DNA of 64,000 nt from Lachnospiraceae bacterium (lineage in GTDB: Bacteria > Bacillota > Clostridia > Lachnospirales > Lachnospiraceae). Made by a program: the position numbers and the translations under genes. Of this stretch, positions 1 to 64,000 are shown piece by piece. The stretch spans positions 1 to 64,000 of the forward strand of contig JAFRGQ010000027.1 in assembly GCA_017433725.1 (NCBI GenBank), given 5' to 3'. The notes under the pieces were generated by a model that saw only the letters and a list, made by a program, of their open reading frames with translations, searched no databases and was not told the DNA's origin. Each line of letters begins with the position of its first letter. Position 1 is the first letter of the stretch.

Positions 1-287
1 AGTTGACGGAAGATGGAAAGATTGAATCTCCATGCTGGCCGCGATATTGTTCAATTCGGAAAAACCAAAAGTGGTTTGAATAAAGGGGCAATAAATGTGC
101 CCCCTTATTCAAACCACCTTCGGTTCTTTCCTTAGTAATTAATCGGAATTATCCAAAATCTATACGCAGTTTAGATCAAATTATCCAAACCGGATGAAAC
201 TTGGTGGTAAAGAAGAGGAGAACATTATTGCAGAGTTCCTAAAGCATACAGAAATATTATTTGATGATCAGTAAGAAGGGGGATAAT
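1..287. other. window edge, no confident gene
   Basis: No gene can be supported here. The first 60 bases may be the tail of something outside the window. A 26-codon open frame (ATG at 194, TAA at 272) reads Lys/Glu-rich and ends inside the ribosome binding site of the hydrolase gene at 288. It is open upstream to about base 139 and could be the 3' remnant of a lost gene, but it resembles nothing I recognise. Confidence 0.4.
71..117. terminator. long hairpin, probable terminator
   Basis: A 20-base arm at 71-90 pairs almost perfectly with 96-117 around a short A-rich loop. The run of As before the left arm would give a U-rich tail to a transcript on the minus strand. The plus strand side is only moderately T-rich. 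It probably ends a transcript entering from outside the window. Confidence 0.6.
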
Positions 288-1880
288 ATGAGCTTTGGAT
301 TTTCATATATCGGGCTGATATGGCTGATTTTGCTGTTTGTTCCTAATATTATATGGACTAAGAATAAGCCGCAGGATTATGAAAAATATGCAACAAACGA
401 GAATAAACTGTTGCTTGCGCTGGAGAGAGCCGGGCAGTTTATGGTAACGCCTGTGGCACTATTTTTTTCCGATTTTAACTATAAGGGATGGAATTTCTGG
501 GTAGTTGTACTCGTTGCTTCATTCCTGTGCATGATTCTCTATGAGATATTCTGGATCCGGTATTTTAAGAGTGCAAAGACCATGAAGGACTTCTACAGGG
601 GACTTCTTGGAATCCCGGTTGCAGGTGCGACACTTCCTGTCGTTTCGTTTTTCCTGCTCGGAATATATGGCGGAAATATCCTGATGATCATTGGGGCCGT
701 AATACTTGGAGCAGGCCATATAGGAATTCATCTTCAGCACCGAAAAGAAGTATACGGATCTAAGACGAAGAAAAAGCTGCCGGTGCGGATCGTTTTCGGA
801 ATATTGAAAACCGTAGCGATATTGGTCACGGTGATCGTATTTGGCGCGTTCACATTCTTTATAGCGGGAAGGAACAAAAACCAGCTTAAGCATTTTATCC
901 GGTATAAGGATGGAGTAAACGAACAGATATATGTCAAACTGACGGATCAGGAGGAATATATCACTATCACCGGAGAAAATGTTAACAACCCGGTGATCAT
1001 CTCGCTTCATGGCGGACCGGGAGCGCCGACGACATTCATCGATTATTGCTGGCAGGATTTTCTGACTGATGATTACACGTTGGTTTGTTGGGATGAGAGG
1101 GGATGTGGCAGATCCTATTACCGCAATGCCGCTGTCGATCCGGACAATAAGACGTTAAGCTTTGAGTCCCAGCTGGCAGATCTGGATGCTCTTGTCGACT
1201 ATCTGTGTGAAAGGTTTTCGCAGGATCAGGTGATCATCATGGGGCATTCATACGGAACGATGCTCGGAAGCAGGTATGCACTGGCTCATCCTGAGAAGGT
1301 GACTGCTTATATAGGTATAGGACAGTGTGTTAACGAGACGGATTATGCCGGTGAGAAATACTCATATGAGGATGCGCTTGCGATAGCACGAGCAAACGGT
1401 GACGATACGACTGAAATGGAAGCCTCCTATGAGAAGTTTATGACGGATATGAGCATAGCGAATCTGTTGGAGCTCAGAGCCAAGGTTGAACCGTATCATC
1501 CGCAGGCTGTAACGAAAGATATCTCAACCATGGCGGCCCTTACAAGCCCTATCGCCGGAGTTGATGATATGCGATGGTATTTTCTGCAGATGGATGCTTT
1601 GACAGGAGATACGAGATATGAAGAACTGGTAGAGAAACCGCTTGCCGGATATATGATGGGCTTTAATGCGCTCGAAACGGGCGATGCATACAGGATGCCG
1701 GTAATGCTTATTTCAGGTTCATGCGACTGGATCTGTCCGGTTGGACTTGTCGAGGACTATATGGATGTGATAACGGCCCCTGAGAAAGAATTGAAGCTGA
1801 TCGAGGGTTGCGGCCATTCTCCGCAGGGTCAGCTGCCGGAAGAATTCTGTCAGGAAGTGAAATCGTTTCTTGGTAAGTAA
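288..1880 (+). CDS. membrane-anchored alpha/beta hydrolase, proline iminopeptidase-like
   Basis: The 530-residue protein joins an N-terminal membrane domain (about five or six hydrophobic segments over residues 1-200) to a C-terminal S33-type alpha/beta hydrolase. Visible catalytic signs are HGGPG (oxyanion region), GHSYGT with Ser about 321, an Asp about 480 in SGSCDW, and a His about 510 in GCGHSPQG, so the triad looks complete. HGGPG is typical of prolyl aminopeptidases, but the real substrate is unknown. The ATG at 288 is preferred over the upstream TTG at 261 because AAGAAGGGGG lies 6 bases before it. The gene stands alone. The membrane domain suggests the hydrolase is held at the membrane. 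Which side it faces cannot be read from sequence. Confidence 0.85.
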   Translation: MSFGFSYIGLIWLILLFVPNIIWTKNKPQDYEKYATNENKLLLALERAGQFMVTPVALFFSDFNYKGWNFWVVVLVASFLCMILYEIFWIRYFKSAKTMKDFYRGLLGIPVAGATLPVVSFFLLGIYGGNILMIIGAVILGAGHIGIHLQHRKEVYGSKTKKKLPVRIVFGILKTVAILVTVIVFGAFTFFIAGRNKNQLKHFIRYKDGVNEQIYVKLTDQEEYITITGENVNNPVIISLHGGPGAPTTFIDYCWQDFLTDDYTLVCWDERGCGRSYYRNAAVDPDNKTLSFESQLADLDALVDYLCERFSQDQVIIMGHSYGTMLGSRYALAHPEKVTAYIGIGQCVNETDYAGEKYSYEDALAIARANGDDTTEMEASYEKFMTDMSIANLLELRAKVEPYHPQAVTKDISTMAALTSPIAGVDDMRWYFLQMDALTGDTRYEELVEKPLAGYMMGFNALETGDAYRMPVMLISGSCDWICPVGLVEDYMDVITAPEKELKLIEGCGHSPQGQLPEEFCQEVKSFLGK

Positions 1881-2161
1881 AATTCCGGGATAACTGTTAT
1901 AACGACTTGGGGCTTATGTGTATTGCTCTTATACTTGGGGTGGATTGGTGTTTCTGCATGATACAGCCTGATTAGTTACTGCGGATAAAAGGGGCATCCG
2001 GAGCTACCTTTTACTGATATAATACTCGGTTGAAGAGCAAATCCACGAGAACTCTCACTGCATTGTTCCGGCAGTTGTTGGTACATCGGTGAACCTGTTC
2101 CCGGGAGAAAGGTATGAAGTACTGGGATTGAAATTTTTTATTCACTTAAGGAGGTGTGATT

Positions 2162-3880
2162 ATGAGCATTTGCAGCAGTCGGGAAAGAAACCTGTGGGCA
2201 CAATTTGACGCATTGCAACTTGGTAGCGGCTGGGATGAAGCCGATATTGTAAAACCACAGATCCTGGTTGAAGATGTATTCGGAGACAGTCACCCCGGTA
2301 GCGTTCATCTCAACCAGTTATCGGAACAGATTTGTCGGGGAATTTACGAACAGGGCGGAGCACCGGGCAGATTTCATACAACGGATTTGTGTGACGGATG
2401 CGCCCAGGGACATGACGGAATGAATGTTATTTTGGCCAGTCGGGAAACGATCTGTGATATGGTCGAACTTCATGCCGGTTTCGTGCCTTGGGACGGTATG
2501 GTGCTGTGCTCGTCATGTGATAAATCCATACCGGCACACTTAAAAGCGATTGCCAGAGTCAATATTCCTTCTGTGTTCGTTCCGGGAGGAAGCATGCGCC
2601 CGGGTCCAAACCAGACGACATCTCTGGTTGCCGGATCAATTTCTCTGAGGCAGAAGCAGAAGGACGGTATTACTCCGGAAGAAATACGGGATTATAAACT
2701 TACTGGGTGTCCGTCAGCCGGAGCCTGCACATTTTTGGGAACTGCTTCCACGATGCAGTGTATGGCGGAAGCACTCGGACTGGCTCTTCCGGGAAGCGCA
2801 CTTGTTCCTGCTACCATGAGAGACATTCTTGCCTATGCAAGAAAAGCAGGCCGCGTGATCATGTCTCTTGCCAAAAAGAAGCTTCTTCCATCCGATATTC
2901 TGACAGAAGCGGCTTTTCGGAATGCAATCGTGGTACACAGTGCCATCGGAGGTTCAACAAACGCTACGATCCACCTGCCGTCAATAGCCCGGGAATTGGG
3001 AATTACACTGGCACCGGAACTCTTTGATGAGATCAATCATAAGATTCCGCATATCGGTAACATTCATCCCAGCGGAGAGCATCTCACAGAATCTTTCTGG
3101 TTTGCGGGAGGAGTTCCTGCTGTTCAGTGGGCGCTCAGGGATTATCTTGATCTTGACGTTGTTACGGTCACCGGTCATACATTGGGTGAGAACCTGGAGG
3201 AGATATCAAAGAGCGGTTTCTTCAGGCGTAATGAAGGATATCTTAACAACTATGGGCTGAAAAAAGAGCAGGTCATTATACCGGTAGAGGAAGCAGCGGA
3301 GAAGGGATCTATTGCCATTTTAAAAGGAAATCTGGCACCGGAGGGGGCAGTTGTAAAATACTCAGCCTGTGCAAAAGATATGCGCAGTCTGTGCGGAACC
3401 GCACGTGTCTATGACAGCGAGGAGGATGCGCATAAGGCGGTCGTTGACGGGGAAATCCATCCGGGTGAGATTCTTGTCATCCGATATGAAGGTCCCAGAG
3501 GCAGCGGAATGCCGGAGATGCTCATGACTACGGAAGCCATTGTATGCGACCATAAGCTGAATGGGAAAGTCTCTCTTGTAACAGACGGACGTTTTTCGGG
3601 TGCAACTCGCGGGGCTGCGATCGGACATGTAAGTCCTGAAGCGGCAGCGGGAGGTCCTTTGGCCTATATCCGTACCGGCGATATCATTTCTTATGATATC
3701 GAAGCACGCACTCTCAATATTACGGGAATAGACGGAGAGGAGATGGATGAACAGGAAATTCAGAAAAAACTGGAGGAGCGCAGAAAAACCTGGGAGCTGA
3801 AAAAGCCGCCGGTCAGAAAAGGTGTATTAAAGAGATATACGGAACATGCACTTTCCGCGATGCAGGGGGCAGGATACTGA
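2162..3880 (+). CDS. IlvD/Edd family dehydratase
   Basis: The 572-residue protein belongs to the family of dihydroxy-acid, phosphogluconate and sugar-acid dehydratases. Conserved blocks in order are LCDGCAQGHDGMN, CSSCDKSIPAHL, GCPSAGACTFLGTASTM, GGSTNATIHLP, YEGPRGSGMPEM and TDGRFSGATRGAAIGHVSPEA. The Cys in the first three blocks match the usual iron-sulfur ligand positions. AAGGAGG at 2148-2154 sets the ATG at 2162. No ilv, leu, edd or sugar-acid catabolism gene is adjacent, so it may be true IlvD or a sugar-acid dehydratase. The 280 bases upstream hold a TATAAT-like box at 2018 but no clear -35 and no T-box that I can see. Confidence 0.85.
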   Translation: MSICSSRERNLWAQFDALQLGSGWDEADIVKPQILVEDVFGDSHPGSVHLNQLSEQICRGIYEQGGAPGRFHTTDLCDGCAQGHDGMNVILASRETICDMVELHAGFVPWDGMVLCSSCDKSIPAHLKAIARVNIPSVFVPGGSMRPGPNQTTSLVAGSISLRQKQKDGITPEEIRDYKLTGCPSAGACTFLGTASTMQCMAEALGLALPGSALVPATMRDILAYARKAGRVIMSLAKKKLLPSDILTEAAFRNAIVVHSAIGGSTNATIHLPSIARELGITLAPELFDEINHKIPHIGNIHPSGEHLTESFWFAGGVPAVQWALRDYLDLDVVTVTGHTLGENLEEISKSGFFRRNEGYLNNYGLKKEQVIIPVEEAAEKGSIAILKGNLAPEGAVVKYSACAKDMRSLCGTARVYDSEEDAHKAVVDGEIHPGEILVIRYEGPRGSGMPEMLMTTEAIVCDHKLNGKVSLVTDGRFSGATRGAAIGHVSPEAAAGGPLAYIRTGDIISYDIEARTLNITGIDGEEMDEQEIQKKLEERRKTWELKKPPVRKGVLKRYTEHALSAMQGAGY

Positions 3881-3977
3881 GAAACGACAGTATGTGCGGT
3901 CCGCTTCGAGAAGACTGTGTATCCTACTGTGATTATCACAGAGAGTGTATTTTTCCTTGTGTAACAGACATGACAAG

Positions 3978-4012
3978 AAGCATTCCGGGTTTTTTCCCCG
4001 GAATGCTTTTTT
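3978..4012 (+). terminator. rho-independent terminator after the dehydratase
   Basis: A perfect 12-bp stem (3978-3989 with 3997-4008) with a short T-rich loop is followed by a T tract. It lies about 100 bases after the dehydratase stop. Confidence 0.9.
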
Positions 4013-4130
4013 GTCATCATGTATAGATAGGAGATGATTAATTATTCTTTGTATTTAGCGTCCAATTCTGCCTTGTAAGCACTGATTTTCGCAACTGCTG
4101 CTATAAAAGCGGACATTTTTGAAATTTATA

Positions 4131-4178
4131 TTGACGCGATGTCAGGAAATGGGTATAATCCACATTGACATGAAGTCA
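4131..4178 (+). promoter_or_regulatory. promoter with two TGAC-N5-GTCA operators (tetR-flavodoxin)
   Basis: The -35 TTGACG (4131-4136), a 17-base spacer and the -10 TATAAT (4154-4159) form a near-consensus promoter. TGAC-N5-GTCA occurs twice, at 4132-4144 overlapping the -35 and at 4166-4178 over the expected start of transcription, 34 bp centre to centre. The placement fits autorepression by the TetR protein encoded just downstream. Which protein binds is inferred. Confidence 0.8.
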
Positions 4179-4202
4179 GAATAAAAACACTGGAGGACTG
4201 CT

Positions 4203-4820
4203 ATGCCAAAGGGATCACCGGAAAGAACTGCCGCAAGACAGGAAGAGATTATAAGTGCCTGCGAGAAACTGTACCAGACCATGAGCTTTAAGGACATCAC
4301 ACTTAAAGAAATCGGAAACGAGACATCTTTTTCAAGACCGACTATATATAACTATTATCAGACAAAAGAGGAGATATTCCTGGCTCTTTTCGAAAGGGAG
4401 TATATTCGCTGGAATGAAGAATTACAGTCTATTCTTCTGGATAATGAAAAGCTTTCAAAAGAACAGATCGCAGAGAAACTGGCGACATCCATTGCAAACA
4501 GGAAGCAACTTTTAAAACTTCTTGCCATGAACAATTACGATATGGAGGCGAACAGCAGACCTGAGCTGTTGACATCGTTCAAGATAGCTTATGGCGAGTC
4601 CATGAAGAATGTATGCAAGATTCTTACAAAATTCTGTCCGGAGAAATCGGTTCAGGAGATTCAGGATTTTATATATGTATTCTTCCCGTTCATGTTTGGC
4701 ATATATCCTTACACAGCAGTAACGGATAAGCAGAGAGAAGCCATGAAGCAGGCAGATGTAGACTATGTTTATCAGTCTGTTTTTGAGATAACAAATAATT
4801 GTCTGTTGAAGCTTTTATGA
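4203..4820 (+). CDS. TetR/AcrR family transcriptional regulator
   Basis: The 205-residue protein starts with a TetR-type DNA-binding domain (residues about 8-60). The turn-helix part is visible as ITLKEIGNETSFSRPTIYNYY, which ends in the family-typical TIYNYY-F signature. The rest is a helical ligand-binding domain with no known effector. A GGAGG lies 8 bases before the ATG. It is the first gene of a likely two-gene unit with the flavodoxin lipoprotein that starts 74 bases downstream, behind a promoter with two identical inverted repeats. The simple reading is a self-controlled regulator of a redox protein. Confidence 0.9.
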   Translation: MPKGSPERTAARQEEIISACEKLYQTMSFKDITLKEIGNETSFSRPTIYNYYQTKEEIFLALFEREYIRWNEELQSILLDNEKLSKEQIAEKLATSIANRKQLLKLLAMNNYDMEANSRPELLTSFKIAYGESMKNVCKILTKFCPEKSVQEIQDFIYVFFPFMFGIYPYTAVTDKQREAMKQADVDYVYQSVFEITNNCLLKLL

Positions 4821-4894
4821 AGTGCAGCAGAAAAACTTTAACAGCTGTATTTACAGCGAGCGGTAGAACAAAAAAGATTGGAGAAGTACTCGAA

Positions 4895-5620
4895 ATGAAG
4901 AAAAAGATATCAATACTGGCGGCAGTTTTACTCGCTCTTGGACTTACTGCCTGTGGAAATAACGAAAGTCAGGCGTCGAATGACACGACGCAGACGATGC
5001 AGGCTGAGAGCTCTCAGGAAGCAGAAACTGTGAATGATTCAGAAGAGACAATAAGTCAGCCCGAGACTTCTGATACTGTTTCAAACACACCGGATGTGGC
5101 TGCGGAAGATACGTCTTCGGAAGAAGCAGACAACACTCAGCAAAACGGCGGGATCCTTGTGGTATATTTCTCTGCAACCGGAACCACTAAGGGTGTTGCG
5201 GAAAAGATTGCAGCTATCACTGGTGCAGATACATATGAGATCAAAGCTGCACAGGAGTATACGGAAGCAGATCTTAACTGGAATGATTCTGACAGCCGTT
5301 CAACCAGGGAACAGAATGACTCATCTGTAAGACCGGAGATTGGAAGTGAGGCTGTATCACTTGACGGATATACAACAATTTATATCGGATATCCGATCTG
5401 GTGGGGAGAAGAGCCGCGTATCATGGATACATTTGTGGAGAGTTACAGCTTTGACGGAATAACCATGATTCCCTTCTGTACCTCAAGCAGCAGCGGAATA
5501 GGCAGAAGCGGTCAGAACCTTGCGGACAATGCCGGAAGCGGAACCTGGCTTGACGGACAGCGCTTTGGAGTCGGTGCCTCGGAGGATGAAATCAGATCCT
5601 GGATAGAAGGCTTGCAGTAA
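4895..5620 (+). CDS. flavodoxin-domain lipoprotein
   Basis: The 241-residue protein has a lipoprotein signal (Lys-rich start, hydrophobic core, lipobox LTAC at residues 16-19), then a Ser/Thr/Glu-rich linker of about 65 residues, then a flavodoxin fold from about residue 88. The FMN phosphate loop is SATGTTKGVA and the later flavin-contact segment is GYPIWWGEEPRIM. The start is the ATG at 4895 with GGAGAAG 8 bases before it. An in-frame TTG further upstream would destroy the signal peptide. It is probably anchored outside the membrane, an unusual place for a flavodoxin, and probably takes part in extracellular electron transfer or quinone reduction. It shares an operon with the TetR gene. Confidence 0.85.
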   Translation: MKKKISILAAVLLALGLTACGNNESQASNDTTQTMQAESSQEAETVNDSEETISQPETSDTVSNTPDVAAEDTSSEEADNTQQNGGILVVYFSATGTTKGVAEKIAAITGADTYEIKAAQEYTEADLNWNDSDSRSTREQNDSSVRPEIGSEAVSLDGYTTIYIGYPIWWGEEPRIMDTFVESYSFDGITMIPFCTSSSSGIGRSGQNLADNAGSGTWLDGQRFGVGASEDEIRSWIEGLQ

Positions 5621-5755
5621 AGAAAGAGTGAGCGTCTTGTCCGTTACATTGACTTCGAAGACAAGGGAATGGTTCTGGGATATGGCTGTGGGACACCCTC
5701 AATGACAAGAAGAAATATACACATGAAAGAAGCGTATGAACTGGGAAAAATTTGA
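5621..5755 (+). pseudogene. possible C-terminal remnant of a flavin oxidoreductase
   Basis: The frame stays open for 44 codons directly after the flavodoxin stop, in the same frame, and ends at TGA 5753. Its product contains MVLGYGCGTPSM and ends in EAYELGKI, which resembles the tail of NAD(P)H-dependent FMN reductases from memory only. It has no ribosome binding site. It could be a fossil of a neighbouring reductase fused to the flavodoxin locus by deletion. Confidence 0.4.
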
Positions 5756-5809
5756 GAAGGTTCTTGTAAATCTGTAATAAAAACTGAAAAAGAACGTTTT
5801 ATACGAAGG

Positions 5810-5847
5810 GATATTTTCCAAAAAACAGGGAAAATATCTCTTTTTTT
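5810..5847 (+). terminator. rho-independent terminator
   Basis: GATATTTTCC (5810-5819) pairs with GGAAAATATC (5829-5838) and is followed by TCTTTTTTTATT. It closes the tetR-flavodoxin unit. Confidence 0.85.
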
Positions 5848-5872
5848 ATTCCTATTTTTTCCCGGAACTTTC

Positions 5873-5922
5873 TTGAAATCCTCCGGATATTGTTTATAAT
5901 ATTATTAGTTATATCTAACCAA
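5873..5922 (+). promoter_or_regulatory. promoter with DtxR-like operator
   Basis: TTGAAA (5873-5878), 16 bases, then TATAAT (5895-5900). Directly downstream is the 18-base imperfect palindrome TTAGTTATATCTAACCAA (5905-5922), which would cover the transcription start. TTAG-N6-CTAA matches the half-sites of DtxR/IdeR/MntR-type metal repressors. The decayed feoB at the end of this operon fits iron control. Confidence 0.65.
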
Positions 5923-6171
5923 CTGTATCAGCAAGGCACCTCTCGTTGATAAATGGCATAACGACATCCGGAAAGATGGTCTTTATCTATTCGTTGGGTT
6001 AACCAAAATATGGTAGGTACGGTAGGATTCCGGGGTGTGAAAGACTCGGTAAATCATGGTTCAAGAATGAGGCCTGAGGTAAAGAGAAAAAGGCTGTAGG
6101 AAATTTTTTTTGTCCATAGGTTAGCGAATTCTAACTTACCGGTCAAAATAAGCGGAAGAAAGTGAGACAAC
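5923..6171 (+). promoter_or_regulatory. long leader with a second TTAG-N6-CTAA box
   Basis: About 250 bases separate the promoter from the first gene. The leader holds no gene I can see. At 6120-6135 lies GTTAGCGAATTCTAAC, a second box with the same TTAG-N6-CTAA core as the operator at 5905. The leader is long enough for a structured RNA, but no known riboswitch core was recognised. Confidence 0.45.
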
Positions 6172-6663
6172 ATGATAGTTCTTCAATTAATTCTGTTCTG
6201 TGCACTGTTCACTCTGATGGTAAAGATCGCAGTGGGAAACAATGCATTGAACGGCCTGTACTTTTACCCGAAGCCGGTACAGGAGCGGGCTTTCGAAATA
6301 GGTCTTACGAATCCGGAAACTGTGGCGAGGAAAAGAAAACGGTTCATGATCCCGTTCTTTCTGGTAATGCTGGCTGCCCTGGTACTGATTATTGGCCTAT
6401 GGAACGGTATAAAGACTTTCCGGTCTGCGTATTTACAGGCACTGTTGTTCCTTGAGGTCATGAATTGGTATGACGGCATTGTGATTGATAAGGTATGGGT
6501 AGGATACAGTAAGTTCTGGCTCTTGCCCGGTTGTGAGGACATTCCTTATGTGCAAACCTGGAACCAGATGTTGAAAAAACGAGGAATTCTGACACTGATC
6601 TGGGTAATCGGTGCAGCAATCGTTGCCGGGATCGTAGTACTTGTGTTTCAAAAGCATTCATAG
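6172..6663 (+). CDS. small integral membrane protein, unknown function
   Basis: The 163-residue protein shows about four hydrophobic segments (residues about 3-20, 62-80, 85-100 and 138-158) with a polar loop containing a Trp/Tyr-rich stretch. No family is recognised. The ATG at 6172 follows GAAAGTGAG. It is the first gene after the promoter with DtxR-like boxes and lies 22 bases before a methyltransferase gene and then a feoB remnant. Context suggests a role tied to metal supply or stress, but nothing in the protein proves it. Confidence 0.75.
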   Translation: MIVLQLILFCALFTLMVKIAVGNNALNGLYFYPKPVQERAFEIGLTNPETVARKRKRFMIPFFLVMLAALVLIIGLWNGIKTFRSAYLQALLFLEVMNWYDGIVIDKVWVGYSKFWLLPGCEDIPYVQTWNQMLKKRGILTLIWVIGAAIVAGIVVLVFQKHS

Positions 6664-6685
6664 TGAGCGGAAAGGAAGGTGAAAG

Positions 6686-7309
6686 ATGGGACTGTTTAAG
6701 AGTTTTGTATCCCAGACAAGGAAACCGGAAGGCTTTCTGGGAAAGATGATGTTGAGCGGAATGAACTCCGGGCATGCAATGTTGGCGGATTGGGGATTTT
6801 CACTCCTGCCGAAAATAACTCCGTCAAAAGCTCTTGACCTTGGCTGCGGCGGAGGACGGAATGCCGGGGAACTGCTGAAAAAATACCCGGATATATACGT
6901 GACGGCGATTGATTATTCCGATCTTTCCGTGTCGAAGGCAAGAGAATATAACCGGGACATGATCGCCTCTGGGCGATGCACGGTGCAGCAGGGGGATGTT
7001 TCGGATCTCCATCTGCCGGAAGAAAACTATGACCTTGCCACCGCGTTTGAGACGATTTATTTCTGGCCGGGTCTGGAAAAGTGCTTCAGGCAGGTGGCAA
7101 AAGTGGTAAAGCCTGGCGGATATTTCCTGATTTGCAATGAATCTGACGGTAAGGATGCAACAGGGCTGAAGTTCGAAAAGATCATTGACGGAATGAAATG
7201 CCATACCGCAGAAGAGATAGAGTCTGCGTTAAAGAATGCCGGTTTTTCCAAAGTCAAATCAGTCCACCATAAATCAAAACCGTGGATCACAGTAATCGCA
7301 AGGAAGTGA
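6686..7309 (+). CDS. class I SAM-dependent methyltransferase
   Basis: The 207-residue protein has motif I LDLGCGGGRNAGEL near residues 50-63, then an acidic residue at the end of strand 2 (AIDYSD), motif II-like GDVSDLHLPEENYDL, and the post-motif VVKPGGYFLICNE. These are the marks of Rossmann-fold methyltransferases of the Methyltransf_11/25 type. The substrate is not evident. The ribosome binding site GGAAGGTGAAAG precedes the ATG. It follows the small membrane protein by 22 bases and precedes the feoB remnant by 36, so the three were probably co-transcribed. Confidence 0.85.
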   Translation: MGLFKSFVSQTRKPEGFLGKMMLSGMNSGHAMLADWGFSLLPKITPSKALDLGCGGGRNAGELLKKYPDIYVTAIDYSDLSVSKAREYNRDMIASGRCTVQQGDVSDLHLPEENYDLATAFETIYFWPGLEKCFRQVAKVVKPGGYFLICNESDGKDATGLKFEKIIDGMKCHTAEEIESALKNAGFSKVKSVHHKSKPWITVIARK

Positions 7310-7345
7310 GGCGGGAAGATATCAGCACAATAAAGGAGGAGAGAA

Positions 7346-7547
7346 ATGAAGCATACAGTTACTGACTTGCCGGGTAGCTATGGTCTTTCCGGAAACTCTG
7401 ATGAAGAAATCATCACAGCCGACTATATCCGAAGCGGTCAGGCAGATCTCGTCTGTATTCTGGTAGATGCCTCCCAGTTGGAATGGAGTGTGCAGTGCAC
7501 TGATCCTGGCCTGCATAGTGTACCACATTGCGGCACTGTTCATGTAA
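7346..7547 (+). pseudogene. feoB remnant with internal deletion and frameshift
   Basis: After AAGGAGGA and an ATG, the frame reads TVTDLPGSYGLSGNSDEEI and later LVDASQLE. These match the G3 (DLPG) and following parts of the FeoB G domain. The P-loop that should come first is missing. After the codon for LE the sequence jumps. In the next frame a hydrophobic stretch, ALILACIVYHIAALFM, ends at TAA 7545 and looks like a FeoB C-terminal helix. Well over 1.5 kb of the normal gene is absent. The clean ribosome binding site and the DtxR-like boxes far upstream suggest that an iron transporter operon was lost here. Confidence 0.7.
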
Positions 7548-7599
7548 GCCTGTCCCGGGCAAGTACATAATAACTCCGCAAGTATGTAAAAAGTAAGTC

Positions 7600-7630
7600 A
7601 GGAACCCTGATGCTTTGCACACCGGGTTCT
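7600..7630. terminator. hairpin between convergent units
   Basis: GGAACCC near 7601 pairs with GGGTTCTT near 7623-7630 around a 15-base loop, with T-rich sequence after it. It lies between the feoB remnant and the convergent small gene at 7639 and could end both transcripts. Confidence 0.6.
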
Positions 7631-7638
7631 TGATTTGT

Positions 7639-7893
7639 TTATGCAATATTATGCTGTAGCGTTTCCTCACGCAGGTCGTCTAAGAATTCATCAGAAATTT
7701 CATAGGTGGACTGTCCGAGTTTTCTGGCCTTTCTACGTGCCTGATGGATATTTTTTTGCCCGCAAGTCAGTACTTCTCCGGTTGCATCGTCTATGATTTC
7801 GTAGCAATGACTGTCAGAATCAGTGTGGATATAACCGCCGTTGACACTTTCAAGGACTTCATTTGCAATCTTAATAGTTTTCATATCTGTCAT
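7639..7893 (-). CDS. double-glycine leader peptide, bacteriocin-like
   Basis: The 84-residue product begins with a short leader ending NEVLESVNGG (Gly-Gly at residues 19-20). This resembles the leader recognised by peptidase-containing (C39) ABC exporters. The rest is polar and charged with two Cys, beginning YIHTDSDSHCYEII. Cleavage after GG would release about 64 residues. No C39 transporter, immunity gene or modifying enzyme is adjacent, although a peptide-processing trio lies 1.4 kb away. The start at 7893 is favoured by a weak GAGAGAT. An ATG 9 bases later has no binding site. Secretion as a signal or bacteriocin is an inference from the leader alone. Confidence 0.6.
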   Translation of the reverse strand: MTDMKTIKIANEVLESVNGGYIHTDSDSHCYEIIDDATGEVLTCGQKNIHQARRKARKLGQSTYEISDEFLDDLREETLQHNIA

Positions 7894-8249
7894 TTTTTAT
7901 CTCTCGACTCTAAAGTCACGAAAATTTTGTGTCAGAGATTAAACACTCAGATGGATCCTCGTAGCATTCATGCCCAATGAGCGGTCAAATTCTATTTTCG
8001 AAGCGACCTTGTTCAAAACAGCCGCGTTGTCAAATACACAGTGCGGCTTCATATACATCGTAGAACAACAGCAGAAAAAAGAGTAAAAACAATAAATATA
8101 TGATAAAATAATGTAGGACAGGATTGTGGGAATGCGTTAGCTCGGAACAATTCGTAATCGGCTTTCAGCGACCTAATCATGTGGTAATTAGGTTCCAAAA
8201 AAGGAACCAAAAGCCGGAACGTTTATATCTCAGTTTAAAGGAGAGTATT
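7894..8249 (+). promoter_or_regulatory. intergenic region with structured leader (8152-8220)
   Basis: No gene is seen. Before the oxidoreductase gene the sequence can fold into an outer stem CGGCTTT (8159-8165) with AAAGCCG (8210-8216) enclosing two hairpins: CCTAAT/ATTAGG (8172-8177, 8187-8192) and GGTTCC/GGAACC (8191-8196, 8203-8208). The two inner hairpins share two bases, so they may compete, and CGGAAC upstream offers a third partner. No known riboswitch is recognised. A weak AT-rich promoter may lie near 8100. Confidence 0.4.
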
Positions 8250-9275
8250 ATGAGGAAGATGATAATCGGTTTCATCGGCAACGGCAAAGGAATCAACAGA
8301 TACCATATCCCTTTCATCCGCACTCGCCGGGACAAATTCATAATTAAGACCATTTATTCACGGCATCCTTCCGATGCATGGGAAAAGATACCGGGTGCCA
8401 ATTATGTATATAATATTGATGAGCTCCTGCAAGACCCCGAAATTGAACTGATCGTTGTATCTACTCCCTCACCTTCCCATTATGAGATGACAAAGCAGGT
8501 CATTCTTGCAGGCAAGAACGTGGTCTGCGACAAACCATTCTGCGAGACAAGGGCGCAGGCGAAAGAGCTTTTTGCGTTGGGACGGGAAAAAGGTGTTATG
8601 GTACAGTGCTATCAGAACAGGCGATTTGACAGCGATTTTCTGACTACGCAGAAGGTAATCGAATCCGGTAAGATTGGTGATTTACTGGAAGTTGAGATGA
8701 GTTTTGACTATTATCGGCCGGAAGTTCCCGAAAATACAGAGCATTTTGACGTAATCACATCATTTCTATACGGCCATGCCTGCCATACTCTTGATCAGGT
8801 CATTTCCTATTTCGGAAAACCCGACCGAGTGCATTACGATGTGCGCCAGCTTCTTGGAGAGGATCGTCTCAATGACTATTTTGATATTGACCTGTATTAC
8901 GGCGTGACGAAAGTGTCCGTAAAATCCTCTTACTTCCGGATAAAAGAAAGACCCAGTTTCATCGCTTACGGCACGCGCGGCATGTTCGTAAAAGCGGGTA
9001 AAGACAAACAGGAAACACATTTAAAGCTTTTCTACATGCCTTATGACCACAAGGATTTCGGAATTGATCTGCCGGAGGATTACGGTATTCTGACATATTA
9101 TGATAAAGATGGCGTATACCACGAAGAGAAAGTCGTCTCAGAAAACGGAGATTATGCCCGTTATTACGATGCCGTGTATGAAACTATAGTGAACGGGGCT
9201 CCGCAGCTGGTAACGCCGGAGCAGACACTTCTTCAGTTATCTATGTTGGAGGAAGGCATTAAAAACTGTAAATAA
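8250..9275 (+). CDS. Gfo/Idh/MocA family oxidoreductase
   Basis: The 341-residue protein has an N-terminal NAD(P)-binding Rossmann fold starting IIGFIGNGKGINRYHIPFI, the family motif CDKPFCET (the EKP position, with Asp-Lys-Pro here), and the C-terminal substrate domain with a histidine-rich GHACHTLDQV. The family oxidises or reduces sugars, inositols and related polyols. The exact substrate is not evident, although the GNGKS-like start recalls YdgJ/IolW-type members. AAAGGAGAG lies just before the ATG at 8250. Starts further upstream fall in the structured leader and lack a binding site. The gene is monocistronic. Confidence 0.88.
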   Translation: MRKMIIGFIGNGKGINRYHIPFIRTRRDKFIIKTIYSRHPSDAWEKIPGANYVYNIDELLQDPEIELIVVSTPSPSHYEMTKQVILAGKNVVCDKPFCETRAQAKELFALGREKGVMVQCYQNRRFDSDFLTTQKVIESGKIGDLLEVEMSFDYYRPEVPENTEHFDVITSFLYGHACHTLDQVISYFGKPDRVHYDVRQLLGEDRLNDYFDIDLYYGVTKVSVKSSYFRIKERPSFIAYGTRGMFVKAGKDKQETHLKLFYMPYDHKDFGIDLPEDYGILTYYDKDGVYHEEKVVSENGDYARYYDAVYETIVNGAPQLVTPEQTLLQLSMLEEGIKNCK

Positions 9276-9303
9276 TCAGGGGAATGCTTTACCTGATTCG
9301 GGA

Positions 9304-10038
9304 TCAGCACGGCTTCATCGCACTTGCCGCAAGCAGTGCAGCTTCCGGCTCCATGTTACAGGCGAGCCGATAAAAGTGAACACTTTCGCTCAGCTTCCGG
9401 ATGAGTTCCATTGTCTTTCTTACATAATCGGCTTCGGTCGGCAGGTATGTCTGCTGAAATAATTTTGTATAAGCCTCGAGAAACGAAATCTCTTCAATGG
9501 AGTTTTCCACTCCGCGCTCCAGAAGGCATATTGCGCGAAGCGGCACCATCACATTGGTATTCATGCGCTCCTTTCCCGACCAGGGCGTACCGCAGGCTTT
9601 ACAGTACCCTTCCCTGACGCGAATGAGCGGTTTATCACCGTTCACAACGTATGAATCCGGTATGTTCTCGAGCCAAAGCTTTATGTGAGTTGTCTTACCG
9701 GTGCCGGAGGGAGCCGTGAACAGGTAGGCATCTCCGCATGTAGCGACCACTGAGCCGTGCATCAGGAATGTATCATATTTCAGCATCCCTACGGCAATCT
9801 TCCGGTAAACTGCCAGTGTTTCCAGATAGGAGTCAGGATAGAGGACCGGATGCATATATTTACTCATATCCTCCCGGATTGATTTCATGCGTTCGAATTC
9901 TATGTCTTCCGGTGAGACCGCGACAGTAAAGTCCGGTGAACCGTCATTTGTCAGGTATTCACTGCATAAGCTGTAGACCTCATCGTAGAGACTGTTTATC
10001 TCGACGCATCTGCCGGCCAGAGTGATCATAAATTGCAT
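9304..10038 (-). CDS. HPr kinase-like ATPase of peptide-modification cassettes
   Basis: The 244-residue protein has a late P-loop APSGTGKTTH at about residues 109-118, preceded by HGSVVAT. This is the layout of the HPrK/P-like serine kinase family found near lasso-peptide and PqqD-type loci rather than of true HPr kinase. The classical HPrK signature with its partner Asp is replaced by GDKPLIR. It is followed in this block by an S24/S26 peptidase (same strand) and a divergent NTP_transf_5 protein, a known co-occurring set. Kinase activity on a peptide is inferred from those families. No precursor is visible next to it. Confidence 0.75.
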   Translation of the reverse strand: MQFMITLAGRCVEINSLYDEVYSLCSEYLTNDGSPDFTVAVSPEDIEFERMKSIREDMSKYMHPVLYPDSYLETLAVYRKIAVGMLKYDTFLMHGSVVATCGDAYLFTAPSGTGKTTHIKLWLENIPDSYVVNGDKPLIRVREGYCKACGTPWSGKERMNTNVMVPLRAICLLERGVENSIEEISFLEAYTKLFQQTYLPTEADYVRKTMELIRKLSESVHFYRLACNMEPEAALLAASAMKPC

Positions 10039-10142
10039 AATACGTTTTTACCCCACATTGCACAATTACGTGAAAATTTCAAGTGCGCCTCGTCGTTCTA
10101 GCCGCGACATGCTCGGCCCGAATGCGCTTTTCACTGTATGTC

Positions 10143-10598
10143 TCAGCGGATCCGTTTCGAAACGCGCCGAAGGATCCTCTTCGTAAGGTGTTTCATTCTC
10201 AAAATGAAGAAACGCAGGTGATACGGCGCGCACCACAGCCTCACGTAAGCTTTATACCTGAAATCTGAATTTTTAATCAACTTCCCATCCCGCGAAACGC
10301 CGGTCAAAACGCCCAAAATATTCCTGCGCTCTACGAGTTCCCCGGTTACGCAGTTGTCGCCTACAATCCAATACCGCCCATCCGGCATGATTTTCAGGAT
10401 GCGGTGAAGGACATAAGCTCCCCTGCCTTTCACACCCGGCCTTCGAAAAAGGACTGCGTCAAGAGGCCGGTACACTTCGGCTTTTTCAATAACCATCACA
10501 TCACGGTCCTGACGGAGGAGAGGGAGCATGCTGACTCCGACGTTGGTGTAGGCGAGCTTTCCGCTGCGTTCTAATTCTTCCTCGAATGTAGTATACAT
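10143..10598 (-). CDS. S24/S26 family signal-peptidase-like protein
   Basis: The 151-residue product has NVGVSMLPLL with the likely catalytic Ser at about 23, and AYVLHRILK with His about 65 followed by YWIVGDNC. A His rather than a Lys in the second box is the SipW/ER-type arrangement. No strong transmembrane segment is seen, which sets it apart from housekeeping signal peptidases. The frame is open further upstream, but the ATG at 10598 begins the conserved part. It lies 104 bases before the HPrK-like gene on the same strand and is divergent from the NTP_transf_5 gene. Peptide or leader processing is a fair inference from the trio. Confidence 0.75.
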   Translation of the reverse strand: MYTTFEEELERSGKLAYTNVGVSMLPLLRQDRDVMVIEKAEVYRPLDAVLFRRPGVKGRGAYVLHRILKIMPDGRYWIVGDNCVTGELVERRNILGVLTGVSRDGKLIKNSDFRYKAYVRLWCAPYHLRFFILRMKHLTKRILRRVSKRIR

Positions 10599-10736
10599 AG
10601 TGTTTAACTTTCTTGTTTTATAAAGATTCTGTCGGATCATCTGAATAAAAAGACGACGGAGAGGCCCGCGGAAGACACAGACTGGGCGTCTCTCTACCGT
10701 CTCGCCAAGACCCATGAGGTAATCGGAATTGTCTAT

Positions 10737-11765
10737 GTGCAATGCAGAGACTTCATACCGGCGGAGCAAAGAGCACTTTTTGAGCGCGGATACAGCGCAG
10801 AGCTTTTTTACTACACGAATCGTGTTAAAGAAACGGAACGGATTCGCAGGGGGTTTCGGGAGTCAGGCGTTCAGTTTTACACCGTTAAAGGGCTTGATGT
10901 AGCCCGGTTTTATCCGATGCCGCCGCTTCGGACCATGGGGGACAGCGACTTTGTTGTTTCGGATATGCCTGCCGCGATACATGTCATGCGAAAGCTCGGA
11001 TTCGAAGGGAGGCAGGCAGAGGATGTGCATGAGTGGTCCTGCGACAGAAACGGACTCCACTTTGAGCTGCACGATCTTCTGATTAGGAGCGACGATAAGG
11101 CGACAAAGAAACAGATCCGGTTTTTCAGAGATCTTATGCCGTATGTGAAAGATGATGTTCTGGACTGGAACTATCATTATCTGTTCATTTTGGCGCATTT
11201 ACGGAAGCATTTTCTGTTCAGCGGAGTCGGAATTCGACAGTTCATGGATATTGCTGTGCTGCTTCAATACGGTCCGGAATTCAACTGGCAATGGATAGAG
11301 CAGAGGCTGGCTGAACTGAAGATGAGAAAATTTGCACACGCCTGCTACTGCCTGATTGAATTTTGGTTCGGAATAGAGCCTCCCGTGCATTGCGAAAGGC
11401 TGGCGGACATGGATGAACTGACAGAGAAAATTGTCCACAACGGAGTTTTCGGTTTTGCGGATGCAGACAATAAAAGAAATTGGACCAGAAATTTTCTGGT
11501 TATGGGTAGAAGACCCCGTTGGTTCAATCGAATTGTTCTCCTGCTATATTACTTCTTCCCAAATTATGATATTATGGTCAATTATCCGGGGTGTGGTTTT
11601 CTGGGGAAACATAAATATCTGATGCCACTTGCATGGATCGTGAGATTCGCGTATCTGCTTCGGCGCGGTGACTTAAAAAAGGCGAAGAATACGATTAAGG
11701 GAGGGCTCATATCGAGACGTGATTTAAAGAAGCATACTGAGCGAATCAGAAAAATGGGGTTGTGA
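10737..11765 (+). CDS. nucleotidyltransferase family protein (NTP_transf_5)
   Basis: The protein shows the family pattern KGLDVARFYP followed by RTMGDSDFVV (the G-D-x-D metal site), and a C-terminal part with IRQFMDIAVL. Such proteins accompany HPrK-like kinases and small S24/S26 peptidases. The first normal start is the GTG at 10737, but coding-like sequence in the same frame runs upstream to about 10609. Its residues WASLYRLAKTHEVIGIVY match the expected N-terminal helix of the family. That stretch has only ATA, ATT or CTG as possible starts and no good ribosome binding site. Either a near-cognate start is used or the 5' end is damaged. Confidence 0.75.
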   Translation: MQCRDFIPAEQRALFERGYSAELFYYTNRVKETERIRRGFRESGVQFYTVKGLDVARFYPMPPLRTMGDSDFVVSDMPAAIHVMRKLGFEGRQAEDVHEWSCDRNGLHFELHDLLIRSDDKATKKQIRFFRDLMPYVKDDVLDWNYHYLFILAHLRKHFLFSGVGIRQFMDIAVLLQYGPEFNWQWIEQRLAELKMRKFAHACYCLIEFWFGIEPPVHCERLADMDELTEKIVHNGVFGFADADNKRNWTRNFLVMGRRPRWFNRIVLLLYYFFPNYDIMVNYPGCGFLGKHKYLMPLAWIVRFAYLLRRGDLKKAKNTIKGGLISRRDLKKHTERIRKMGL

Positions 11766-11783
11766 GTTAGTGGAACATTGTGA

Positions 11784-11814
11784 GAGAGATGTCTTGATAG
11801 GGCATCTCTCTTTT
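11784..11814 (+). terminator. rho-independent terminator
   Basis: GAGAGATG (11784-11791) pairs with CATCTCTC (11803-11810), followed by TTTT. It ends the NTP_transf_5 transcript. Confidence 0.85.
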
Positions 11815-12141
11815 GCATTCAGAAATGAAACTTTCGAACTTACGGACACGCTCAAGGAAGAGGAGAATATGGCTTGTCAATGCCCTGCCGAATGTGAATT
11901 AATGCAGGTGAGTCGGTATTAATATGGTATAATACCTAATATCTATCGGAGCCTCTTCGCGAACGATATAATCGTAATTTGCTCTTCCGGAATCAGGCGA
12001 CCATGCTTGCATGGTCATCTGACCCGCCAATCAAAGTTTGAATGTTTGCTTTCATACTTCGGTGCATAAACGTCGAGGCGTTCTTGAATGGGATAATACC
12101 TGCCGTCAGTCGCGTTCACCATATAGATGGAGGAGTGTACT
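11815..12141 (+). promoter_or_regulatory. regulatory region of the alarmone synthetase
   Basis: No gene is seen in these 327 bases. GGTATTA-N8-TAATACC (11914-11935) is a dyad that contains a TATAAT at 11928, so a repressor bound there would cover a -10. A good -35 is not visible. At 11995-12022 a hairpin with the perfect core GACCATGC-TT-GCATGGTC lies in the presumed leader. A second TAATACC occurs near 12095. Confidence 0.45.
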
Positions 12142-12762
12142 ATGAGCGATTTACATACAACAGTCAGTACAGACAGCACGGTCTCTATCTATGGCGACGC
12201 CCGCCCTGAACTGGAACAGACGATGCGAATGCTGTTTGAGGAAATAGAGAAGATTCGAAGTGAGATGGCGACAGAGCTCGGAATGGACCCCATTGAACAT
12301 CTGCTGGGAAGAATCAAATCGGAAGACAGTATGCGTGAAAAATGCAGGCGAAAAGGTCTTCCCGAGACAACGGAATCGGCGCTCGAGAAGATTCACGACG
12401 CGATCGGGCTGCGAGTGGTCTGCGCGTTTATTGACGACGTCTATACAATCCGTGACCGGCTGCTGGCTCTGCCTCATATTCGTCTGGTTAAGGAAAAGGA
12501 TTATATTCGCCACGCCAAGCCGAACGGATACCGCAGCTTTCACATGATTATTCTTGTTGACGAGAAGATATTCGCGGAGATTCAGCTGCGCACTATTTCC
12601 ATGGATACATGGGCAGCTCTGGTACACCACCTCAAATATAAAAAAGAGATCGGTGCCAATACCGCTCTCATCTCAGAAGAATTGAAGCGCTGCGCAGATG
12701 AATTGGCTTCCACGGATTCATCTATGCAGACTTTGAGGGATATGATTCGTGAGTTGCGATGA
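12142..12762 (+). CDS. small alarmone synthetase, RelA/SpoT domain
   Basis: The 206-residue protein is a single-domain (p)ppGpp synthetase of the RelP/RelQ size class. Visible elements are RIKSEDSMREKCRRKG, the metal-binding Asp in DAIGLRVVC, the substrate-binding block KDYIRHAKPNGYRSFH and the Glu in AEIQLRT. No hydrolase domain is present. Where RelQ proteins usually have an acidic residue before HKL, this one reads ALVHHLKYK. GGAGGAG precedes the ATG at 12142, which is preferred over the in-frame ATG 15 bases upstream. It sits 53 bases before a response regulator gene, so alarmone synthesis may be co-expressed with a two-component system. Confidence 0.9.
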   Translation: MSDLHTTVSTDSTVSIYGDARPELEQTMRMLFEEIEKIRSEMATELGMDPIEHLLGRIKSEDSMREKCRRKGLPETTESALEKIHDAIGLRVVCAFIDDVYTIRDRLLALPHIRLVKEKDYIRHAKPNGYRSFHMIILVDEKIFAEIQLRTISMDTWAALVHHLKYKKEIGANTALISEELKRCADELASTDSSMQTLRDMIRELR

Positions 12763-12815
12763 TACCGGGGCGTATTTAAGAACAGAATTGAAATTGCATA
12801 TATGAGGATTTTATT

Positions 12816-13484
12816 GTGAAAATATTAATTGCCGAAGACACCGCCGATCTCAACCGCGTAGTGACTGCGATGCTTGAGAAATTCGGATATGATGTGGATA
12901 GTGTATATGACGGCGAAGCCGCTCTGGAACAGATCGATCGCAGCGGTTATGATGCTGTGATCCTTGATATTATGATGCCCAAGATGGATGGCATTACTGC
13001 CCTCAAAAACATGCGCAGCCGGGGAATCAATATTCCGGTTCTTATGCTGACGGCCAAAGCGGAAATTGATGACCGGGTCGCCGGTCTTGACGCAGGTGCC
13101 GACGACTACCTTCCCAAGCCGTTTGCTATGAAGGAACTTCTCGCGCGCGTTAACGCTATGACGAGAAGAAAGACGAAATACTCCGGTTCCGTCGTGAGTT
13201 ATGCAGACTTTACGCTCAATACAGAGACACTCGAACTCTCAGCCGTGAACAGTGTACGTCTCTCCATGAAGGAGAGCGAGCTTCTGAGCCTGCTTATACA
13301 GCATAGCGGGAAGGAACTGCCGACGGACTTTATCTTGGAACACGTATGGAGGACGGACGATTCAGCTGACAGTAATACGGTCTACCTTTATGTCAGGTAT
13401 CTTCAGAGAAAGCTTGAGGGAGTCGGTGCTGCGGCACAAATCACAGGTAAGATAGGCGGGGCGTACATGCTTACGGCAAAATAG
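12816..13484 (+). CDS. OmpR/PhoB family response regulator
   Basis: The 222-residue protein has a receiver domain (phospho-acceptor Asp51 in VILDIMMPKMDG, the acidic pair at residues 7-8 and Lys in LPKPF) and a C-terminal winged helix ending NTVYLYVRYLQRKLEG. It starts with GTG, with GAGG 8 bases upstream. Its partner kinase begins 104 bases downstream. The small alarmone synthetase lies 53 bases upstream. The targets are unknown. Confidence 0.93.
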   Translation: MKILIAEDTADLNRVVTAMLEKFGYDVDSVYDGEAALEQIDRSGYDAVILDIMMPKMDGITALKNMRSRGINIPVLMLTAKAEIDDRVAGLDAGADDYLPKPFAMKELLARVNAMTRRKTKYSGSVVSYADFTLNTETLELSAVNSVRLSMKESELLSLLIQHSGKELPTDFILEHVWRTDDSADSNTVYLYVRYLQRKLEGVGAAAQITGKIGGAYMLTAK

Positions 13485-13487
13485 AGC

Positions 13488-13580
13488 AGCAGACATTCGG
13501 TTTGGAAGATGTCAGCTAACGCTGACCCGAATCCCGCGCCAAGTCTCGCGAGCGAGACTTGAAATCCCCGCAGACAGGAT
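13488..13580. repeat. dispersed hairpin repeat, copy 1
   Basis: The gap between regulator and kinase holds a perfect 9-bp stem CAAGTCTCG (13540-13548) with CGAGACTTG (13553-13561), preceded by GTCAGCTAACGCTGACCCGA (13512-13531). Related sequence recurs at 56798-56868, in inverted orientation near 62893, and in part near 36188. No T tract follows, so it is not a simple terminator. Confidence 0.55.
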
Positions 13581-13588
13581 CATGATTT

Positions 13589-14980
13589 ATGACAGAACGT
13601 GAAATCAAACGAATACGGAACAGATTTATAACGGTAGCTACGCTGACGCTTTTCGGCGTCATGTTGCTTATGGGAGGCTTTATATACCTTTTCGGCGTCA
13701 TCACAGTTCGCAATGAGACTTATCAGATTATGAAATATATTGCGGAAAATGATGGGAATCTGCCGGAACCGACAGAGCAGCAGAGCATTACCGGAAGCAG
13801 CGGAGACACACACGGAAGCACTTTAGATTCGCAGGACGAGTTCGACAGCTCTTTTTCGGAGACAATTGACTGGAGCTTCGGGAGCATCTTTGGCATCGGA
13901 AACTTCTTTGGCGAGACTCCGGAATATTACTATACGGTCCGGTATTTTGCCGTTCTTTTTGATGAGAACGAGCGTGTCACGAATATCAAGACGAGCCATA
14001 TTGCCAACATTGACAATGAAGAGGCTGAAAGATATGCATTGGCCGCGCTGGACAGATTCCGTAAGTTCGGAAAGTACGGGAGATATTATTATTACCGTGC
14101 GGGCAGAGAGAAGGGCGGCGCGATCGTAATTTATCTGGATCGCACGGAGCAGCTGAGTCTGATGCGCCGTATTCTGCTCTCGGCGCTGAGCAGTCTGGGT
14201 TTCGGAATGTGTCTGTCTTTCGTCATAATACCTCTGTTTTCTCAAAGCATCGTGCACACGGAAGTAGAGAATATGGAGAAGCAGAAACAGTTTATTACAA
14301 ATGCCAGCCATGAGCTAAAAACCCCGCTGGCGGTGATCAAAGCCAATACGGAGCTTCAGGAAATGATGGACGGCGAGACGGAGTGGACGCAGTCGACGCT
14401 TAGGCAGGTGGACCGTATGAGCGGCTTGATCGCCAATCTTTTACAGATTGCGCGCGCGCAGGAAAAGTCAGACGGCGAACTGTCGCAGGTCGACATCGCA
14501 GCTACTATATCGGAAACGGCGGATACTTTTATCCCCGTTGCCGAAAGCGAGGGTAAGAGGCTTGAAAAGAAGATACCCGATTCTCTTGTGATAAGGTCCA
14601 ATGACAGCAGTATAAGGCAGCTTACAACGCTTCTTATTGACAATGCCATTAAGTATTGCGACGACGGCGGGACTATCCTGGTCGGTCTGGAGCAAAGCAG
14701 GCGGGGGGCGGTCCTCACTGTTTCCAACGACTATGCGGAAGGCGCAAGCGTGGATTATTCGCGTTTTTTTGAAAGATTTTACAGACAGGATCAGGCGCGT
14801 ACCATATCGGCTGAGACTGCATCGGAAAAAGCAGCGGACGGATCCCAAAAGAGTACTGACAGGAACGGATATGGGATAGGTCTCTCCATTGCGGAATCAC
14901 TGGTCAAGTCGCTGAAAGGGAATATTGATGTTTCCTGGAATGATGGCCGGATCCGGTTTACCTGCAGATTTTCCCATTGA
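13589..14980 (+). CDS. sensor histidine kinase
   Basis: The 463-residue protein has two transmembrane segments (about residues 15-38 and 190-212) framing an extracellular sensor region of about 150 residues. That region is rich in Ser/Asp early on and Tyr-rich later (YGRYYYYRAGR). The H box is ITNASHELKTPLAV with His about 241. The N box (DNAIKYC), F box (FFERFYRQD) and G box (NGYGIGLSIAES) follow. It is the evident partner of the OmpR-type regulator upstream. The stimulus is unknown. Confidence 0.93.
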   Translation: MTEREIKRIRNRFITVATLTLFGVMLLMGGFIYLFGVITVRNETYQIMKYIAENDGNLPEPTEQQSITGSSGDTHGSTLDSQDEFDSSFSETIDWSFGSIFGIGNFFGETPEYYYTVRYFAVLFDENERVTNIKTSHIANIDNEEAERYALAALDRFRKFGKYGRYYYYRAGREKGGAIVIYLDRTEQLSLMRRILLSALSSLGFGMCLSFVIIPLFSQSIVHTEVENMEKQKQFITNASHELKTPLAVIKANTELQEMMDGETEWTQSTLRQVDRMSGLIANLLQIARAQEKSDGELSQVDIAATISETADTFIPVAESEGKRLEKKIPDSLVIRSNDSSIRQLTTLLIDNAIKYCDDGGTILVGLEQSRRGAVLTVSNDYAEGASVDYSRFFERFYRQDQARTISAETASEKAADGSQKSTDRNGYGIGLSIAESLVKSLKGNIDVSWNDGRIRFTCRFSH

Positions 14981-15140
14981 CAGAGATTTCACATTCTTCA
15001 CATTCGGAGAGTAGCAGCAGTTTTTCGGAAGTCTGCATTCTCCGTCTGCAACCGGCTGATTGCAGTGACAAAGTATGGTATTATGTAAGTGTTTATTACT
15101 AATATAGATATGACATGTGTGGAAACTTGATACTTAACGG

Positions 15141-15196
15141 CTTTCACGGCGCCTCCTGGCGGGCTGTGAAAAGCGATAGCTTTCATTTTAAGGAGG
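15141..15196 (+). promoter_or_regulatory. leader with a sequence complementary to the ribosome binding site
   Basis: TTTCAC (15142-15147) can pair with GTGAAA (15166-15171), enclosing CGCC-TCCT-GGCG. That hairpin contains CCTCCT (15152-15157), the exact complement of the Shine-Dalgarno AGGAGG (15191-15196) of the phosphatase gene. A third stem, TGAAAAGC with GCTTTCA (15167-15185), overlaps the first. The pairings are mutually exclusive, which is the layout of a translational switch. No known class was recognised. Confidence 0.4.
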
Positions 15197-15202
15197 TATT
15201 TT

Positions 15203-16354
15203 ATGGATTGGGTTGTCGTTGTTGATGATGATGTTACCAATCTCAAAATGGCAGGGCGTATTCTCAGCAAGCACGATATGCGTGTGACGGCTTTGAAGTC
15301 CGGTACGGCCCTTATTGAGTATATCAAAACCAACAAACCGGATCTGATTCTTCTGGATATCATGATGCCGGGACTCGATGGATTTGAGACTCTCAGGAGA
15401 TTAAAGGAACAGATGCCTCGTTCCGAAGAAATCCCTGTGATTTTCCTGACAGCTGATGAAAATCAGGAGTCCGAAACGCGGGGGCTGGCTCTCGGAGCTA
15501 TGGACTTCATTAAAAAACCTTTTGTCCCGGAAGTCCTGGTTCTCCGTGTCCGGCATACGATAGAGCTGGTGAGGCTTCAGCGCAATCTGGAGCGGGAAAA
15601 TGAGCGCATCCGCTCCGAACTCGCAATGGCTTCCCGCATACAGGCGGCCATGCTGCCGGGCATTTTTCCCGCCTTTCCGGAACGGGAGGAAATCGACGTC
15701 TATGCCAGTATGGATCCGGTCAGGCGTGTCGGCGGCGATTTCTATGATTTCTTCTTTATTGATAATAATCGGTTGTGTCTTCTCATAGCAGATGTCTCCG
15801 ACAAAGGAATTCCTGCGGCACTTTTTATGATGGCGTCCAAGATCATGTTGGCGGACAATGCGAAGAGCGGCAAGTCTCCGGCTCAGATTCTTCAGGATAC
15901 AAATGAAGCCATCTGTTCCAATAATCCGGAAGGAATGTTCGTGACGGTATGGCTCGGGATTCTGGATATATCCACAGGTCATCTTACGACTGCAAATGCA
16001 GGGCATGAGTATCCGGCACTTTTGCGTGCAGACGGACACTTTGAACTTATCAGAGACAGACACGGGTTGGTCATCGGCGGTATTCCCGGAATTCAATATT
16101 ATGATTGCCATGTGGAGATGAAGCCGGGCTCAAAAATATTCGTATATACGGATGGCGTGCCGGAAGCAACGAACGCCGGGAAGGAGTTTTTCGGGACAGA
16201 ACGCATGCTGCAGGCGTTGAACGCCCATAAGGACGGCACTCCGAAGCAGATCCTGCAAGGTATGCGGAAAGCTGTGATTGATTTTGCTCAGGATACGGAA
16301 CAGTTCGATGATATGACCATGCTGTGTCTGGAATATATGCCTAAGGAGCGTTAA
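15203..16354 (+). CDS. response regulator with PP2C/SpoIIE phosphatase output
   Basis: The 383-residue protein has an N-terminal receiver (Asp52 in LLDIMMPGLDG), a coiled-coil linker (residues about 122-150) and a SpoIIE/RsbU-type PP2C domain. PP2C motifs are VGGDFYDFF, IADVSDKGIPAAL, TTANAGHEYP and FVYTDGVPEATN. The family dephosphorylates anti-anti-sigma factors or other Ser-phosphoproteins, and phosphorylation of the receiver would gate activity. The ATG follows AAGGAGG. The gene is 2 bases from the next kinase gene and clearly in one operon with it. No STAS or RsbW-like partner is seen in the window. Confidence 0.92.
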   Translation: MDWVVVVDDDVTNLKMAGRILSKHDMRVTALKSGTALIEYIKTNKPDLILLDIMMPGLDGFETLRRLKEQMPRSEEIPVIFLTADENQESETRGLALGAMDFIKKPFVPEVLVLRVRHTIELVRLQRNLERENERIRSELAMASRIQAAMLPGIFPAFPEREEIDVYASMDPVRRVGGDFYDFFFIDNNRLCLLIADVSDKGIPAALFMMASKIMLADNAKSGKSPAQILQDTNEAICSNNPEGMFVTVWLGILDISTGHLTTANAGHEYPALLRADGHFELIRDRHGLVIGGIPGIQYYDCHVEMKPGSKIFVYTDGVPEATNAGKEFFGTERMLQALNAHKDGTPKQILQGMRKAVIDFAQDTEQFDDMTMLCLEYMPKER

Positions 16355-16356
16355 CC

Positions 16357-19209
16357 ATGGAGCAACGGAAACCAAAAAAGGATTATTTTGAAACGCATCA
16401 TCTCCTCATCTTAGGCTGTTACTCTGTTTTTGCTGTTTTGCTTATCGGTGAAGCCCTGCTCCTTAACTGGGAATTGTGGGCTCTGATTCTGATTGCTGTA
16501 TCGGTAGGCGTCTGCTGGACTTTGCATATCCGACAGACACTTTCAGAACATACAAGGATATGGGTCTATGCCATTCTTATGATGGTGTCGACTTTCTTCT
16601 ATGGGACTCACGTTACGAGTACCTATGATCTCGGACTGCTGATGACGGTCCTGATATTGATCTTTGTTTCAACGGGTATGCCGGGATTGATCACATTAGG
16701 CCAGTGTACGTATTATCTGGCGATGCTGTATGACCTGATTACCATGTACCGCATGGGTGAGCGCTTTGACAGTCTGCTGATTACCAGGACGATACTTCAT
16801 CTTGTCATTATCAGCGTCATATGTCTCATTGCCAGAAATATTATCAGACAGTGGGTCGGCATTATGGACAAGTCTGAAGAAGAAAAACAGGTGATGTTGG
16901 AGGCTGCGGACAGACTGAATGATTTTCTCGCAAATATTTCCCACGAGATCCGCACGCCTGTTAATGCCGTAATAGGACTTACAAGAATATGTATCGATAA
17001 GGTCAAAGACAGAGAAACGAAGAAAGACCTTATGTCTGTCATGGAGGCAGGCCAGAAAATCGGAGACCAGATCAGCGATATTCTGGATTACTCCGAGGTG
17101 GATATGGGATCCCTCGCGGTAAACGAAGAGGATTATATGATCACATCCCTGCTGAATGATATTGTGGCGGAGCTCTCTCCGCTCAAAAGGCAGGATCTGG
17201 AACTGGTCATAGATGTGGATCCACGCATTCCGGCCACCATGCGTTCTGATGTTTCGAAGCTGAAGAAGATAATCCGTCATCTGATAGACAACGCTCTAAA
17301 GTATACGGATGAGGGCGGCGTGTATGTACATTTCTCGCCTGAGGAACGGGAGTACGGAATTAATCTGCTTATCGAAGTCACGGATACCGGAATCGGGATG
17401 ACCGACGTGGAGCTGGAAAAGGTATTTGAACGCTTTTATCAGGCGGATTCGGGAAGAGCCCGGGCGGCGAACGGCCTGGGATTAGGTCTTTCCATTGTGA
17501 AGGGCTTTACCAGAAGCCTGAACGGTTTTCTGAAGATAGACAGCGAGCCGGGGGTAGGAACGACGATCCGCGTCAGCATCCCCCAGAAAGTCGTCGGTAA
17601 TGAGTATTGCATGAGCATTCAGGATCCGGGCAGACTGAGCCTTGGAGCGTATCTCCATCTTGAAAAATACAGGAATCCTCATGTCAGAGAATTCTACAAT
17701 GCCATGGTTAAAGATCTGGTGTTGGGACTTAAAGTGAAAATGCAGCGCGCGGACAATATGGCAGGGTTCAAAAAACTGGCGCAGGCTACCCGGTTCACGC
17801 ATGTCTTCGTGGGACAGCAGGAATATGAGGAAGATCCGGAGTTCATGAATGAACTTGCAAAGTCGGTGATGGTAGCCGTCGTATGTGACGCCTCGTTCGA
17901 GATACCCGAAGATTTGGGAGTCAGGCTTATGAGAAAGCCGTTCTACTGTGTTCCGGTTATCTCATTTGTAAACACGAACCGAACGGATTTAGGAAAAACG
18001 AAGGAAAAGCTTTATACCAGAGGCGTAAGAGCACTTGTGGTAGACGATGAGAATATGAATCTTCTTGTGGCAAAGCAGATATTTTCCGGCTATGGCATGA
18101 AGGTCAGTACGGCATCATCCGGACCGGAAGCGATCGAGTATGTACGGAACAATGAGGTGGATCTCATTTTCATGGATCATATGATGCCGGGCATGGACGG
18201 AGTGGAAGCCATGAAGCGCATTCGCGCTGTGTATGCCAAGGAGAAAAAGGAAGTGCCGATCGTAGCCCTTACGGCCAATACTGTCAGTACGGCAAATGAG
18301 ATGTTCCTGCGGGAGGGATTCGACGCTTTCCTTGCAAAGCCCATTGTGATCACGGAACTTGAGAGAACGATGAGAAAAGTTCTGCCGAAATCGCTTCTCA
18401 CGTTGGAGAAAGCGGGTTCCGAAAGGGAAGTCAGTTCTCAGGCTTTCGAGCAGGCACATGAAAGTTCTTCGGCAGGTGCCGGCATGATATCCGGAGACGA
18501 TGCTTCTTACCGGAACGGCAGCTCCGAAAGCACAGACAGTATTGCCGAATCTCTGCAGAATAACAGCCGGGAGACCTCCTGGGAAGAAAAGCTTACGCAG
18601 ATCGAATCGCTCGGAGTGGATACTACGGTCGGTTTGATGTATTGTCAGAATGATAATGACTTTTATCAGGAGCTTCTGCTGCAGTATGCAAGCGAGGCGG
18701 ATGGCAAAATCAGGAATGCTTCGATGGATCTGGAAGAAGGGGATTTTAAGAACTATGAGATCCTTGTGCACGCAGTGAAGAGCACTTCGAAAATGATCGG
18801 GGCTACTCACCTGTCCGAAGCGGCTTTTGTATTGGAGAAGGCCGCAAAGGATGAAGACGGGGAGACGATCCGTCAGGGACATGAGAGCGCGATGAAGGAG
18901 TATCGGCACATCGCGGACGGTATACTGACGACTTTCGGGAAGAAGACCGATGCAAAGTCAGAGGAGGATGAAGAAATCCTGGAGTTTTTCCCTGAAGGTG
19001 GTCCGGACGACGAGATTCTGGAGTTTTTCCCCGAGGAAGAGCCGAGTGACGAGGTTATGGAGTTTTTCCCCGAGGGAGAAGCAGACGACGAAGTTCTGGA
19101 ATTTGCGCCCGAGGGAGAAGCAGACGACGAAGTCCTGGAATTTGCCCCTGAGGGAGAGTCGGACGACGATATTGTGGAATTCTATCCGGAAGGAAGTGAA
19201 CATCCATGA
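16357..19209 (+). CDS. hybrid sensor kinase (HK-REC-Hpt) with acidic C-terminal repeats
   Basis: The 950-residue protein has about six N-terminal hydrophobic segments (residues 15-165), HisKA with His about 196 in ISHEIRTPVN, an HATPase domain (DNALKYTDEGG, NGLGLGLSIV), a degenerate middle region of about 100 residues, a receiver with Asp about 607 in FMDHMMPGMDG, and an Hpt domain with His about 805 in HAVKSTSKM. It ends in six imperfect 13-residue repeats of the type DEVLEFFPEGEAD. The sensor segment is all membrane with no large outside loop. It overlaps the next gene by the ATGA at 19206-19209, so translation is probably coupled. The repeats carry no known fold and may be a flexible docking tail. 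Confidence 0.92.
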   Translation: MEQRKPKKDYFETHHLLILGCYSVFAVLLIGEALLLNWELWALILIAVSVGVCWTLHIRQTLSEHTRIWVYAILMMVSTFFYGTHVTSTYDLGLLMTVLILIFVSTGMPGLITLGQCTYYLAMLYDLITMYRMGERFDSLLITRTILHLVIISVICLIARNIIRQWVGIMDKSEEEKQVMLEAADRLNDFLANISHEIRTPVNAVIGLTRICIDKVKDRETKKDLMSVMEAGQKIGDQISDILDYSEVDMGSLAVNEEDYMITSLLNDIVAELSPLKRQDLELVIDVDPRIPATMRSDVSKLKKIIRHLIDNALKYTDEGGVYVHFSPEEREYGINLLIEVTDTGIGMTDVELEKVFERFYQADSGRARAANGLGLGLSIVKGFTRSLNGFLKIDSEPGVGTTIRVSIPQKVVGNEYCMSIQDPGRLSLGAYLHLEKYRNPHVREFYNAMVKDLVLGLKVKMQRADNMAGFKKLAQATRFTHVFVGQQEYEEDPEFMNELAKSVMVAVVCDASFEIPEDLGVRLMRKPFYCVPVISFVNTNRTDLGKTKEKLYTRGVRALVVDDENMNLLVAKQIFSGYGMKVSTASSGPEAIEYVRNNEVDLIFMDHMMPGMDGVEAMKRIRAVYAKEKKEVPIVALTANTVSTANEMFLREGFDAFLAKPIVITELERTMRKVLPKSLLTLEKAGSEREVSSQAFEQAHESSSAGAGMISGDDASYRNGSSESTDSIAESLQNNSRETSWEEKLTQIESLGVDTTVGLMYCQNDNDFYQELLLQYASEADGKIRNASMDLEEGDFKNYEILVHAVKSTSKMIGATHLSEAAFVLEKAAKDEDGETIRQGHESAMKEYRHIADGILTTFGKKTDAKSEEDEEILEFFPEGGPDDEILEFFPEEEPSDEVMEFFPEGEADDEVLEFAPEGEADDEVLEFAPEGESDDDIVEFYPEGSEHP
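18966..19206 (+). repeat. coding tandem repeat, 39-bp unit, six copies
   Basis: The repeat lies inside the hybrid kinase gene. Each unit encodes about 13 residues with the core E(I/V)(L/M)EF(F/A/Y)PEG. Middle copies are nearly identical at DNA level, which points to recent duplication. The last copy diverges (EFYPEG). Confidence 0.85.
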
Positions 19210-21944
19210 ATAAAATGATAGATTTTATATTCCGCCAGAAGAAAAACCCGAATTGTGAAGCCCTGATAAAGGACGGCGTGTATGACGCCCTCCGGGTGTC
19301 TCTCATAGTCACTCCTCTTTTCATAGCAGCGATCACGTCGACGTTTCTTAAGACCTTCTTTTGGACGGAATCTAATATAAAATTCGCTCTTGCGCAGAAC
19401 TATCAGTTTTACTATGCCTGCGTCATAGTCTGTGAAGTCCTTTACGGAATTCTTCTGCTTTACATTCGTAAAAATTATGATGAGAGATACCGCCTGCTGC
19501 CGCGCATCAATGTGTTCATGATGGTGATGCTGCTGTGGTATGCAATCAATGTATGCAGACTGGATTATACCTCATATGACTACAGGGTGAATCCGACACT
19601 TTTTATGGTCGTGTCAATGTGCGTTCCGTTTACACTTTATCTTGATGTGAGACTTTATCTGCTCATTACGGTGATTTCGGATTGTATCTTTGCCCGCCTG
19701 TATTTTATTGAAGGACCATATGCGGCATATAACAGAAGCAGTTTCGAATATTTCGGCTTTTTTATCGGTACGCAGCTTCTTCTCGGCGTGATTGTCTACT
19801 ATTACAAATACAACGCGAAACAGAACATTCTTGAGCAGGAAGCACAGAAAGAAGAGATTCGAAAATTAAATCAGGCACAGAACAGGTTCTTTTCTAACAT
19901 GAGTCATGAAATTCGGACGCCGATCAACACGATCATAGGTCTGAACGAGATGATTCTTCGGCAGAACGCCTCGCCGGAAATCAATGAGGATGCCGAAAAT
20001 ATCCAGGCAGCCAGCAAGATGCTTCTCCATCTGATCAATGATATTCTGGATATGTCAAAATTTGAAACGGGTCAGATGGAACTCACGCCGGCACCTTACC
20101 GCACCGGGGATATGCTTTCCGACATCGTAGGTATGCTGTGGATACGCGCAAAGGAGAAGAATCTCGAGTTTTCTGTAGATGTATCGCCGGACCTTCCGTC
20201 GGAACTGCTCGGAGACGACATGCGTATCAAGCAGGTCCTGATTAATGTCCTGAATAATGCTATTAAATACACGAACGAGGGTTCCGTACGCCTGCAGATT
20301 CAGTGTGAGAGGAACGACTCCGGAGTCGCGCTGGTCTCCTATGCCATAAGCGATACAGGCATGGGTATCAAAACGGAGAGTATCCCCTATCTGTTTACGG
20401 CCTTTAAACGCGTCGATATGGATAAGAACAAATATATCGAGGGTACTGGGCTCGGTCTCTCCATCGTCAAGCAATTTGTCGATCTTATGGGTGGAAAGAT
20501 CACGGTCAACAGCGTGTATACGAAAGGATCCACTTTTATAATCGAGATTCCTCAGAAAATCGTTGTGGATGAGCCGTTGGGTGAGATTGATGTGCTGAAC
20601 AGAAAGCGGGCTCGGGAGGAGCATATTTATGTGCAGTCTTTTGAAGCTCCGGATGCAAAGGTGCTCGTTGTGGACGACACGTCGGCCAACCTCATGGTCG
20701 TGTCGAAGCTTCTCAGGGATACGCAGGTCAAACTGGAGCTGGTTTCCTCCGGAAAGGAAGCCCTGGATAAGACGCAGGAAGATTTCTACCATGTCATTCT
20801 GATGGATCACAAGATGCCGGGTATGGACGGAATCGAGTGCATGCACGCCATAAGGGCGCAGGTGGGTGGTAAATGTCAGGAGTCAAAGATCATAGCTCTG
20901 ACGGCAAACGCCGGAAGCGACACGAAAGAAATGTATTTCAGGGAAGGCTTTGATGGATATCTGATGAAGCCTGTAACAGGTGAAGAACTGGAAAATACAG
21001 TGTATCATGCTCTCCCGAAAGACATCGTGACGGTGACCGGAACAGCGCAGGAACTTGCAGAAGAGAGTACTGCATGGGTAAGGGAACATAAGAAGAAAAA
21101 GCGAATCAAGGTGACGACCGACAGTGTTGCGGATATTCCGGCAGAATTCGTCGAGCAGTATGACATTGCACTGATTCCGCATATGGTGAAAACCGGTTAC
21201 GGACTTTTCAAAGACGGTCTGGAAATAGAAACGGCCGGTCTTATATCATATATGGAAGAAACGAATGCGGTCGCGGAAACGCTTTCTCCTTCCGTGGAAG
21301 ATTACAGCGATTTCTTCTCAAAGCAGCTTGACGAGGCCAACAACATCATTCACATATCCATATCCAGCCAGATCCTCAATACCGGTTATCCGGCAGCTCA
21401 GAAGGCAGCTGCTGATTTCGGGAATGTGACGGTAATAGATTCCGGGCATCTGTCGAGCGGCCAGGGCATCATGGCCGTCGTGGCAGCCCGTCTGGCAGAG
21501 GAGGGAAAGGATGTCGAGAGTATTGCGGCAGAAATGGAAGAGATGAAGCGGCATGTACACACAAGCTTTATTGTGGATTCGCTTGATTACCTGGCCAGAC
21601 AGAAATATATCTCCGCGCGCGGCGGTTATCTGGCAGACGCGTTCATGGCCCATCCGGTGCTTGCTCTGAGAAAAGGAAAAATGGCTTTGAGCAGATTCTA
21701 TTTCGGTTCCAGAGAACGAGCCTGGAAGAAGTATATAGCATCCGCGCTCCGGGTACCGGGAACGATCAGCAACCGGATTGTGTTCATCACATATGCCGGC
21801 ATGTCGACAAAAGAACTGGATAAGGTAAAGGAGTTGGTCGAGGCAAAGGTGAAGTTTGATAGGATTTATATTCAGAAAGCCTCTCCCGCAATTGCGGCAA
21901 GCTGCGGACCGGGGACATTCGGCCTGCTGTTCTTTACAGAGTGA
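19206..21944 (+). CDS. hybrid histidine kinase fused to a DegV domain
   Basis: The 912-residue protein has about six N-terminal hydrophobic segments (residues 32-200), HisKA with His about 234 in MSHEIRTPIN, HATPase (NNAIKYTNEG, GTGLGLSIVKQF) and a receiver with Asp about 534 in LMDHKMPGMDG. From about residue 634 to the end lies a full-length DegV (EDD) domain. It starts VTTDSVADIP, contains ISISSQILNTGY and SGHLSSGQGIM, and ends GPGTFGLLFF. Stand-alone DegV proteins bind fatty acids and several act as FakB partners of fatty acid kinase. Here the domain takes the place of an output module. It may let lipid state control, or be controlled by, phosphorelay. Translation is coupled to the kinase upstream. 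Confidence 0.93.
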   Translation: MNKMIDFIFRQKKNPNCEALIKDGVYDALRVSLIVTPLFIAAITSTFLKTFFWTESNIKFALAQNYQFYYACVIVCEVLYGILLLYIRKNYDERYRLLPRINVFMMVMLLWYAINVCRLDYTSYDYRVNPTLFMVVSMCVPFTLYLDVRLYLLITVISDCIFARLYFIEGPYAAYNRSSFEYFGFFIGTQLLLGVIVYYYKYNAKQNILEQEAQKEEIRKLNQAQNRFFSNMSHEIRTPINTIIGLNEMILRQNASPEINEDAENIQAASKMLLHLINDILDMSKFETGQMELTPAPYRTGDMLSDIVGMLWIRAKEKNLEFSVDVSPDLPSELLGDDMRIKQVLINVLNNAIKYTNEGSVRLQIQCERNDSGVALVSYAISDTGMGIKTESIPYLFTAFKRVDMDKNKYIEGTGLGLSIVKQFVDLMGGKITVNSVYTKGSTFIIEIPQKIVVDEPLGEIDVLNRKRAREEHIYVQSFEAPDAKVLVVDDTSANLMVVSKLLRDTQVKLELVSSGKEALDKTQEDFYHVILMDHKMPGMDGIECMHAIRAQVGGKCQESKIIALTANAGSDTKEMYFREGFDGYLMKPVTGEELENTVYHALPKDIVTVTGTAQELAEESTAWVREHKKKKRIKVTTDSVADIPAEFVEQYDIALIPHMVKTGYGLFKDGLEIETAGLISYMEETNAVAETLSPSVEDYSDFFSKQLDEANNIIHISISSQILNTGYPAAQKAAADFGNVTVIDSGHLSSGQGIMAVVAARLAEEGKDVESIAAEMEEMKRHVHTSFIVDSLDYLARQKYISARGGYLADAFMAHPVLALRKGKMALSRFYFGSRERAWKKYIASALRVPGTISNRIVFITYAGMSTKELDKVKELVEAKVKFDRIYIQKASPAIAASCGPGTFGLLFFTE

Positions 21945-22258
21945 GAGAAGGACTTGAGAAGTAATTCTCGAACTTTTATTATAGTTTTTTCATATAGGGA
22001 GACTGCCTTGAAGATGTGTAGTATATACGGTAATGTATAGTTATCTAATACTTCCCACATGAAATATGTGAACAGTCTCATCATAAAAAATGCATCGTCG
22101 GGACGCTGCACAGCATAAGTTCGATCACGGAAATTGAAGATTTCCTATCTCACCGGTTGAGTGAAGTGTTTTGCGGAGTACTGGATGATGATTCGGGTAG
22201 GAAGTGATGTGCAGAGCGGCATAGCAGCAGATCGTACTGTCAGAAAGAGAGGTGTACC
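21945..22258. repeat. intergenic region with repeat copy A (22050-22107)
   Basis: A short stem TTGAGAA/TTCTCGA near 21955-21972 followed by T-rich sequence may end the signalling operon. Bases 22050-22107 run from ACTTCCC to GGGACGCT and recur with about two-thirds identity at 27255-27313. The most conserved part is ATGCATCGTCGGGACGCT. No gene is seen. Confidence 0.6.
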
Positions 22259-22480
22259 ATGAAATCACTATTAATAAAAGACACCACAAAAGAAGAACGT
22301 GAAGAGATCATTCGCAGCTCCATGGATTGCGGCGGGGGATGTGAGAACTGCTCCTCCTGCTGGCTTGGTGGCGGCTCACCCTGGGACATTTATCAGGACT
22401 ATATTGACGGTAAGCGTGAGATCAGAGAGATCAACGCAGTGTATATGGAAGAGTACCGTCAGGGCAGAAAGATTCTTTGA
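22259..22480 (+). CDS. small Cys-rich protein, unknown function (paralog 1)
   Basis: The 73-residue protein has a CGGGCENCSSC cluster at about residues 24-34 and a C-terminal helix DIYQDYIDGKREIREIN. The layout of a charged helix, a Cys cluster, then DIYxxYIxGKxxxxEIN matches a family of small proteins seen in Clostridia whose function I do not know. The cluster could bind a metal or iron-sulfur centre. The ATG follows GAGAGGTG. A paralog starts 12 bases after its stop. Confidence 0.75.
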   Translation: MKSLLIKDTTKEEREEIIRSSMDCGGGCENCSSCWLGGGSPWDIYQDYIDGKREIREINAVYMEEYRQGRKIL

Positions 22481-22491
22481 GGGGTGATGTT

Positions 22492-22692
22492 ATGAACGAA
22501 GCGCCGAAGATATCCGACTCGACGGTCGAGGAACGAAGAGAATACATCAGGAAAAGATACCCGTGTATAGCCGACTGCGATATGTGTGGGCTCTGCAAAG
22601 TGTTTCATGGCATGGATGCGGAACGGGCCTACGATGACTACATCATGGGAAAGCGAACGTTCATGGATGTATCTGCAGATTACAGACGCTGA
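22492..22692 (+). CDS. small Cys-rich protein, unknown function (paralog 2)
   Basis: The 66-residue protein is built like its neighbour: a charged N-terminal helix (TVEERREYIRKRYP), a Cys cluster CIADCDMCGLC at about residues 25-35 and a helix AYDDYIMGKRTFMDVSADY. The two genes are 12 bases apart and presumably arose by duplication. GGGGTGA lies 5 bases before the ATG at 22492. A metal-binding role is possible but unproven. Confidence 0.75.
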   Translation: MNEAPKISDSTVEERREYIRKRYPCIADCDMCGLCKVFHGMDAERAYDDYIMGKRTFMDVSADYRR

Positions 22693-23003
22693 TTATCCAT
22701 AAACAAAAGCTTTCGGATAGCATCGGGAAAATGTGTTGCAGATTACCTGTTCATTATGTGCTGCTTGTTCTTTTGCTACAATCGTCACGTGAATACTACA
22801 TCATAAATTTAATTGGGGTTGACGCATTAGGCAGTGCCGAAACAATATAGTACAGACATTTTAAATGATGACTGCAATATATTGTGGCTTCGCTTTTGAT
22901 ATGCGACAACCTCTTTTTATGTCTGTAAAATCAAGGTATAATGATTCTGGATAAACATGTTCCGCATGGGAGTTTATCTGAGAAATAGTAAAGAGGAAGA
23001 AGT
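22693..23003 (+). promoter_or_regulatory. upstream region of the OPT transporter
   Basis: No gene is seen. TATAAT at 22937-22942 is the best -10 but has no clear -35. ACAGACAT near 22851 and ATGTCTGT near 22918 form 8-bp inverted arms about 60 bases apart, the second just before the -10. TTGACG at 22818 may belong to another start. Confidence 0.35.
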
Positions 23004-24905
23004 ATGAGTAACAACACAGAAGAAAAAAAGAACTTTAAGCCGTATGTGCCGGCAAATGAAAATCCGCCTGAGTTCACTGTGACCTCCACGGTAATGGGAA
23101 TCCTGCTGGCCATAGTATTCGGAGCCGCAAATGCATATCTCGGGCTCCGAGTCGGTATGACGGTATCCGCGTCGATACCGGCTGCGGTCATCTCTATGGG
23201 AGTGATCCGCGTACTTATGAAAAAAGACTCAGTACTGGAGAGCAACATGGTTCAGACTATCGGCTCTGCGGGCGAGTCGCTGGCAGCCGGCGTTATCTTT
23301 ACCATGCCGGTTCTGTTTCTGTGGTCGGCGGAAGGCGTAGCCGATGCGCCCAGCCTTGTCATGATATCCTTCATCGCACTTTGCGGAGGCGTTCTCGGAG
23401 TGCTCTTCATGATTCCCCTCAGAAATGCGCTGATCGTAAAGGAGCACGGTGTTCTGCCGTACCCGGAGGGAACGGCCTGCGCGGAAGTGCTTCTGGCGGG
23501 GGAAGAAGGCGGCGAAGGTGCGAAACAGGTATTTGCAGGCATGGGTATTTCAGCGATATGCAAGTTCCTGGTCGACGGACTGAAGCTGGTCCCCGGTGTG
23601 GTTACAGCGCCTATTCGAGCCCTGCGGACGGAGTTCTCTGCGGAAGTATATCCTGCTCTCATAGGCGTAGGCTATATCTGCGGTCCGAAGATCTCTTCCT
23701 ATATGTTCGCGGGCGGTATACTCGGCTGGTTCGTCCTGATACCTGCCATCATTTTGTTCGGCAGTGAGACAACACTTTATCCGGGAACGGAGACGATCGC
23801 GAAGATGTATGAGGCCGGTGGAGCGTCTGCTATCTGGAGCAGCTATATACGCTATATCGGTTCAGGTATGGTGGCAGCGGGCGGTATCTTCAGCCTGATC
23901 AAATCTATGCCGCTCATCTTTTCGACATTTGTGGATGCTCTGAAAGGAATTCGGGCTTCAAAGGACGGAGAGGGCAACCGCACAGAGATAGATCTTGACA
24001 TGAGATTTGTTCTTGCCGGTATAGCAATTATCGTACTCCTGCTCTGGCTGGTTCCGCAGGTCCCGGTTTCCCTTCCGGGAGCAATTCTGGTCGTTGTGTT
24101 CGGATTTTTCTTTGGGGCGGTATCTTCGCGTATTGTCGGACTGGTCGGCAGCAGCAACAGCCCGGTCTCCGGTATGACAATCGCCACTCTGCTTTTTGCA
24201 ACATTTATCTTGAAAATGACAGGAGATACGGGAATGCACGGGATGATCGGTGCAATCACGATCGGATCGGTCATCTGTATTGTCGCCGCTATGGCGGGTG
24301 ATACATCACAGGATCTCAAGACGGGATTTTTATTGGGCGCTACCCCTATCAGGCAGCAGGTCGGAGAGCTGATAGGAGCTTTGGCTTCAGCGATTGCTAT
24401 CGGAGGCGTGCTGGTGCTTCTCAACAATGCATGGGGCTTTGGAACAAAAGAACTTGCTGCGCCGCAGGCAACGCTCATGAAGATGATCGTGGAGGGCGTT
24501 ATGAACGGAAATCTTCCCTGGCCACTCATATTTATCGGCGTGTTCATTGCTGTCGTGATCGAAATCATGGGAATGCCGGTGCTGCCTGTTGCAATCGGAC
24601 TTTATCTGCCGCTGGAGCTCTCTTCAACCATCATGATCGGCGGTCTTATCAGATGGATCGCAGACCGTTTAGCCGGTAACAAGGAACAGGATAACGGTGC
24701 AGGCGGTGGAATTCTGTTCTGCTCCGGTATGATAGCCGGGGAGGGTATCGTAGGTATTCTTCTGGCAATTCTGGCGGTTCTGGGCGTTACAGATGCTCTG
24801 GATATGTCATCCGCGATAAATGGCGGAATCATCGGCAGTCTGCTGGTGCTTGCTGTCATGGTGGGCTGTGTATTCTGGTTCTCGCGTAAGGCGAAGAAAT
24901 CCTGA
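23004..24905 (+). CDS. OPT family oligopeptide transporter
   Basis: The 633-residue protein has about 15 hydrophobic segments. The N-terminal block ANAYLGLRVGMTVSASIPAA and the downstream EGTACAEVL and GSSNSPVSGMT are typical of the OPT superfamily, bacterial branch. It imports oligopeptides or metal chelates across the cytoplasmic membrane by proton coupling. The ATG at 23004 follows GAGGAAG. The gene ends RKAKKS-stop, and its last 20 bases form the first unit of a three-copy tandem duplication that runs into the intergenic space. Confidence 0.9.
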   Translation: MSNNTEEKKNFKPYVPANENPPEFTVTSTVMGILLAIVFGAANAYLGLRVGMTVSASIPAAVISMGVIRVLMKKDSVLESNMVQTIGSAGESLAAGVIFTMPVLFLWSAEGVADAPSLVMISFIALCGGVLGVLFMIPLRNALIVKEHGVLPYPEGTACAEVLLAGEEGGEGAKQVFAGMGISAICKFLVDGLKLVPGVVTAPIRALRTEFSAEVYPALIGVGYICGPKISSYMFAGGILGWFVLIPAIILFGSETTLYPGTETIAKMYEAGGASAIWSSYIRYIGSGMVAAGGIFSLIKSMPLIFSTFVDALKGIRASKDGEGNRTEIDLDMRFVLAGIAIIVLLLWLVPQVPVSLPGAILVVVFGFFFGAVSSRIVGLVGSSNSPVSGMTIATLLFATFILKMTGDTGMHGMIGAITIGSVICIVAAMAGDTSQDLKTGFLLGATPIRQQVGELIGALASAIAIGGVLVLLNNAWGFGTKELAAPQATLMKMIVEGVMNGNLPWPLIFIGVFIAVVIEIMGMPVLPVAIGLYLPLELSSTIMIGGLIRWIADRLAGNKEQDNGAGGGILFCSGMIAGEGIVGILLAILAVLGVTDALDMSSAINGGIIGSLLVLAVMVGCVFWFSRKAKKS

Positions 24906-24995
24906 AAGAGCAGGAGATTCGCGTCAAAAGAAGAAGAAATCCTGAAGGTGAAACAGGGTTCGTCAAAGGGAGAAGAAATCCTGAAAGAATAATAA
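24883..24995 (+). repeat. three-copy tandem repeat at the OPT gene end
   Basis: A unit of about 37-40 bp with the core GAAGAAATCCTGAA occurs three times, beginning at 24883, 24920 and about 24959. The first copy includes the OPT stop codon. The last merges into the leader of the debranching enzyme. It is not a hairpin. Confidence 0.75.
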
Positions 24996-25018
24996 AATCC
25001 GGCATAAGGAGAAACAAT

Positions 25019-27097
25019 ATGAAGAGAGTAGACACATTTCCTACCCATCAGCTTGGAGATCTTCAGTATCGCGCCGGCCAGGTCCTTCCGTTTGGGGCGA
25101 CCATTATGTATGGCGGCATCAATTTCAGCATCTTTTCGGATGAAGCTACGAGCTGCACTCTGGTACTTTATCATCACAGTCAGGAGGAGCCGTTTGCAGA
25201 AATTCCTTTTCCGGAGGATTTCCGTATAGGAAATGTTTACACAATGCTGGTGTACGGTCTGAATCCGGAGACTGTTGAGTACGGATATAGATTTGACGGA
25301 GTCTATAAACCTCAGCAGGGTTACCGCTATGACAGGTCTAAAGTAGTGCTCGATCCCTATGCGAAATCTGTCTCCGGACGGACGATCTGGGGAAAGAAAC
25401 CAAAGCAGGATAAGGGATTTATTCACAGAGGGCAGATCATATATGAAGACTATGACTGGCAGTCGGTCAGATCACCGGGTATCTCTTTAGAGGATCTGGT
25501 GATTTACGAGATGCATGTGCGGTCCTTTACGAGGCAGAAGGACAGCGGCGTCCGTCATCCGGGAACCTATGCGGGTCTTTCGGAGAAGATTCCCTACCTG
25601 AAAGAGCTCGGGGTGAACTGTGTGGAGCTCATGCCGGTATTTGAATTCGACGAATTCGAGAATCCCAGAAAATGGGAAGGAAAAGACCTGGTCAATTACT
25701 GGGGATACTCCACGGTATGCTTCTTTGCCCCGAAAGCAGGCTATGCGTCATCCGCTTATTTCGGAATGGAAGCGGATGAACTGAAAAATATGATACGACT
25801 GCTCCATCAGAACGGTATAGAGGTCATTCTCGACGTAGTGTTCAACCATACGGCGGAAGGAAATGAGAAAGGACCTGTCATATCGTTCAGGGGTATTGAT
25901 AACCGGACGTATTATCTGCTGAAGCCGGACGGTGGCTATTACAATTTCAGCGGATGCGGAAATACCATGAACTGCAATCACGCGGTCGTCCGGTCTATGA
26001 TCCTGGACTGTCTCAGGTATTGGGTATCCATGTTCCACATTGACGGATTCCGATTCGATCTTGCGTCTATCCTGACAAGAGATGAGAGCGGCGCTCCGAT
26101 GGTGACGCCGCCTCTTCTGGAGTCTATAGCCCGCGATCCGGTCCTCGGCGACTGTAAACTGATAGCGGAAGCCTGGGATGCGGACGGTCTCTACCAGGTC
26201 GGCAGCTTTCCGTCATGGAACCGCTGGTCTGAGTGGAACGGACGCTATCGGGACTGTCTCCGCCGCTTTATAAAAGGGGACGCTGCTATGGCGCCCGAGA
26301 TTCTCCATAGAATAAGCGGATCTCCTGACCTGTACAGGGACAGGGGTCCGGGTGCCTCTATCAATTTTGTAACATGCCATGACGGGTTCACGCTCTATGA
26401 CCTTGTTTCCTACAATGAGAAGCATAATGAGGCAAACGGCGAGGATAACCGTGACGGAAGCAATGATAATCACAGCTGGAACTGCGGCGTCGAGGGCGAG
26501 ACTACTGATCCGGAGATTGCGTCACTTCGCATGCGTCAGATGAAAAATATGCTGACGATCCTGATGATGAGCAGGGGCATTCCCATGATCCTGTCCGGGG
26601 ATGAGTTTGCAAATACCCAGTTCGGCAATAACAATGCTTACTGTCAGGACAATGAGATCTCATGGTTGGATTGGAGTAAACTGGAAGAGAATCAGGATTT
26701 ATTCGAATACACAAAGCACCTGATTGCGTTCCGTAAGAGCCATCCTGTTCTTCGCGCACCGTCCTTTGATACCGGCTATAACGAGACCGGTTATCCGGAG
26801 CTCACGTTCCATGGGTTAATGCCATGGGAATATGATCCTGACAGCCACAGCCTGACGATTGCTTGTCTCTTTGTGGAGGATCACCTGAAGTACAAGACGG
26901 ACAGCGATGCGTTTATTTATCTCACTATAAATGCACATTGGGAGGACCATGTATATCGCCTGCCGATTATTCCGGAGGGATACAGATGGAAGATTGAACT
27001 TGCTTCTTCCGATAACCGCGAGTTCAGGGAGGAACTCGGAGAGCTCAACGTTCCGGCACGATCTGTGGTCTTGCTGGTTGCTGCGCCGGAGACATAA
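25019..27097 (+). CDS. glycogen debranching enzyme, GlgX/isoamylase type (GH13)
   Basis: The 692-residue protein has an N-terminal CBM48-like beta domain (residues about 20-145) and a GH13 barrel. Catalytic positions are visible: nucleophile Asp347 in DGFRFDLAS, acid/base Glu384 in IAEAWD and the transition-state Asp455 in TCHDGFTL. VVFNHTAEG is the first conserved region. It hydrolyses alpha-1,6 branch points in glycogen or limit dextrins in the cytoplasm. The ATG follows AAGGAG. No other glycogen gene lies in the window. It may be co-transcribed with the OPT gene 113 bases upstream. Confidence 0.9.
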   Translation: MKRVDTFPTHQLGDLQYRAGQVLPFGATIMYGGINFSIFSDEATSCTLVLYHHSQEEPFAEIPFPEDFRIGNVYTMLVYGLNPETVEYGYRFDGVYKPQQGYRYDRSKVVLDPYAKSVSGRTIWGKKPKQDKGFIHRGQIIYEDYDWQSVRSPGISLEDLVIYEMHVRSFTRQKDSGVRHPGTYAGLSEKIPYLKELGVNCVELMPVFEFDEFENPRKWEGKDLVNYWGYSTVCFFAPKAGYASSAYFGMEADELKNMIRLLHQNGIEVILDVVFNHTAEGNEKGPVISFRGIDNRTYYLLKPDGGYYNFSGCGNTMNCNHAVVRSMILDCLRYWVSMFHIDGFRFDLASILTRDESGAPMVTPPLLESIARDPVLGDCKLIAEAWDADGLYQVGSFPSWNRWSEWNGRYRDCLRRFIKGDAAMAPEILHRISGSPDLYRDRGPGASINFVTCHDGFTLYDLVSYNEKHNEANGEDNRDGSNDNHSWNCGVEGETTDPEIASLRMRQMKNMLTILMMSRGIPMILSGDEFANTQFGNNNAYCQDNEISWLDWSKLEENQDLFEYTKHLIAFRKSHPVLRAPSFDTGYNETGYPELTFHGLMPWEYDPDSHSLTIACLFVEDHLKYKTDSDAFIYLTINAHWEDHVYRLPIIPEGYRWKIELASSDNREFREELGELNVPARSVVLLVAAPET

Positions 27098-27189
27098 GAT
27101 AATAGTTTGGAGCTGTTTCATCCTTCCCGCTCGAGCAAGTTCGGTGTCAGAATGATACTTTTGGCACTGTAATCATATCATCGTAATTT

Positions 27190-27239
27190 ATCAGCACCCC
27201 ATGGGCAGGCGCCTGGCGCATTGCACGTGGGGTGCTGAT
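27190..27239. terminator. long-stem terminator-like hairpin
   Basis: ATCAGCACCCCA (27190-27201) pairs perfectly with TGGGGTGCTGAT (27228-27239) around a GC-rich 26-base loop. The tail TAATTATTT is only moderately T-rich. It probably ends the debranching enzyme transcript. Confidence 0.7.
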
Positions 27240-27254
27240 TAATTATTTACTCAA

Positions 27255-27313
27255 ACTTCCCTCATGAAATATCCGAGCTGTCTTACCATTAGATAATGCA
27301 TCGTCGGGACGCT
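27255..27313. repeat. intergenic repeat, copy B
   Basis: This is the partner of 22050-22107. Both read ACTTCCC-CATGAAATAT at one end and ATGCATCGTCGGGACGCT at the other, with a diverged middle. Both lie in gene-free spacers downstream of + strand genes. Confidence 0.65.
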
Positions 27314-27362
27314 TCCCTCGGTCTCGCCACTGAATTTAATGTAATGATATTGGTTACAACCG

Positions 27363-27391
27363 TTGACATTACAACCTGCTTGCTATATGAT
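27363..27391 (+). promoter_or_regulatory. promoter of the quinone oxidoreductase operon
   Basis: TTGACA (27363-27368), a 17-base spacer, then TATGAT (27386-27391). GGTTACAACC just upstream (27352-27361) is a palindrome, and TGTAAT/ATTACA arms flank the -35. Either could be the site for the Rrf2 regulator encoded in the operon. Confidence 0.75.
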
Positions 27392-27465
27392 GATGTGTAT
27401 AGCAAAAGAGTGTTTAGTGAAATTCTTTAGCGTGTCCGGTTGAATTTTCAAGATGGGAGCAAATT

Positions 27466-28431
27466 ATGAAAGCAATTGTAATATATGAAGCCGGCGGTCC
27501 TGAAAAGCTGATTTATACGGATGTCCCGACTCCGGAAACAAAACCCGGCTGGTCGCTCGTCAGGGTAATCGGTCGCGGTGTCAATCACTCGGAGATATTC
27601 ACCAGAGAGGGGCAGTCACCCTCGGTATCATTTCCGAGGATACTGGGCATAGAGTGTGTCGGAGTAATCGCCGAGAGTACAGATCCTGTCAGGCTTCCGG
27701 AAGGATGTAAAGTTATATCTGTCATGGGAGAGATGGGCCGGGCATTTGACGGAGGATACGCCGAATACGCCCTGCTTCCGAATAACCAGATTTATCCTGT
27801 CAGTTCGGATCTGCCATGGGAAATTCTGGCAGCTGTCCCCGAGACCTATTACACGGCGTTCGGTTCCATGAAAAATCTGAAACTGCGCGGAGGAGAAAGG
27901 ATTCTTGTGCGCGGAGGGACAAGCGGAGTCGGAATAGCTTTTTTGAGATTGGTCAAAGCCGGTTTTCCGGATGCAATTGTGACCGGGACAACAAGAAACC
28001 TGAATAAAAAGCAGCAGCTTTTGGATGCCGGATTTGATGCGGTTATAGCGGATACAAACAATGAATTGCAGACAGATGAGCGGTATGACCGAATACTTGA
28101 TTTGATCGGACCGGCTGCGCTCAGAGATACATTTTCCCACACAGCTCCGGAAGGAATTGTATGCGTGACAGGACTTCTCGGCGGCAAATGGACTCTCGAC
28201 GATTTTGATCCGCTTGAAGACATGCCTGTAGACGGATATCTGACATCTTTTCATTCCGGAAACGTAAATGAAGTGAAGATGCAGGAAATGCTGGACTACG
28301 TAAAAATCCACTCTGTAGATGTGAAGCCTGAGAAGGTTTTTCGGCTTTCGGAAATGCGGGAAGCACACGAATATCTTGGGAGCAGCCGGAGTTTCGGAAA
28401 AGTGGTCGTAATGTCAGATAATGGAGGTTAA
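27466..28431 (+). CDS. zinc-independent alcohol dehydrogenase / NADPH:quinone oxidoreductase family
   Basis: The 321-residue medium-chain dehydrogenase/reductase has a GroES-like N-terminal domain (GRGVNHSEIFTREGQ) and a nucleotide-binding fold with the loop VRGGTSGVGIAFL. The Cys and His ligands of catalytic zinc are absent, which favours the quinone/enone reductase branch. GGGAG precedes the ATG. The stop lies 1 base from the GTG start of an Rrf2 regulator, so the two are tightly coupled. A redox or electrophile defence role is inferred. Confidence 0.88.
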   Translation: MKAIVIYEAGGPEKLIYTDVPTPETKPGWSLVRVIGRGVNHSEIFTREGQSPSVSFPRILGIECVGVIAESTDPVRLPEGCKVISVMGEMGRAFDGGYAEYALLPNNQIYPVSSDLPWEILAAVPETYYTAFGSMKNLKLRGGERILVRGGTSGVGIAFLRLVKAGFPDAIVTGTTRNLNKKQQLLDAGFDAVIADTNNELQTDERYDRILDLIGPAALRDTFSHTAPEGIVCVTGLLGGKWTLDDFDPLEDMPVDGYLTSFHSGNVNEVKMQEMLDYVKIHSVDVKPEKVFRLSEMREAHEYLGSSRSFGKVVVMSDNGG

Positions 28432-28432
28432 A

Positions 28433-28975
28433 GTGCAGATTTCGAGCAGATTTACTATCGCGTTACATATATTCGCAGCTATGGATGTCTTCGGGAAGAA
28501 TTATAAGATCACAAGTGACTTTCTTGCGGGAAGCATTCAGGTCAACACTGTAATCATAAGAAACATAATGTCGCAGCTTCGGAATGCGGGACTTATTAAG
28601 GTGTCCAGAGGAATAGGGGGAGCCGAGCTCGCCAAAGAACCCGAGGAGATCAGCTTTTATGATATATACGTGGCGGTTGAGTCAATCGAGGATGGGAAGC
28701 TGTTCAGGTTCCATAAGAATCCGAACCCCGAATGTCCGGTAGGAAGGAATATTCATCTCCTGCTTGACGATATGCTAGATGATATTCAGGACGCTATGGA
28801 GAGAGAGATGAAACGATTTACCGTTGCGGATCTTAACGGAGGTATAGAAGACCTGATCGGTTCGGAGACGGAGACGACGGAGAATCAGGCTGACGCAGGT
28901 TCAGAGCTGCCGAAGAGTATGGATGTAGTGAAGGAAACAACAGAGTCACATAGCCGTGCAAAGGCAGAAATATAA
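28433..28975 (+). CDS. Rrf2 family transcriptional regulator
   Basis: The 180-residue protein begins VQISSRFTIALHIFAAM, the standard Rrf2 start, with a winged helix ending in SRGIGGAELA. Only one Cys (PECPVG, about residue 103) lies in the region where IscR/NsrR have three, so an iron-sulfur cluster is unlikely. It resembles YwnA-type Rrf2 proteins. The tail beyond residue 140 is acidic and low in complexity. The GTG at 28433 is chosen because GGAGGT sits 4-5 bases upstream. The in-frame ATG at 28421 would use up that site. It probably controls its own operon. Confidence 0.88.
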   Translation: MQISSRFTIALHIFAAMDVFGKNYKITSDFLAGSIQVNTVIIRNIMSQLRNAGLIKVSRGIGGAELAKEPEEISFYDIYVAVESIEDGKLFRFHKNPNPECPVGRNIHLLLDDMLDDIQDAMEREMKRFTVADLNGGIEDLIGSETETTENQADAGSELPKSMDVVKETTESHSRAKAEI

Positions 28976-29012
28976 GAGCGATTAATCGGTACAAAAACGA
29001 AGGAGTAAAGAA

Positions 29013-29624
29013 ATGGGAACGGCAGCCGAATATTTGCAAATGCTACGAGACATAAAAGACACCTCTATGGCCACTGTAGGTGCAGATGGTACACCGCGGT
29101 TACGCATCATCGATACAATGCTTGTAGAAGATGAAAAACTGTATTTTCTCACCGCGAGAGGTAAGGATTTTTACAGGGAACTCATGGCGGGAGACCATGT
29201 CGCAATCACCGGGCTTAACAGTAAATGGGAGACCGTCAGGGTTCAGGGAAAAATCAAAAATATCGGACATGAATATTTGGATCGTATTTTTGAGGAGAAT
29301 CCGTCCATGAACAGTGTATATCCCGGAGAGACAAGAGAAATACTGGAGGTTTTCTGCTTGTACGAGGGCGAAGGAGAGTATTTCTGTCTTGCACAGGAGC
29401 CGATTGAGCGTGAACAGTTCAGTTTTGGAGGAGAGAAAATAACACAAAAAGGGTTCTTTATAACGGAGGAGTGTATCGGATGTGGAACTTGCGAGGCCTC
29501 ATGTCCTCAGAATTGTATTGAGGAAGGTTCGCCTTTTGTGATCAGACAGAATAACTGTCTGCACTGCGGCAGATGTTTTGAGAACTGCCCGGTTTCGGCA
29601 ATTATAAGGAAAGGTAACGAATGA
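29013..29624 (+). CDS. PNPOx-like flavin domain fused to 2[4Fe-4S] ferredoxin
   Basis: The 203-residue protein has an N-terminal split-barrel flavin-binding domain (residues 1-125, with MATVGADGTPRLRIID). It is joined to a bacterial ferredoxin domain with two clusters, CIGCGTCEASCPQNC and CLHCGRCFENCP. Electron transfer between flavin and Fe-S centres is expected, but the substrate is unknown. GAAGGAG precedes the ATG. Its stop overlaps the start of an ABC permease gene (ATGA at 29621-29624), which makes an odd operon of redox protein plus osmoprotectant importer behind an Rrf2 regulator. Confidence 0.88.
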   Translation: MGTAAEYLQMLRDIKDTSMATVGADGTPRLRIIDTMLVEDEKLYFLTARGKDFYRELMAGDHVAITGLNSKWETVRVQGKIKNIGHEYLDRIFEENPSMNSVYPGETREILEVFCLYEGEGEYFCLAQEPIEREQFSFGGEKITQKGFFITEECIGCGTCEASCPQNCIEEGSPFVIRQNNCLHCGRCFENCPVSAIIRKGNE

Positions 29625-30259
29625 TCGCTGATATTGCAAATTATATTTCAACACATTCTGCTCAGCTTGCTACGCAGATCACAGCACATATAGGCATCAG
29701 CCTTTTTGCGCTCATTGTGGCAACGGCTATCGGAGTTCCCTGCGGATATCTCGCATCAAAGTCATCAAGGAGTGAAGTTATTGTCACTGCGCCGTTCGAG
29801 ATGCTGAGAGTCGTGCCGTCACTTGCTTTCCTGATTATTCTGATTCCGATCATGGGGATAGGCATCCTGCCTGCGGTGACGGCTCTTACGATTCTGGCCA
29901 TCCCGCCCGTGCTTCTTAATACTTCGGTCGGGTTTCGGTCGATTCCCGATTTTATGGTCGAGTCGGCCAGGGGAATCGGTATGACGGAGAGGGAGTTGCT
30001 CTATAAAGTGAGAATCCCGGGAGCTCTGCCCATGATGCTGGCGGGGATTAGGACAGCTCTTGTCGAGGTAATCGCAAGTACTACTCTTGCCGCAAAAATA
30101 GGCGGAGGCGGTCTGGGGGAGATTATTTTCACAGGCCTCGGCCTGAACAGAACGGATCTGCTTGTTTTGGGAGGCTTACTTGTTGCGGCTTTATCTCTTC
30201 TGTCAGGGGTGATATTTGACGCAATTACGAGAAAACTTCTGAGATACAAATATGTGTGA
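29621..30259 (+). CDS. OpuB/OpuC-type osmoprotectant ABC permease (first)
   Basis: The 212-residue protein has about five or six membrane segments and the BPD_transp_1 EAA-type loop ESARGIGMTERELLYKVRIPGALP. It belongs with the glycine betaine/carnitine/choline permeases OpuBB and OpuCB. Its start overlaps the stop of the flavin/ferredoxin gene. It is followed by the binding protein gene with 13 bases between. Confidence 0.9.
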   Translation: MIADIANYISTHSAQLATQITAHIGISLFALIVATAIGVPCGYLASKSSRSEVIVTAPFEMLRVVPSLAFLIILIPIMGIGILPAVTALTILAIPPVLLNTSVGFRSIPDFMVESARGIGMTERELLYKVRIPGALPMMLAGIRTALVEVIASTTLAAKIGGGGLGEIIFTGLGLNRTDLLVLGGLLVAALSLLSGVIFDAITRKLLRYKYV

Positions 30260-30272
30260 TGAGGAGGACATT

Positions 30273-31181
30273 ATGAAAAAAGCAATAAGGAAAATGTTAG
30301 CATTAACGCTCACCGCAGTTACAACATTGGGTCTTACCGGCTGCGGCGGTTCCACTGCGTCTGTCGGTGAAACAAAATCAGTCGTAGTCGGATCAAAGGA
30401 TTTTACGGAAAATGAGATTATCGCCGAAATATATGCCCTGGCTCTCGAAGACGCCGGATTCAAGGTAGACCGAAAGATGAACATAGCAGGATCTGTCGTC
30501 CATACCAGTATTACAAGCAATGAAATAGATATTTATCCGGAATATACGGGAACAGGGCTTATTACGATTCTGGGAATGGATGCTATGACAGATCAGGACG
30601 AGGTCTACCGGACTGTAAAAGATGCATATAACGAGCAGTTCGATATAACATGGCTTGATTATGCTGAGGCCAATGACGGTCAGGGATTGTTCATAAGCAG
30701 GAAGGCAAGCGACGAGTACGGTATCACGAATATATCGCAGCTTCAGGCAAATGCCGATAAACTCAGGTTCTGTTCACAGGGCGAGTTCGATGAGAGAGAG
30801 GACGGTATTCCGGGCCTTACAAAACTTTATGGAGATTTCAACTGGAAATCATCCAGAATCTATGATAACGGTCTCAAATGGGAAGTCATAGAGAATGACG
30901 AAGCGGACTGCGCTCCTGCCTATACTACTGAGGCAAGACTCACGGAGACGGATAAATTTGTCCTTCTGGAAGATGACAAAGGCATGTGGCCTCCCTACAA
31001 TCTTGCACCGATCGTGAGGAACGAGGTCCTTAAGCAATATCCTGAGATTGAGGAGATATTGAATACAGTTTCCGCAACGCTCGACACTGAGACGGTGACG
31101 CAGCTGAATGCGAAGGTGGATATCGAAGGCGAGGAGTATGAGGACGTTGCGGCGGAGTATTTTGAGAGCATTAAGGATTGA
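30273..31181 (+). CDS. OpuBC-like osmoprotectant-binding lipoprotein
   Basis: The 302-residue protein has a lipoprotein signal ending LGLTGCGG, with the lipid Cys at about residue 25. It has the OpuAC-type fold with VVVGSKDFTENEIIAEIY and DIYPEYTGTG. The aromatic cage for trimethylammonium ligands is plausible but cannot be confirmed by eye. The ATG at 30273 follows GAGGAGG. A start 21 bases upstream would spoil the signal. About 170 bases without a gene separate it from the ATPase gene. Confidence 0.9.
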   Translation: MKKAIRKMLALTLTAVTTLGLTGCGGSTASVGETKSVVVGSKDFTENEIIAEIYALALEDAGFKVDRKMNIAGSVVHTSITSNEIDIYPEYTGTGLITILGMDAMTDQDEVYRTVKDAYNEQFDITWLDYAEANDGQGLFISRKASDEYGITNISQLQANADKLRFCSQGEFDEREDGIPGLTKLYGDFNWKSSRIYDNGLKWEVIENDEADCAPAYTTEARLTETDKFVLLEDDKGMWPPYNLAPIVRNEVLKQYPEIEEILNTVSATLDTETVTQLNAKVDIEGEEYEDVAAEYFESIKD

Positions 31182-31353
31182 AAATTTAAAGTACCGGCCG
31201 CCAGGCGAGGCCGCTCCGATTGCATTTTTAAATCGACTGTATTGTAGATATGAAGTGGAAAATTTGACTAATTCTAAAACAGTGATGAACAGACGAGTCA
31301 CAGAATGTAGAACCAGTAAATGACATGGTGTAAGAAGACTTGGAGAACACAGA

Positions 31354-32118
31354 ATGCCGGTTATTCAATATATAGATGTATGCAAGAAATTCGCGGGAAG
31401 CAGCAGATATGCAGTTGACCGCGTCAGCGCTGAAATAGAAAGCGGAGAGTTCATAACGATTCTCGGCTCTTCCGGTTGCGGCAAGACGACGCTTCTGAAG
31501 CTGACTAACAGGCTGTATGACCCTGACAGCGGAAAGATTATCGTTGAGGGCGAGGATATTTCAAATGTCGATCCTGTGGAGCTACGGCGTCGGCTCGGAT
31601 ACGTGATTCAGCAGGTGGGATTGTTTCCCCATATGACAATAAAGGAAAATATTACAGTTATTCCGAGTCTCATGAAGTGGGATAAACGAAGGATGGATGA
31701 GAGAGCAGATGAGCTTTTAGAGCTTGTCGGTCTTGAGCCGTCAGAGTTCAGGAATCGATATCCGCACCAGCTTTCCGGCGGTCAGCAGCAGAGAATAGGA
31801 CTCGCAAGAGCTCTTGTGCTGGATCCGGATATTATGCTGCTCGATGAACCGTTCGGAGCTATTGATGCCATCACGCGTCTGAATCTCCAGAACGAGCTGA
31901 TGCGTATACACGGGGGTCTCGGGAAGACCTTTCTGTTTGTCACACATGATATTAACGAGGCTTTCAAACTGGGCAACCGTGTCATGGTCATGAACGAAGG
32001 CAGGCTTCTTCAATTTGATGAACCGCATGAGATTGTGAGACATCCGGCGGATGCATTTGTACAATCTCTTATTGCATCCGCGCGGAGTCAGGAACGATTT
32101 TGGAAAGGAACAGTATAA
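31354..32118 (+). CDS. OpuBA-like ABC transporter ATP-binding protein
   Basis: The 254-residue protein shows Walker A LGSSGCGKTT, the Q-loop, signature LSGGQQQRIGLARAL, Walker B DIMLLDEPF and the switch His in FVTHD. It is shorter than OpuCA-type ATPases and ends before the CBS pair, so osmotic sensing through CBS domains is absent. The last codons form the first unit of a three-copy 60-bp tandem repeat that fills the gap to the second permease. Confidence 0.92.
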   Translation: MPVIQYIDVCKKFAGSSRYAVDRVSAEIESGEFITILGSSGCGKTTLLKLTNRLYDPDSGKIIVEGEDISNVDPVELRRRLGYVIQQVGLFPHMTIKENITVIPSLMKWDKRRMDERADELLELVGLEPSEFRNRYPHQLSGGQQQRIGLARALVLDPDIMLLDEPFGAIDAITRLNLQNELMRIHGGLGKTFLFVTHDINEAFKLGNRVMVMNEGRLLQFDEPHEIVRHPADAFVQSLIASARSQERFWKGTV

Positions 32119-32229
32119 CCGAATTCACAGATTGCATCCGCGCGGAGTCAGGAACAATTCTGGCAGGGAACAGTATAACCGAACTCACAGACTGTATACG
32201 CACGTAGTCAGGAACGTTTTTGGAAAGGA
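32071..32229 (+). repeat. 60-bp tandem repeat, about 2.65 copies
   Basis: Units begin at 32071, 32131 and 32191 with an exact 60-bp period. Copy 1 carries the end and stop of the ATPase gene (IASARSQERFWKGTV). Copy 2 differs at few positions. Copy 3 is more diverged and ends in the GGAAAGGA that serves the second permease gene. Twenty codons per unit keep frame, so each copy would repeat the same C-terminal tail. Confidence 0.9.
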
Positions 32230-32234
32230 TAATT

Positions 32235-32843
32235 ATGATTGAATATCTCAGGAGACATCCGGAGAAAGTAGCAGGACCGCTGGTAGAGCATATAGAACTT
32301 GTGCTGATCACACTTGCTGTTTCTCTTGCAATAGCATCTCTTCTCACACTGCTTGCCATGCGGTCAGGGAAGGTGTCCGATGTACTGAACAATATTTTCT
32401 CGGTTGTATATTCTATCCCTTCGCTTGCTCTTTTCGCCCTGCTGATCCCGGTGACCGGACTCGGCAGAACATCCGCGATCATTGTATTGACTTTATATAA
32501 TCAGTACATCCTGCTTAAGAGTTTCACTACAGGACTTCGGGAGGTGGATCCGGTAATCTGTGAGGCAGCGGAGGGAATCGGCATGACAGATATGCAGATC
32601 TTGACGAAAATCAGGATTCCGCTTGCCCGCAAAGCGATATTTGCGGGAATCCGTCTTGCAGTGGTCTCGACAATCGGGATCGGGACAATTGCCGCATCTA
32701 TCAATGCCGGGGGTCTCGGTACTCTGCTTTTTGAGGGGCTAAGAACAATCAACACACCCAAGATATTATGGGGAAGCGTCTTATCGGCAGGCTTGGCGCT
32801 GCTGCTTAACAGAGTGTTGAAGATGGTGGAGAACCGGCTGTAG
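32235..32843 (+). CDS. OpuB/OpuC-type osmoprotectant ABC permease (second)
   Basis: The 202-residue membrane protein has the permease loop EAAEGIGMTDMQILTKIRIPLA and a layout like the first permease, so the two form a heterodimer as in OpuBB/OpuBD. The ATG at 32235 follows GGAAAGGA, which is the last part of the tandem repeat. It ends in TAG, 16 bases from the convergent DeoR gene. Confidence 0.9.
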   Translation: MIEYLRRHPEKVAGPLVEHIELVLITLAVSLAIASLLTLLAMRSGKVSDVLNNIFSVVYSIPSLALFALLIPVTGLGRTSAIIVLTLYNQYILLKSFTTGLREVDPVICEAAEGIGMTDMQILTKIRIPLARKAIFAGIRLAVVSTIGIGTIAASINAGGLGTLLFEGLRTINTPKILWGSVLSAGLALLLNRVLKMVENRL

Positions 32844-32859
32844 GTGCGCCGGTTACTTT

Positions 32860-33615
32860 TCAACTGGTCAGGACTTCAATCCCGAAGCTGCCGAGTTCTG
32901 CAGTAATTTTCTCATCCATATTCCGGTCTGTGATGACAATTTTCACCTGGTCTTTTAAGTTGAGCGGCACCGTGCCGTGTTTGGTAAACTTGTCGGATTC
33001 CGTCAGTACGATAACACGGTCCGCCTGCCTCGCCATATCGCGTACCGCCTGGGCTCGCATCTGGTCCTGATTGGTGAAGCCTGCCCGCGCGGACCATCCG
33101 TCCACGCCGATAAAGAATTGGTCCACCCAGAAATTCTCCGCACACTGGCGGACCATCGGACCGACCATGACCTGAGCATCCGGTTGGTAGATACCGCCGA
33201 GCAGAATAATCTGGAAGTCGGAGGAATGGCGGATATAGTCGGCAATGAACGCACTGTTGGTGATGACTGTCAGCCCGCTGCGGAGCTCTGCGAGCGTTGC
33301 GGCAAGAAGGGCGCAGCAGCTGCCGCTCTCAATCATAATAGAATCTCCGTCTTTTACGAGTTCTGCCGCACGTATTGCGATCTGTCGCTTCTCTTCGTAG
33401 TGGTAGGCAAGCCGTCCTTTGATGTCATCTGTTCCGGACAGAACGGCAAAGCCGTGTTCTCTGGTGATAAGTCCCTGAGACTCCATGGCGTCTAAATCTT
33501 TTCGTACCGTAACTTGTGACACGCCCAGATGTTGTGAGAGCTCTGCAACTTCAAGTTTCTTTTTTCTGACCAGCAGATCCAGGATCTGGCTGGTACGGTC
33601 TTCTTTTCTTCTCAT
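32860..33615 (-). CDS. DeoR family transcriptional regulator
   Basis: The 251-residue protein has the DeoR helix-turn-helix (VAELSQHLGVSQVTVRKDLDAM) and the sugar-phosphate-binding DeoRC domain (IMIESGSCCALLA, VITNS, LLGGIYQPDAQVMVGP). Members sense phosphosugars. No sugar operon adjoins it, so its target lies elsewhere or it acts on its own gene. A perfect inverted repeat CGATGAGC-AA-GCTCATCG (33750-33767) in the upstream region could be its operator. Confidence 0.9.
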   Translation of the reverse strand: MRRKEDRTSQILDLLVRKKKLEVAELSQHLGVSQVTVRKDLDAMESQGLITREHGFAVLSGTDDIKGRLAYHYEEKRQIAIRAAELVKDGDSIMIESGSCCALLAATLAELRSGLTVITNSAFIADYIRHSSDFQIILLGGIYQPDAQVMVGPMVRQCAENFWVDQFFIGVDGWSARAGFTNQDQMRAQAVRDMARQADRVIVLTESDKFTKHGTVPLNLKDQVKIVITDRNMDEKITAELGSFGIEVLTS

Positions 33616-34019
33616 GTGACAGCCCCCTCTATGGTATTCGCCAAAGCGTTTTCATCTGCATTTTCATCAGATTGTATCTTTTGATAAGGAAAGTATAGCA
33701 TAAATGCTTTCATTTTTTTCTATAATAATTTCGAACATAAGCTTTGTTGCCGATGAGCAAGCTCATCGAGAAAAGTTTATAATCGACTATTAGCGTCTTA
33801 ATCAGGATATATTCAGCTTGTTATTACATGAATCCTTGTATATAATGTATATACGGTGTTAACGTAATGCTAAAAGCTCATTTAAGTAAGCATGGATTTG
33901 TTCGGCATAAAATAAGATAACGGGAAAATATGAGCTGAATGAATCAGCAGTTCCTGAGACAGGCAGCTTATATCAACAGTACCGGCGGAAAACAGGTCTC
34001 TATGAAGGAGGTTTATGAA
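33616..34019 (+). promoter_or_regulatory. divergent regulatory region, deoR and mazEF
   Basis: No gene is seen. For mazEF a promoter TTGTTA (33818-33823), 17 bases, TATAAT (33841-33846) is overlaid by GTATAT-N5-ATATAC (33838-33854), a likely autoregulatory operator. CGATGAGC-AA-GCTCATCG (33750-33767) sits nearer the deoR side. A TATACT-like -10 for deoR lies on the minus strand near 33695. Confidence 0.6.
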
Positions 34020-34265
34020 GTGACCAGTCAGTCTAGTGTAAAACCGTGGGGAAATAGTCAGGGTATCCGTCTGAGCAAAAGTGTTCTTGAAGAAGCAGGT
34101 ATACAAGTAAATGACACGGTACAGATCGAAGTAAGAGAAAATACGATTATCCTGAAAAAGATCTTTAAGCATCGTACATTTGAGGAGAGACTTGCGGAAT
34201 ACGATGGTAAAATAGATGTTCAGAGCTTCGAATGGGGGGAGCCCGCAGGAAGGGAGATATTATAA
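34020..34265 (+). CDS. mazE: MazE/AbrB-type antitoxin
   Basis: The 81-residue protein begins TSQSSVKPWGNSQGIRLSK, a clear SpoVT/AbrB swapped-hairpin domain of MazE antitoxins, with an acidic C-terminal tail that would wrap the toxin. The GTG at 34020 is preferred because AAGGAGG ends 8 bases before it. The in-frame ATG at 34002 would contain that site. The stop overlaps the toxin start by one base (taATG). Confidence 0.85.
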   Translation: MTSQSSVKPWGNSQGIRLSKSVLEEAGIQVNDTVQIEVRENTIILKKIFKHRTFEERLAEYDGKIDVQSFEWGEPAGREIL

Positions 34266-34573
34266 TGCAAGATTTTTCGCAGGGCGATATAATTAAAATC
34301 AATGGCTTCCGGAGTTCCTTTCTGATTGTCAGCAAAAATGCTTTTATCCGTGCAGTGAATATGTTTCATGTATGCCCGCTGCTCTCAGGTGTTCAGGAAG
34401 GACCCCTTCATATTCATGTTACAGGAGTCTGCGATACGGAGGGGGTTGTCATCTGTGAACAGGTCAAACTGATAGATCCTGCTGCCCGCGGCTGTAAACG
34501 AATAGACCGGCTGCCTTATGGTATGCTTATGAATATTTCGGATGCGCTGCAGGGAATCTTCGAATATGATTAA
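34265..34573 (+). CDS. mazF: MazF/PemK-type toxin
   Basis: The 102-residue protein starts QDFSQGDIIKINGF, matching the first beta strands of MazF/PemK ribonucleases. It has a central CPLLSG and ends VVICEQVKLIDPAARG then RIDRLPY, the usual conserved block. The Arg normally found early in the loop (GRRPALVV) reads FRSSFLIV here. Partner and overlap with the AbrB-type gene support a type II toxin-antitoxin pair. Cleavage specificity cannot be told. Confidence 0.85.
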   Translation: MQDFSQGDIIKINGFRSSFLIVSKNAFIRAVNMFHVCPLLSGVQEGPLHIHVTGVCDTEGVVICEQVKLIDPAARGCKRIDRLPYGMLMNISDALQGIFEYD

Positions 34574-34606
34574 TCAAGAATATAAAAGTAAAAGGAGTTG
34601 TTACAC

Positions 34607-36163
34607 ATGAGAAAAAGAACGACACAAATGAAGTACGCACTCTGCATACTCCTGATTCTGGCAATGCTCGCTGGATGCAGGAATTCTGCTGCCACGGGCG
34701 TCACGAGCGGGGATTCCTCCGCATCTGTAGAGGCAGATGTAACCGGCGCCGATTCCTCCAAAGCGGCGGATGCGGAAAGCGCCGTGGATTCAAAGTCGGA
34801 GTCGAAAATTGAGGCGCAAGCGGAATCTTCGACAGCACTTACGGCGGAGAGTTCGGTATCGGAAGCACCGGACGCATCAGCCACCGAGTCAGCTGCGGAC
34901 GAATCCGGCAGGGATCAGTCAGAAGACACTCGGGAAGACGAGTCTCCATATACTCTCAGGCAGGTCGTCGTTCTGAGCCGTCACAACATACGATCCCCAA
35001 TGTCCGGAGAGGGTTCGCTCTTAGGTTCCGCAACCCCTCATGAGTGGTTCAAATGGACGTCCGCAACAAGCCAGCTCTCCCTTAAGGGTGGTATTCTGGA
35101 GACGACCATGGGTCAGTATTTCCGCAAATGGCTTGAAAATGAAGGTCTTATCCCCGAGAACTATCAGCCGGAAAACGGAGAAGTCCGTTTTTATGCAAAT
35201 GCAAAGCAGCGCACACAGGCGACAGCCCGTTATTTTGCCACGGGTATGCTGCCGGTTGCGGATATCGATATTGAGCGTCAGGGCGAATTTGACACGATGG
35301 ATGAAGTCTTCACACCGAAGATTCATTTCTTAAATGAGAGATTCGAAGAGGATGCAATGAAGCAGATTGCTGAAAAGGGCGGGGAAGCCGGTATGAAGGG
35401 TCTCGACGCAGATCTTGAGGACTCCTATGAGCTCCTTGCCGAAGTTCTCGATCTTAAGGATTCTGACGCCTATAAGAGCGGTGAACTCACTGGCTTTACA
35501 ACAGGAGATACGGAAGTGAAGCTGGAGGTCGACGCTGAACCTTCTATGACGGGATCTCTTAAGACCGCGACGTCATTCAGCGATGCTCTGGTTCTGCAGT
35601 ATTATGAGGAGCCGGATGCACTTAAGGCTGCGTTCGGCCATGAACTTACCTGGGAAGAATGGCTGAAAATCGCTGAGATCAAAGATATTTATCAGGATGT
35701 GCTGTTCACGTCGCCGCTCGTCGCTGCCAATGTCGCACAGCCGCTTCTTCAGGAGATAAAAGGTGAGCTGACAAGCGACGAACATCTCTTCACATTCCTG
35801 TGCGGTCACGATTCCAACATCGGAAGTGTGCTGCCGGCTATGGGAGTGAAGGAGTACAGCCTTCCGGATACTCTTGAGCGGGTGACGCCGATCGGTGGAA
35901 AGCTGGTATTTGAAGTTTATGAAGATGCTGACGGGAAGCAGTTCTGCAAGATCAGTCTGATGTATCAGACGACTGAACAGATCCGCAACATGGAGCAGCT
36001 CTCCCTTGAGAATCCGCCGGCTAAGTACGAACTGGAATTTGAAGGTATTGAGGCAAATACGGACGGTTACTATGCTCTTACCGATATCATAAACCGCATC
36101 CAGGATGCGCTTGACCTCTACGATGAGTATGCGGAGGATGAGGCGCTGGCACCGGCGGCATGA
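34607..36163 (+). CDS. histidine acid phosphatase-like lipoprotein
   Basis: The 518-residue protein has a lipoprotein signal (lipobox LAGC about residues 20-23), a Ser/Ala/Glu-rich linker of about 90 residues, and a branch 2 histidine phosphatase domain. The catalytic motif reads VVLSRHNIRSP, so the usual RHGxRxP has Asn for Gly. The proton donor motif is GHDSNIGS. Members are phytases and sugar phosphatases at the cell surface. RHN occurs in related Firmicute proteins as far as I recall. AAAGGAG precedes the ATG at 34607. Confidence 0.85.
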   Translation: MRKRTTQMKYALCILLILAMLAGCRNSAATGVTSGDSSASVEADVTGADSSKAADAESAVDSKSESKIEAQAESSTALTAESSVSEAPDASATESAADESGRDQSEDTREDESPYTLRQVVVLSRHNIRSPMSGEGSLLGSATPHEWFKWTSATSQLSLKGGILETTMGQYFRKWLENEGLIPENYQPENGEVRFYANAKQRTQATARYFATGMLPVADIDIERQGEFDTMDEVFTPKIHFLNERFEEDAMKQIAEKGGEAGMKGLDADLEDSYELLAEVLDLKDSDAYKSGELTGFTTGDTEVKLEVDAEPSMTGSLKTATSFSDALVLQYYEEPDALKAAFGHELTWEEWLKIAEIKDIYQDVLFTSPLVAANVAQPLLQEIKGELTSDEHLFTFLCGHDSNIGSVLPAMGVKEYSLPDTLERVTPIGGKLVFEVYEDADGKQFCKISLMYQTTEQIRNMEQLSLENPPAKYELEFEGIEANTDGYYALTDIINRIQDALDLYDEYAEDEALAPAA

Positions 36164-36252
36164 AGAGGCAGGTTTTCTATGAAATCGCAGTCTCGAGTGA
36201 GACTTTACGCGGAACTTAATGCAGCGTAAGCTGAGATAATTCAAATAAAAAA

Positions 36253-36277
36253 AGGCGGGATCAAGTCCCGTCTTTTT
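36253..36277. terminator. bidirectional terminator
   Basis: GGCGGGA (36254-36260) pairs with TCCCGTC (36265-36271), with As before and Ts after. It serves the phosphatase gene and the convergent gene that ends at 36345 (or 36287, see the frameshift). Confidence 0.85.
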
Positions 36278-36344
36278 GCTTGCTCATTATTCAGCTGCCG
36301 CTTCATCTTCCGTATAGCAGCTCATCATGGAAGCTTCATAGCGC

Positions 36345-37061
36345 TCACACATACCGCTGCTCTACGATCTCATTCCACTCTTCCTCGGAGACATTCTCGT
36401 CATCCTCGGATACGATGATGTCATCTTCGGATACTGTGGTGTCATCCTCAGATACAGTGGCGTTTTCTTCATTCGCAGCACCTACATTTTCATCCACATT
36501 GTGAGACTTCATGGACTCCTCATAGCGCTCGCGCATACGCTGATCGGCGATTTTGTTCCACTCTTCCTCGGACATTTCTATCTCGGATTTAACAGTATTC
36601 TCAGTTTTCTTTTCACCGGCTGTTTTCAGAGCAGTCTTCTGGAGTGTTGCCTCTTCTTTCTTTGGCTCAGCTGTTATCAGAACGCAATCTGCACACTTTT
36701 CGGCTTTTGCAGCTGCCTTATGATTTTCAGTTTTGGATTTGACAGCTTTCTGTGTGTTCTGCTTCTTTTCGCTTGCCTTAGCAGCGGTCTTCTGTGTCTT
36801 TGCTTTCTTATCCGCAGCCTTTGCAGAAGTCTTATCTGTTTTTGTGTCAGCTGCTTTTTTATCGGAGGAGACGTTTTTCGCATTCTCCCTGACAGCAACA
36901 TCTTCAGATTCGGAAGCCATATTGGCTGCATTCTGCTCAGCTGCGACTACGTTATTCGAAACCATGTTCTTTGCGACATGATTTGAATAAATGAAGCCTG
37001 CACCGATGCCGGTTGCGAGAGATGCTGTGAGTACGAGTGCGATAATAACGTTACGTTTCAT
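36345..37061 (-). CDS. secreted/anchored Lys-Ala-rich protein with C-terminal repeats
   Basis: The 238-residue product has one N-terminal hydrophobic segment (residues 5-24), a long Lys/Ala/Thr-rich region (about 60-150) likely to be extended or coiled, then SEEEWNKIADQRMRERYEES and, after an acidic VSEDD repeat block, SEEEWNEIVEQRYV at the end. The second SEEEWN copy is cut short. In the next frame the DNA continues MCERYEASMMS and runs to TAA at 36287-36289, exactly like the first copy. One extra base near 36355 therefore truncates the protein. Function is unknown. Confidence 0.7.
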   Translation of the reverse strand: MKRNVIIALVLTASLATGIGAGFIYSNHVAKNMVSNNVVAAEQNAANMASESEDVAVRENAKNVSSDKKAADTKTDKTSAKAADKKAKTQKTAAKASEKKQNTQKAVKSKTENHKAAAKAEKCADCVLITAEPKKEEATLQKTALKTAGEKKTENTVKSEIEMSEEEWNKIADQRMRERYEESMKSHNVDENVGAANEENATVSEDDTTVSEDDIIVSEDDENVSEEEWNEIVEQRYV

Positions 37062-37275
37062 TGCTGAGTTCCTCCGTCTGAAGTATGAATACTTTATCGT
37101 TTTATGACGAGCTGTGATAGTCTGTCATGTGTGAAGTTTTGGTTCTTTCTTTACCTACGATAGGTTATACGTGCCGGCAGCAGCGAGTGGCTAATAATAT
37201 TTCACGAAAACTTCACATTTTGTGTATAATAGATTTTAAGAGTGTAAATGAACCATTCTGAAAGGACCTGAACGC

Positions 37276-39786
37276 ATGTCACACTTCGGACGCTTTTACC
37301 TTGATAAAGAAAAGGACATCATAGTAGATCTGGATCGAACGGACGATGTTTTATCCTATGTTCTTCGCACGCCAAATCACAGGACCGGAAACCTGATTAC
37401 GAACTTTGCGGGACTGTGCAGGCTGCCGATTTCATACGACGAAAGCGGACTCAAGATCATCACCGGTACGATTCCGTGCTATATCGACGGAGAAAATCGC
37501 ATGGTCTACATTCTCCGTTTTGCAAATACCAAGGTCGCGAATATCTATCCGGACGGCACCATTGAACGAAAAGCCTATATTCCCGCGATCGCAAAGACTC
37601 TGATGAGCCAGACCAAGGAGTATAATCTGGATGCAAATGCATCACTGGTCAAGACCTATATCCGCTCGGAAGTGAAATTCCACTCTGATCTCCACACCCA
37701 TCGAAGCGCGAATCTGAGCCCCGATATCCTGATTGCCCTCGGTATCGCGCACCAGTTGCGGTATCCGTATTATTATGTAAAGAAGCTGGGTCTTCGTCTG
37801 ACTGCGCGGCAACGGAAGGAAATTGACGAGCAGCGCGCAAAAGTCGCGGAGATGTATCGTGATTCCGAGCTTGAGGGAAAGTATCTTGAGAGAAAGATTG
37901 ATGACAATACGGAGATTAATTTTGCAGACCTGATTCTCGGCGGGCTCGAGAACAGTGCCTACAATATACCGCATATCCGTGCTTCCCTTGCCGTTATGAA
38001 GGACGGTCAGGCCGTATTTACCAATCTTGAAAAAGTATATATCTACAGATATGTATTTACCAAAGGCACGCAGGCGAAGCAGCAGATCAGCATCGACCCG
38101 GCGGGTATCGATTTGATTCCGGACGAAGATATTGTGCGTGCGCTCCATCAGATGCAGAAGGATCGGGAACATCCTGCATTTGCCTCCAATACCCTCTATC
38201 AGGATAAGCTTTTGTGGGTCGCGCGAAGCTATCAGCATGTCGGAGTGACATATGCGGAGATCTCTGATACGGCGCTTGTCAAAAAGACGGATGCGGCAGC
38301 CGTGCTCAGAGAGATTCATGAGGTCATGCCGGCCGTTACGGAAGAGACAGGCGTCACACTCCGATTCCTGGCGGCTCTGCGCCGGATCCCGCTCACGATC
38401 ATCAAGGATCAGATCATACGCGGCAACTATTTTCAGGAGAACCTTGAGGTGCTGAAAGCGGTCGCCGTCGACCCGTATGTGGCAGGTTGTGACTTTGTCG
38501 GAGAGGAGATTAATGATATCCGGGAACTCATGCCGGTCATAAGGGCAGTTGTGGAGATCGCGAAAGATATACCGTCCTTTGTCGTGCGTATACATGCCGG
38601 TGAAAATGACTCTCTTCCCGACAACGTCCTGAACAGCATTCTGTCGGTTGAAAAGGCGCTCGGTCCGGGGCAGAAGTTCCCGCATATGCGTGTGGGACAC
38701 GGGCTTTACACGGCAAAACTGAATACGCCGAAGGGCAGACTGTTACTCGAAAAGCTGAAAGTACATCGGGTAGTGCTGGAGTTCCAGATTACCTCGAATG
38801 TGCGTCTCAACAATCTGAGCCAGATGGGGAAACATCCGCTGAAGCAGTATCTCGGTGCAGGCGTTTCCTGCGTGCAGGGAACGGACGGCGGCGCTTTGTA
38901 CGGAACCGACTCCATTGATGAACAGCTTTCTCTGGAACGCATGCTGAACCTGAGTTTCGAGGACATGCTGAAGATGCGTAAAGTGGAGGATTGCGTTATT
39001 TCAGGTTCGCTCCGGGAATTCCGGGAGAAGACAGAGGAATTTAAACGCATCTGTGGTGAGAAGGGACTGATCGATTTTATTAATGAGAGAATAGATGAGC
39101 AGGACGGGGCATTCTGTGATGTCACAGCCGGCGACCGCCGCCATGACAGCGCCGAAGAGCTTATGGCACAGATCAGACCGCTTCCGTTAGACCGTATTCC
39201 CATTGTGATTGCCGGAGGCAGCTTTAATAACGCTGCTCATGTGACGAGATGCAGGGCGTCGGAGTGTGCGCTGCTTGATGATCTTCTGCGGAAGGCAAAT
39301 CCCGGAAAAGTGTTCTTTGTGATCGGTCCGTCTATCACAGGCTATGAAAAATATATTCTGCAAAAGAGTAAAGGAAAATTCGACGTATACGCTTTTGTGC
39401 CGACGACCATTACGGACGATGAGCTGAAGAGACTGCGCGAAAGCGGAGCCCATATCCGCGTATCCGTCGAGTCCTCCCCTCTCGGCGTCTACAAGAGTTT
39501 TGCCTACGAGATTTTTAAACGCAGACAGTCTGTTATCCTGGCTCTTGACGGTAACAGTGCAGCCGCCAATCTGATCCAGGACGCCAAGAACAGCAGGTAT
39601 AAGAGCAGGACTTTTATCAATGTGAAGGCACCGGCACTCAGGACCAAGGCCGAATCTCTGCAGGGATATATAACTTTCTGGACGGACGGTGACAGCGCAT
39701 CCGAGATTGTCCGATATGCAAATAATTACTACAGGGCGTTGAAAGATCCGAATGCGCAGATACTCAAAAACTATGCTGTGAAATAA
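37276..39786 (+). CDS. large adenosine-deaminase-like amidohydrolase with extra domains
   Basis: The 836-residue protein has an unassigned N-terminal domain (1-130), an ADA-type amidohydrolase core (about 131-600) and a C-terminal Rossmann-like domain (about 640-820). That last domain begins IPIVIAGGSFNNAAHV and has FFVIGPSITGYEKYI. Metal motifs are HTH (His140, His142), IHAGEN (His440), RVGHG (about 475), SNVRLNN and a KHP. The usual TDDP is TDGG (Asp537), so the second, purine-contacting Asp is Gly. An extra 100 or so residues lie between HxH and HAGE. It is far longer than nucleoside ADA (about 340 residues). Size recalls the RdrB deaminase of RADAR, but no RdrA ATPase adjoins. Substrate unknown. 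Confidence 0.8.
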   Translation: MSHFGRFYLDKEKDIIVDLDRTDDVLSYVLRTPNHRTGNLITNFAGLCRLPISYDESGLKIITGTIPCYIDGENRMVYILRFANTKVANIYPDGTIERKAYIPAIAKTLMSQTKEYNLDANASLVKTYIRSEVKFHSDLHTHRSANLSPDILIALGIAHQLRYPYYYVKKLGLRLTARQRKEIDEQRAKVAEMYRDSELEGKYLERKIDDNTEINFADLILGGLENSAYNIPHIRASLAVMKDGQAVFTNLEKVYIYRYVFTKGTQAKQQISIDPAGIDLIPDEDIVRALHQMQKDREHPAFASNTLYQDKLLWVARSYQHVGVTYAEISDTALVKKTDAAAVLREIHEVMPAVTEETGVTLRFLAALRRIPLTIIKDQIIRGNYFQENLEVLKAVAVDPYVAGCDFVGEEINDIRELMPVIRAVVEIAKDIPSFVVRIHAGENDSLPDNVLNSILSVEKALGPGQKFPHMRVGHGLYTAKLNTPKGRLLLEKLKVHRVVLEFQITSNVRLNNLSQMGKHPLKQYLGAGVSCVQGTDGGALYGTDSIDEQLSLERMLNLSFEDMLKMRKVEDCVISGSLREFREKTEEFKRICGEKGLIDFINERIDEQDGAFCDVTAGDRRHDSAEELMAQIRPLPLDRIPIVIAGGSFNNAAHVTRCRASECALLDDLLRKANPGKVFFVIGPSITGYEKYILQKSKGKFDVYAFVPTTITDDELKRLRESGAHIRVSVESSPLGVYKSFAYEIFKRRQSVILALDGNSAAANLIQDAKNSRYKSRTFINVKAPALRTKAESLQGYITFWTDGDSASEIVRYANNYYRALKDPNAQILKNYAVK

Positions 39787-39868
39787 AACATGGCTATAAC
39801 CATTGATGAAACATGCTCGTTCGAGTTATACATATTTTACAAAACTAAAAATTCTATATACTTACACA

Positions 39869-39933
39869 TTGCACATTATGCACAATAGTGATAGTATTGA
39901 TTCTGAAAGCGCTTACAAATATATGCGCATATA
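39869..39933 (+). promoter_or_regulatory. TRAP operon promoter with cre box and palindrome
   Basis: TTGCAC (39869-39874), 17 bases, TAGTAT (39892-39897). TGAAAGCGCTTACA (39904-39917) matches the CcpA/LacI-family cre consensus at the expected transcription start, so glucose repression is likely. TATATGCGCATATA (39920-39933) is a perfect 14-bp palindrome just before the ribosome binding site and may bind a specific regulator. Confidence 0.8.
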
Positions 39934-39958
39934 GGAAATTAGCTGAAAGGAGAAGGTT

Positions 39959-40987
39959 ATGTTCAAAAAGATTCATTGGAGAAGGATGCCGGCGGTTTTG
40001 CTTGTCCTGGCCTGCATTTTTGCACTGACAGGATGCGGCGGGGACGGAAGCGGAAAGAGAATCGTCAGAATCGCCCACAGCCAGTCGGAAACTCATCCGC
40101 AGCACCTCGGAATGCTGAAATTCGAGGAGTATGTTGAGGGTAAGCTCGGAGACAAATATGATATTCAGATTTTCCCGAACGAGCTCCTCGGCAGCACAGT
40201 AAAGGCCATCGAGCTGACCCAGACGGGAGCGATCGATTTCGCTGTAGCGGCGACCGCTAACCTGGAGACATTTGCAGACGTTTACGAAATCTTCAGTCTG
40301 CCATACCTGTTTGTCTCCGAGGATGCTTATCACGCTACCATGGAAGACACTGACTATATGGAGAAAGTCTATGAGTCCACGGATGTAGCCGGTTTCCGCT
40401 GCGTCACATGGTACAATGCGGGTACCCGCAGCTTTTACGCCACTAAGCCCATCAACACTCCTGCGGACATGAAAGGTATGAAGATCCGAGTTCAGCAGTC
40501 TCCGGCTTCCATCGCCCTGGTCAAGGCAATGGGTGCAGCGGCTTCTCCGATGAGCTTCGGTGAAGTTTACACAGCTATTCAGCAGGGCGTTATCGACGGC
40601 GCTGAGAACAACGAGCTGGCTCTGACAAATAATAAGCACGGCGAAGTCGCCAAGTATTACAGCTATGACATGCATCAGATGATTCCCGACATGCTCATCG
40701 GAAATGTCAACTTCCTGAACAATCTTTCGGAAGAAGAGAGGGCTATCTTCGAGGAGGCGGCACGTCTCTCCACAGAAGTGGAGCTGGAAGAGTGGGACAA
40801 GCAGCTCGAGGAAGCCAAGAACATTGCAATGAATGACATGGGCGTTGAATTCATTGATGTCGATATCGAGCCGTTCCGCGAGGCAGCACTGCCCCTTCAT
40901 GACGAAATGCTCGAAAGGAACCCCGCGATTCATGATCTTTACGACCACATACAGGAGATCAACAAGCAATATGGGGAGGGTAAATAA
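39959..40987 (+). CDS. TRAP transporter substrate-binding lipoprotein (DctP family)
   Basis: The 342-residue protein has a signal ending FALTGCGG and the DctP fold. The signature region GTRSFYATKPINTPADMKGMK is followed by IRVQQS, where the Arg normally clamps the substrate carboxylate. Organic acid or sugar-acid ligands are expected. AAGGAGAAGG precedes the ATG. First gene of the dctPQM operon and controlled by a cre box. Gram-positive TRAP binding proteins are lipoproteins, as here. Confidence 0.92.
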   Translation: MFKKIHWRRMPAVLLVLACIFALTGCGGDGSGKRIVRIAHSQSETHPQHLGMLKFEEYVEGKLGDKYDIQIFPNELLGSTVKAIELTQTGAIDFAVAATANLETFADVYEIFSLPYLFVSEDAYHATMEDTDYMEKVYESTDVAGFRCVTWYNAGTRSFYATKPINTPADMKGMKIRVQQSPASIALVKAMGAAASPMSFGEVYTAIQQGVIDGAENNELALTNNKHGEVAKYYSYDMHQMIPDMLIGNVNFLNNLSEEERAIFEEAARLSTEVELEEWDKQLEEAKNIAMNDMGVEFIDVDIEPFREAALPLHDEMLERNPAIHDLYDHIQEINKQYGEGK

Positions 40988-40990
40988 AAA

Positions 40991-41497
40991 ATGAAGACAC
41001 TCAAGAAAATTCGCCACATAGTGGATTTGATTCTGACAAATGTCTGCTGCGTCATTTTTGCGGCTATGGTCGTGATCGGTACTTATCAGATCGTGACCCG
41101 TTACTTCTTTAACCGTCCGAGTACCGTATCGGAAGAACTTCTGACTTACTCGTTCACGTGGATGGCGCTCCTGATTTCCGCTTACGTTTTCGGCAAGCGC
41201 GACCATATGCGCATGTCCTTCCTGATAGACAAAGTCGAAGGGAAGCCCCGCATGATCCTTGAAGTCATTATTGAGATCCTGTGCGTGGCATTTGCCTTTA
41301 TCGTTCTCCTGATGGGCGGCGTTGCGATTCGTTCCCTGACCATGACTCAGAAGACCGCTTCTTTGGGCGTTCACATGGGAACGATCTATACGGTCGTGCC
41401 GGTCACCGGAGCCCTGATCATCTTCTATGGAATCCTGAACATTATTGACCTGGTAACCGGTCAGACAGAAGGCTCTCAGAGAGAAGCCAAAGAATAA
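40991..41497 (+). CDS. TRAP transporter small permease (DctQ)
   Basis: The 168-residue protein has four membrane segments and the family pattern RYFFNRPSTVSEELLTYSFTW with FGKRDHMRM. It starts 3 bases after the binding protein stop. It acts as the scaffold for the large permease. Confidence 0.92.
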   Translation: MKTLKKIRHIVDLILTNVCCVIFAAMVVIGTYQIVTRYFFNRPSTVSEELLTYSFTWMALLISAYVFGKRDHMRMSFLIDKVEGKPRMILEVIIEILCVAFAFIVLLMGGVAIRSLTMTQKTASLGVHMGTIYTVVPVTGALIIFYGILNIIDLVTGQTEGSQREAKE

Positions 41498-41512
41498 TAC
41501 GGGGGTAAGAAC

Positions 41513-42820
41513 ATGAGTATTGCAGTATCATCCGGTCTGATTATCCTGATCTCGCTCGCCATCATGCTCATAGCAGGCGTGCCGATCGCCGTCGCACTCG
41601 GCATATCGTCTATCGCGGCGATCCTGCCGATTCTGAATACGACCTCGGCTGTCCTTACGGGCGCACAGCGTATCTTCGGCGGTATTTCCGTTTTCTCCCT
41701 GCTGGCGATTCCGTTCTTCATCCTCGCCGGCAACCTTATGAACAAGGGCGGTATTGCTATCCGTCTGATCAATCTGGCCAAGCTCCTGACCGGCGGCGTT
41801 CCGGGATCCCTTGCTCAGACAAACACCGTTGCAAATATGCTTTTCGGTTCCATCTCCGGTTCCGGCACCGCTGCCGCTTCCGCCATGGGCTCTATCATCG
41901 GCCCGATCGAGAAGGAGGAAGGTTATGATCCGAGTTTTTCAGCAGCGGCAAATATCGCCACGGCTCCCACAGGTCTTCTGATTCCGCCCAGCAATGTCAT
42001 GATCACGTTCTCTCTCGTTTCCGGTGGAACGTCCGTAGCGGCCCTCTTTATGGCCGGTTACATCCCGGGTTTCCTCTGGGGTCTTGCCTGCATGATTGTC
42101 ATTTTCTTTATGGCGAAGAAGAGAGGCTATGTTATTAAGCAGAAGTTTTCCGGAAAGGAAGCTCTTCAGGTCGTCCTTCAGGCGCTCCCGTGCCTCCTGC
42201 TGATCGTTATCGTTATCGGCGGTATCATCACCGGCGTATTCACCGCAACGGAAGGTTCTGTCGTCGCGGTCGTCTACAGCATGATCCTGTCCCTGTTCTT
42301 CTACCGCTCCATCAAGCCAAGCGAGCTTCCGAAGATCTTTCTTGAGAGCGCGGAGATGACGGGTATCATCATTTTCCTGATCGGCTGTTCCAGCATCATG
42401 TCCTGGGTCATGGCGTTTACAAATATCCCGGCGGCTGTCTCAGCGGCTCTGCTCTCGCTGACAAGTAACAAATACGTCATCCTTCTGATCATCAACCTCC
42501 TGCTGCTGATTGTTGGAACATTCATGGACATGACTCCGGCCTGCCTGATTTTTACGCCGATCTTCCTTCCGATCTGCAACTCGTTGGGCGTTGACACCGT
42601 TCACTTCGGTATCTTCATGATCTTTAATCTCTGCATCGGAACAATCACACCGCCTGTCGGCACGACTCTTTTTGTCGGCGTCCGTGTGGGAGGGGTCAAG
42701 ATCGAATCGGTCATCGGCTATCTGATACCGTTCTTCGTCGCGATATTCCTGGTGCTTCTGCTCGTCACCTACATACCGTTCTTCTCGTTGTGGCTGCCGA
42801 GTCTCTTGGGATATGTGTGA
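41513..42820 (+). CDS. TRAP transporter large permease (DctM)
   Basis: The 435-residue protein has about 12 membrane segments. LFGSISGSGTAAASAMG and TAPTGLLIPPSNVMI are the substrate/Na+ site repeats of DctM. It starts 15 bases after dctQ. The ion-coupled importer is complete with the two genes before it. Confidence 0.93.
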   Translation: MSIAVSSGLIILISLAIMLIAGVPIAVALGISSIAAILPILNTTSAVLTGAQRIFGGISVFSLLAIPFFILAGNLMNKGGIAIRLINLAKLLTGGVPGSLAQTNTVANMLFGSISGSGTAAASAMGSIIGPIEKEEGYDPSFSAAANIATAPTGLLIPPSNVMITFSLVSGGTSVAALFMAGYIPGFLWGLACMIVIFFMAKKRGYVIKQKFSGKEALQVVLQALPCLLLIVIVIGGIITGVFTATEGSVVAVVYSMILSLFFYRSIKPSELPKIFLESAEMTGIIIFLIGCSSIMSWVMAFTNIPAAVSAALLSLTSNKYVILLIINLLLLIVGTFMDMTPACLIFTPIFLPICNSLGVDTVHFGIFMIFNLCIGTITPPVGTTLFVGVRVGGVKIESVIGYLIPFFVAIFLVLLLVTYIPFFSLWLPSLLGYV

Positions 42821-42878
42821 TAAGCCGGGCGTAGGCACGGAACGATCCGGAAGCAATTTTTGATGAGTGAATCGTAAC

Positions 42879-43730
42879 ATGAAATTAAGTCATACAAAGA
42901 ATATGAAATCACTTGGGACCGCCGCAGTTCTTGCGGCGTCCCTTTGTTTTTCGACCGGCGGTCTTCTCATGAAGATCATCCCGTGGAATCCGCTCGCCAT
43001 AAACGGCGTGCGAAATGTGATTGCTGCTGTTGTGATCGGTCTCTACATCTTAGCGTTGCACCATAAGCTCAAGTTCAATTTCACGGTGCTCGTCGGCGCC
43101 ATCAGCATGGCGGGTGTTACGACCTTATTCTCAATTGCGAATAAGCTTACAACTGCAGGCAACACAATTATTCTGCAGTACACCGCACCCATCTGGATCG
43201 TGATCCTCCTGTTCCTGATTTTCGGAAAGAAGCCGGACAGAACGGCACTGATTTCGATTTTTATCGTTCTGACAGGTATCCTGTGCTTCTTCTTCGATGG
43301 CCTCTCCACGGGCAAATGGCTCGGAGACCTTTGCGCCCTCATGTCAGGCATTTTCTATGCGGGGGTCTTTATGCTGAACAGCTTTGAGAAGGGAGATGCA
43401 CTGTCATCGGTCTTTTTCGGTCAGATAGCATGCGGCGTGTTCCTGTCTCCGCTTGCTATTCATGAGACGGATTTTTCGGCGCCGGTCCTTATCTCCGTGT
43501 TCCTGCTCGGAGCAGTACAGGTGGGGCTTGCCTACATCTTTTTTACATTCGGCATAAAATACACGGACCCGGTGACAGCCTCCATCATCAACGCGCTGGA
43601 GCCGATATTGAATCCGATACTTGTCGCGGTTTTTTACGGGGAGATGCTGGGAAGGATTTCGATCGTCGGAGCGGTGATCGTGCTGTGCGGGATCCTGTAC
43701 TATAATTTGAGGAAGAGAAGAAAAAAATAG
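42879..43730 (+). CDS. EamA/DMT family permease
   Basis: The protein of about 283 residues has ten hydrophobic segments in two EamA halves, starting with LAASLCFSTGGLLMKIIPWNP. DMT proteins export or import small metabolites. Several starts are possible (GTG 42867, ATG 42879, ATG 42903), none with a strong binding site. It lies 58 bases after the TRAP large permease and probably shares its transcript, so a related metabolite is a fair guess. Confidence 0.85.
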   Translation: MKLSHTKNMKSLGTAAVLAASLCFSTGGLLMKIIPWNPLAINGVRNVIAAVVIGLYILALHHKLKFNFTVLVGAISMAGVTTLFSIANKLTTAGNTIILQYTAPIWIVILLFLIFGKKPDRTALISIFIVLTGILCFFFDGLSTGKWLGDLCALMSGIFYAGVFMLNSFEKGDALSSVFFGQIACGVFLSPLAIHETDFSAPVLISVFLLGAVQVGLAYIFFTFGIKYTDPVTASIINALEPILNPILVAVFYGEMLGRISIVGAVIVLCGILYYNLRKRRKK

Positions 43731-43766
43731 TTTCAAGAACGCCGAGGCGTTCCTGAAACTATTTTT
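43724..43766. terminator. strong bidirectional terminator
   Basis: A 20-base arm ending GAACGCC (43743) pairs with GGCGTTC onward (43746-43765) with one mismatch and a 2-base core loop, flanked by A and T runs. It separates the convergent DMT and adhesin genes. Confidence 0.92.
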
Positions 43767-43769
43767 CTT

Positions 43770-46700
43770 TTATGCTGCTTCTCGACATTTGCGCTTCATC
43801 ACAATACCTGCACCTGCAAGCATCGTCAGGATACAGCCGAGAAGATAGATGCGATTAGTGCCGGGACCGCCTGTTGAGGGGAGCGGATTGCCCTGAGCAT
43901 TTTTCACCTCGATAGTCGAGTTATTGTCTTTGAGCTCTACTCCGGTATATGTTTCCGGGGTGCCGTCTACATTGGTAAGCGCGACTGTTCCGTTAGAAAC
44001 ACTGAAGTAGATGTCTCTCGTCAGTATCAGGTAGCCCGGAGGAGGATCTGTCTCTGTGAGCTTATATATGCCGTTGGCCATTCCGGTAAAGGTCATCTCT
44101 GTTATGTCTGACAAGTCTATCAGACCCTGTTCCAACCCATAGTTCGTGACTTCATTAAAGCTTCCTTCATCGTCCTTTTTATACAGCACAAATTTTGCTC
44201 CGGGTATTGCATTTCCCTCTTCATCTGTTTTACGGATTGTAATGCCAAGGGGCGTATTCTCAATGTTGATCTGATATGAAACAGTACCGGGAACGGAAGT
44301 ATCTTTGACCAGCCAGTTCGCATATCCGGAGTTATGAATTACTACGGATCCGTCCCTGCCAATTGTAAAACACAGATCTTCTGCCAGCTTCTTATAGCCG
44401 CTTGGAGCTGCTTTTTCCCTTAGATAATATGTACCTGTCCCGACGCTCATCGTCAGATCCTCGAGAATGCCTTCGTCATTCGACACAAGATCATCATAGC
44501 CGGTCTTCGGGTTATAAGCCGGACGCACGTTTCCTTCACTGTCTTTGACTTGATCATACAGCGCAAAATGAACATCGCTCAACGGAACCCTCGTGTCTCC
44601 GTTAAAGCCTACCTTCACTACTTTCAGTTCCTGTACGGTGCGGTTCTTAACGGTGATGCGCGCCATGGCCGTTTCCGTCGCCTGAGTGGTCGTATAAAAG
44701 CCATCCGGTCCGTTCAGCACAATATAGTAAGTAGTGGTTCCCGATGTCACAGTCAGATCATAGTTGCTCGGTGCCGTTGTCGTCACTGTGATAGTGATCG
44801 GCTCATCCAGCGCCACATAGCCAGACGGAGTTCTAATTTCGTTCAGGGTGAATGTACCTTCGTTCAGATAGGCAGTTGTCACCAGACCCTTGCTGTCGGA
44901 AGTGTAGGAAGCATGTCCAACATCGTTTCCGTCGGAATCTTTAAGCGTGAATTGTGCACCGGACAGATAAGTGTCCCCGCTCCAATCCGTCTTATAAATC
45001 TGAATACCCGGTCTGGAGTTTTTCACCGTATCCGTGCGGATGTTTGCGTTTTGCCCGGTGGATTCGCCGGGAGTATAGTTAACGGTATAATTTTCAGTTC
45101 GTTCGGTTCCGCTGACACTGATGCTGTCGCCTTCTTCTTTGCGCGTGATGCCGGTATAGCTTGTCACAACGCCGTTCGCATCCACAACAGGATCCGTCAC
45201 TTCCACTTCACGAACAATGAATTTGTCAAATGTTTTTGGCTCGCCGTTTATTTTCAGATCCTGGAAAAACCAATAGACTTCCGTCTCACCGGTATTCAGC
45301 CTGCGTACAGTTCCGTCTATTAGGTCTCCGAGAGTGCCGTCATCATTGGCCAGGTAGACTGCCAGATAGATCGGATCGTGGATCATAAAGTCTTTATCCG
45401 TCCATTCTTTTTCTGCTGTCAAGCCCCAGCCTTGCTGGTTACGGACCTCGATCTTAGGCGATTCGGTTTTGTCGGCGATGGTATCGCTGATCGGTTCCGC
45501 CGTAATCGTGTTACCATCCAGTGCATGCCGCCCGTAAATATCGTTTTCGGTATAATAGACTACCGCTCCTTCAGACAGATCTGTGCGGACATAACCGTCA
45601 CTGTCCCTGCGTGTGTAGCCTTTCGGAATCTCCCGGTCCGGCTCATCTAACTTATATTTGGTGCCGACGATCAGATCCCGTACTTCGACCGTATAACCGG
45701 CGGGAATTTTTGAGATAGCCCCGTACATTGACGTGGTGAATGTTCCTGCTTGCTGATCGGCTTCACTCAGGGCCTTAAAGGCTTCAAATGTATTAACACC
45801 CAGTGAGATAAATTTACTACTTGTTTTATCCCATTTACAATAGTTATCATCCGGTCCTTTGACATAATAAGTGTACATATCTGCCGGGAGAAGATTTTCC
45901 TGTTCCGCAAACTCATTGCCGAGATATAGTCTGTATGTAAATGTATCTTTGATCTGTGCAGCCTGTTCATCTGTAAGGCGTTCGCCGTTCGTATCGTAAA
46001 GCACCTTCTCGAACGATACTGTACGCATGACCTCGGGAGGGACCTCGTTTGTGTACTCTATATTCGGACGATCCTCTGTCGTATCATAGCTGATGCCAAA
46101 ATCAGATCGTGTAGTCCCTTCATATGTTGTAGTATGATCAGGCAGTGTTTCCTCTCCGACAGGCGGTGTCCAACCATCAGTGTTATTGTGTGGTTTTCCA
46201 AAAATTTCATTTTGAACGCCGTTGATGAGGACATGCTCATATACTGCAGTATCCACTCCGCATTCGACGATTTTGTACCGGTAAGTATTTTCGGGGAAGT
46301 TGATCACTGCTGTCTCACCCGCTTTGAGCAGGAATACATTGTTGTATGTTATACCTCCTATTGTCATGGTTTCCTTATAAGGAATCAGCTTTTTTGTTCC
46401 CTTATATACAGCATATACCTTTCCGGTCAGATTTGTGTTCGTCGTCGGCTGTGACAGAAGAACAGGTTCGTGATAATCGGTTATGATACGATGATTATTC
46501 TCGTCAAGCACGTATGTACCATCTTCATTCTGCAGGAATTCAGCTGTCTGATACCAGATCTGATAAGGGTACTGAATCAGCTTGTTCGATGTATTGTCAA
46601 TACCTTTGAGCTTTTTTGACAATTCAACTGTTCCGGGCTTTACAGAAGCCAGATTAAAACGCATTTTCAAGTTCGATGCGCCCGCACCGCGCTCCATGTA

Positions 46701-47048
46701 GAACATCTTCATCTCATGAGTGGTGTAATCACTAAAAACATGGACAGTTTCCCCATTCACAATTTTCGTCACAAAGAGCTCGTCGACTTTGTTTTCATCC
46801 AACCCGCGTGCGCGGTAATTACTTTTGAAGACTTCATAAAGCGATGTTGTAGTGCCATTGCAGATTACTTCGCCTGTTCTGAAGTTCACAGAACCGCCAA
46901 TGGCGCTGTGAACGCCACCCAGATCCAGCACCAGTTCGCCGTCAACGTAGAACCAGAAGTCATCGTCGCCGGTAAACTCGAAGATGATGTCGTGTCCCCA
47001 GTTGTCTACGCCATCAGGTGTCTGAGTGAATACGGCGGAAAGCTCCAT
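43770..47048 (-). CDS. C-terminal part of interrupted giant LPxTG adhesin
   Basis: This 1092-codon open stretch is the rest of the gene at 47085-50618, cut off by one in-frame TAG. It begins inside a fibro-slime domain (DDDFWFYVDGELVLDLGG), continues with several Cna_B/SpaA-type domains (for example IYKTDWSGDTYLSGAQFTL and TIRKTDEEGNAIPGAKFVLY) and ends with LPSTGGPG, a hydrophobic segment and a basic tail, a sortase substrate. The first ATG (47048) has no ribosome binding site and no signal peptide, so it is not an independent gene. Without readthrough, this anchor half is not made. Confidence 0.85.
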   Translation of the reverse strand: MELSAVFTQTPDGVDNWGHDIIFEFTGDDDFWFYVDGELVLDLGGVHSAIGGSVNFRTGEVICNGTTTSLYEVFKSNYRARGLDENKVDELFVTKIVNGETVHVFSDYTTHEMKMFYMERGAGASNLKMRFNLASVKPGTVELSKKLKGIDNTSNKLIQYPYQIWYQTAEFLQNEDGTYVLDENNHRIITDYHEPVLLSQPTTNTNLTGKVYAVYKGTKKLIPYKETMTIGGITYNNVFLLKAGETAVINFPENTYRYKIVECGVDTAVYEHVLINGVQNEIFGKPHNNTDGWTPPVGEETLPDHTTTYEGTTRSDFGISYDTTEDRPNIEYTNEVPPEVMRTVSFEKVLYDTNGERLTDEQAAQIKDTFTYRLYLGNEFAEQENLLPADMYTYYVKGPDDNYCKWDKTSSKFISLGVNTFEAFKALSEADQQAGTFTTSMYGAISKIPAGYTVEVRDLIVGTKYKLDEPDREIPKGYTRRDSDGYVRTDLSEGAVVYYTENDIYGRHALDGNTITAEPISDTIADKTESPKIEVRNQQGWGLTAEKEWTDKDFMIHDPIYLAVYLANDDGTLGDLIDGTVRRLNTGETEVYWFFQDLKINGEPKTFDKFIVREVEVTDPVVDANGVVTSYTGITRKEEGDSISVSGTERTENYTVNYTPGESTGQNANIRTDTVKNSRPGIQIYKTDWSGDTYLSGAQFTLKDSDGNDVGHASYTSDSKGLVTTAYLNEGTFTLNEIRTPSGYVALDEPITITVTTTAPSNYDLTVTSGTTTYYIVLNGPDGFYTTTQATETAMARITVKNRTVQELKVVKVGFNGDTRVPLSDVHFALYDQVKDSEGNVRPAYNPKTGYDDLVSNDEGILEDLTMSVGTGTYYLREKAAPSGYKKLAEDLCFTIGRDGSVVIHNSGYANWLVKDTSVPGTVSYQINIENTPLGITIRKTDEEGNAIPGAKFVLYKKDDEGSFNEVTNYGLEQGLIDLSDITEMTFTGMANGIYKLTETDPPPGYLILTRDIYFSVSNGTVALTNVDGTPETYTGVELKDNNSTIEVKNAQGNPLPSTGGPGTNRIYLLGCILTMLAGAGIVMKRKCREAA

Positions 47049-47084
47049 GCCGTAGTAATAGTCGGCATCATTTTGCGGAATCGA

Positions 47085-50000
47085 CTACAGTGGCTCTCCC
47101 TTGCGCGGGTCTGTGTCCGGAAGCTCATTGCCTCTAATATCGCGAAGATTTCTGATTATATTGCCATTAGAATCATGGGCGTATCCGGTTTCGGCGCTGA
47201 TATCATTATAGGGCATGAACTGGCCATGAACTCTGGTATTACTTGTAGCATTTCCAATCGCGCCAAGCTGATTGTAGACGGTAAAATTCCCGGCATCCTC
47301 TCCGTCTAAATAATTATAATGAGCGAAGTTCTGAGTACTGTCGTATTGGAAATAACCGCTTTCATTATAGACGCTCTGGATGAACAGGTGATTGGCAGGT
47401 GTCATATTGTTAAAGAGTCCTGACATACTGCTTCCTTCTTTTTCGGTATGTGCTGTGACTATCGGATACCCGTTTATCAGATTGGTAGAAACCAGTCCTG
47501 TCTCCGCTTCATATGCGTGAGCTGCATCCCATGCACGAGCACCGAAATAAGATGTCTGTACGGAATCACGACCGCCTGTTATCTTATTATTGAAATCAAT
47601 CATCTTGATTCGGATGCCGAACTCGTCGTTATCAACTGTCTCTACAGTCGTAGGAGGATCTGCTTCTTCAACAGGAGGTGTTATCACCGCAAAATGGAAA
47701 TCGGAGGCTTCATTGAGCAGGCAGGTAACAACTCGTAGGGAACCATCCTCATTTTGTTCTACTTTTAGTCCGGAATAAGCATATGCAGGATCATCCCACG
47801 CAACGATGGAGGAGTAGTCAAAACCTTCCCGTCGTCCGTTCAGATTGATACCGATAGGTTGATCAGATATGATACCTTCGGACTGAGGAGCCAGATATGT
47901 TCCGGCGTAAGCAGTGTTCTCCAATTCATAGTAGTAGCTCGGAGTGCCGTCAGGATTGGTATACTCCGTGAACTCCCAGAGAGCTGAATTGACCTGATTG
48001 CCTACCCAGTTAATTTGATCGCCGCTGTCATAGACTCGAATAAGAGAACCGTCATGATCAACGGCGTAAAATTCATATTTCTTGGTCGTTTCATTCCAAA
48101 CACGGGTATAAATCACGACCTTGGTCTTCTCCGGTCTGTAAACTGGATTTCCTTCATCGTCTATCAGAATATCACCGTTATCATCCTTTTCCGTCGCGCT
48201 GAGAATATCGTCACTGGCGCTGATCTTGCGTGCAGAATATTCAACAAAGTCGTCATCCGTCAAAGTGGATTTTTCAACCAGATTCAGCCAGGTGGTCTCG
48301 TTGTTGTTATTTGCCGCATTAAAGTTATTTGAGGAGCTCCCCGTATAATTTAGCGAATAGTTGCCGACTGAAAAATGCCATTTGCCGCTGTTTTCATCCG
48401 TTCCGGGCGTGGCTTTGATTTCGGAAGCATTTTCCAAATTATCGACCAGAGTAACATTGCCGTTCCGGATGTGCAGATATTTTTCCTCTCCATCTACTGT
48501 AGTCTTAATATAGTACTTGTCTTCACCGGCGGATACAAACGTCCACTCCTGAATATCGCTGTTCCCGGCAACCAGAAGGATTCCGTTGTTGTCGAGCACG
48601 TCATTGCGAATGAGCATATCGACGCCGGCAAGGCGGTTCTGATTACTTCCTGTATTTGCAGACATGGCAGCTGCCGTAGCGGAATTGTCATTATAGGCGA
48701 TGCCGAAGGTCTTGCCGTCAAGTTCATAAGGGTCGTTCACCGCGTCGGCATAATAACTGAGCGTTACTATTGCAGTGTTGCCATCACTTTTATTGTTAAA
48801 ACCGACGAATGCGCCCTTGCCAGGATCTTTATTATTCTGGTTCCACCAGTACTCTGTGTTATTTACCTTTGCAGATATGTAATAGCTATTGCTATTACCG
48901 TTCTTTTCGACAGTAAAAGCCGTTCCTTCCGACTCGTCGGTAACAAACGTTAAACCGCCACGCGCATTGTTGGCGCTGACCCTGGTCATCTTTAAGTAAT
49001 TTTTTGTATCGCCTTCTCCCTTGGTATAAATCTTAAATGTATCTGTTCCTTCTTGCCTGACAAAATAAAACTTTTCAACAAGTTCCTCCGGGACATAATC
49101 ATATGTGGTCGATGTTCCGACTAAACCGTCTCTGTCATTGTTTCCTGTCACACCATGAATCAATTCGCCTGTGAGATAATAATTCTTATAGCTTACATAA
49201 AATCCGTTGCTGCCGAGCTCTTCGATCTCGTCGAGCGAACTCGCTACATTCCACCCGGCAGGTACAACATGTACCGGCTCCGGCGCATCCACGATCGTAT
49301 ACACGCTGAAACTCTCGGCCCGGAAATCGACCACAGACCCATTTTCACCGGCTTCAGTGCTGCTTTGAACGGTTTCTACTTCCGCTGATTCATCCGGGAA
49401 ATGGACTACATTCAGACAATCACTGTTGCTGTCCGCCAGCTCAATTGTCACATCGACACTGCTTCCCTCAGCAGGCTGGTACTTGATATTGTAGTCATCC
49501 CTGTCCACAATGCTGATATCGAACACCCGGATATATTCCGTTGTCCCTTCTTCTATACCAAGTGCATATTCTGTGTCCGCCACATATTCCTCGTAGCTCT
49601 TTCCGTACACAGAGTATCCGTCTGTGATTTCTTCAACGGAGAGTTCTGCTGTCTCGGGGAATCCGGAACCTTCCTCGCAGGTTACTGTAACTTTATAGTT
49701 CTGCCCGTCGCTTGCCAGCACAGTCTTTTCAAGCACTGTTTCAATAAATGCATATACAGAAAAACCGGTCGTCTCGAAACGGATACTTTCCGCATCGGCC
49801 GTTGTATCCATGACATCCGCCTGCTCTCCGAAATGCACGATGCTAAGAGCTTCGTTCTCGACCGCTTCGTCTTCCAGGCTGAGGGACACGTCCACGATGC
49901 TGCCCTCTGCCGGCTGAATTTCCTCTCCGGTGGAATCGATGATTGAGATATTAAAGAAACGGGCATACTTAATAGAAGCTACGTCGCAGCCTAATGCGTC

Positions 50001-50618
50001 TGCAGCCTCTGCAAGGTATCGATCATATTCAGTTTCCGTGTCAGATGCTTCTGCGTCCTGACAAATCTCCGTCGTTACAAGTTCTGCTCCCTGCGGGATT
50101 TCTGCGTCTTCCCCATAGGAGACAGATACACGGAGTGTGTTTCCGTCCTGTGTGTCATATTCATTGAAGAGAGGAGAGTAGTCCTCTGCACTATATTCGA
50201 TAGTTTCTGAAGCAATGTCGCTTGAAATCAGGTCTTCAGTGCCGTCATTGACTGAATCATCCGCGTCACCATTGACCGGATCGTGCGCACCATCTGTAGA
50301 GAGTTCATCAATGCCGTTTGCATCTGTACTTTCAGGAACATTTGTGTCCTGATCGTCAATAATACCTGAGTCTGAATCTTGGACATTGTCCGGGGCTGAA
50401 GTGTCATAGCCATCCGGAAGAAAAACATCATCGGTGCCGAGGATTATACCGGCTTCATTCTCTGCGACCTGCTGTTCCAATGTGATGGCCGGTAGAATGA
50501 GAGCGTATGTGGTGACGAATACAACTACACAAGACAGGAAAAATAAGACTTTCTTCCACTTTTTCCACTTGATGGCAAACTGCAGAAGCGTCATTAAGTC
50601 CTTGTGCATGTGCTTCAT
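47085..50618 (-). CDS. N-terminal part of interrupted giant adhesin
   Basis: The 1177-residue product begins with a basic stretch and the segment VVVFVTTYALILPAITLE (signal/anchor), an acidic Asp-rich linker, then two related modules of about 130 residues (each with an EEY or DRY helix, YIRVFDISI and a final FSVY). A beta-rich region follows, with a fibro-slime start (QTSYFGARAWDAAHAYEAE). It stops at TAG (47085-47087) in the middle of that domain, 13 codons before the next ATG and in the same frame as the LPxTG half. GAGG precedes the ATG. As it stands the product would be secreted but not anchored. It is paralogous to the gene at 50925. Confidence 0.85.
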   Translation of the reverse strand: MKHMHKDLMTLLQFAIKWKKWKKVLFFLSCVVVFVTTYALILPAITLEQQVAENEAGIILGTDDVFLPDGYDTSAPDNVQDSDSGIIDDQDTNVPESTDANGIDELSTDGAHDPVNGDADDSVNDGTEDLISSDIASETIEYSAEDYSPLFNEYDTQDGNTLRVSVSYGEDAEIPQGAELVTTEICQDAEASDTETEYDRYLAEAADALGCDVASIKYARFFNISIIDSTGEEIQPAEGSIVDVSLSLEDEAVENEALSIVHFGEQADVMDTTADAESIRFETTGFSVYAFIETVLEKTVLASDGQNYKVTVTCEEGSGFPETAELSVEEITDGYSVYGKSYEEYVADTEYALGIEEGTTEYIRVFDISIVDRDDYNIKYQPAEGSSVDVTIELADSNSDCLNVVHFPDESAEVETVQSSTEAGENGSVVDFRAESFSVYTIVDAPEPVHVVPAGWNVASSLDEIEELGSNGFYVSYKNYYLTGELIHGVTGNNDRDGLVGTSTTYDYVPEELVEKFYFVRQEGTDTFKIYTKGEGDTKNYLKMTRVSANNARGGLTFVTDESEGTAFTVEKNGNSNSYYISAKVNNTEYWWNQNNKDPGKGAFVGFNNKSDGNTAIVTLSYYADAVNDPYELDGKTFGIAYNDNSATAAAMSANTGSNQNRLAGVDMLIRNDVLDNNGILLVAGNSDIQEWTFVSAGEDKYYIKTTVDGEEKYLHIRNGNVTLVDNLENASEIKATPGTDENSGKWHFSVGNYSLNYTGSSSNNFNAANNNNETTWLNLVEKSTLTDDDFVEYSARKISASDDILSATEKDDNGDILIDDEGNPVYRPEKTKVVIYTRVWNETTKKYEFYAVDHDGSLIRVYDSGDQINWVGNQVNSALWEFTEYTNPDGTPSYYYELENTAYAGTYLAPQSEGIISDQPIGINLNGRREGFDYSSIVAWDDPAYAYSGLKVEQNEDGSLRVVTCLLNEASDFHFAVITPPVEEADPPTTVETVDNDEFGIRIKMIDFNNKITGGRDSVQTSYFGARAWDAAHAYEAETGLVSTNLINGYPIVTAHTEKEGSSMSGLFNNMTPANHLFIQSVYNESGYFQYDSTQNFAHYNYLDGEDAGNFTVYNQLGAIGNATSNTRVHGQFMPYNDISAETGYAHDSNGNIIRNLRDIRGNELPDTDPRKGEPL

Positions 50619-50924
50619 AGGTGCCTCGTGTTTTATATTTTAAAAGCCGAATTATATAGTTATTAAATCAATTAAAACATTATAGTGTGTATAATATATG
50701 ACCGTAAAGGAAAAAAATTATGTATATGTTCATAAGTAATTATAAACGTTTTGTTATATACAAAAAAGAAGTATTTTGCAAGTTTCTTTGCAAAATAGCA
50801 CCATTCAAAATAGTGTCTTGAATAAAAAATCGGGATTGGTACGATGGCCAATCCCGAAACTATTATTGTTGTTGGTATATCGGTAGATTACTGTAATTAT
50901 TGCCGGTTTACCTTCCGCTGAGGT
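50619..50924 (-). terminator. intergenic region with adhesin terminator (50830-50857)
   Basis: On the minus strand TCGGGATTGG pairs with CCAATCCCGA (50848-50857 with 50830-50839) and is followed by TTTTTTATT, which ends the 1932-residue adhesin gene. The remaining AT-rich 170 bases hold a minus-strand TATAAT near 50680 that probably serves the downstream adhesin. No gene is seen. Confidence 0.8.
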
Positions 50925-53900
50925 TCACGCGGCATATCTTCTTATCAGTAATACTACTCCTGCGATACCTGTGAGCATGATGCCAAGGAGATAGAGCAGG
51001 TTGGTACCGGGACCTCCTGTATTCGGGAGGCAGACGCCGGAATCGTTTTTTATTGTTACAATCCAGCCGAGCTCCGGGTTATTTACATCAATAAGGTGTG
51101 CATCTGCAAAGGGGCTCTCTTCTCCGCCGACAGTTACATTTGCCAGGACTTGTCCTGTAGTTTGATCAGTGGTCAAAACGATCGTAACATCCCCGCTCAA
51201 TTGGTTATATCCTGCCGGTGTGGAATCTTCTCTGATTGTGTAGGTTCCGAGTGGAACGGCATTATCTTCGACGATGAGAGCCTCTTCAGCTCCCGGCTCT
51301 CCGGTAATAACTGTTGTAACAGGGCCATTCTTGATTAATCCTCCGCTGACTTCACTAAATTGAGCGCCGGCCAGAGCTTTCTTAGCCTGATCCGTCTTGA
51401 CAACTTTTAGCGGAGTGGTCTTTATCGTATTAACCACAGTAATAGTATATGCGCCTTCTGCATCAACGGTATCACTTATTGCCACCTTATCAGCATCATC
51501 TCCGGTAACTGTGATTCCCGTTGCCGATACCGTGACCAGGACATCTTCGGACAGTCCGTAATAGTCATTTAACGGTACTGTTTCAGATAGTCTATACGGT
51601 GTGTCGCTTGTATAAAGAGTTACGATATCTGTATACCCGTCAGAATCCGTAGACAGAGACCGGTCATTTAGTGTGAACCCGACGTTACTTAGCGGAACCG
51701 CCGGCATGGAGTTATCGGTCTTGTAAATCTTTACTTTCTTTGCCTGAGGTGTATTTGTTACGGTAATGGTCGTATTACCTTTTATCTTGAATGCTCCACT
51801 GGCATCGGTTTCTTCGTTGACTGTTACAGGATTCTCAAGTTCTGTACCGGCGTCATCTGTTGTTCTTATCGCGCTAAATACAGCGTCATAACCCTCAGCA
51901 TTTTCCGATACGGTAACAACTGTTCCATAGGGTACATCCACCGAGAGCTCCTGTGAAGCGTCATGCGCCAGATTGACACTGCCGGGCTGCAGAGTGTCGT
52001 TATCAAAGGAATACCCGATGGCAAATACATCACTCGTTTCAGTATCCAGGACAACTTTCTTGATTGTTACTTTGTATGTATTCTTTTCCCACACAGCGTA
52101 CATATCGTGATAGCTAAGTTTTTCATCCGCTGCGACATGGGTAACAACCTTGCCATTATCATCACTGGTTGAATCATTCAGCTTGAACTGACCACTCTCG
52201 TATTTTAAATACAAATCATCTTCTGTCAGGTCTAACACTTTTCCTGTAGGAGGAGTTCCTTCTTCACTTTCTGACGTAGTTCTGGGAATTCTTGCCCAGC
52301 CGAGGAATGTAAAGCCTTCACGAGTCGGAGGTTCTTTAATTATCTGTGCTACATTGACTAAAAAGTTTTCATCCTGGCGTGAGGATTCGTGTCTTTCGGC
52401 GTTATCTGCTGAATAATTGTCAAACCACCAAATATGCGTCTGTGCACCGTCTCCGGGTTGTCCGTATTCTGCACGCAGCTGCATTGTATACCTGTACTCA
52501 GTCGTTCCTGTGATAGCCTCTTTATGTGCGTACTCTTCTTTGACAGAGAACTGTTGACCCGGATGTACTGTAAATTCGGTATCTACATACCTGCCTTCGG
52601 CTTCATCCCAGGTTTGGATTACCCAGTGCTTAAAGTACAAGCCATCAGGAGGAGTACAAGCTGCCTGTGCCGAAGCATCTGCCTGATCCGGATAGGTAGC
52701 CTGGTCTACCGGAGCATTGCTGCCGACATTGCCCTGTCCATCGTCAGCCGTATAGACTATGTTAATGCCGGCTCCCTCAAGAATCTTACGCCATTTGGCG
52801 TACAGATCCAGTTTTCTGGTAATCCAGGGACGATCGCTATCTGCGTTTACACCTTCACTACCTGCTATAACATTTCCCCATTTATCAAGTTCTGTATCCT
52901 CTGTCCTGTCATATGGAGTTGTGACCGTCTCATCATTCAGCACGGTATCTGAATTATAGAGATATTGACTGCTCAAACTCGGATCCGTATACCAGCCGAC
53001 AAATTCATACCCGCTGTTTTCACGTGTTCCGGTAGGTGTGCTGACCTTTCCTCCGTAAGAGACACGGAAACTGGTACTCACATTATCAGAGCCCCATTGC
53101 AGGCTCGGATCCGTACCGGCATTCGGATGCAGGAAGACGCGATATTGCACCTGGCGCCACTTAGCATAGACTTTGATACCGCCTATCGGCATTGTAGTCC
53201 AGGTATACGGAATCGAACAGGATTCATCCAGATACCATCCCTCAAAAATATAGCCTTCTTCACCTGAGGGAAGTTCAGGTACATATTCCTTATCTGTATC
53301 AGGAATAGCAGCCCCATGAGCAATCGAATCACTCTCATGGAGGAGTTGGGTCGCGCGGTTCTGGATAATATCGTCATTACCGCTTACATAGCTTCCGTCA
53401 AAGTATCTGATTTTAAAAGCCTTCCTGTCATATATATAATTAAGATGATAAAGAGTCGGATTGTTTCCGGTAGTCCAATGTTCGCCCTGCCAGACCGTCC
53501 CCGAAGTGTTTTGTCCCAATCTGGTGATAAAATCATATCCCTCATACTTCGGCTCATTCTGGTTGGCGTCAGTTGTATTACTGGAGCGGACCGAAAGAAC
53601 TGTCTCTTCATAGTAGGTCTTACCGTTATGTGTATGCAATGTTTTTCCGGTATAGTCTTCGCCTTCGACTGTTTCAAACCAGATATGGTATCTCCAGTTA
53701 TAATAGCTTCCCGGGAAACGGATAATAACATAGTTGCCGTTTGCATTGTTTGTAGCGCCGAGAATATTCTCATCCATGACTGTAATCAGTCCTTTAACCG
53801 TGCCGCTTCCCGAATTTGTCGGATTAGGCTTCAGTTTTGTTCCGACCATCATAACGTAACTGACAGCCTCGCGGCCGTTAGCCCCTGTAATCTTGTCGTA

Positions 53901-56723
53901 GGTCGGCCACTTTGAACTGATGTTTTCTCCGTAATAGGCCGACATGACAAAATAGTAATAGGTTCTTCCGCCGACTGTTTCCGATTGAATCGTTTCTCCC
54001 GTTACACTGGGGTGCTGCGATTGGTTGGAATGCCAGGTGACAAGACTGTCTAAACTCGAACCTGAACCCGAGTTATTGGCATAGTCATAACGATTGTTCT
54101 GAGAGCCGTTTCTGTAGAGGTAAAATTTGAAATTATATAATATCCTGTCATAGTGCAGATTTAAAACGGCATCGCCCTCCGGCGTAATTGTAATTTGCTG
54201 ATTTTTATCGGAATCTATTAACGAAAAACCTGTGTAGTAGCCGTTTCCTGCTCCGATACCTGTCACATAATCTTCATCCCCGTTATCGACAACCGTATAA
54301 GGAATATTCTGACCCACCACGCCATTATTATTTACATAAGATCCCAACACCTCATAGGCTGTTCTTTCCGTATTCTGTCCCCAGAGAATAACGGTATAGG
54401 GAGCCCTTGTATTGGGAATCCAGCTCGCATAAAGCGTTGTCTTTTGATTTAGCTCGTTGCCGAATGTAAACCTGCCTGTCGTCACAGAAGGATTAGCCCC
54501 ATGGGCGTCTGCATGCTCTTTGGTATCATACCATCCGCCGAAAGTATACCCGTTTCTCATCATGTCCGAATTTGAACACGGAGGGGCAGTTACTTCATCG
54601 GACTTTACGAACTGCGGTGCGTTATAAGTTCCGCCTTTGCCGTTCTCATCAAAAACAAGCCAATTACCTGCCGGGGCATTGACCGTAAAACTGATGTCAC
54701 CGTTTATTGAAATACTGTTACCGTTCGTATAGATTCGGTCACTCGGAATCGCAGACGTAACATTATTTTCGGAACCCGCATCAAGTTCCCATCCTTCAAA
54801 GTTGTGGACATCATCCTTTGGGGTATACGCCATATTGATAGTACGACTAACGTCATCAGTACCATATTCACTCGACTTCACCGGAACCGCATCCATCCCT
54901 AAAACGGTTCCGTCTTCATCTTTATATGTAATGGTATAAAGCTTGCAGATCGCCGCATCAAATCTGTGTATTGTCTCACCCTCTGTAATATCCTGACTTA
55001 CCGCCCACTCGCGAATCTGTTCGATGGTCATGGCATCGTCAATATCAGCAGTGGTATAGTTACCGTCTGTATCAAGAATCCATCCGGCAAAAACCTCACC
55101 TGCTCCAAGCACCCCTACGCCGGGATCATTTATGATATCTTCTACGTATTGCTTGTATGGATCACGTTCATTATCTCCAAGAAGTTCGTCACCGTTTTTT
55201 ACATACATGGAAGCAATCAGGTTTCCTTTACTATAGAATTCCAGCTTCATACGTGCGTTAATTTCCGTGCTTCCGTCTACAACAGCGTACACACTAAAAC
55301 TATCTGCTTCAAAAGTTACGGCTTGTCCTGCATCAACAGTTTCGGTAGTATTCTCAACTCTTTCTCCTTCTTCACTGCCGTCTGAAAAGTGAACTATATT
55401 AAGATCATCCCCGTCCTCTGCATCAGACAGCTCAATCTTTACTTCAACAGTCTTCCCTTCTGCCGGCTGATACTTAATACTTGGATCGTCTCTATCAACG
55501 AGCTTAATGTCAAACAGACGGATGTATTCCGCACTTCCTTCCTCCAGACCAAGTGCGTTTTCAGTGTATGTTACATATTCTTCATAGCTTATACCGTACA
55601 CAGAGGATTCTTCTGTAAGCTCGGAAACAACTAGCTCAGCGTTATTCGGAATGCCGGTATCGCCATCAAAAGTCGCGGAAATCTTATAATTATTCCCGTC
55701 ACTTGCAAGCACGGTTTTTTCAATCATTGTCTCAACAAATGCATATACGGAAAAACCTGTCGTTTCAAAACGGATTCCCTCAGAATCAACAGTAGTCTTT
55801 ATGACATCCGCCTGCTCTCCGAAATGCACGATGTGCAGAGCCTCATTCTTCACGGCTTCATCTTCCAAACTGATGGATACGCGGGCAACACTTCCCTTTG
55901 AAGGCTGGATTTCCTCTCCGGCGGGATCCAAAATCGAAATATCAAAAAAACGGGCATACTTAATAGAAGCTACGTCGCATTGTAATGCTTCTGCAGCCAT
56001 GGAAAGATATCGGTCATATTCAGTTTCTGCATCAGGTGCTTCTGCTTCCGTATCAGATGTCCCGACTTCCGTATCGGAAACCTCAACTTCCGTATCAGAA
56101 ATCTCAGCTTGAATGACAGAAGCCTCATTTCCTGTATCAGAGACCTTATCTACTGTATCAGAAGTCTCATCTCCTGTACCAGAGGTTTCATCTCCTGTAT
56201 CAGAAGCCTCATTTCCTGTATCAGAGACCTCGTCTCCGTTATCAGAGGTTTTATCCCCTGTATCAGAAGCCTCCGTGCCCGTGTCAGAATCAATTTCCGT
56301 GTTGAGCCTCTCAGGTTCTCGGCATATCTCCGATACTATAAGCTCCGCTCCCTGTGGGATTTCTGCATCTTCACCGTAGGATACAGATATTCGGAGCGTG
56401 TTTCCGTCTTGTGTGTCGTATTCATTGATGAGAGGAGAGCAGTCTTCTGTGTTCTGAATGTCAATTATGCCTTCGTCTGAATCTATGACATTGTCCGAAG
56501 CGGAAATGTCATAGCCCTCCGAAAGATAACTGACATCAGTGTCGAGAGTTAAACCGGCTTCATTTTCTGCGGCCTGCTGTTCCAATGTGATGGCCGGGAG
56601 AATGAGGGCGTAGGTGGTGACGAATACGACTATACACGACAGGAAAAATAATACTTTCTGCCATTTCTTCCACTTGATGGCAAACTGCAGAAGCGTCCTC
56701 AAATCTTTACGCTTGTGCCTCAT
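50925..56723 (-). CDS. giant LPxTG surface adhesin with InlB-type and Cna_B-type repeats
   Basis: The 1932-residue protein has a basic start, the signal segment VVFVTTYALILPAITLE, an expanded Ser-Asp-Thr heptad region (about residues 130-230), modules ending in ETTGFSVYAFVE and ADSFSVYAVVD, then several Listeria-Bacteroides (InlB B) repeats such as NGYTFGGWYDT and GYIFEGWYLDE. Cna_B-like domains follow (VKIYKTDNSMPAVPLSNVGF, LKVVKTDQAKKALAGAQF), then LPNTGGPG, a hydrophobic helix and an Arg-Arg tail. It is a sortase substrate on the cell wall. The ATG at 56723 follows AGAGGT and matches the start of the paralog. Longer starts lack a site. No sortase gene lies in the window. Confidence 0.9.
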   Translation of the reverse strand: MRHKRKDLRTLLQFAIKWKKWQKVLFFLSCIVVFVTTYALILPAITLEQQAAENEAGLTLDTDVSYLSEGYDISASDNVIDSDEGIIDIQNTEDCSPLINEYDTQDGNTLRISVSYGEDAEIPQGAELIVSEICREPERLNTEIDSDTGTEASDTGDKTSDNGDEVSDTGNEASDTGDETSGTGDETSDTVDKVSDTGNEASVIQAEISDTEVEVSDTEVGTSDTEAEAPDAETEYDRYLSMAAEALQCDVASIKYARFFDISILDPAGEEIQPSKGSVARVSISLEDEAVKNEALHIVHFGEQADVIKTTVDSEGIRFETTGFSVYAFVETMIEKTVLASDGNNYKISATFDGDTGIPNNAELVVSELTEESSVYGISYEEYVTYTENALGLEEGSAEYIRLFDIKLVDRDDPSIKYQPAEGKTVEVKIELSDAEDGDDLNIVHFSDGSEEGERVENTTETVDAGQAVTFEADSFSVYAVVDGSTEINARMKLEFYSKGNLIASMYVKNGDELLGDNERDPYKQYVEDIINDPGVGVLGAGEVFAGWILDTDGNYTTADIDDAMTIEQIREWAVSQDITEGETIHRFDAAICKLYTITYKDEDGTVLGMDAVPVKSSEYGTDDVSRTINMAYTPKDDVHNFEGWELDAGSENNVTSAIPSDRIYTNGNSISINGDISFTVNAPAGNWLVFDENGKGGTYNAPQFVKSDEVTAPPCSNSDMMRNGYTFGGWYDTKEHADAHGANPSVTTGRFTFGNELNQKTTLYASWIPNTRAPYTVILWGQNTERTAYEVLGSYVNNNGVVGQNIPYTVVDNGDEDYVTGIGAGNGYYTGFSLIDSDKNQQITITPEGDAVLNLHYDRILYNFKFYLYRNGSQNNRYDYANNSGSGSSLDSLVTWHSNQSQHPSVTGETIQSETVGGRTYYYFVMSAYYGENISSKWPTYDKITGANGREAVSYVMMVGTKLKPNPTNSGSGTVKGLITVMDENILGATNNANGNYVIIRFPGSYYNWRYHIWFETVEGEDYTGKTLHTHNGKTYYEETVLSVRSSNTTDANQNEPKYEGYDFITRLGQNTSGTVWQGEHWTTGNNPTLYHLNYIYDRKAFKIRYFDGSYVSGNDDIIQNRATQLLHESDSIAHGAAIPDTDKEYVPELPSGEEGYIFEGWYLDESCSIPYTWTTMPIGGIKVYAKWRQVQYRVFLHPNAGTDPSLQWGSDNVSTSFRVSYGGKVSTPTGTRENSGYEFVGWYTDPSLSSQYLYNSDTVLNDETVTTPYDRTEDTELDKWGNVIAGSEGVNADSDRPWITRKLDLYAKWRKILEGAGINIVYTADDGQGNVGSNAPVDQATYPDQADASAQAACTPPDGLYFKHWVIQTWDEAEGRYVDTEFTVHPGQQFSVKEEYAHKEAITGTTEYRYTMQLRAEYGQPGDGAQTHIWWFDNYSADNAERHESSRQDENFLVNVAQIIKEPPTREGFTFLGWARIPRTTSESEEGTPPTGKVLDLTEDDLYLKYESGQFKLNDSTSDDNGKVVTHVAADEKLSYHDMYAVWEKNTYKVTIKKVVLDTETSDVFAIGYSFDNDTLQPGSVNLAHDASQELSVDVPYGTVVTVSENAEGYDAVFSAIRTTDDAGTELENPVTVNEETDASGAFKIKGNTTITVTNTPQAKKVKIYKTDNSMPAVPLSNVGFTLNDRSLSTDSDGYTDIVTLYTSDTPYRLSETVPLNDYYGLSEDVLVTVSATGITVTGDDADKVAISDTVDAEGAYTITVVNTIKTTPLKVVKTDQAKKALAGAQFSEVSGGLIKNGPVTTVITGEPGAEEALIVEDNAVPLGTYTIREDSTPAGYNQLSGDVTIVLTTDQTTGQVLANVTVGGEESPFADAHLIDVNNPELGWIVTIKNDSGVCLPNTGGPGTNLLYLLGIMLTGIAGVVLLIRRYAA
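56026..56300 (-). repeat. coding heptad tandem repeat, about 13 units of 21 bp
   Basis: The repeat lies within the adhesin gene. Units read S-D-T-(G/E)-x-E-x. The paralog has a single such unit (EASDTETEYDRY) at the same place, so the array is an expansion here. Near-identical units make it prone to slippage in steps that keep frame. Confidence 0.88.
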
Positions 56724-56797
56724 ACTTACCTCTTGTTGTTCTATTATGCTTACTGCCAATTCTGCTGCGATGCTAATCAGGGATTTGGTGCAGAATC

Positions 56798-56868
56798 CTG
56801 TCAGCTGACGCAGACATTAAGTTCCGAGTCATGTCTCGCAAGCGGGACTTAAATATGTAGTCTGCTTA
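56798..56868. repeat. dispersed hairpin repeat, copy 2
   Basis: GTCAGCTGACGCAGACAT followed by AGTCATGTCTCGC-AA-GCGGGACTT resembles the element at 13488-13580. The hairpin core is GTCTCGC/GCGGGAC. It lies just upstream of the adhesin start on the minus strand. Confidence 0.5.
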
Positions 56869-56941
56869 AAAGGCTAAATTTTTGCTTGATATATATGTTA
56901 AGTTATTATATTATATAACGTTTATGTCAGTAAATAAAAAA

Positions 56942-56974
56942 TGCGAATATATATTTATGAAATATATATTCGCA
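56942..56974 (-). terminator. terminator of the MATE gene
   Basis: A perfect 15-bp stem (56942-56956 with 56960-56974), AT-rich with a TGCG foot and a 3-base loop, is followed on the minus strand by TTTTTTATTT. Confidence 0.92.
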
Positions 56975-57014
56975 AAGGAAATAAAGCTCATATTTAGTTA
57001 TTAACTGGCCGAAA

Positions 57015-58391
57015 TTATCTCTGTTCCAGCCCCGTACCCCAGCCTTTAATCAGCCCTCGCCGGAGCAGAATAAAGTATGTAAGCTCCGTTATGCAGCAGG
57101 TCACCCAGCCAACCGGATAGCCGAGTCCGACCACATACGGATTATAAGCAATGCGGCTTCCGATGAAGAGGTAAATCTGTCGGATCACGACAAAGCAGGC
57201 AATCATACAGATCATAGGAGCCTGTGACTCGCCCCTCCCGCGGAGCGCACCGGCCAGGACGTGGTTCACTGCGTTAAAGAGCAGGAAATATGTGTTCATC
57301 CGAAGGAAAAGAACGCCGTAGTAGATGACCTCCTCATCCCTGGTGAACAGCGCGGTGGCATCGGGAGCGAGCACCACGAGAATCGTTGCTATGACTGCAG
57401 TAACGCCGACGGAAATCTGGAGAGCGCGAATCGTGCCCTCGTCTGCGCGATCCGATTTTTCGGCGCCAACGTTCTGGCTGACAAATGTCGTCGCTGCCTG
57501 ACTCAACGAATTGATCGGCAAGAATATAAAGGAGTCGAGCTTGTTATAAGCGCCCCATCCGGCCATACAGCCGGAGCCGAACCCGTTGATGTAAGACTGG
57601 ACAAATACATTGGACACCGACGTGATCATAGATTGGATTCCGGCCGGAAGACCGATCTGAAGGATGAATTTTAGAATCGGAAGATCGATCCGCAGATCCT
57701 GCCAGACCAGCTTGTAGATGTCGTCTGTTCTGGTCAGAAGGACCAGGACCATAAAGGCGGAGAGGAATTGTGAGAGGATTGTTGCAAATGCCGCTCCCGC
57801 GATCCCCGCTTTGAATACAATGACAAATACCAGGTCGAGCACGGTATTTAAAATGCTCGTGAAAATCAGAAAGTAGAGAGGCCTTTTGGTGTCACCGACG
57901 GCTCGCAAAATGCCGCTGCCCATGTTATAGATAAGGAGGCCGAGAGCTCCCGAAAAATAGATTTCAAGATAGACTTTGGCCTGCGGGAATACATCATCCG
58001 GGGTCTGCATCAGGCGAAGCATGATAGGTACGAAAAAAAAGCCTGCAAATGTAAAGAAGATGCCGAACAGAATCGTCACCGCGATCGCGGTCTCGACGGC
58101 CTTGTGAAGATCTTCCAGCCTTTTCGCACCGAAATATTGGCTGATCACAACACCTCCGCCGACTGCGAAGCCGTTGAAAAAGAAGATCATGATATTGACG
58201 ATCATCGTGGTTGAGCTGATCGCGGCGAGAGCCTGCTTGCCGACGAAGTTTCCGACGACGATGGAGTCGACCGTGTTATACAGCATCTGAAAGACATTGC
58301 CGAGGAGAAGCGGTATGGAAAAAGCGATCAGGTGACCGGTGATGGAGCCGGTCGTCATGTCGCGGACGGTAGATTTATTCTGTGAGGTCAT
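57015..58391 (-). CDS. MATE family efflux transporter
   Basis: The protein of about 458 residues has 12 membrane segments in two halves. MTTGSITGHLIAFSIPLLLG and MLYNTVDSIVVGNFVG are typical of the NorM/DinF-like Firmicute branch. It exports cationic drugs or metabolites with Na+ or H+. The ATG at 58391 is preferred since the upstream in-frame starts (58433, 58451) add a charged, non-conserved stretch. An AGGA lies about 11 bases before it. Monocistronic. Confidence 0.9.
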   Translation of the reverse strand: MTSQNKSTVRDMTTGSITGHLIAFSIPLLLGNVFQMLYNTVDSIVVGNFVGKQALAAISSTTMIVNIMIFFFNGFAVGGGVVISQYFGAKRLEDLHKAVETAIAVTILFGIFFTFAGFFFVPIMLRLMQTPDDVFPQAKVYLEIYFSGALGLLIYNMGSGILRAVGDTKRPLYFLIFTSILNTVLDLVFVIVFKAGIAGAAFATILSQFLSAFMVLVLLTRTDDIYKLVWQDLRIDLPILKFILQIGLPAGIQSMITSVSNVFVQSYINGFGSGCMAGWGAYNKLDSFIFLPINSLSQAATTFVSQNVGAEKSDRADEGTIRALQISVGVTAVIATILVVLAPDATALFTRDEEVIYYGVLFLRMNTYFLLFNAVNHVLAGALRGRGESQAPMICMIACFVVIRQIYLFIGSRIAYNPYVVGLGYPVGWVTCCITELTYFILLRRGLIKGWGTGLEQR

Positions 58392-58781
58392 TCCCGGGCC
58401 GGTCCTTTCCTGTCCTTTTCGTGAGACAGACATTTGCGTAGAGCGGAGCAATTCTATGATATATTTGCAGTTTGCGTGAGAAACAGTTTTTTCTGAGCAT
58501 GATAACAGTATAGCATAATCGTTGGGGCTGTAGAGAGATATAATGACATCAAAGACTTCAACTACACTAACGCAGAACAGAAGTCAGAAAACAGACTTTG
58601 ACAAATTTTGATCGGTCTTTGGTTTCATGAAGCAAATCGATTGATTCAATATGTTTAAAAAGTTTCATTTCAGGTAAATTGGTCCGTTTTACATTGCATA
58701 AACAGAGTTTTACTATATAATCAGTTTTATGCAACCTAAATGGCGAAATGAGGAATTCTGAAAAGAAATGGGGAGGGAATT
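58392..58781 (+). promoter_or_regulatory. NhaC promoter framed by inverted arms (58694-58734)
   Basis: TTGCAT (58694-58699), 16 bases, TATAAT (58716-58721). TTGCATAAA (58694-58702) and TTTATGCAA (58726-58734) are perfect 9-bp inverted arms that bracket the promoter, a likely operator pair or loop. The rest of this 390-base spacer shows no gene. Confidence 0.65.
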
Positions 58782-60275
58782 ATGGAATTTACAATGATTG
58801 AAACAGGGTGGCTGTCAATACTGCCTCCGATTATAGCAATTGCTCTTGCGCTGCTCACAAAAGAAGTTTATTCTTCTCTTTTTATCGGCGTTTTTTCCGG
58901 TATGCTGATTTATGCATTTGCCACGGGGGGAACGATCGTGTCGGCATCGGCGATGGCATTTGACATGATGAGCTCAAAGATTTCGGATAACTCATACATG
59001 ATTATTTTCCTGGCTCTTCTCTGGGCTGTGGTCATGCTGGTAGATAAGTCGGGCGGCAGCAGAGCCTACGGACGGTGGGCTGAAAAGAGATTGAAGAGCA
59101 GGCGCTCTGCGGCGTTTTTCACATCCCTGCTTGGCATCCTGATATTTATTGATGATGGCTTCAACTGCCTCACAGTCGGAACGGTCATGAGGCCGATCAC
59201 GGACAGATTCCGCATTTCCAGGGAGAAGCTTGCTTATATTATCGATGCGACGGCGGCTCCGGTGTGTATTATTGCACCGGTGTCCAGTTGGGCTGTCGCG
59301 GTAGCCAGTGAGGTGAGTGAGACGGATGGTTTTAACATTTTCCTTAAAATCATTCCTTACAATTTTTATGCGCTTCTGACGATCATCATGGTGTTTTTCA
59401 TATGTTTTACCGGAAAGGATTTCGGGCCGATGAAGGCAGCGGAGGAGAGGATGCTCTCGGAAGGACCGGAGAAGCAGTCGGAAGCGGACTGGACGGAGTC
59501 CAAAGGGCAGGTCATTGATCTGGTCCTGCCGATTGTAGTGCTGATTATCTGCGCTATATGCGGTATGGCTTACGTCGGCGGATTCTTTGAGGGCGTCAGC
59601 TTTTCGGAGGCGATAGGATATAATCCGACGGCGGGGCTGTCGCTGGGGGCATTTGCGGGACTTGTCACGGCTTTTGTGCTGTATATTCCGCGCGGACTGA
59701 TGACCCCGAAGGAATTCATTAAGTGTATCGTAGACGGTATCGGAAGTATTGTTCCGCCGATGCTGATCCTGATTCTTTCCTGGAGCCTGGGCGGTGTGTG
59801 CCGCCAGCTGATCGGAACGGGCGTCTTTATTTCGGGCTTTGTCAGCACATCGAATCTGCCGATGGCGCTGCTTCCGGTCCTGATTTTTGTGATCGCGGCT
59901 CTCATGAGTTTTTCCATGGGTACTTCCTGGGGCACGTTCGGCATGCTGATCCCGATCGTCACGATGATTTGTGAGACGGACGTGGCAGCGGCTCTGCTGC
60001 TTCCGGCGCTCGGGGCAACGCTCGCGGGTTCCGTTTACGGAGACCACTGTTCTCCGATTTCGGATACGACGATTCTGGCTTCGACGGGTGCGGACTGTAT
60101 GCATATTCGCCATGTTGAGACTCAGCTTCCTTACGCGACGCTGGTCGCTGTCGTGTGCGCGGTGGGATACCTGATTGCGGGATTTACGCTGACGCCGTGG
60201 ATCGGTCTTGCACTGTCGATCGCTTTGCTTGTCGGGACGGTTGTGTTCCTGAACGGAAAGACAGGAAAGGCTTAA
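58782..60275 (+). CDS. NhaC family Na+/H+ antiporter-like transporter
   Basis: The 497-residue protein has about 11-12 membrane segments. FIDDGFNCLTVGTVMRPITD and GSVYGDHCSPISDTTILAS are hallmark blocks of the NhaC/ion transporter superfamily. It exchanges Na+ for H+, or in some members amino acids or malate/lactate. The ATG at 58782 follows GGGGAGGG. The promoter is bracketed by inverted arms, suggesting regulation by a repressor not in the window. Confidence 0.9.
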   Translation: MEFTMIETGWLSILPPIIAIALALLTKEVYSSLFIGVFSGMLIYAFATGGTIVSASAMAFDMMSSKISDNSYMIIFLALLWAVVMLVDKSGGSRAYGRWAEKRLKSRRSAAFFTSLLGILIFIDDGFNCLTVGTVMRPITDRFRISREKLAYIIDATAAPVCIIAPVSSWAVAVASEVSETDGFNIFLKIIPYNFYALLTIIMVFFICFTGKDFGPMKAAEERMLSEGPEKQSEADWTESKGQVIDLVLPIVVLIICAICGMAYVGGFFEGVSFSEAIGYNPTAGLSLGAFAGLVTAFVLYIPRGLMTPKEFIKCIVDGIGSIVPPMLILILSWSLGGVCRQLIGTGVFISGFVSTSNLPMALLPVLIFVIAALMSFSMGTSWGTFGMLIPIVTMICETDVAAALLLPALGATLAGSVYGDHCSPISDTTILASTGADCMHIRHVETQLPYATLVAVVCAVGYLIAGFTLTPWIGLALSIALLVGTVVFLNGKTGKA

Positions 60276-60300
60276 AAGTAGCCACTGAGATATAAGAAAG

Positions 60301-60397
60301 AGACTGTCGCATTAAGACGTGCCACCACTGTATATGGCAGACGTTAATTGAAAATATCTGCCATATACAGTGGTGATACCGTCAGGTGCGACAGTCT
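60301..60397. repeat. long double-stem element, copy 1 (also terminator)
   Basis: Outer arms AGACTGTCGCA (60301-60311) and TGCGACAGTCT (60387-60397) enclose perfect 19-bp inner arms (60323-60341 with 60357-60375). CTCCTCTTTTTT follows on the plus strand, so it ends the NhaC transcript. A diverged copy is at 62768-62862. Confidence 0.85.
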
Positions 60398-60415
60398 CCT
60401 CTTTTTTGTCTTTAT

Positions 60416-60936
60416 TTAGCCGAATAAATTCTTGAAAAAGTTCTTTATTCCAGTACCTATCTTTTCGAAAATATTCGGTTCCGACTTCTGTTCCGGTGCC
60501 TTATTCTTTATCTCTTCCGTGGTTTTTTATCTTTTGCTGCCTTCGCTGCCTCTTCTGCCTTTATTGCCTCTTCTTTTTCCTTATTTGCAGATTCCTCTGT
60601 ACGGAACACTATGTTCAGTCCGTCATTGTACTTTTTATTTCCTTCATCGCAGTCTTTATATTTCTTAGTCGCTTCCTTTGCACCGTTTGCATTTATATCA
60701 AAGCCTTTGTAGCTTTCACTTTTGTAGGAAGTTTGCATTACAGGTCTGCGGCCCATAAGCACAGTTCTTTTTACTGGATCTGTTTTACAAGACTCAAGAG
60801 TCGACAGATATATGCTTCTATTTTCATTGTCGAGTTCACTCATGTCGAAGCCGACTATCTCAAGATACTTCTTCACTCCTTCAGCCTATAAATTTACAGG
60901 TGCTTTATATAATGTGTTTATATATTCTTTATTCAC
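60416..60936 (-). pseudogene. decayed gene with in-frame TAG and A-run frameshift
   Basis: Reading leftwards from a GTG at 60936, the frame encodes NKEYINTLYKAPVNL, meets TAG (60886-60888), then continues AEGVKKYLEIVGFDMSEL and on for about 120 residues to KAAKDKKPRKR-stop at 60508. If one A is added in the A6 run near 60530, the frame runs on as TTEEIKNKAPEQKSEP and NIFEKIGTGIKNFFKNLFG to TAA at 60416. Both halves look like real coding sequence. The intact protein would be about 170 residues with a Lys/Glu/Ala-rich helix and a hydrophobic tail. No family is recognised. Confidence 0.6.
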
Positions 60937-61083
60937 GATCTTTGCATATCATCATTCCGCCTGTTCTGCCGGAATTTTGATTTTACAAGCAATTGTATAT
61001 ACGTGAAGTATCATATAAAGTAACAATAATCGTAGCACTTTCGTAAAATGTCTAAGCTGAAGTCCTGTGAAAAACAGTAAAAT

Positions 61084-61099
61084 CGGTCAAAAACGACCG
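61084..61099 (-). terminator. weak terminator after asparagine synthase
   Basis: CGGTC (61084-61088) and GACCG (61095-61099) form a 5-bp stem, with ATTTT after it on the minus strand. The 220-base spacer between this region and the decayed gene shows no other feature. Confidence 0.45.
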
Positions 61100-61159
61100 C
61101 AGGTGGACAGTGCGTATGAATGAAGGCCATTCGCGGCTTCGTAAAATGACGAACCGAAA

Positions 61160-62743
61160 TTACATGCCGCTCGCCCCATAGTTCGCAAGCACACGCGCCG
61201 ACGGATCATCTACATCACAGCCCTCCCACTCTCTGTTGGGCATCCAGAAATCAACTACCATCTCCGCCTGGCCGGGATAATACTTCTCAAATATCTCGCG
61301 ATACAGCAGTGACTCCTTCGTAAAGGGTCTTGCGTAGCCATATATAGCGCACCGCGACTCAAACTCCTCGTCCGAATAGCAGCTCTCCGCATATTCCTTC
61401 AGATAGTCAACCATAGAATGGCCTACCGCATCCGAAAATGCCGCCTTCTCTCGCCACAGTATATCCTCCGGAAGATAATCCAATCCCTCGAATGCGTGGC
61501 GGAGCAGGTACTTGCCCTTTCCGTAAGTGTTGAGCTTGATTTCCGGGTCGAGGCTCATCACGTATTTGACAAAATCCAGGTCTCCGAACGGCACGCGTGC
61601 TTCCAGAGAGTTGACCGAGATGCAGCGGTCCGCGCGGAGCACGTCGTACATGTGAATCTCCCGGATACGCTTGGCCGCTTCCTGCTGGAAGGCTTCCGCC
61701 GAGGGGGCAAAATCCGTATACTTGTAGCCGAACAGCTCGTCAGAAATCTCTCCGGTGAGAATGACCCGGATATCAGAGGTCTCGTGAATAGCCTTGCAGA
61801 CCAGATACATGCCCATGCTTGCACGGATTGTCGTTATATCGTAGGTTCCGAGAAGCTCGATGAGTGTTTCCAGAGTAGATATGACCTCGTCAGGCGTCAT
61901 ATAGACCTCCGTGTGATCAGCGCCGATGAAATCGGCGACCTCCCGTGCATACTTGAGGTCAATGGCGTCCTCGCGCATACCGATGGCGTATGTCCGAATC
62001 GGCTGATCGCATTCCCGAGCCGCTATGGCGCAGACGAGGGATGAATCCAGACCTCCCGAGAGAAGGAAGCCGACTTTGGAGTCGGATACGAGGCGCTTCT
62101 TTACGCCTTCTATCAGCTTGTCCCGGATCATCATGCTTGCGGTCTCCGGACCATCATGGCATATGGTATCTACGCCGGAGGGATCTGCGTAACGGTGGAA
62201 TTTCCCATCTTTGTAATAATGTCCGGGAGGGAAGGGCATGATGCATTGTGCGAGTTCCACCAGGTTTTTCGGTTCGCTGGCGAAGAGGATCATGCCCTTT
62301 TTATCATAGCAGTAATAGAGCGGCCGGATGCCGACCGGGTCGCGGGCTGCGATATACTCACCCGTCTGACCGTCATAAAGTACGCAGGCGAATTCCGCAT
62401 CCAGCATTGCGAACATATCCGTCCCGTACTCGCGGTACATAGGCAGAATGATCTCACAGTCGCTGTCGCTTGCAAATGTATACCCCTTTTCTCTCAGCTC
62501 GTCCCTCATGACTTCGAATCCGTAAAGCTCTCCGTTGCAGACAACATAACTTCCGTTCAGTTCAAAGGGCTGCATACCTGAGGGCGTAAGTCCCATGATG
62601 GACAGACGGCGGAAACCCAGAAGGCCGTTGCCGGTATCGACGATCCGGCAGTCGTCGGGTCCTCTGGAAATCGTGCGTTCAAATCCTTTTTTGAATTTCT
62701 GCAGGTCGTAATCCGCGCTGCAATAAGCCATTATCGAACACAT
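61160..62743 (-). CDS. asnB: asparagine synthase, glutamine-hydrolysing (AsnB type)
   Basis: The 527-residue protein starts MCSIMAYCS, so Cys2 after Met removal is the glutaminase nucleophile. That fixes the start at 62743, supported by AGGAGGT. The class II amidotransferase domain (residues 1-190) has FRRLSIMG and YVVCNGELYGFE. The synthetase domain has the PP-loop FLLSGGLDSSLVCAI and EISDELFGYKY. It makes asparagine from aspartate, glutamine and ATP. It follows the GlnN gene on the same strand, a sensible nitrogen pairing, but with a strong stem-loop element between. Confidence 0.93.
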   Translation of the reverse strand: MCSIMAYCSADYDLQKFKKGFERTISRGPDDCRIVDTGNGLLGFRRLSIMGLTPSGMQPFELNGSYVVCNGELYGFEVMRDELREKGYTFASDSDCEIILPMYREYGTDMFAMLDAEFACVLYDGQTGEYIAARDPVGIRPLYYCYDKKGMILFASEPKNLVELAQCIMPFPPGHYYKDGKFHRYADPSGVDTICHDGPETASMMIRDKLIEGVKKRLVSDSKVGFLLSGGLDSSLVCAIAARECDQPIRTYAIGMREDAIDLKYAREVADFIGADHTEVYMTPDEVISTLETLIELLGTYDITTIRASMGMYLVCKAIHETSDIRVILTGEISDELFGYKYTDFAPSAEAFQQEAAKRIREIHMYDVLRADRCISVNSLEARVPFGDLDFVKYVMSLDPEIKLNTYGKGKYLLRHAFEGLDYLPEDILWREKAAFSDAVGHSMVDYLKEYAESCYSDEEFESRCAIYGYARPFTKESLLYREIFEKYYPGQAEMVVDFWMPNREWEGCDVDDPSARVLANYGASGM

Positions 62744-62767
62744 AGCATTACCTCCTGTAATCACAGA

Positions 62768-62862
62768 GGCTGCCGCATTAAACAGGTCCACCTCTATATA
62801 TGACAGACATTTGCAAATAACATCTGCCATATATAGTGACGGTACGCCTTAATGCGACAGCC
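62768..62862. repeat. long double-stem element, copy 2
   Basis: Outer arms GGCTGCCGCATTAA (62768-62781) and TTAATGCGACAGCC (62849-62862), inner arms CTATATATGACAGA (62794-62807) and TCTGCCATATATAG (62823-62836), each with one mismatch. It shares its plan and much sequence with 60301-60397. Between it and glnN lies inverted sequence related to the 13488 repeat (62893-62960). Confidence 0.8.
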
Positions 62863-63005
62863 CTTCTTTTCTCTCGTTCTCGAGATGTGGTTCGGGATTT
62901 GGGTCAACGTCAGCAGACATAGTTCCGGAAAGTAACTACGGAATCAGAGTCTTTGTCAGCAGAAATAATTCCGACTCAACCCTGTGCATTCCCACAGTAG
63001 GAGAA

Positions 63006-64000
63006 TCACTTCACCCCGAATAACAGCTCGCCGTATGTCGGGTACGGCCAGTAGCTTCTCGCCGTGAGCTGCTCCGCCTTGTCACATGGCGCGCGAAGCT
63101 CGTCCATCACAGGAAGCAGCAGGTCGCGGACCATAGCGGACTCCTCGATAATATCCGCCGCATCCTTGACCTTCAGAAGAGCTGCCTCGAGCTCGTCTGT
63201 TTTTATTTCGATTTCATCAATCAGGCCGGAAAGTGTCTCGATCAGTCCTGTCTCGTAACCGCACTTCAGGCTCGGGACGACCGCCTTTTTGGCTGCGGCT
63301 GCCTGCGCCAGCTCAGAAGCATAACTCTCGATCGCAGGTGCGATCTGTGTTCTGGCCATCCGGACCATAGTGTGGGCTTCGATATCCACGCTCTTGCAGT
63401 AGTTCTCAAGCATGATATCGCGGCGGGAGTGCAGCTCATCAATCGAGAATACGCCCAGTGAGGTGAGCATCTTTACATTTTTCTCATCGAGAAGGTGTGG
63501 CATACAGTCCGCTGTTGTCCGATAGTTCAGGAGACCGCGCTCTTCCGTCGCTTCCTTTATCCAGGCGTCATCATAACCGTTGCCGTTGAAGATGATTCTC
63601 TTGTGGTCACGGATCGTCTTCTTGATCATTTCGTGCAGGGCTTCCTCAAAGTTTTCGGCATTCTCGAGTCTGTCGGCATAGATTCTCAAGCTTTCGGCGA
63701 CCGCACTGTTCAGCATGATGTTGGTGCAGGCGATGCTGTTGGAGGAACCGAGCATACGGAACTCGAATTTGTTTCCTGTGAATGCAAACGGTGAAGTTCT
63801 GTTGCGGTCCGTCGTATCTCTGTTAAATCTGGGCAGGACATCGACGCCGAGCTTCATCTTGATCTTCTTTGTGCCCTCATATGGCGTGTCGGAGTCGATT
63901 GCCTCGAGAACGGCATTCAGCTCATCACCGAGGAAGATGGAGATGACTGCGGGCGGAGCTTCATTTGCACCGAGACGGTGGTCGTTGCCCGCTGTCGCGA
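63006..64000 (-). CDS. glnN: glutamine synthetase type III, partial (runs off the window)
   Basis: About 331 C-terminal codons are present and the 5' part lies beyond 64000. The reading frame at the edge gives AGNDHRLGANEAPPAVISIF, then DRNRTSPFAFTGNKFEFRM, both hallmark GSIII blocks (the second includes the substrate-binding Arg). The long helical tail ends YWPYPTYGELLFGVK, also typical. GSIII proteins are about 700 residues and make glutamine from glutamate, ammonia and ATP. It precedes asnB on the same strand. Confidence 0.95.
   Translation of the reverse strand, partial: ATAGNDHRLGANEAPPAVISIFLGDELNAVLEAIDSDTPYEGTKKIKMKLGVDVLPRFNRDTTDRNRTSPFAFTGNKFEFRMLGSSNSIACTNIMLNSAVAESLRIYADRLENAENFEEALHEMIKKTIRDHKRIIFNGNGYDDAWIKEATEERGLLNYRTTADCMPHLLDEKNVKMLTSLGVFSIDELHSRRDIMLENYCKSVDIEAHTMVRMARTQIAPAIESYASELAQAAAAKKAVVPSLKCGYETGLIETLSGLIDEIEIKTDELEAALLKVKDAADIIEESAMVRDLLLPVMDELRAPCDKAEQLTARSYWPYPTYGELLFGVK

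Follow-up and report, generated by a model that had tools for sequence, protein, structure and literature searches.

The DNA analysed here, referred to below as the window, is a stretch of 64,000 nucleotides from a contig of a Lachnospiraceae bacterium (JAFRGQ010000027.1). It contains a gene in which a histidine kinase, a receiver and a DegV domain share one reading frame, and it raises the question of what a DegV domain, the fold of free carriers of the FakB type, does at the end of a phosphorelay protein. The initial annotation suggested a direct exchange of information between lipid state and signalling.

The fusion gene (19206-21944, forward strand) is a single open frame from ATG to stop encoding 912 aa in the order membrane region, HisKA, HATPase, receiver (REC) and DegV. 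Pfam matches extend over all domains, so that the description of a complete hybrid kinase with a full DegV domain in one frame is confirmed. The N-terminal membrane region (aa 1-205, 19206..19820) contains four hydrophobic clusters in a hydropathy scan, corresponding to about 4-6 segments. It is followed on the same strand by HisKA (aa 224-289, 19875..20072, E 2.9e-18) with the phospho-acceptor His234, HATPase_c (aa 336-451, 20211..20558, E 1.2e-24), the receiver (Response_reg, aa 486-599, 20661..21002, E 7.1e-23) with the phospho-acceptor Asp534, and DegV (PF02645, aa 634-911, 21105..21938, E 8.9e-47), whose FakB site is altered (see below). All four matches exceed the curated cut-offs; the DegV match spans positions 2-279 of the 280-position profile, and NCBIfam TIGR00762 also assigns DegV (177 bits vs. 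a cut-off of 99.7). The residues scored were the HisKA phospho-His, N-box Asn, G1 Asp and G2 Gly of the kinase and the DD/D/T/K set of the receiver. His234, HATPase residues N351, D383, G413 and G415, and receiver residues D490, D491, D534, T566 and K588 are invariant in 23 of 23 full-length fusions; across 100 fusions, the kinase residues are intact in 99-100 (one gap) and the receiver residues in 98-100. Judged by this residue set, the protein is a hybrid histidine kinase. A search of the window with Rfam at gathering thresholds gave no match. Between positions 12000 and 23100, 21 promoter-like sites (15.9 expected) and 14 terminator-like sites (8.4 expected) were counted, to which no evidential weight is given.

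An assembly artefact, named in the initial annotation as a possible refutation, or a chance read-through could have joined two genes: the source assembly comprises 98 contigs with a completeness rating of 76.8%, and one relative (L156) is spread over two overlapping frames. A contig search returned 25 loci, of which 16 (L006-L021) match through the end of DegV and 9 match the kinase or receiver parts only. One of the former (L017), a separate record, shares 99% identity and the order of its genes with the window. The 16 records are labelled Lachnospiraceae, Butyrivibrio, Eubacterium, Clostridiales or Clostridia, and one gives goat rumen as its source; RUG isolates are rumen genomes, and some of these Lachnospiraceae come from the rumen. 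A profile was then built from the 23 full-length fusions, and a fusion was counted when the match reached at least position 855 of 890. By this count the fusion is carried by at least 68 of 397 genomes in a sample of the family (83 rows), at least 9 of 391 in a sample of the class (six Lachnospiraceae and three from one genus of another family) and at least 3 of 299 in a sample of the phylum (all Lachnospiraceae); the three samples overlap, and the counts are lower bounds because 2-3 candidates were scored per genome. Among the candidates scored, one genus only carries the fusion outside Lachnospiraceae. The search for this domain order across genomes, proposed with the first description, yielded 100 distinct fused DegV domains. 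The dN/dS ratio of the DegV part is 0.059 for the pair L007/L008. Comparing the window with L006 gives 0.153 and with L007 0.158, synonymous sites being close to saturation in both comparisons; between the window and L017 there is no amino-acid change, the divergence being too small for dN/dS. These ratios indicate that the DegV part is under purifying selection. With 100 distinct fused domains sharing one arrangement in 68 genomes of the family sample and in other records, and with selection acting on the DegV part, the artefact reading is refuted by the homologs and retains practically no probability.

In the available portions of the open-licence papers listed among the literature matches, no DegV-kinase fusion is described, which agrees with the statement that no characterised example was known; the accessible part of one of them notes that multidomain proteins sometimes include a DegV domain (PMC12288450). 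The link between a phosphorelay and a lipid-binding fold is apparently undescribed.

The fusion does not stand alone. Its start overlaps by 4 bp the stop of an upstream gene (16357..19209, forward strand) for a membrane hybrid kinase of 950 aa, in which Pfam finds HisKA (187-249), HATPase (298-410), REC (560-670) and Hpt (772-836). For 92 of the 100 fusions an upstream ORF lies in the stretch examined, and in 81 of these the ORF directly upstream is homologous to the partner kinase (score over 300 bits), with the identical 4-bp overlap in 28 of the 81 pairs. The 11 loci with no adjacent partner call include three short stretches (L037, L039 and L040), longer versions of which (L047, L049 and L050) show the partner. 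Other arrangements are an Hpt-bearing fragment at a contig edge (L036), an Hpt+REC ORF past a small opposite-strand ORF (L138), a partner divided over two ORFs (L089), one small ORF between partner and fusion (L128), and two fusions in tandem (L141), of which one follows a hybrid kinase that scores under the threshold. At two of the 92 loci (L014 and L038) no partner was seen.

Kinase and receiver residues are present in all 87 partner-like proteins that score over 330 bits and are longer than 600 aa; the Hpt histidine is present in 70, falls in a gap in 14 and is replaced by another residue in 3. Across the 81 pairs, Hpt is found in the partner only in 67, in the fusion only in 13 and in both in none; in the remaining pair the partner lacks Hpt and the fusion (L126) ends at the contig end. 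In the window the fusion has no Hpt of its own, and the domain sits in the overlapping upstream gene. Hpt follows DegV in 14 of the 100 fusions, the fourteenth (L122) having no partner in view, so that the description of DegV as the terminal module holds for the window and fails as a general rule. For L041 and L044, Pfam confirms that the C-terminal Hpt is in the fusion and missing from the partner, and for L050 it places Hpt in a separate downstream gene; Hpt cases other than these and the window rest on sequence matches to Hpt queries. The domain changes place between the two proteins while each pair retains one copy, which is good evidence for a single relay shared by both kinases. An Hpt is available to the receiver of the fusion, and a single Hpt is found in 80 of the 81 adjacent pairs; phosphate would flow through the pair by this route.

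Immediately before the partner kinase gene, ending 2 bp upstream of it, lies a gene (15203..16354, forward strand) for a response regulator of 383 aa with a PP2C-type phosphatase output (Pfam Response_reg 4-116, SpoIIE 188-377). Its homologs occupy the equal position in L006, L007, L013 and L017, and the protein is the likely output of the relay. Regulators in the loci were counted when they lay on the same strand and no more than three genes ahead of the fusion or two behind it, with output queries for five domains only (SpoIIE, HD-GYP, GGDEF, EAL and winged helix). HD-GYP, with or without GGDEF, occurs near 20 of 100 fusions, GGDEF without HD-GYP near 10, EAL-GGDEF near 1 and SpoIIE near 3; dropping the strand condition left the counts of these four classes unchanged. 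Cyclic di-GMP (c-di-GMP) enzymes thus make up 31 of the 34 recognised outputs, and the window's own clade has the PP2C phosphatase. Receivers with no recognised output were found near 25 fusions and Hpt-receiver fragments near 6; near 35, contig ends included, no response regulator was seen. Upstream of the pair in seven loci (L103, L105, L114, L116, L123, L125 and L129) lie genes sized like a CheA-CheW-MCP set, which was checked by Pfam in L105 only.

The role of the DegV part depends on how far it still resembles FakB. The functional residues of Staphylococcus aureus FakB2 we take to be T61, S93, R170, R202 and H266 (numbering checked on PDB chain 4x9x), of which T61-S93-H266 presumably form the carboxylate network. 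At the positions of T61, R170, R202 and H266 the window has T692, Y801, F833-G834 and S899. The docking arginine (R202) is therefore absent from the window, and is kept in only 2 of 100 fusions, an Arg at the column or one before it being scored as kept to allow for a one-residue offset in the nearest stand-alone DegVs. The phosphorylation arginine (R170), replaced by Tyr in the window, is kept in 34 fusions and absent in 66. At the H266 position, His is found in 2 fusions and Asn in 90, one fusion being cut before this position; the window bears Ser, not Asn, and Asn is also found in 6 of 6 other kinase-linked DegV forms. At the T61 position 80 fusions have Ser or Thr (59 Ser, 21 Thr). At the S93 position Ser is found in 49 by column, an extra residue in 30 making the alignment uncertain, and in the window a one-residue insertion blurs the assignment. 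The G of the GPG loop that follows the His position is kept in 99.

Stand-alone controls were chosen non-randomly, as the best-scoring DegV loci of fusion-bearing genomes and the best-scoring stand-alone matches of the fused profile. The ten nearest (nine of the adjoining clade and L073) keep R170 in 10, R202 in 9, H266 in 10 and T61 in 10; the other 31 keep them in 31, 31, 26 and 28, respectively. As R170 is found in a third of the fusions and the His is missing in 5 of the 31, the changes at these two positions are not perfectly tied to kinases.

In S. aureus FakB1, a mutant of Arg173 (equivalent to R170 of FakB2) retains fatty acid exchange but shows no activity in the Fak assay, whereas Arg205 (equivalent to R202) binds FakA and the membrane, according to the available part of PMC9136124. 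On these data, losses of the two arginines would remove the coupling to Fak and not necessarily the binding of a ligand. By its residues, the fused DegV domain departs from a normal FakB. The source genome has a FakA-type gene and four stand-alone DegVs, three of which keep T61, R170, R202 and H266, and ordinary Fak duty therefore looks covered by other DegVs of the genome.

The same residues bear on the idea that DegV is an output, phosphorylation of the receiver gating a FakB that feeds the host FakA and so controls fatty-acid uptake. The position of DegV behind a receiver, like that of response-regulator outputs, and the FakA-type gene in the genome favour it. However, the FakA-docking Arg is absent in 98 of 100 fusions and the phosphorylation Arg in 66 (for the roles, see the accessible part of PMC9136124), Hpt after DegV in 14 fits a relay receiver, and the recognised adjacent regulators have signalling outputs of their own, which makes this explanation very unlikely.

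The proposal that the fused DegV, as a relative of DegV/FakB, carries fatty acids is weakened by the residue losses. The loss of pocket residues, given at the outset as grounds for rejecting it, was found for the docking residue and, in 66 of 100 fusions, for the phosphorylation residue, and not for the fold; the carboxylate site, with Ser or Thr at T61 in 80 and Asn for His in 90, is not clearly lost. Given the lost carboxylate His and a Ser at S93 in only 49 fusions, the pocket may accommodate a ligand other than the one proposed, or none at all.

If it binds no ligand, DegV could be a scaffold that, by dimerisation or docking, keeps the fusion attached to its partner kinase or to a response regulator. 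This is the main rival explanation, although we consider it unlikely. It is consistent with the loss of the carboxylate His and of the docking Arg in 98 of 100 fusions each, with the other hybrid kinase adjoining the fusion in 81 of 92 loci, and with two loci (L166 and L167) in which DegV is attached to a protein with an ATPase domain and Pfam finds neither HisKA nor receiver. A mere scaffold is argued against by the specific replacement of His, by Asn in 90 fusions and in all six other kinase-linked forms, by Ser or Thr at T61 in 80, and by the Gly of the GPG loop in 99, which point to a site remodelled rather than decayed. It is also argued against by L164 and L165, in which a gene for a partner-type kinase (HisKA-HATPase-REC-Hpt) is directly followed by a separate gene for an Asn-type DegV.

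These loci also suggest how the fusion arose. In the DegV tree, L164 and L165 are the basal branches of the kinase-linked clade, with support of 0.973 and 0.376, and nine Arg/His-bearing stand-alone DegVs join at a node with support of 1.0; support near the base of the clade is thus uneven, from 0.376 to 0.973. In L165 a REC-GGDEF gene follows the separate DegV gene; in both L166 and L167 a downstream gene is a GGDEF match, and the next gene in L166 encodes dCache-GGDEF (Pfam). Since the nearest stand-alone DegVs still keep the FakB residues, their losses appear to fall near the point at which DegV joined kinases. In L154 and L155, HK-REC relatives with no DegV (the L154 kinase, from the same genus, being confirmed by Pfam) lie beside a receiver protein and a small protein matching the Hpt region of the partner; hence DegV is an add-on, dispensable for such a relay. 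The simplest reading would be a series from a free carrier to an altered DegV acting in trans, then the fusion and finally the fusion with Hpt, support being weak at one node.

Sensor domains are usually N-terminal to the kinase core, and the N-terminal membrane region could be the actual sensor. The main signal might enter there, DegV binding a non-lipid metabolite and only tuning the kinase. This region is the least conserved part of the fusion (mean pairwise identity 0.20 vs. 0.43 for DegV), as input regions often are, and the exchange of His for Asn alters the chemistry of the carboxylate site. However, the solved chains matched by sequence belong to the DegV family, several of them deposited as fatty-acid kinase B, and no feature indicates another class of ligand, so that we regard this possibility as quite improbable.

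Comparison with known systems places the fusion between several of them. It resembles the FakB/DegV family (PF02645; S. aureus FakB2, PDB 4x9x) in its full-length domain match, in the alignment of solved relatives over most of the fused domain and in the Ser or Thr at T61; it differs in being part of a kinase, FakB being a free carrier, and in the losses at R202, H266 and R170 given above. The HisKA-HATPase-REC core is common to BarA/TorS-type hybrid kinase phosphorelays, and BarA and TorS give the best NCBIfam alignments, though with scores under the respective cut-offs; a further likeness is the Hpt encoded by the overlapping gene. Unlike these types, the fusion has a C-terminal DegV and shares one Hpt between two hybrid kinases. 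In Xanthomonas quorum sensing, the membrane hybrid kinase RpfC, which bears REC and HPt domains and is partnered by the HD-GYP protein RpfG, senses the fatty acid DSF at its own N terminus and is activated by it, as stated in the available part of PMC5391125. The REC-HD-GYP neighbour in 20 of 100 fusion modules is similar, whereas the presence of two kinases and the REC-SpoIIE of the window in place of REC-HD-GYP are not, and the same part of that paper describes no DegV for RpfC. RpfC-RpfG may be seen as the closest working analogue, in the sense of working alike, the module of the window not being a member of that system. The kinase of SaeRS, a two-component system of S. aureus, presumably has no DegV domain. 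The activity of SaeRS needs fatty-acid kinase (accessible part of PMC5539427), and unlike in the fusion this link runs between separate proteins. Lipid sensing is plausible in the group under study, because Butyrivibrio fibrisolvens, a rumen bacterium that carries out biohydrogenation, is reported to suffer toxic effects from unsaturated fatty acids (PMC2836310, in the part available).

The reading that we prefer, and consider marginally probable, is that DegV serves a two-kinase relay as an input module that senses a ligand in the cytosol, having descended from a FakB-like fatty-acid carrier and lost its coupling to Fak. It is suggested by the retention of the fold, of Ser/Thr at T61, of a specific Asn (here Ser) and of purifying selection in a domain that has no docking Arg. 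The ligand would probably be a fatty acid or another amphipathic acid. In this scheme the fusion would be a membrane-anchored hybrid histidine kinase paired with the upstream hybrid kinase, and autophosphorylation of either kinase would pass phosphate to a receiver, to the single Hpt of the pair and to the neighbouring response regulator, the last being a PP2C phosphatase in the window and a c-di-GMP enzyme in about a third of the relatives. Occupancy of DegV by its ligand would bias the kinase/phosphatase balance or the receiver-Hpt exchange; the docking Arg would be dispensable because the fusion is already at the membrane.

For annotation, a DegV match that lacks both the docking Arg and the His is weak evidence of FakB function. 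The relatives collected here offer an evolutionary series for a metabolic carrier becoming part of a signalling protein. If DegV senses lipids, these anaerobes would have a direct fatty-acid input into a phosphorelay, often with second-messenger outputs, and the link between lipids and the relay could be tested with purified proteins. A wider and more tentative proposal, which we regard as possible and would not call probable, is that of a carrier turned receptor, with two-kinase phosphorelays of Lachnospiraceae reading lipid state through DegV and setting c-di-GMP or PP2C outputs; if true, Gram-positive bacteria would have their own equivalent of DSF/RpfC sensing, assembled from sensor parts of unrelated origin.

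Downstream of the gene for the fusion (the 912-aa HisKA-HATPase-REC-DegV protein), ORF inspection revealed two small cysteine-rich ORFs on the forward strand, of 73 aa (window 22259-22480) and 66 aa (window 22492-22692), placed between the fusion gene and an OPT transporter gene. By eye, the two appear to be akin: both contain CxxC motifs and a common Y..YI.GKR stretch. Elsewhere in the window, a domain match identified a small RelA/SpoT-domain protein (12127-12762, forward strand), whose NCBIfam match is YjbM-like, with a score below the cut-off of that family; its gene adjoins an OmpR-type two-component pair (12816-14980). Three consecutive very long ORFs (1092, 1177, and 1944 aa) were listed on the reverse strand (43770-56759).

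Among related loci in other genome records, fusion genes are doubled in tandem at L141 (7251-12640), with two more hybrid kinases bearing Hpt matches on the flanks. In the subclass with an Hpt domain after DegV (14 of 100 fusions), the fusion gene at L041 is followed by a sodium:alanine symporter gene (8047-9573, Pfam); in L111, L115, L117, L118, L120, and L122, of the same subclass, the fusion gene is likewise followed by an ORF similar in length to this symporter gene (507-512 aa). DegV is also joined to an ATPase domain in L166 (5290-7878) and L167 (5451-8063), and Pfam gave neither HisKA nor receiver matches on either protein. These are possible pseudokinase-DegV regulators. GGDEF-type genes lie downstream of both.

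Finally, CheA, CheW, and MCP genes (Pfam) are located at L105 immediately upstream of both kinases, the fusion and its partner hybrid kinase. A similar set precedes the kinase pair at L103, L114, L116, L123, L125, and L129, judged from gene lengths resembling those of L105. At such loci, a chemosensory array may provide input to the proposed two-kinase relay.
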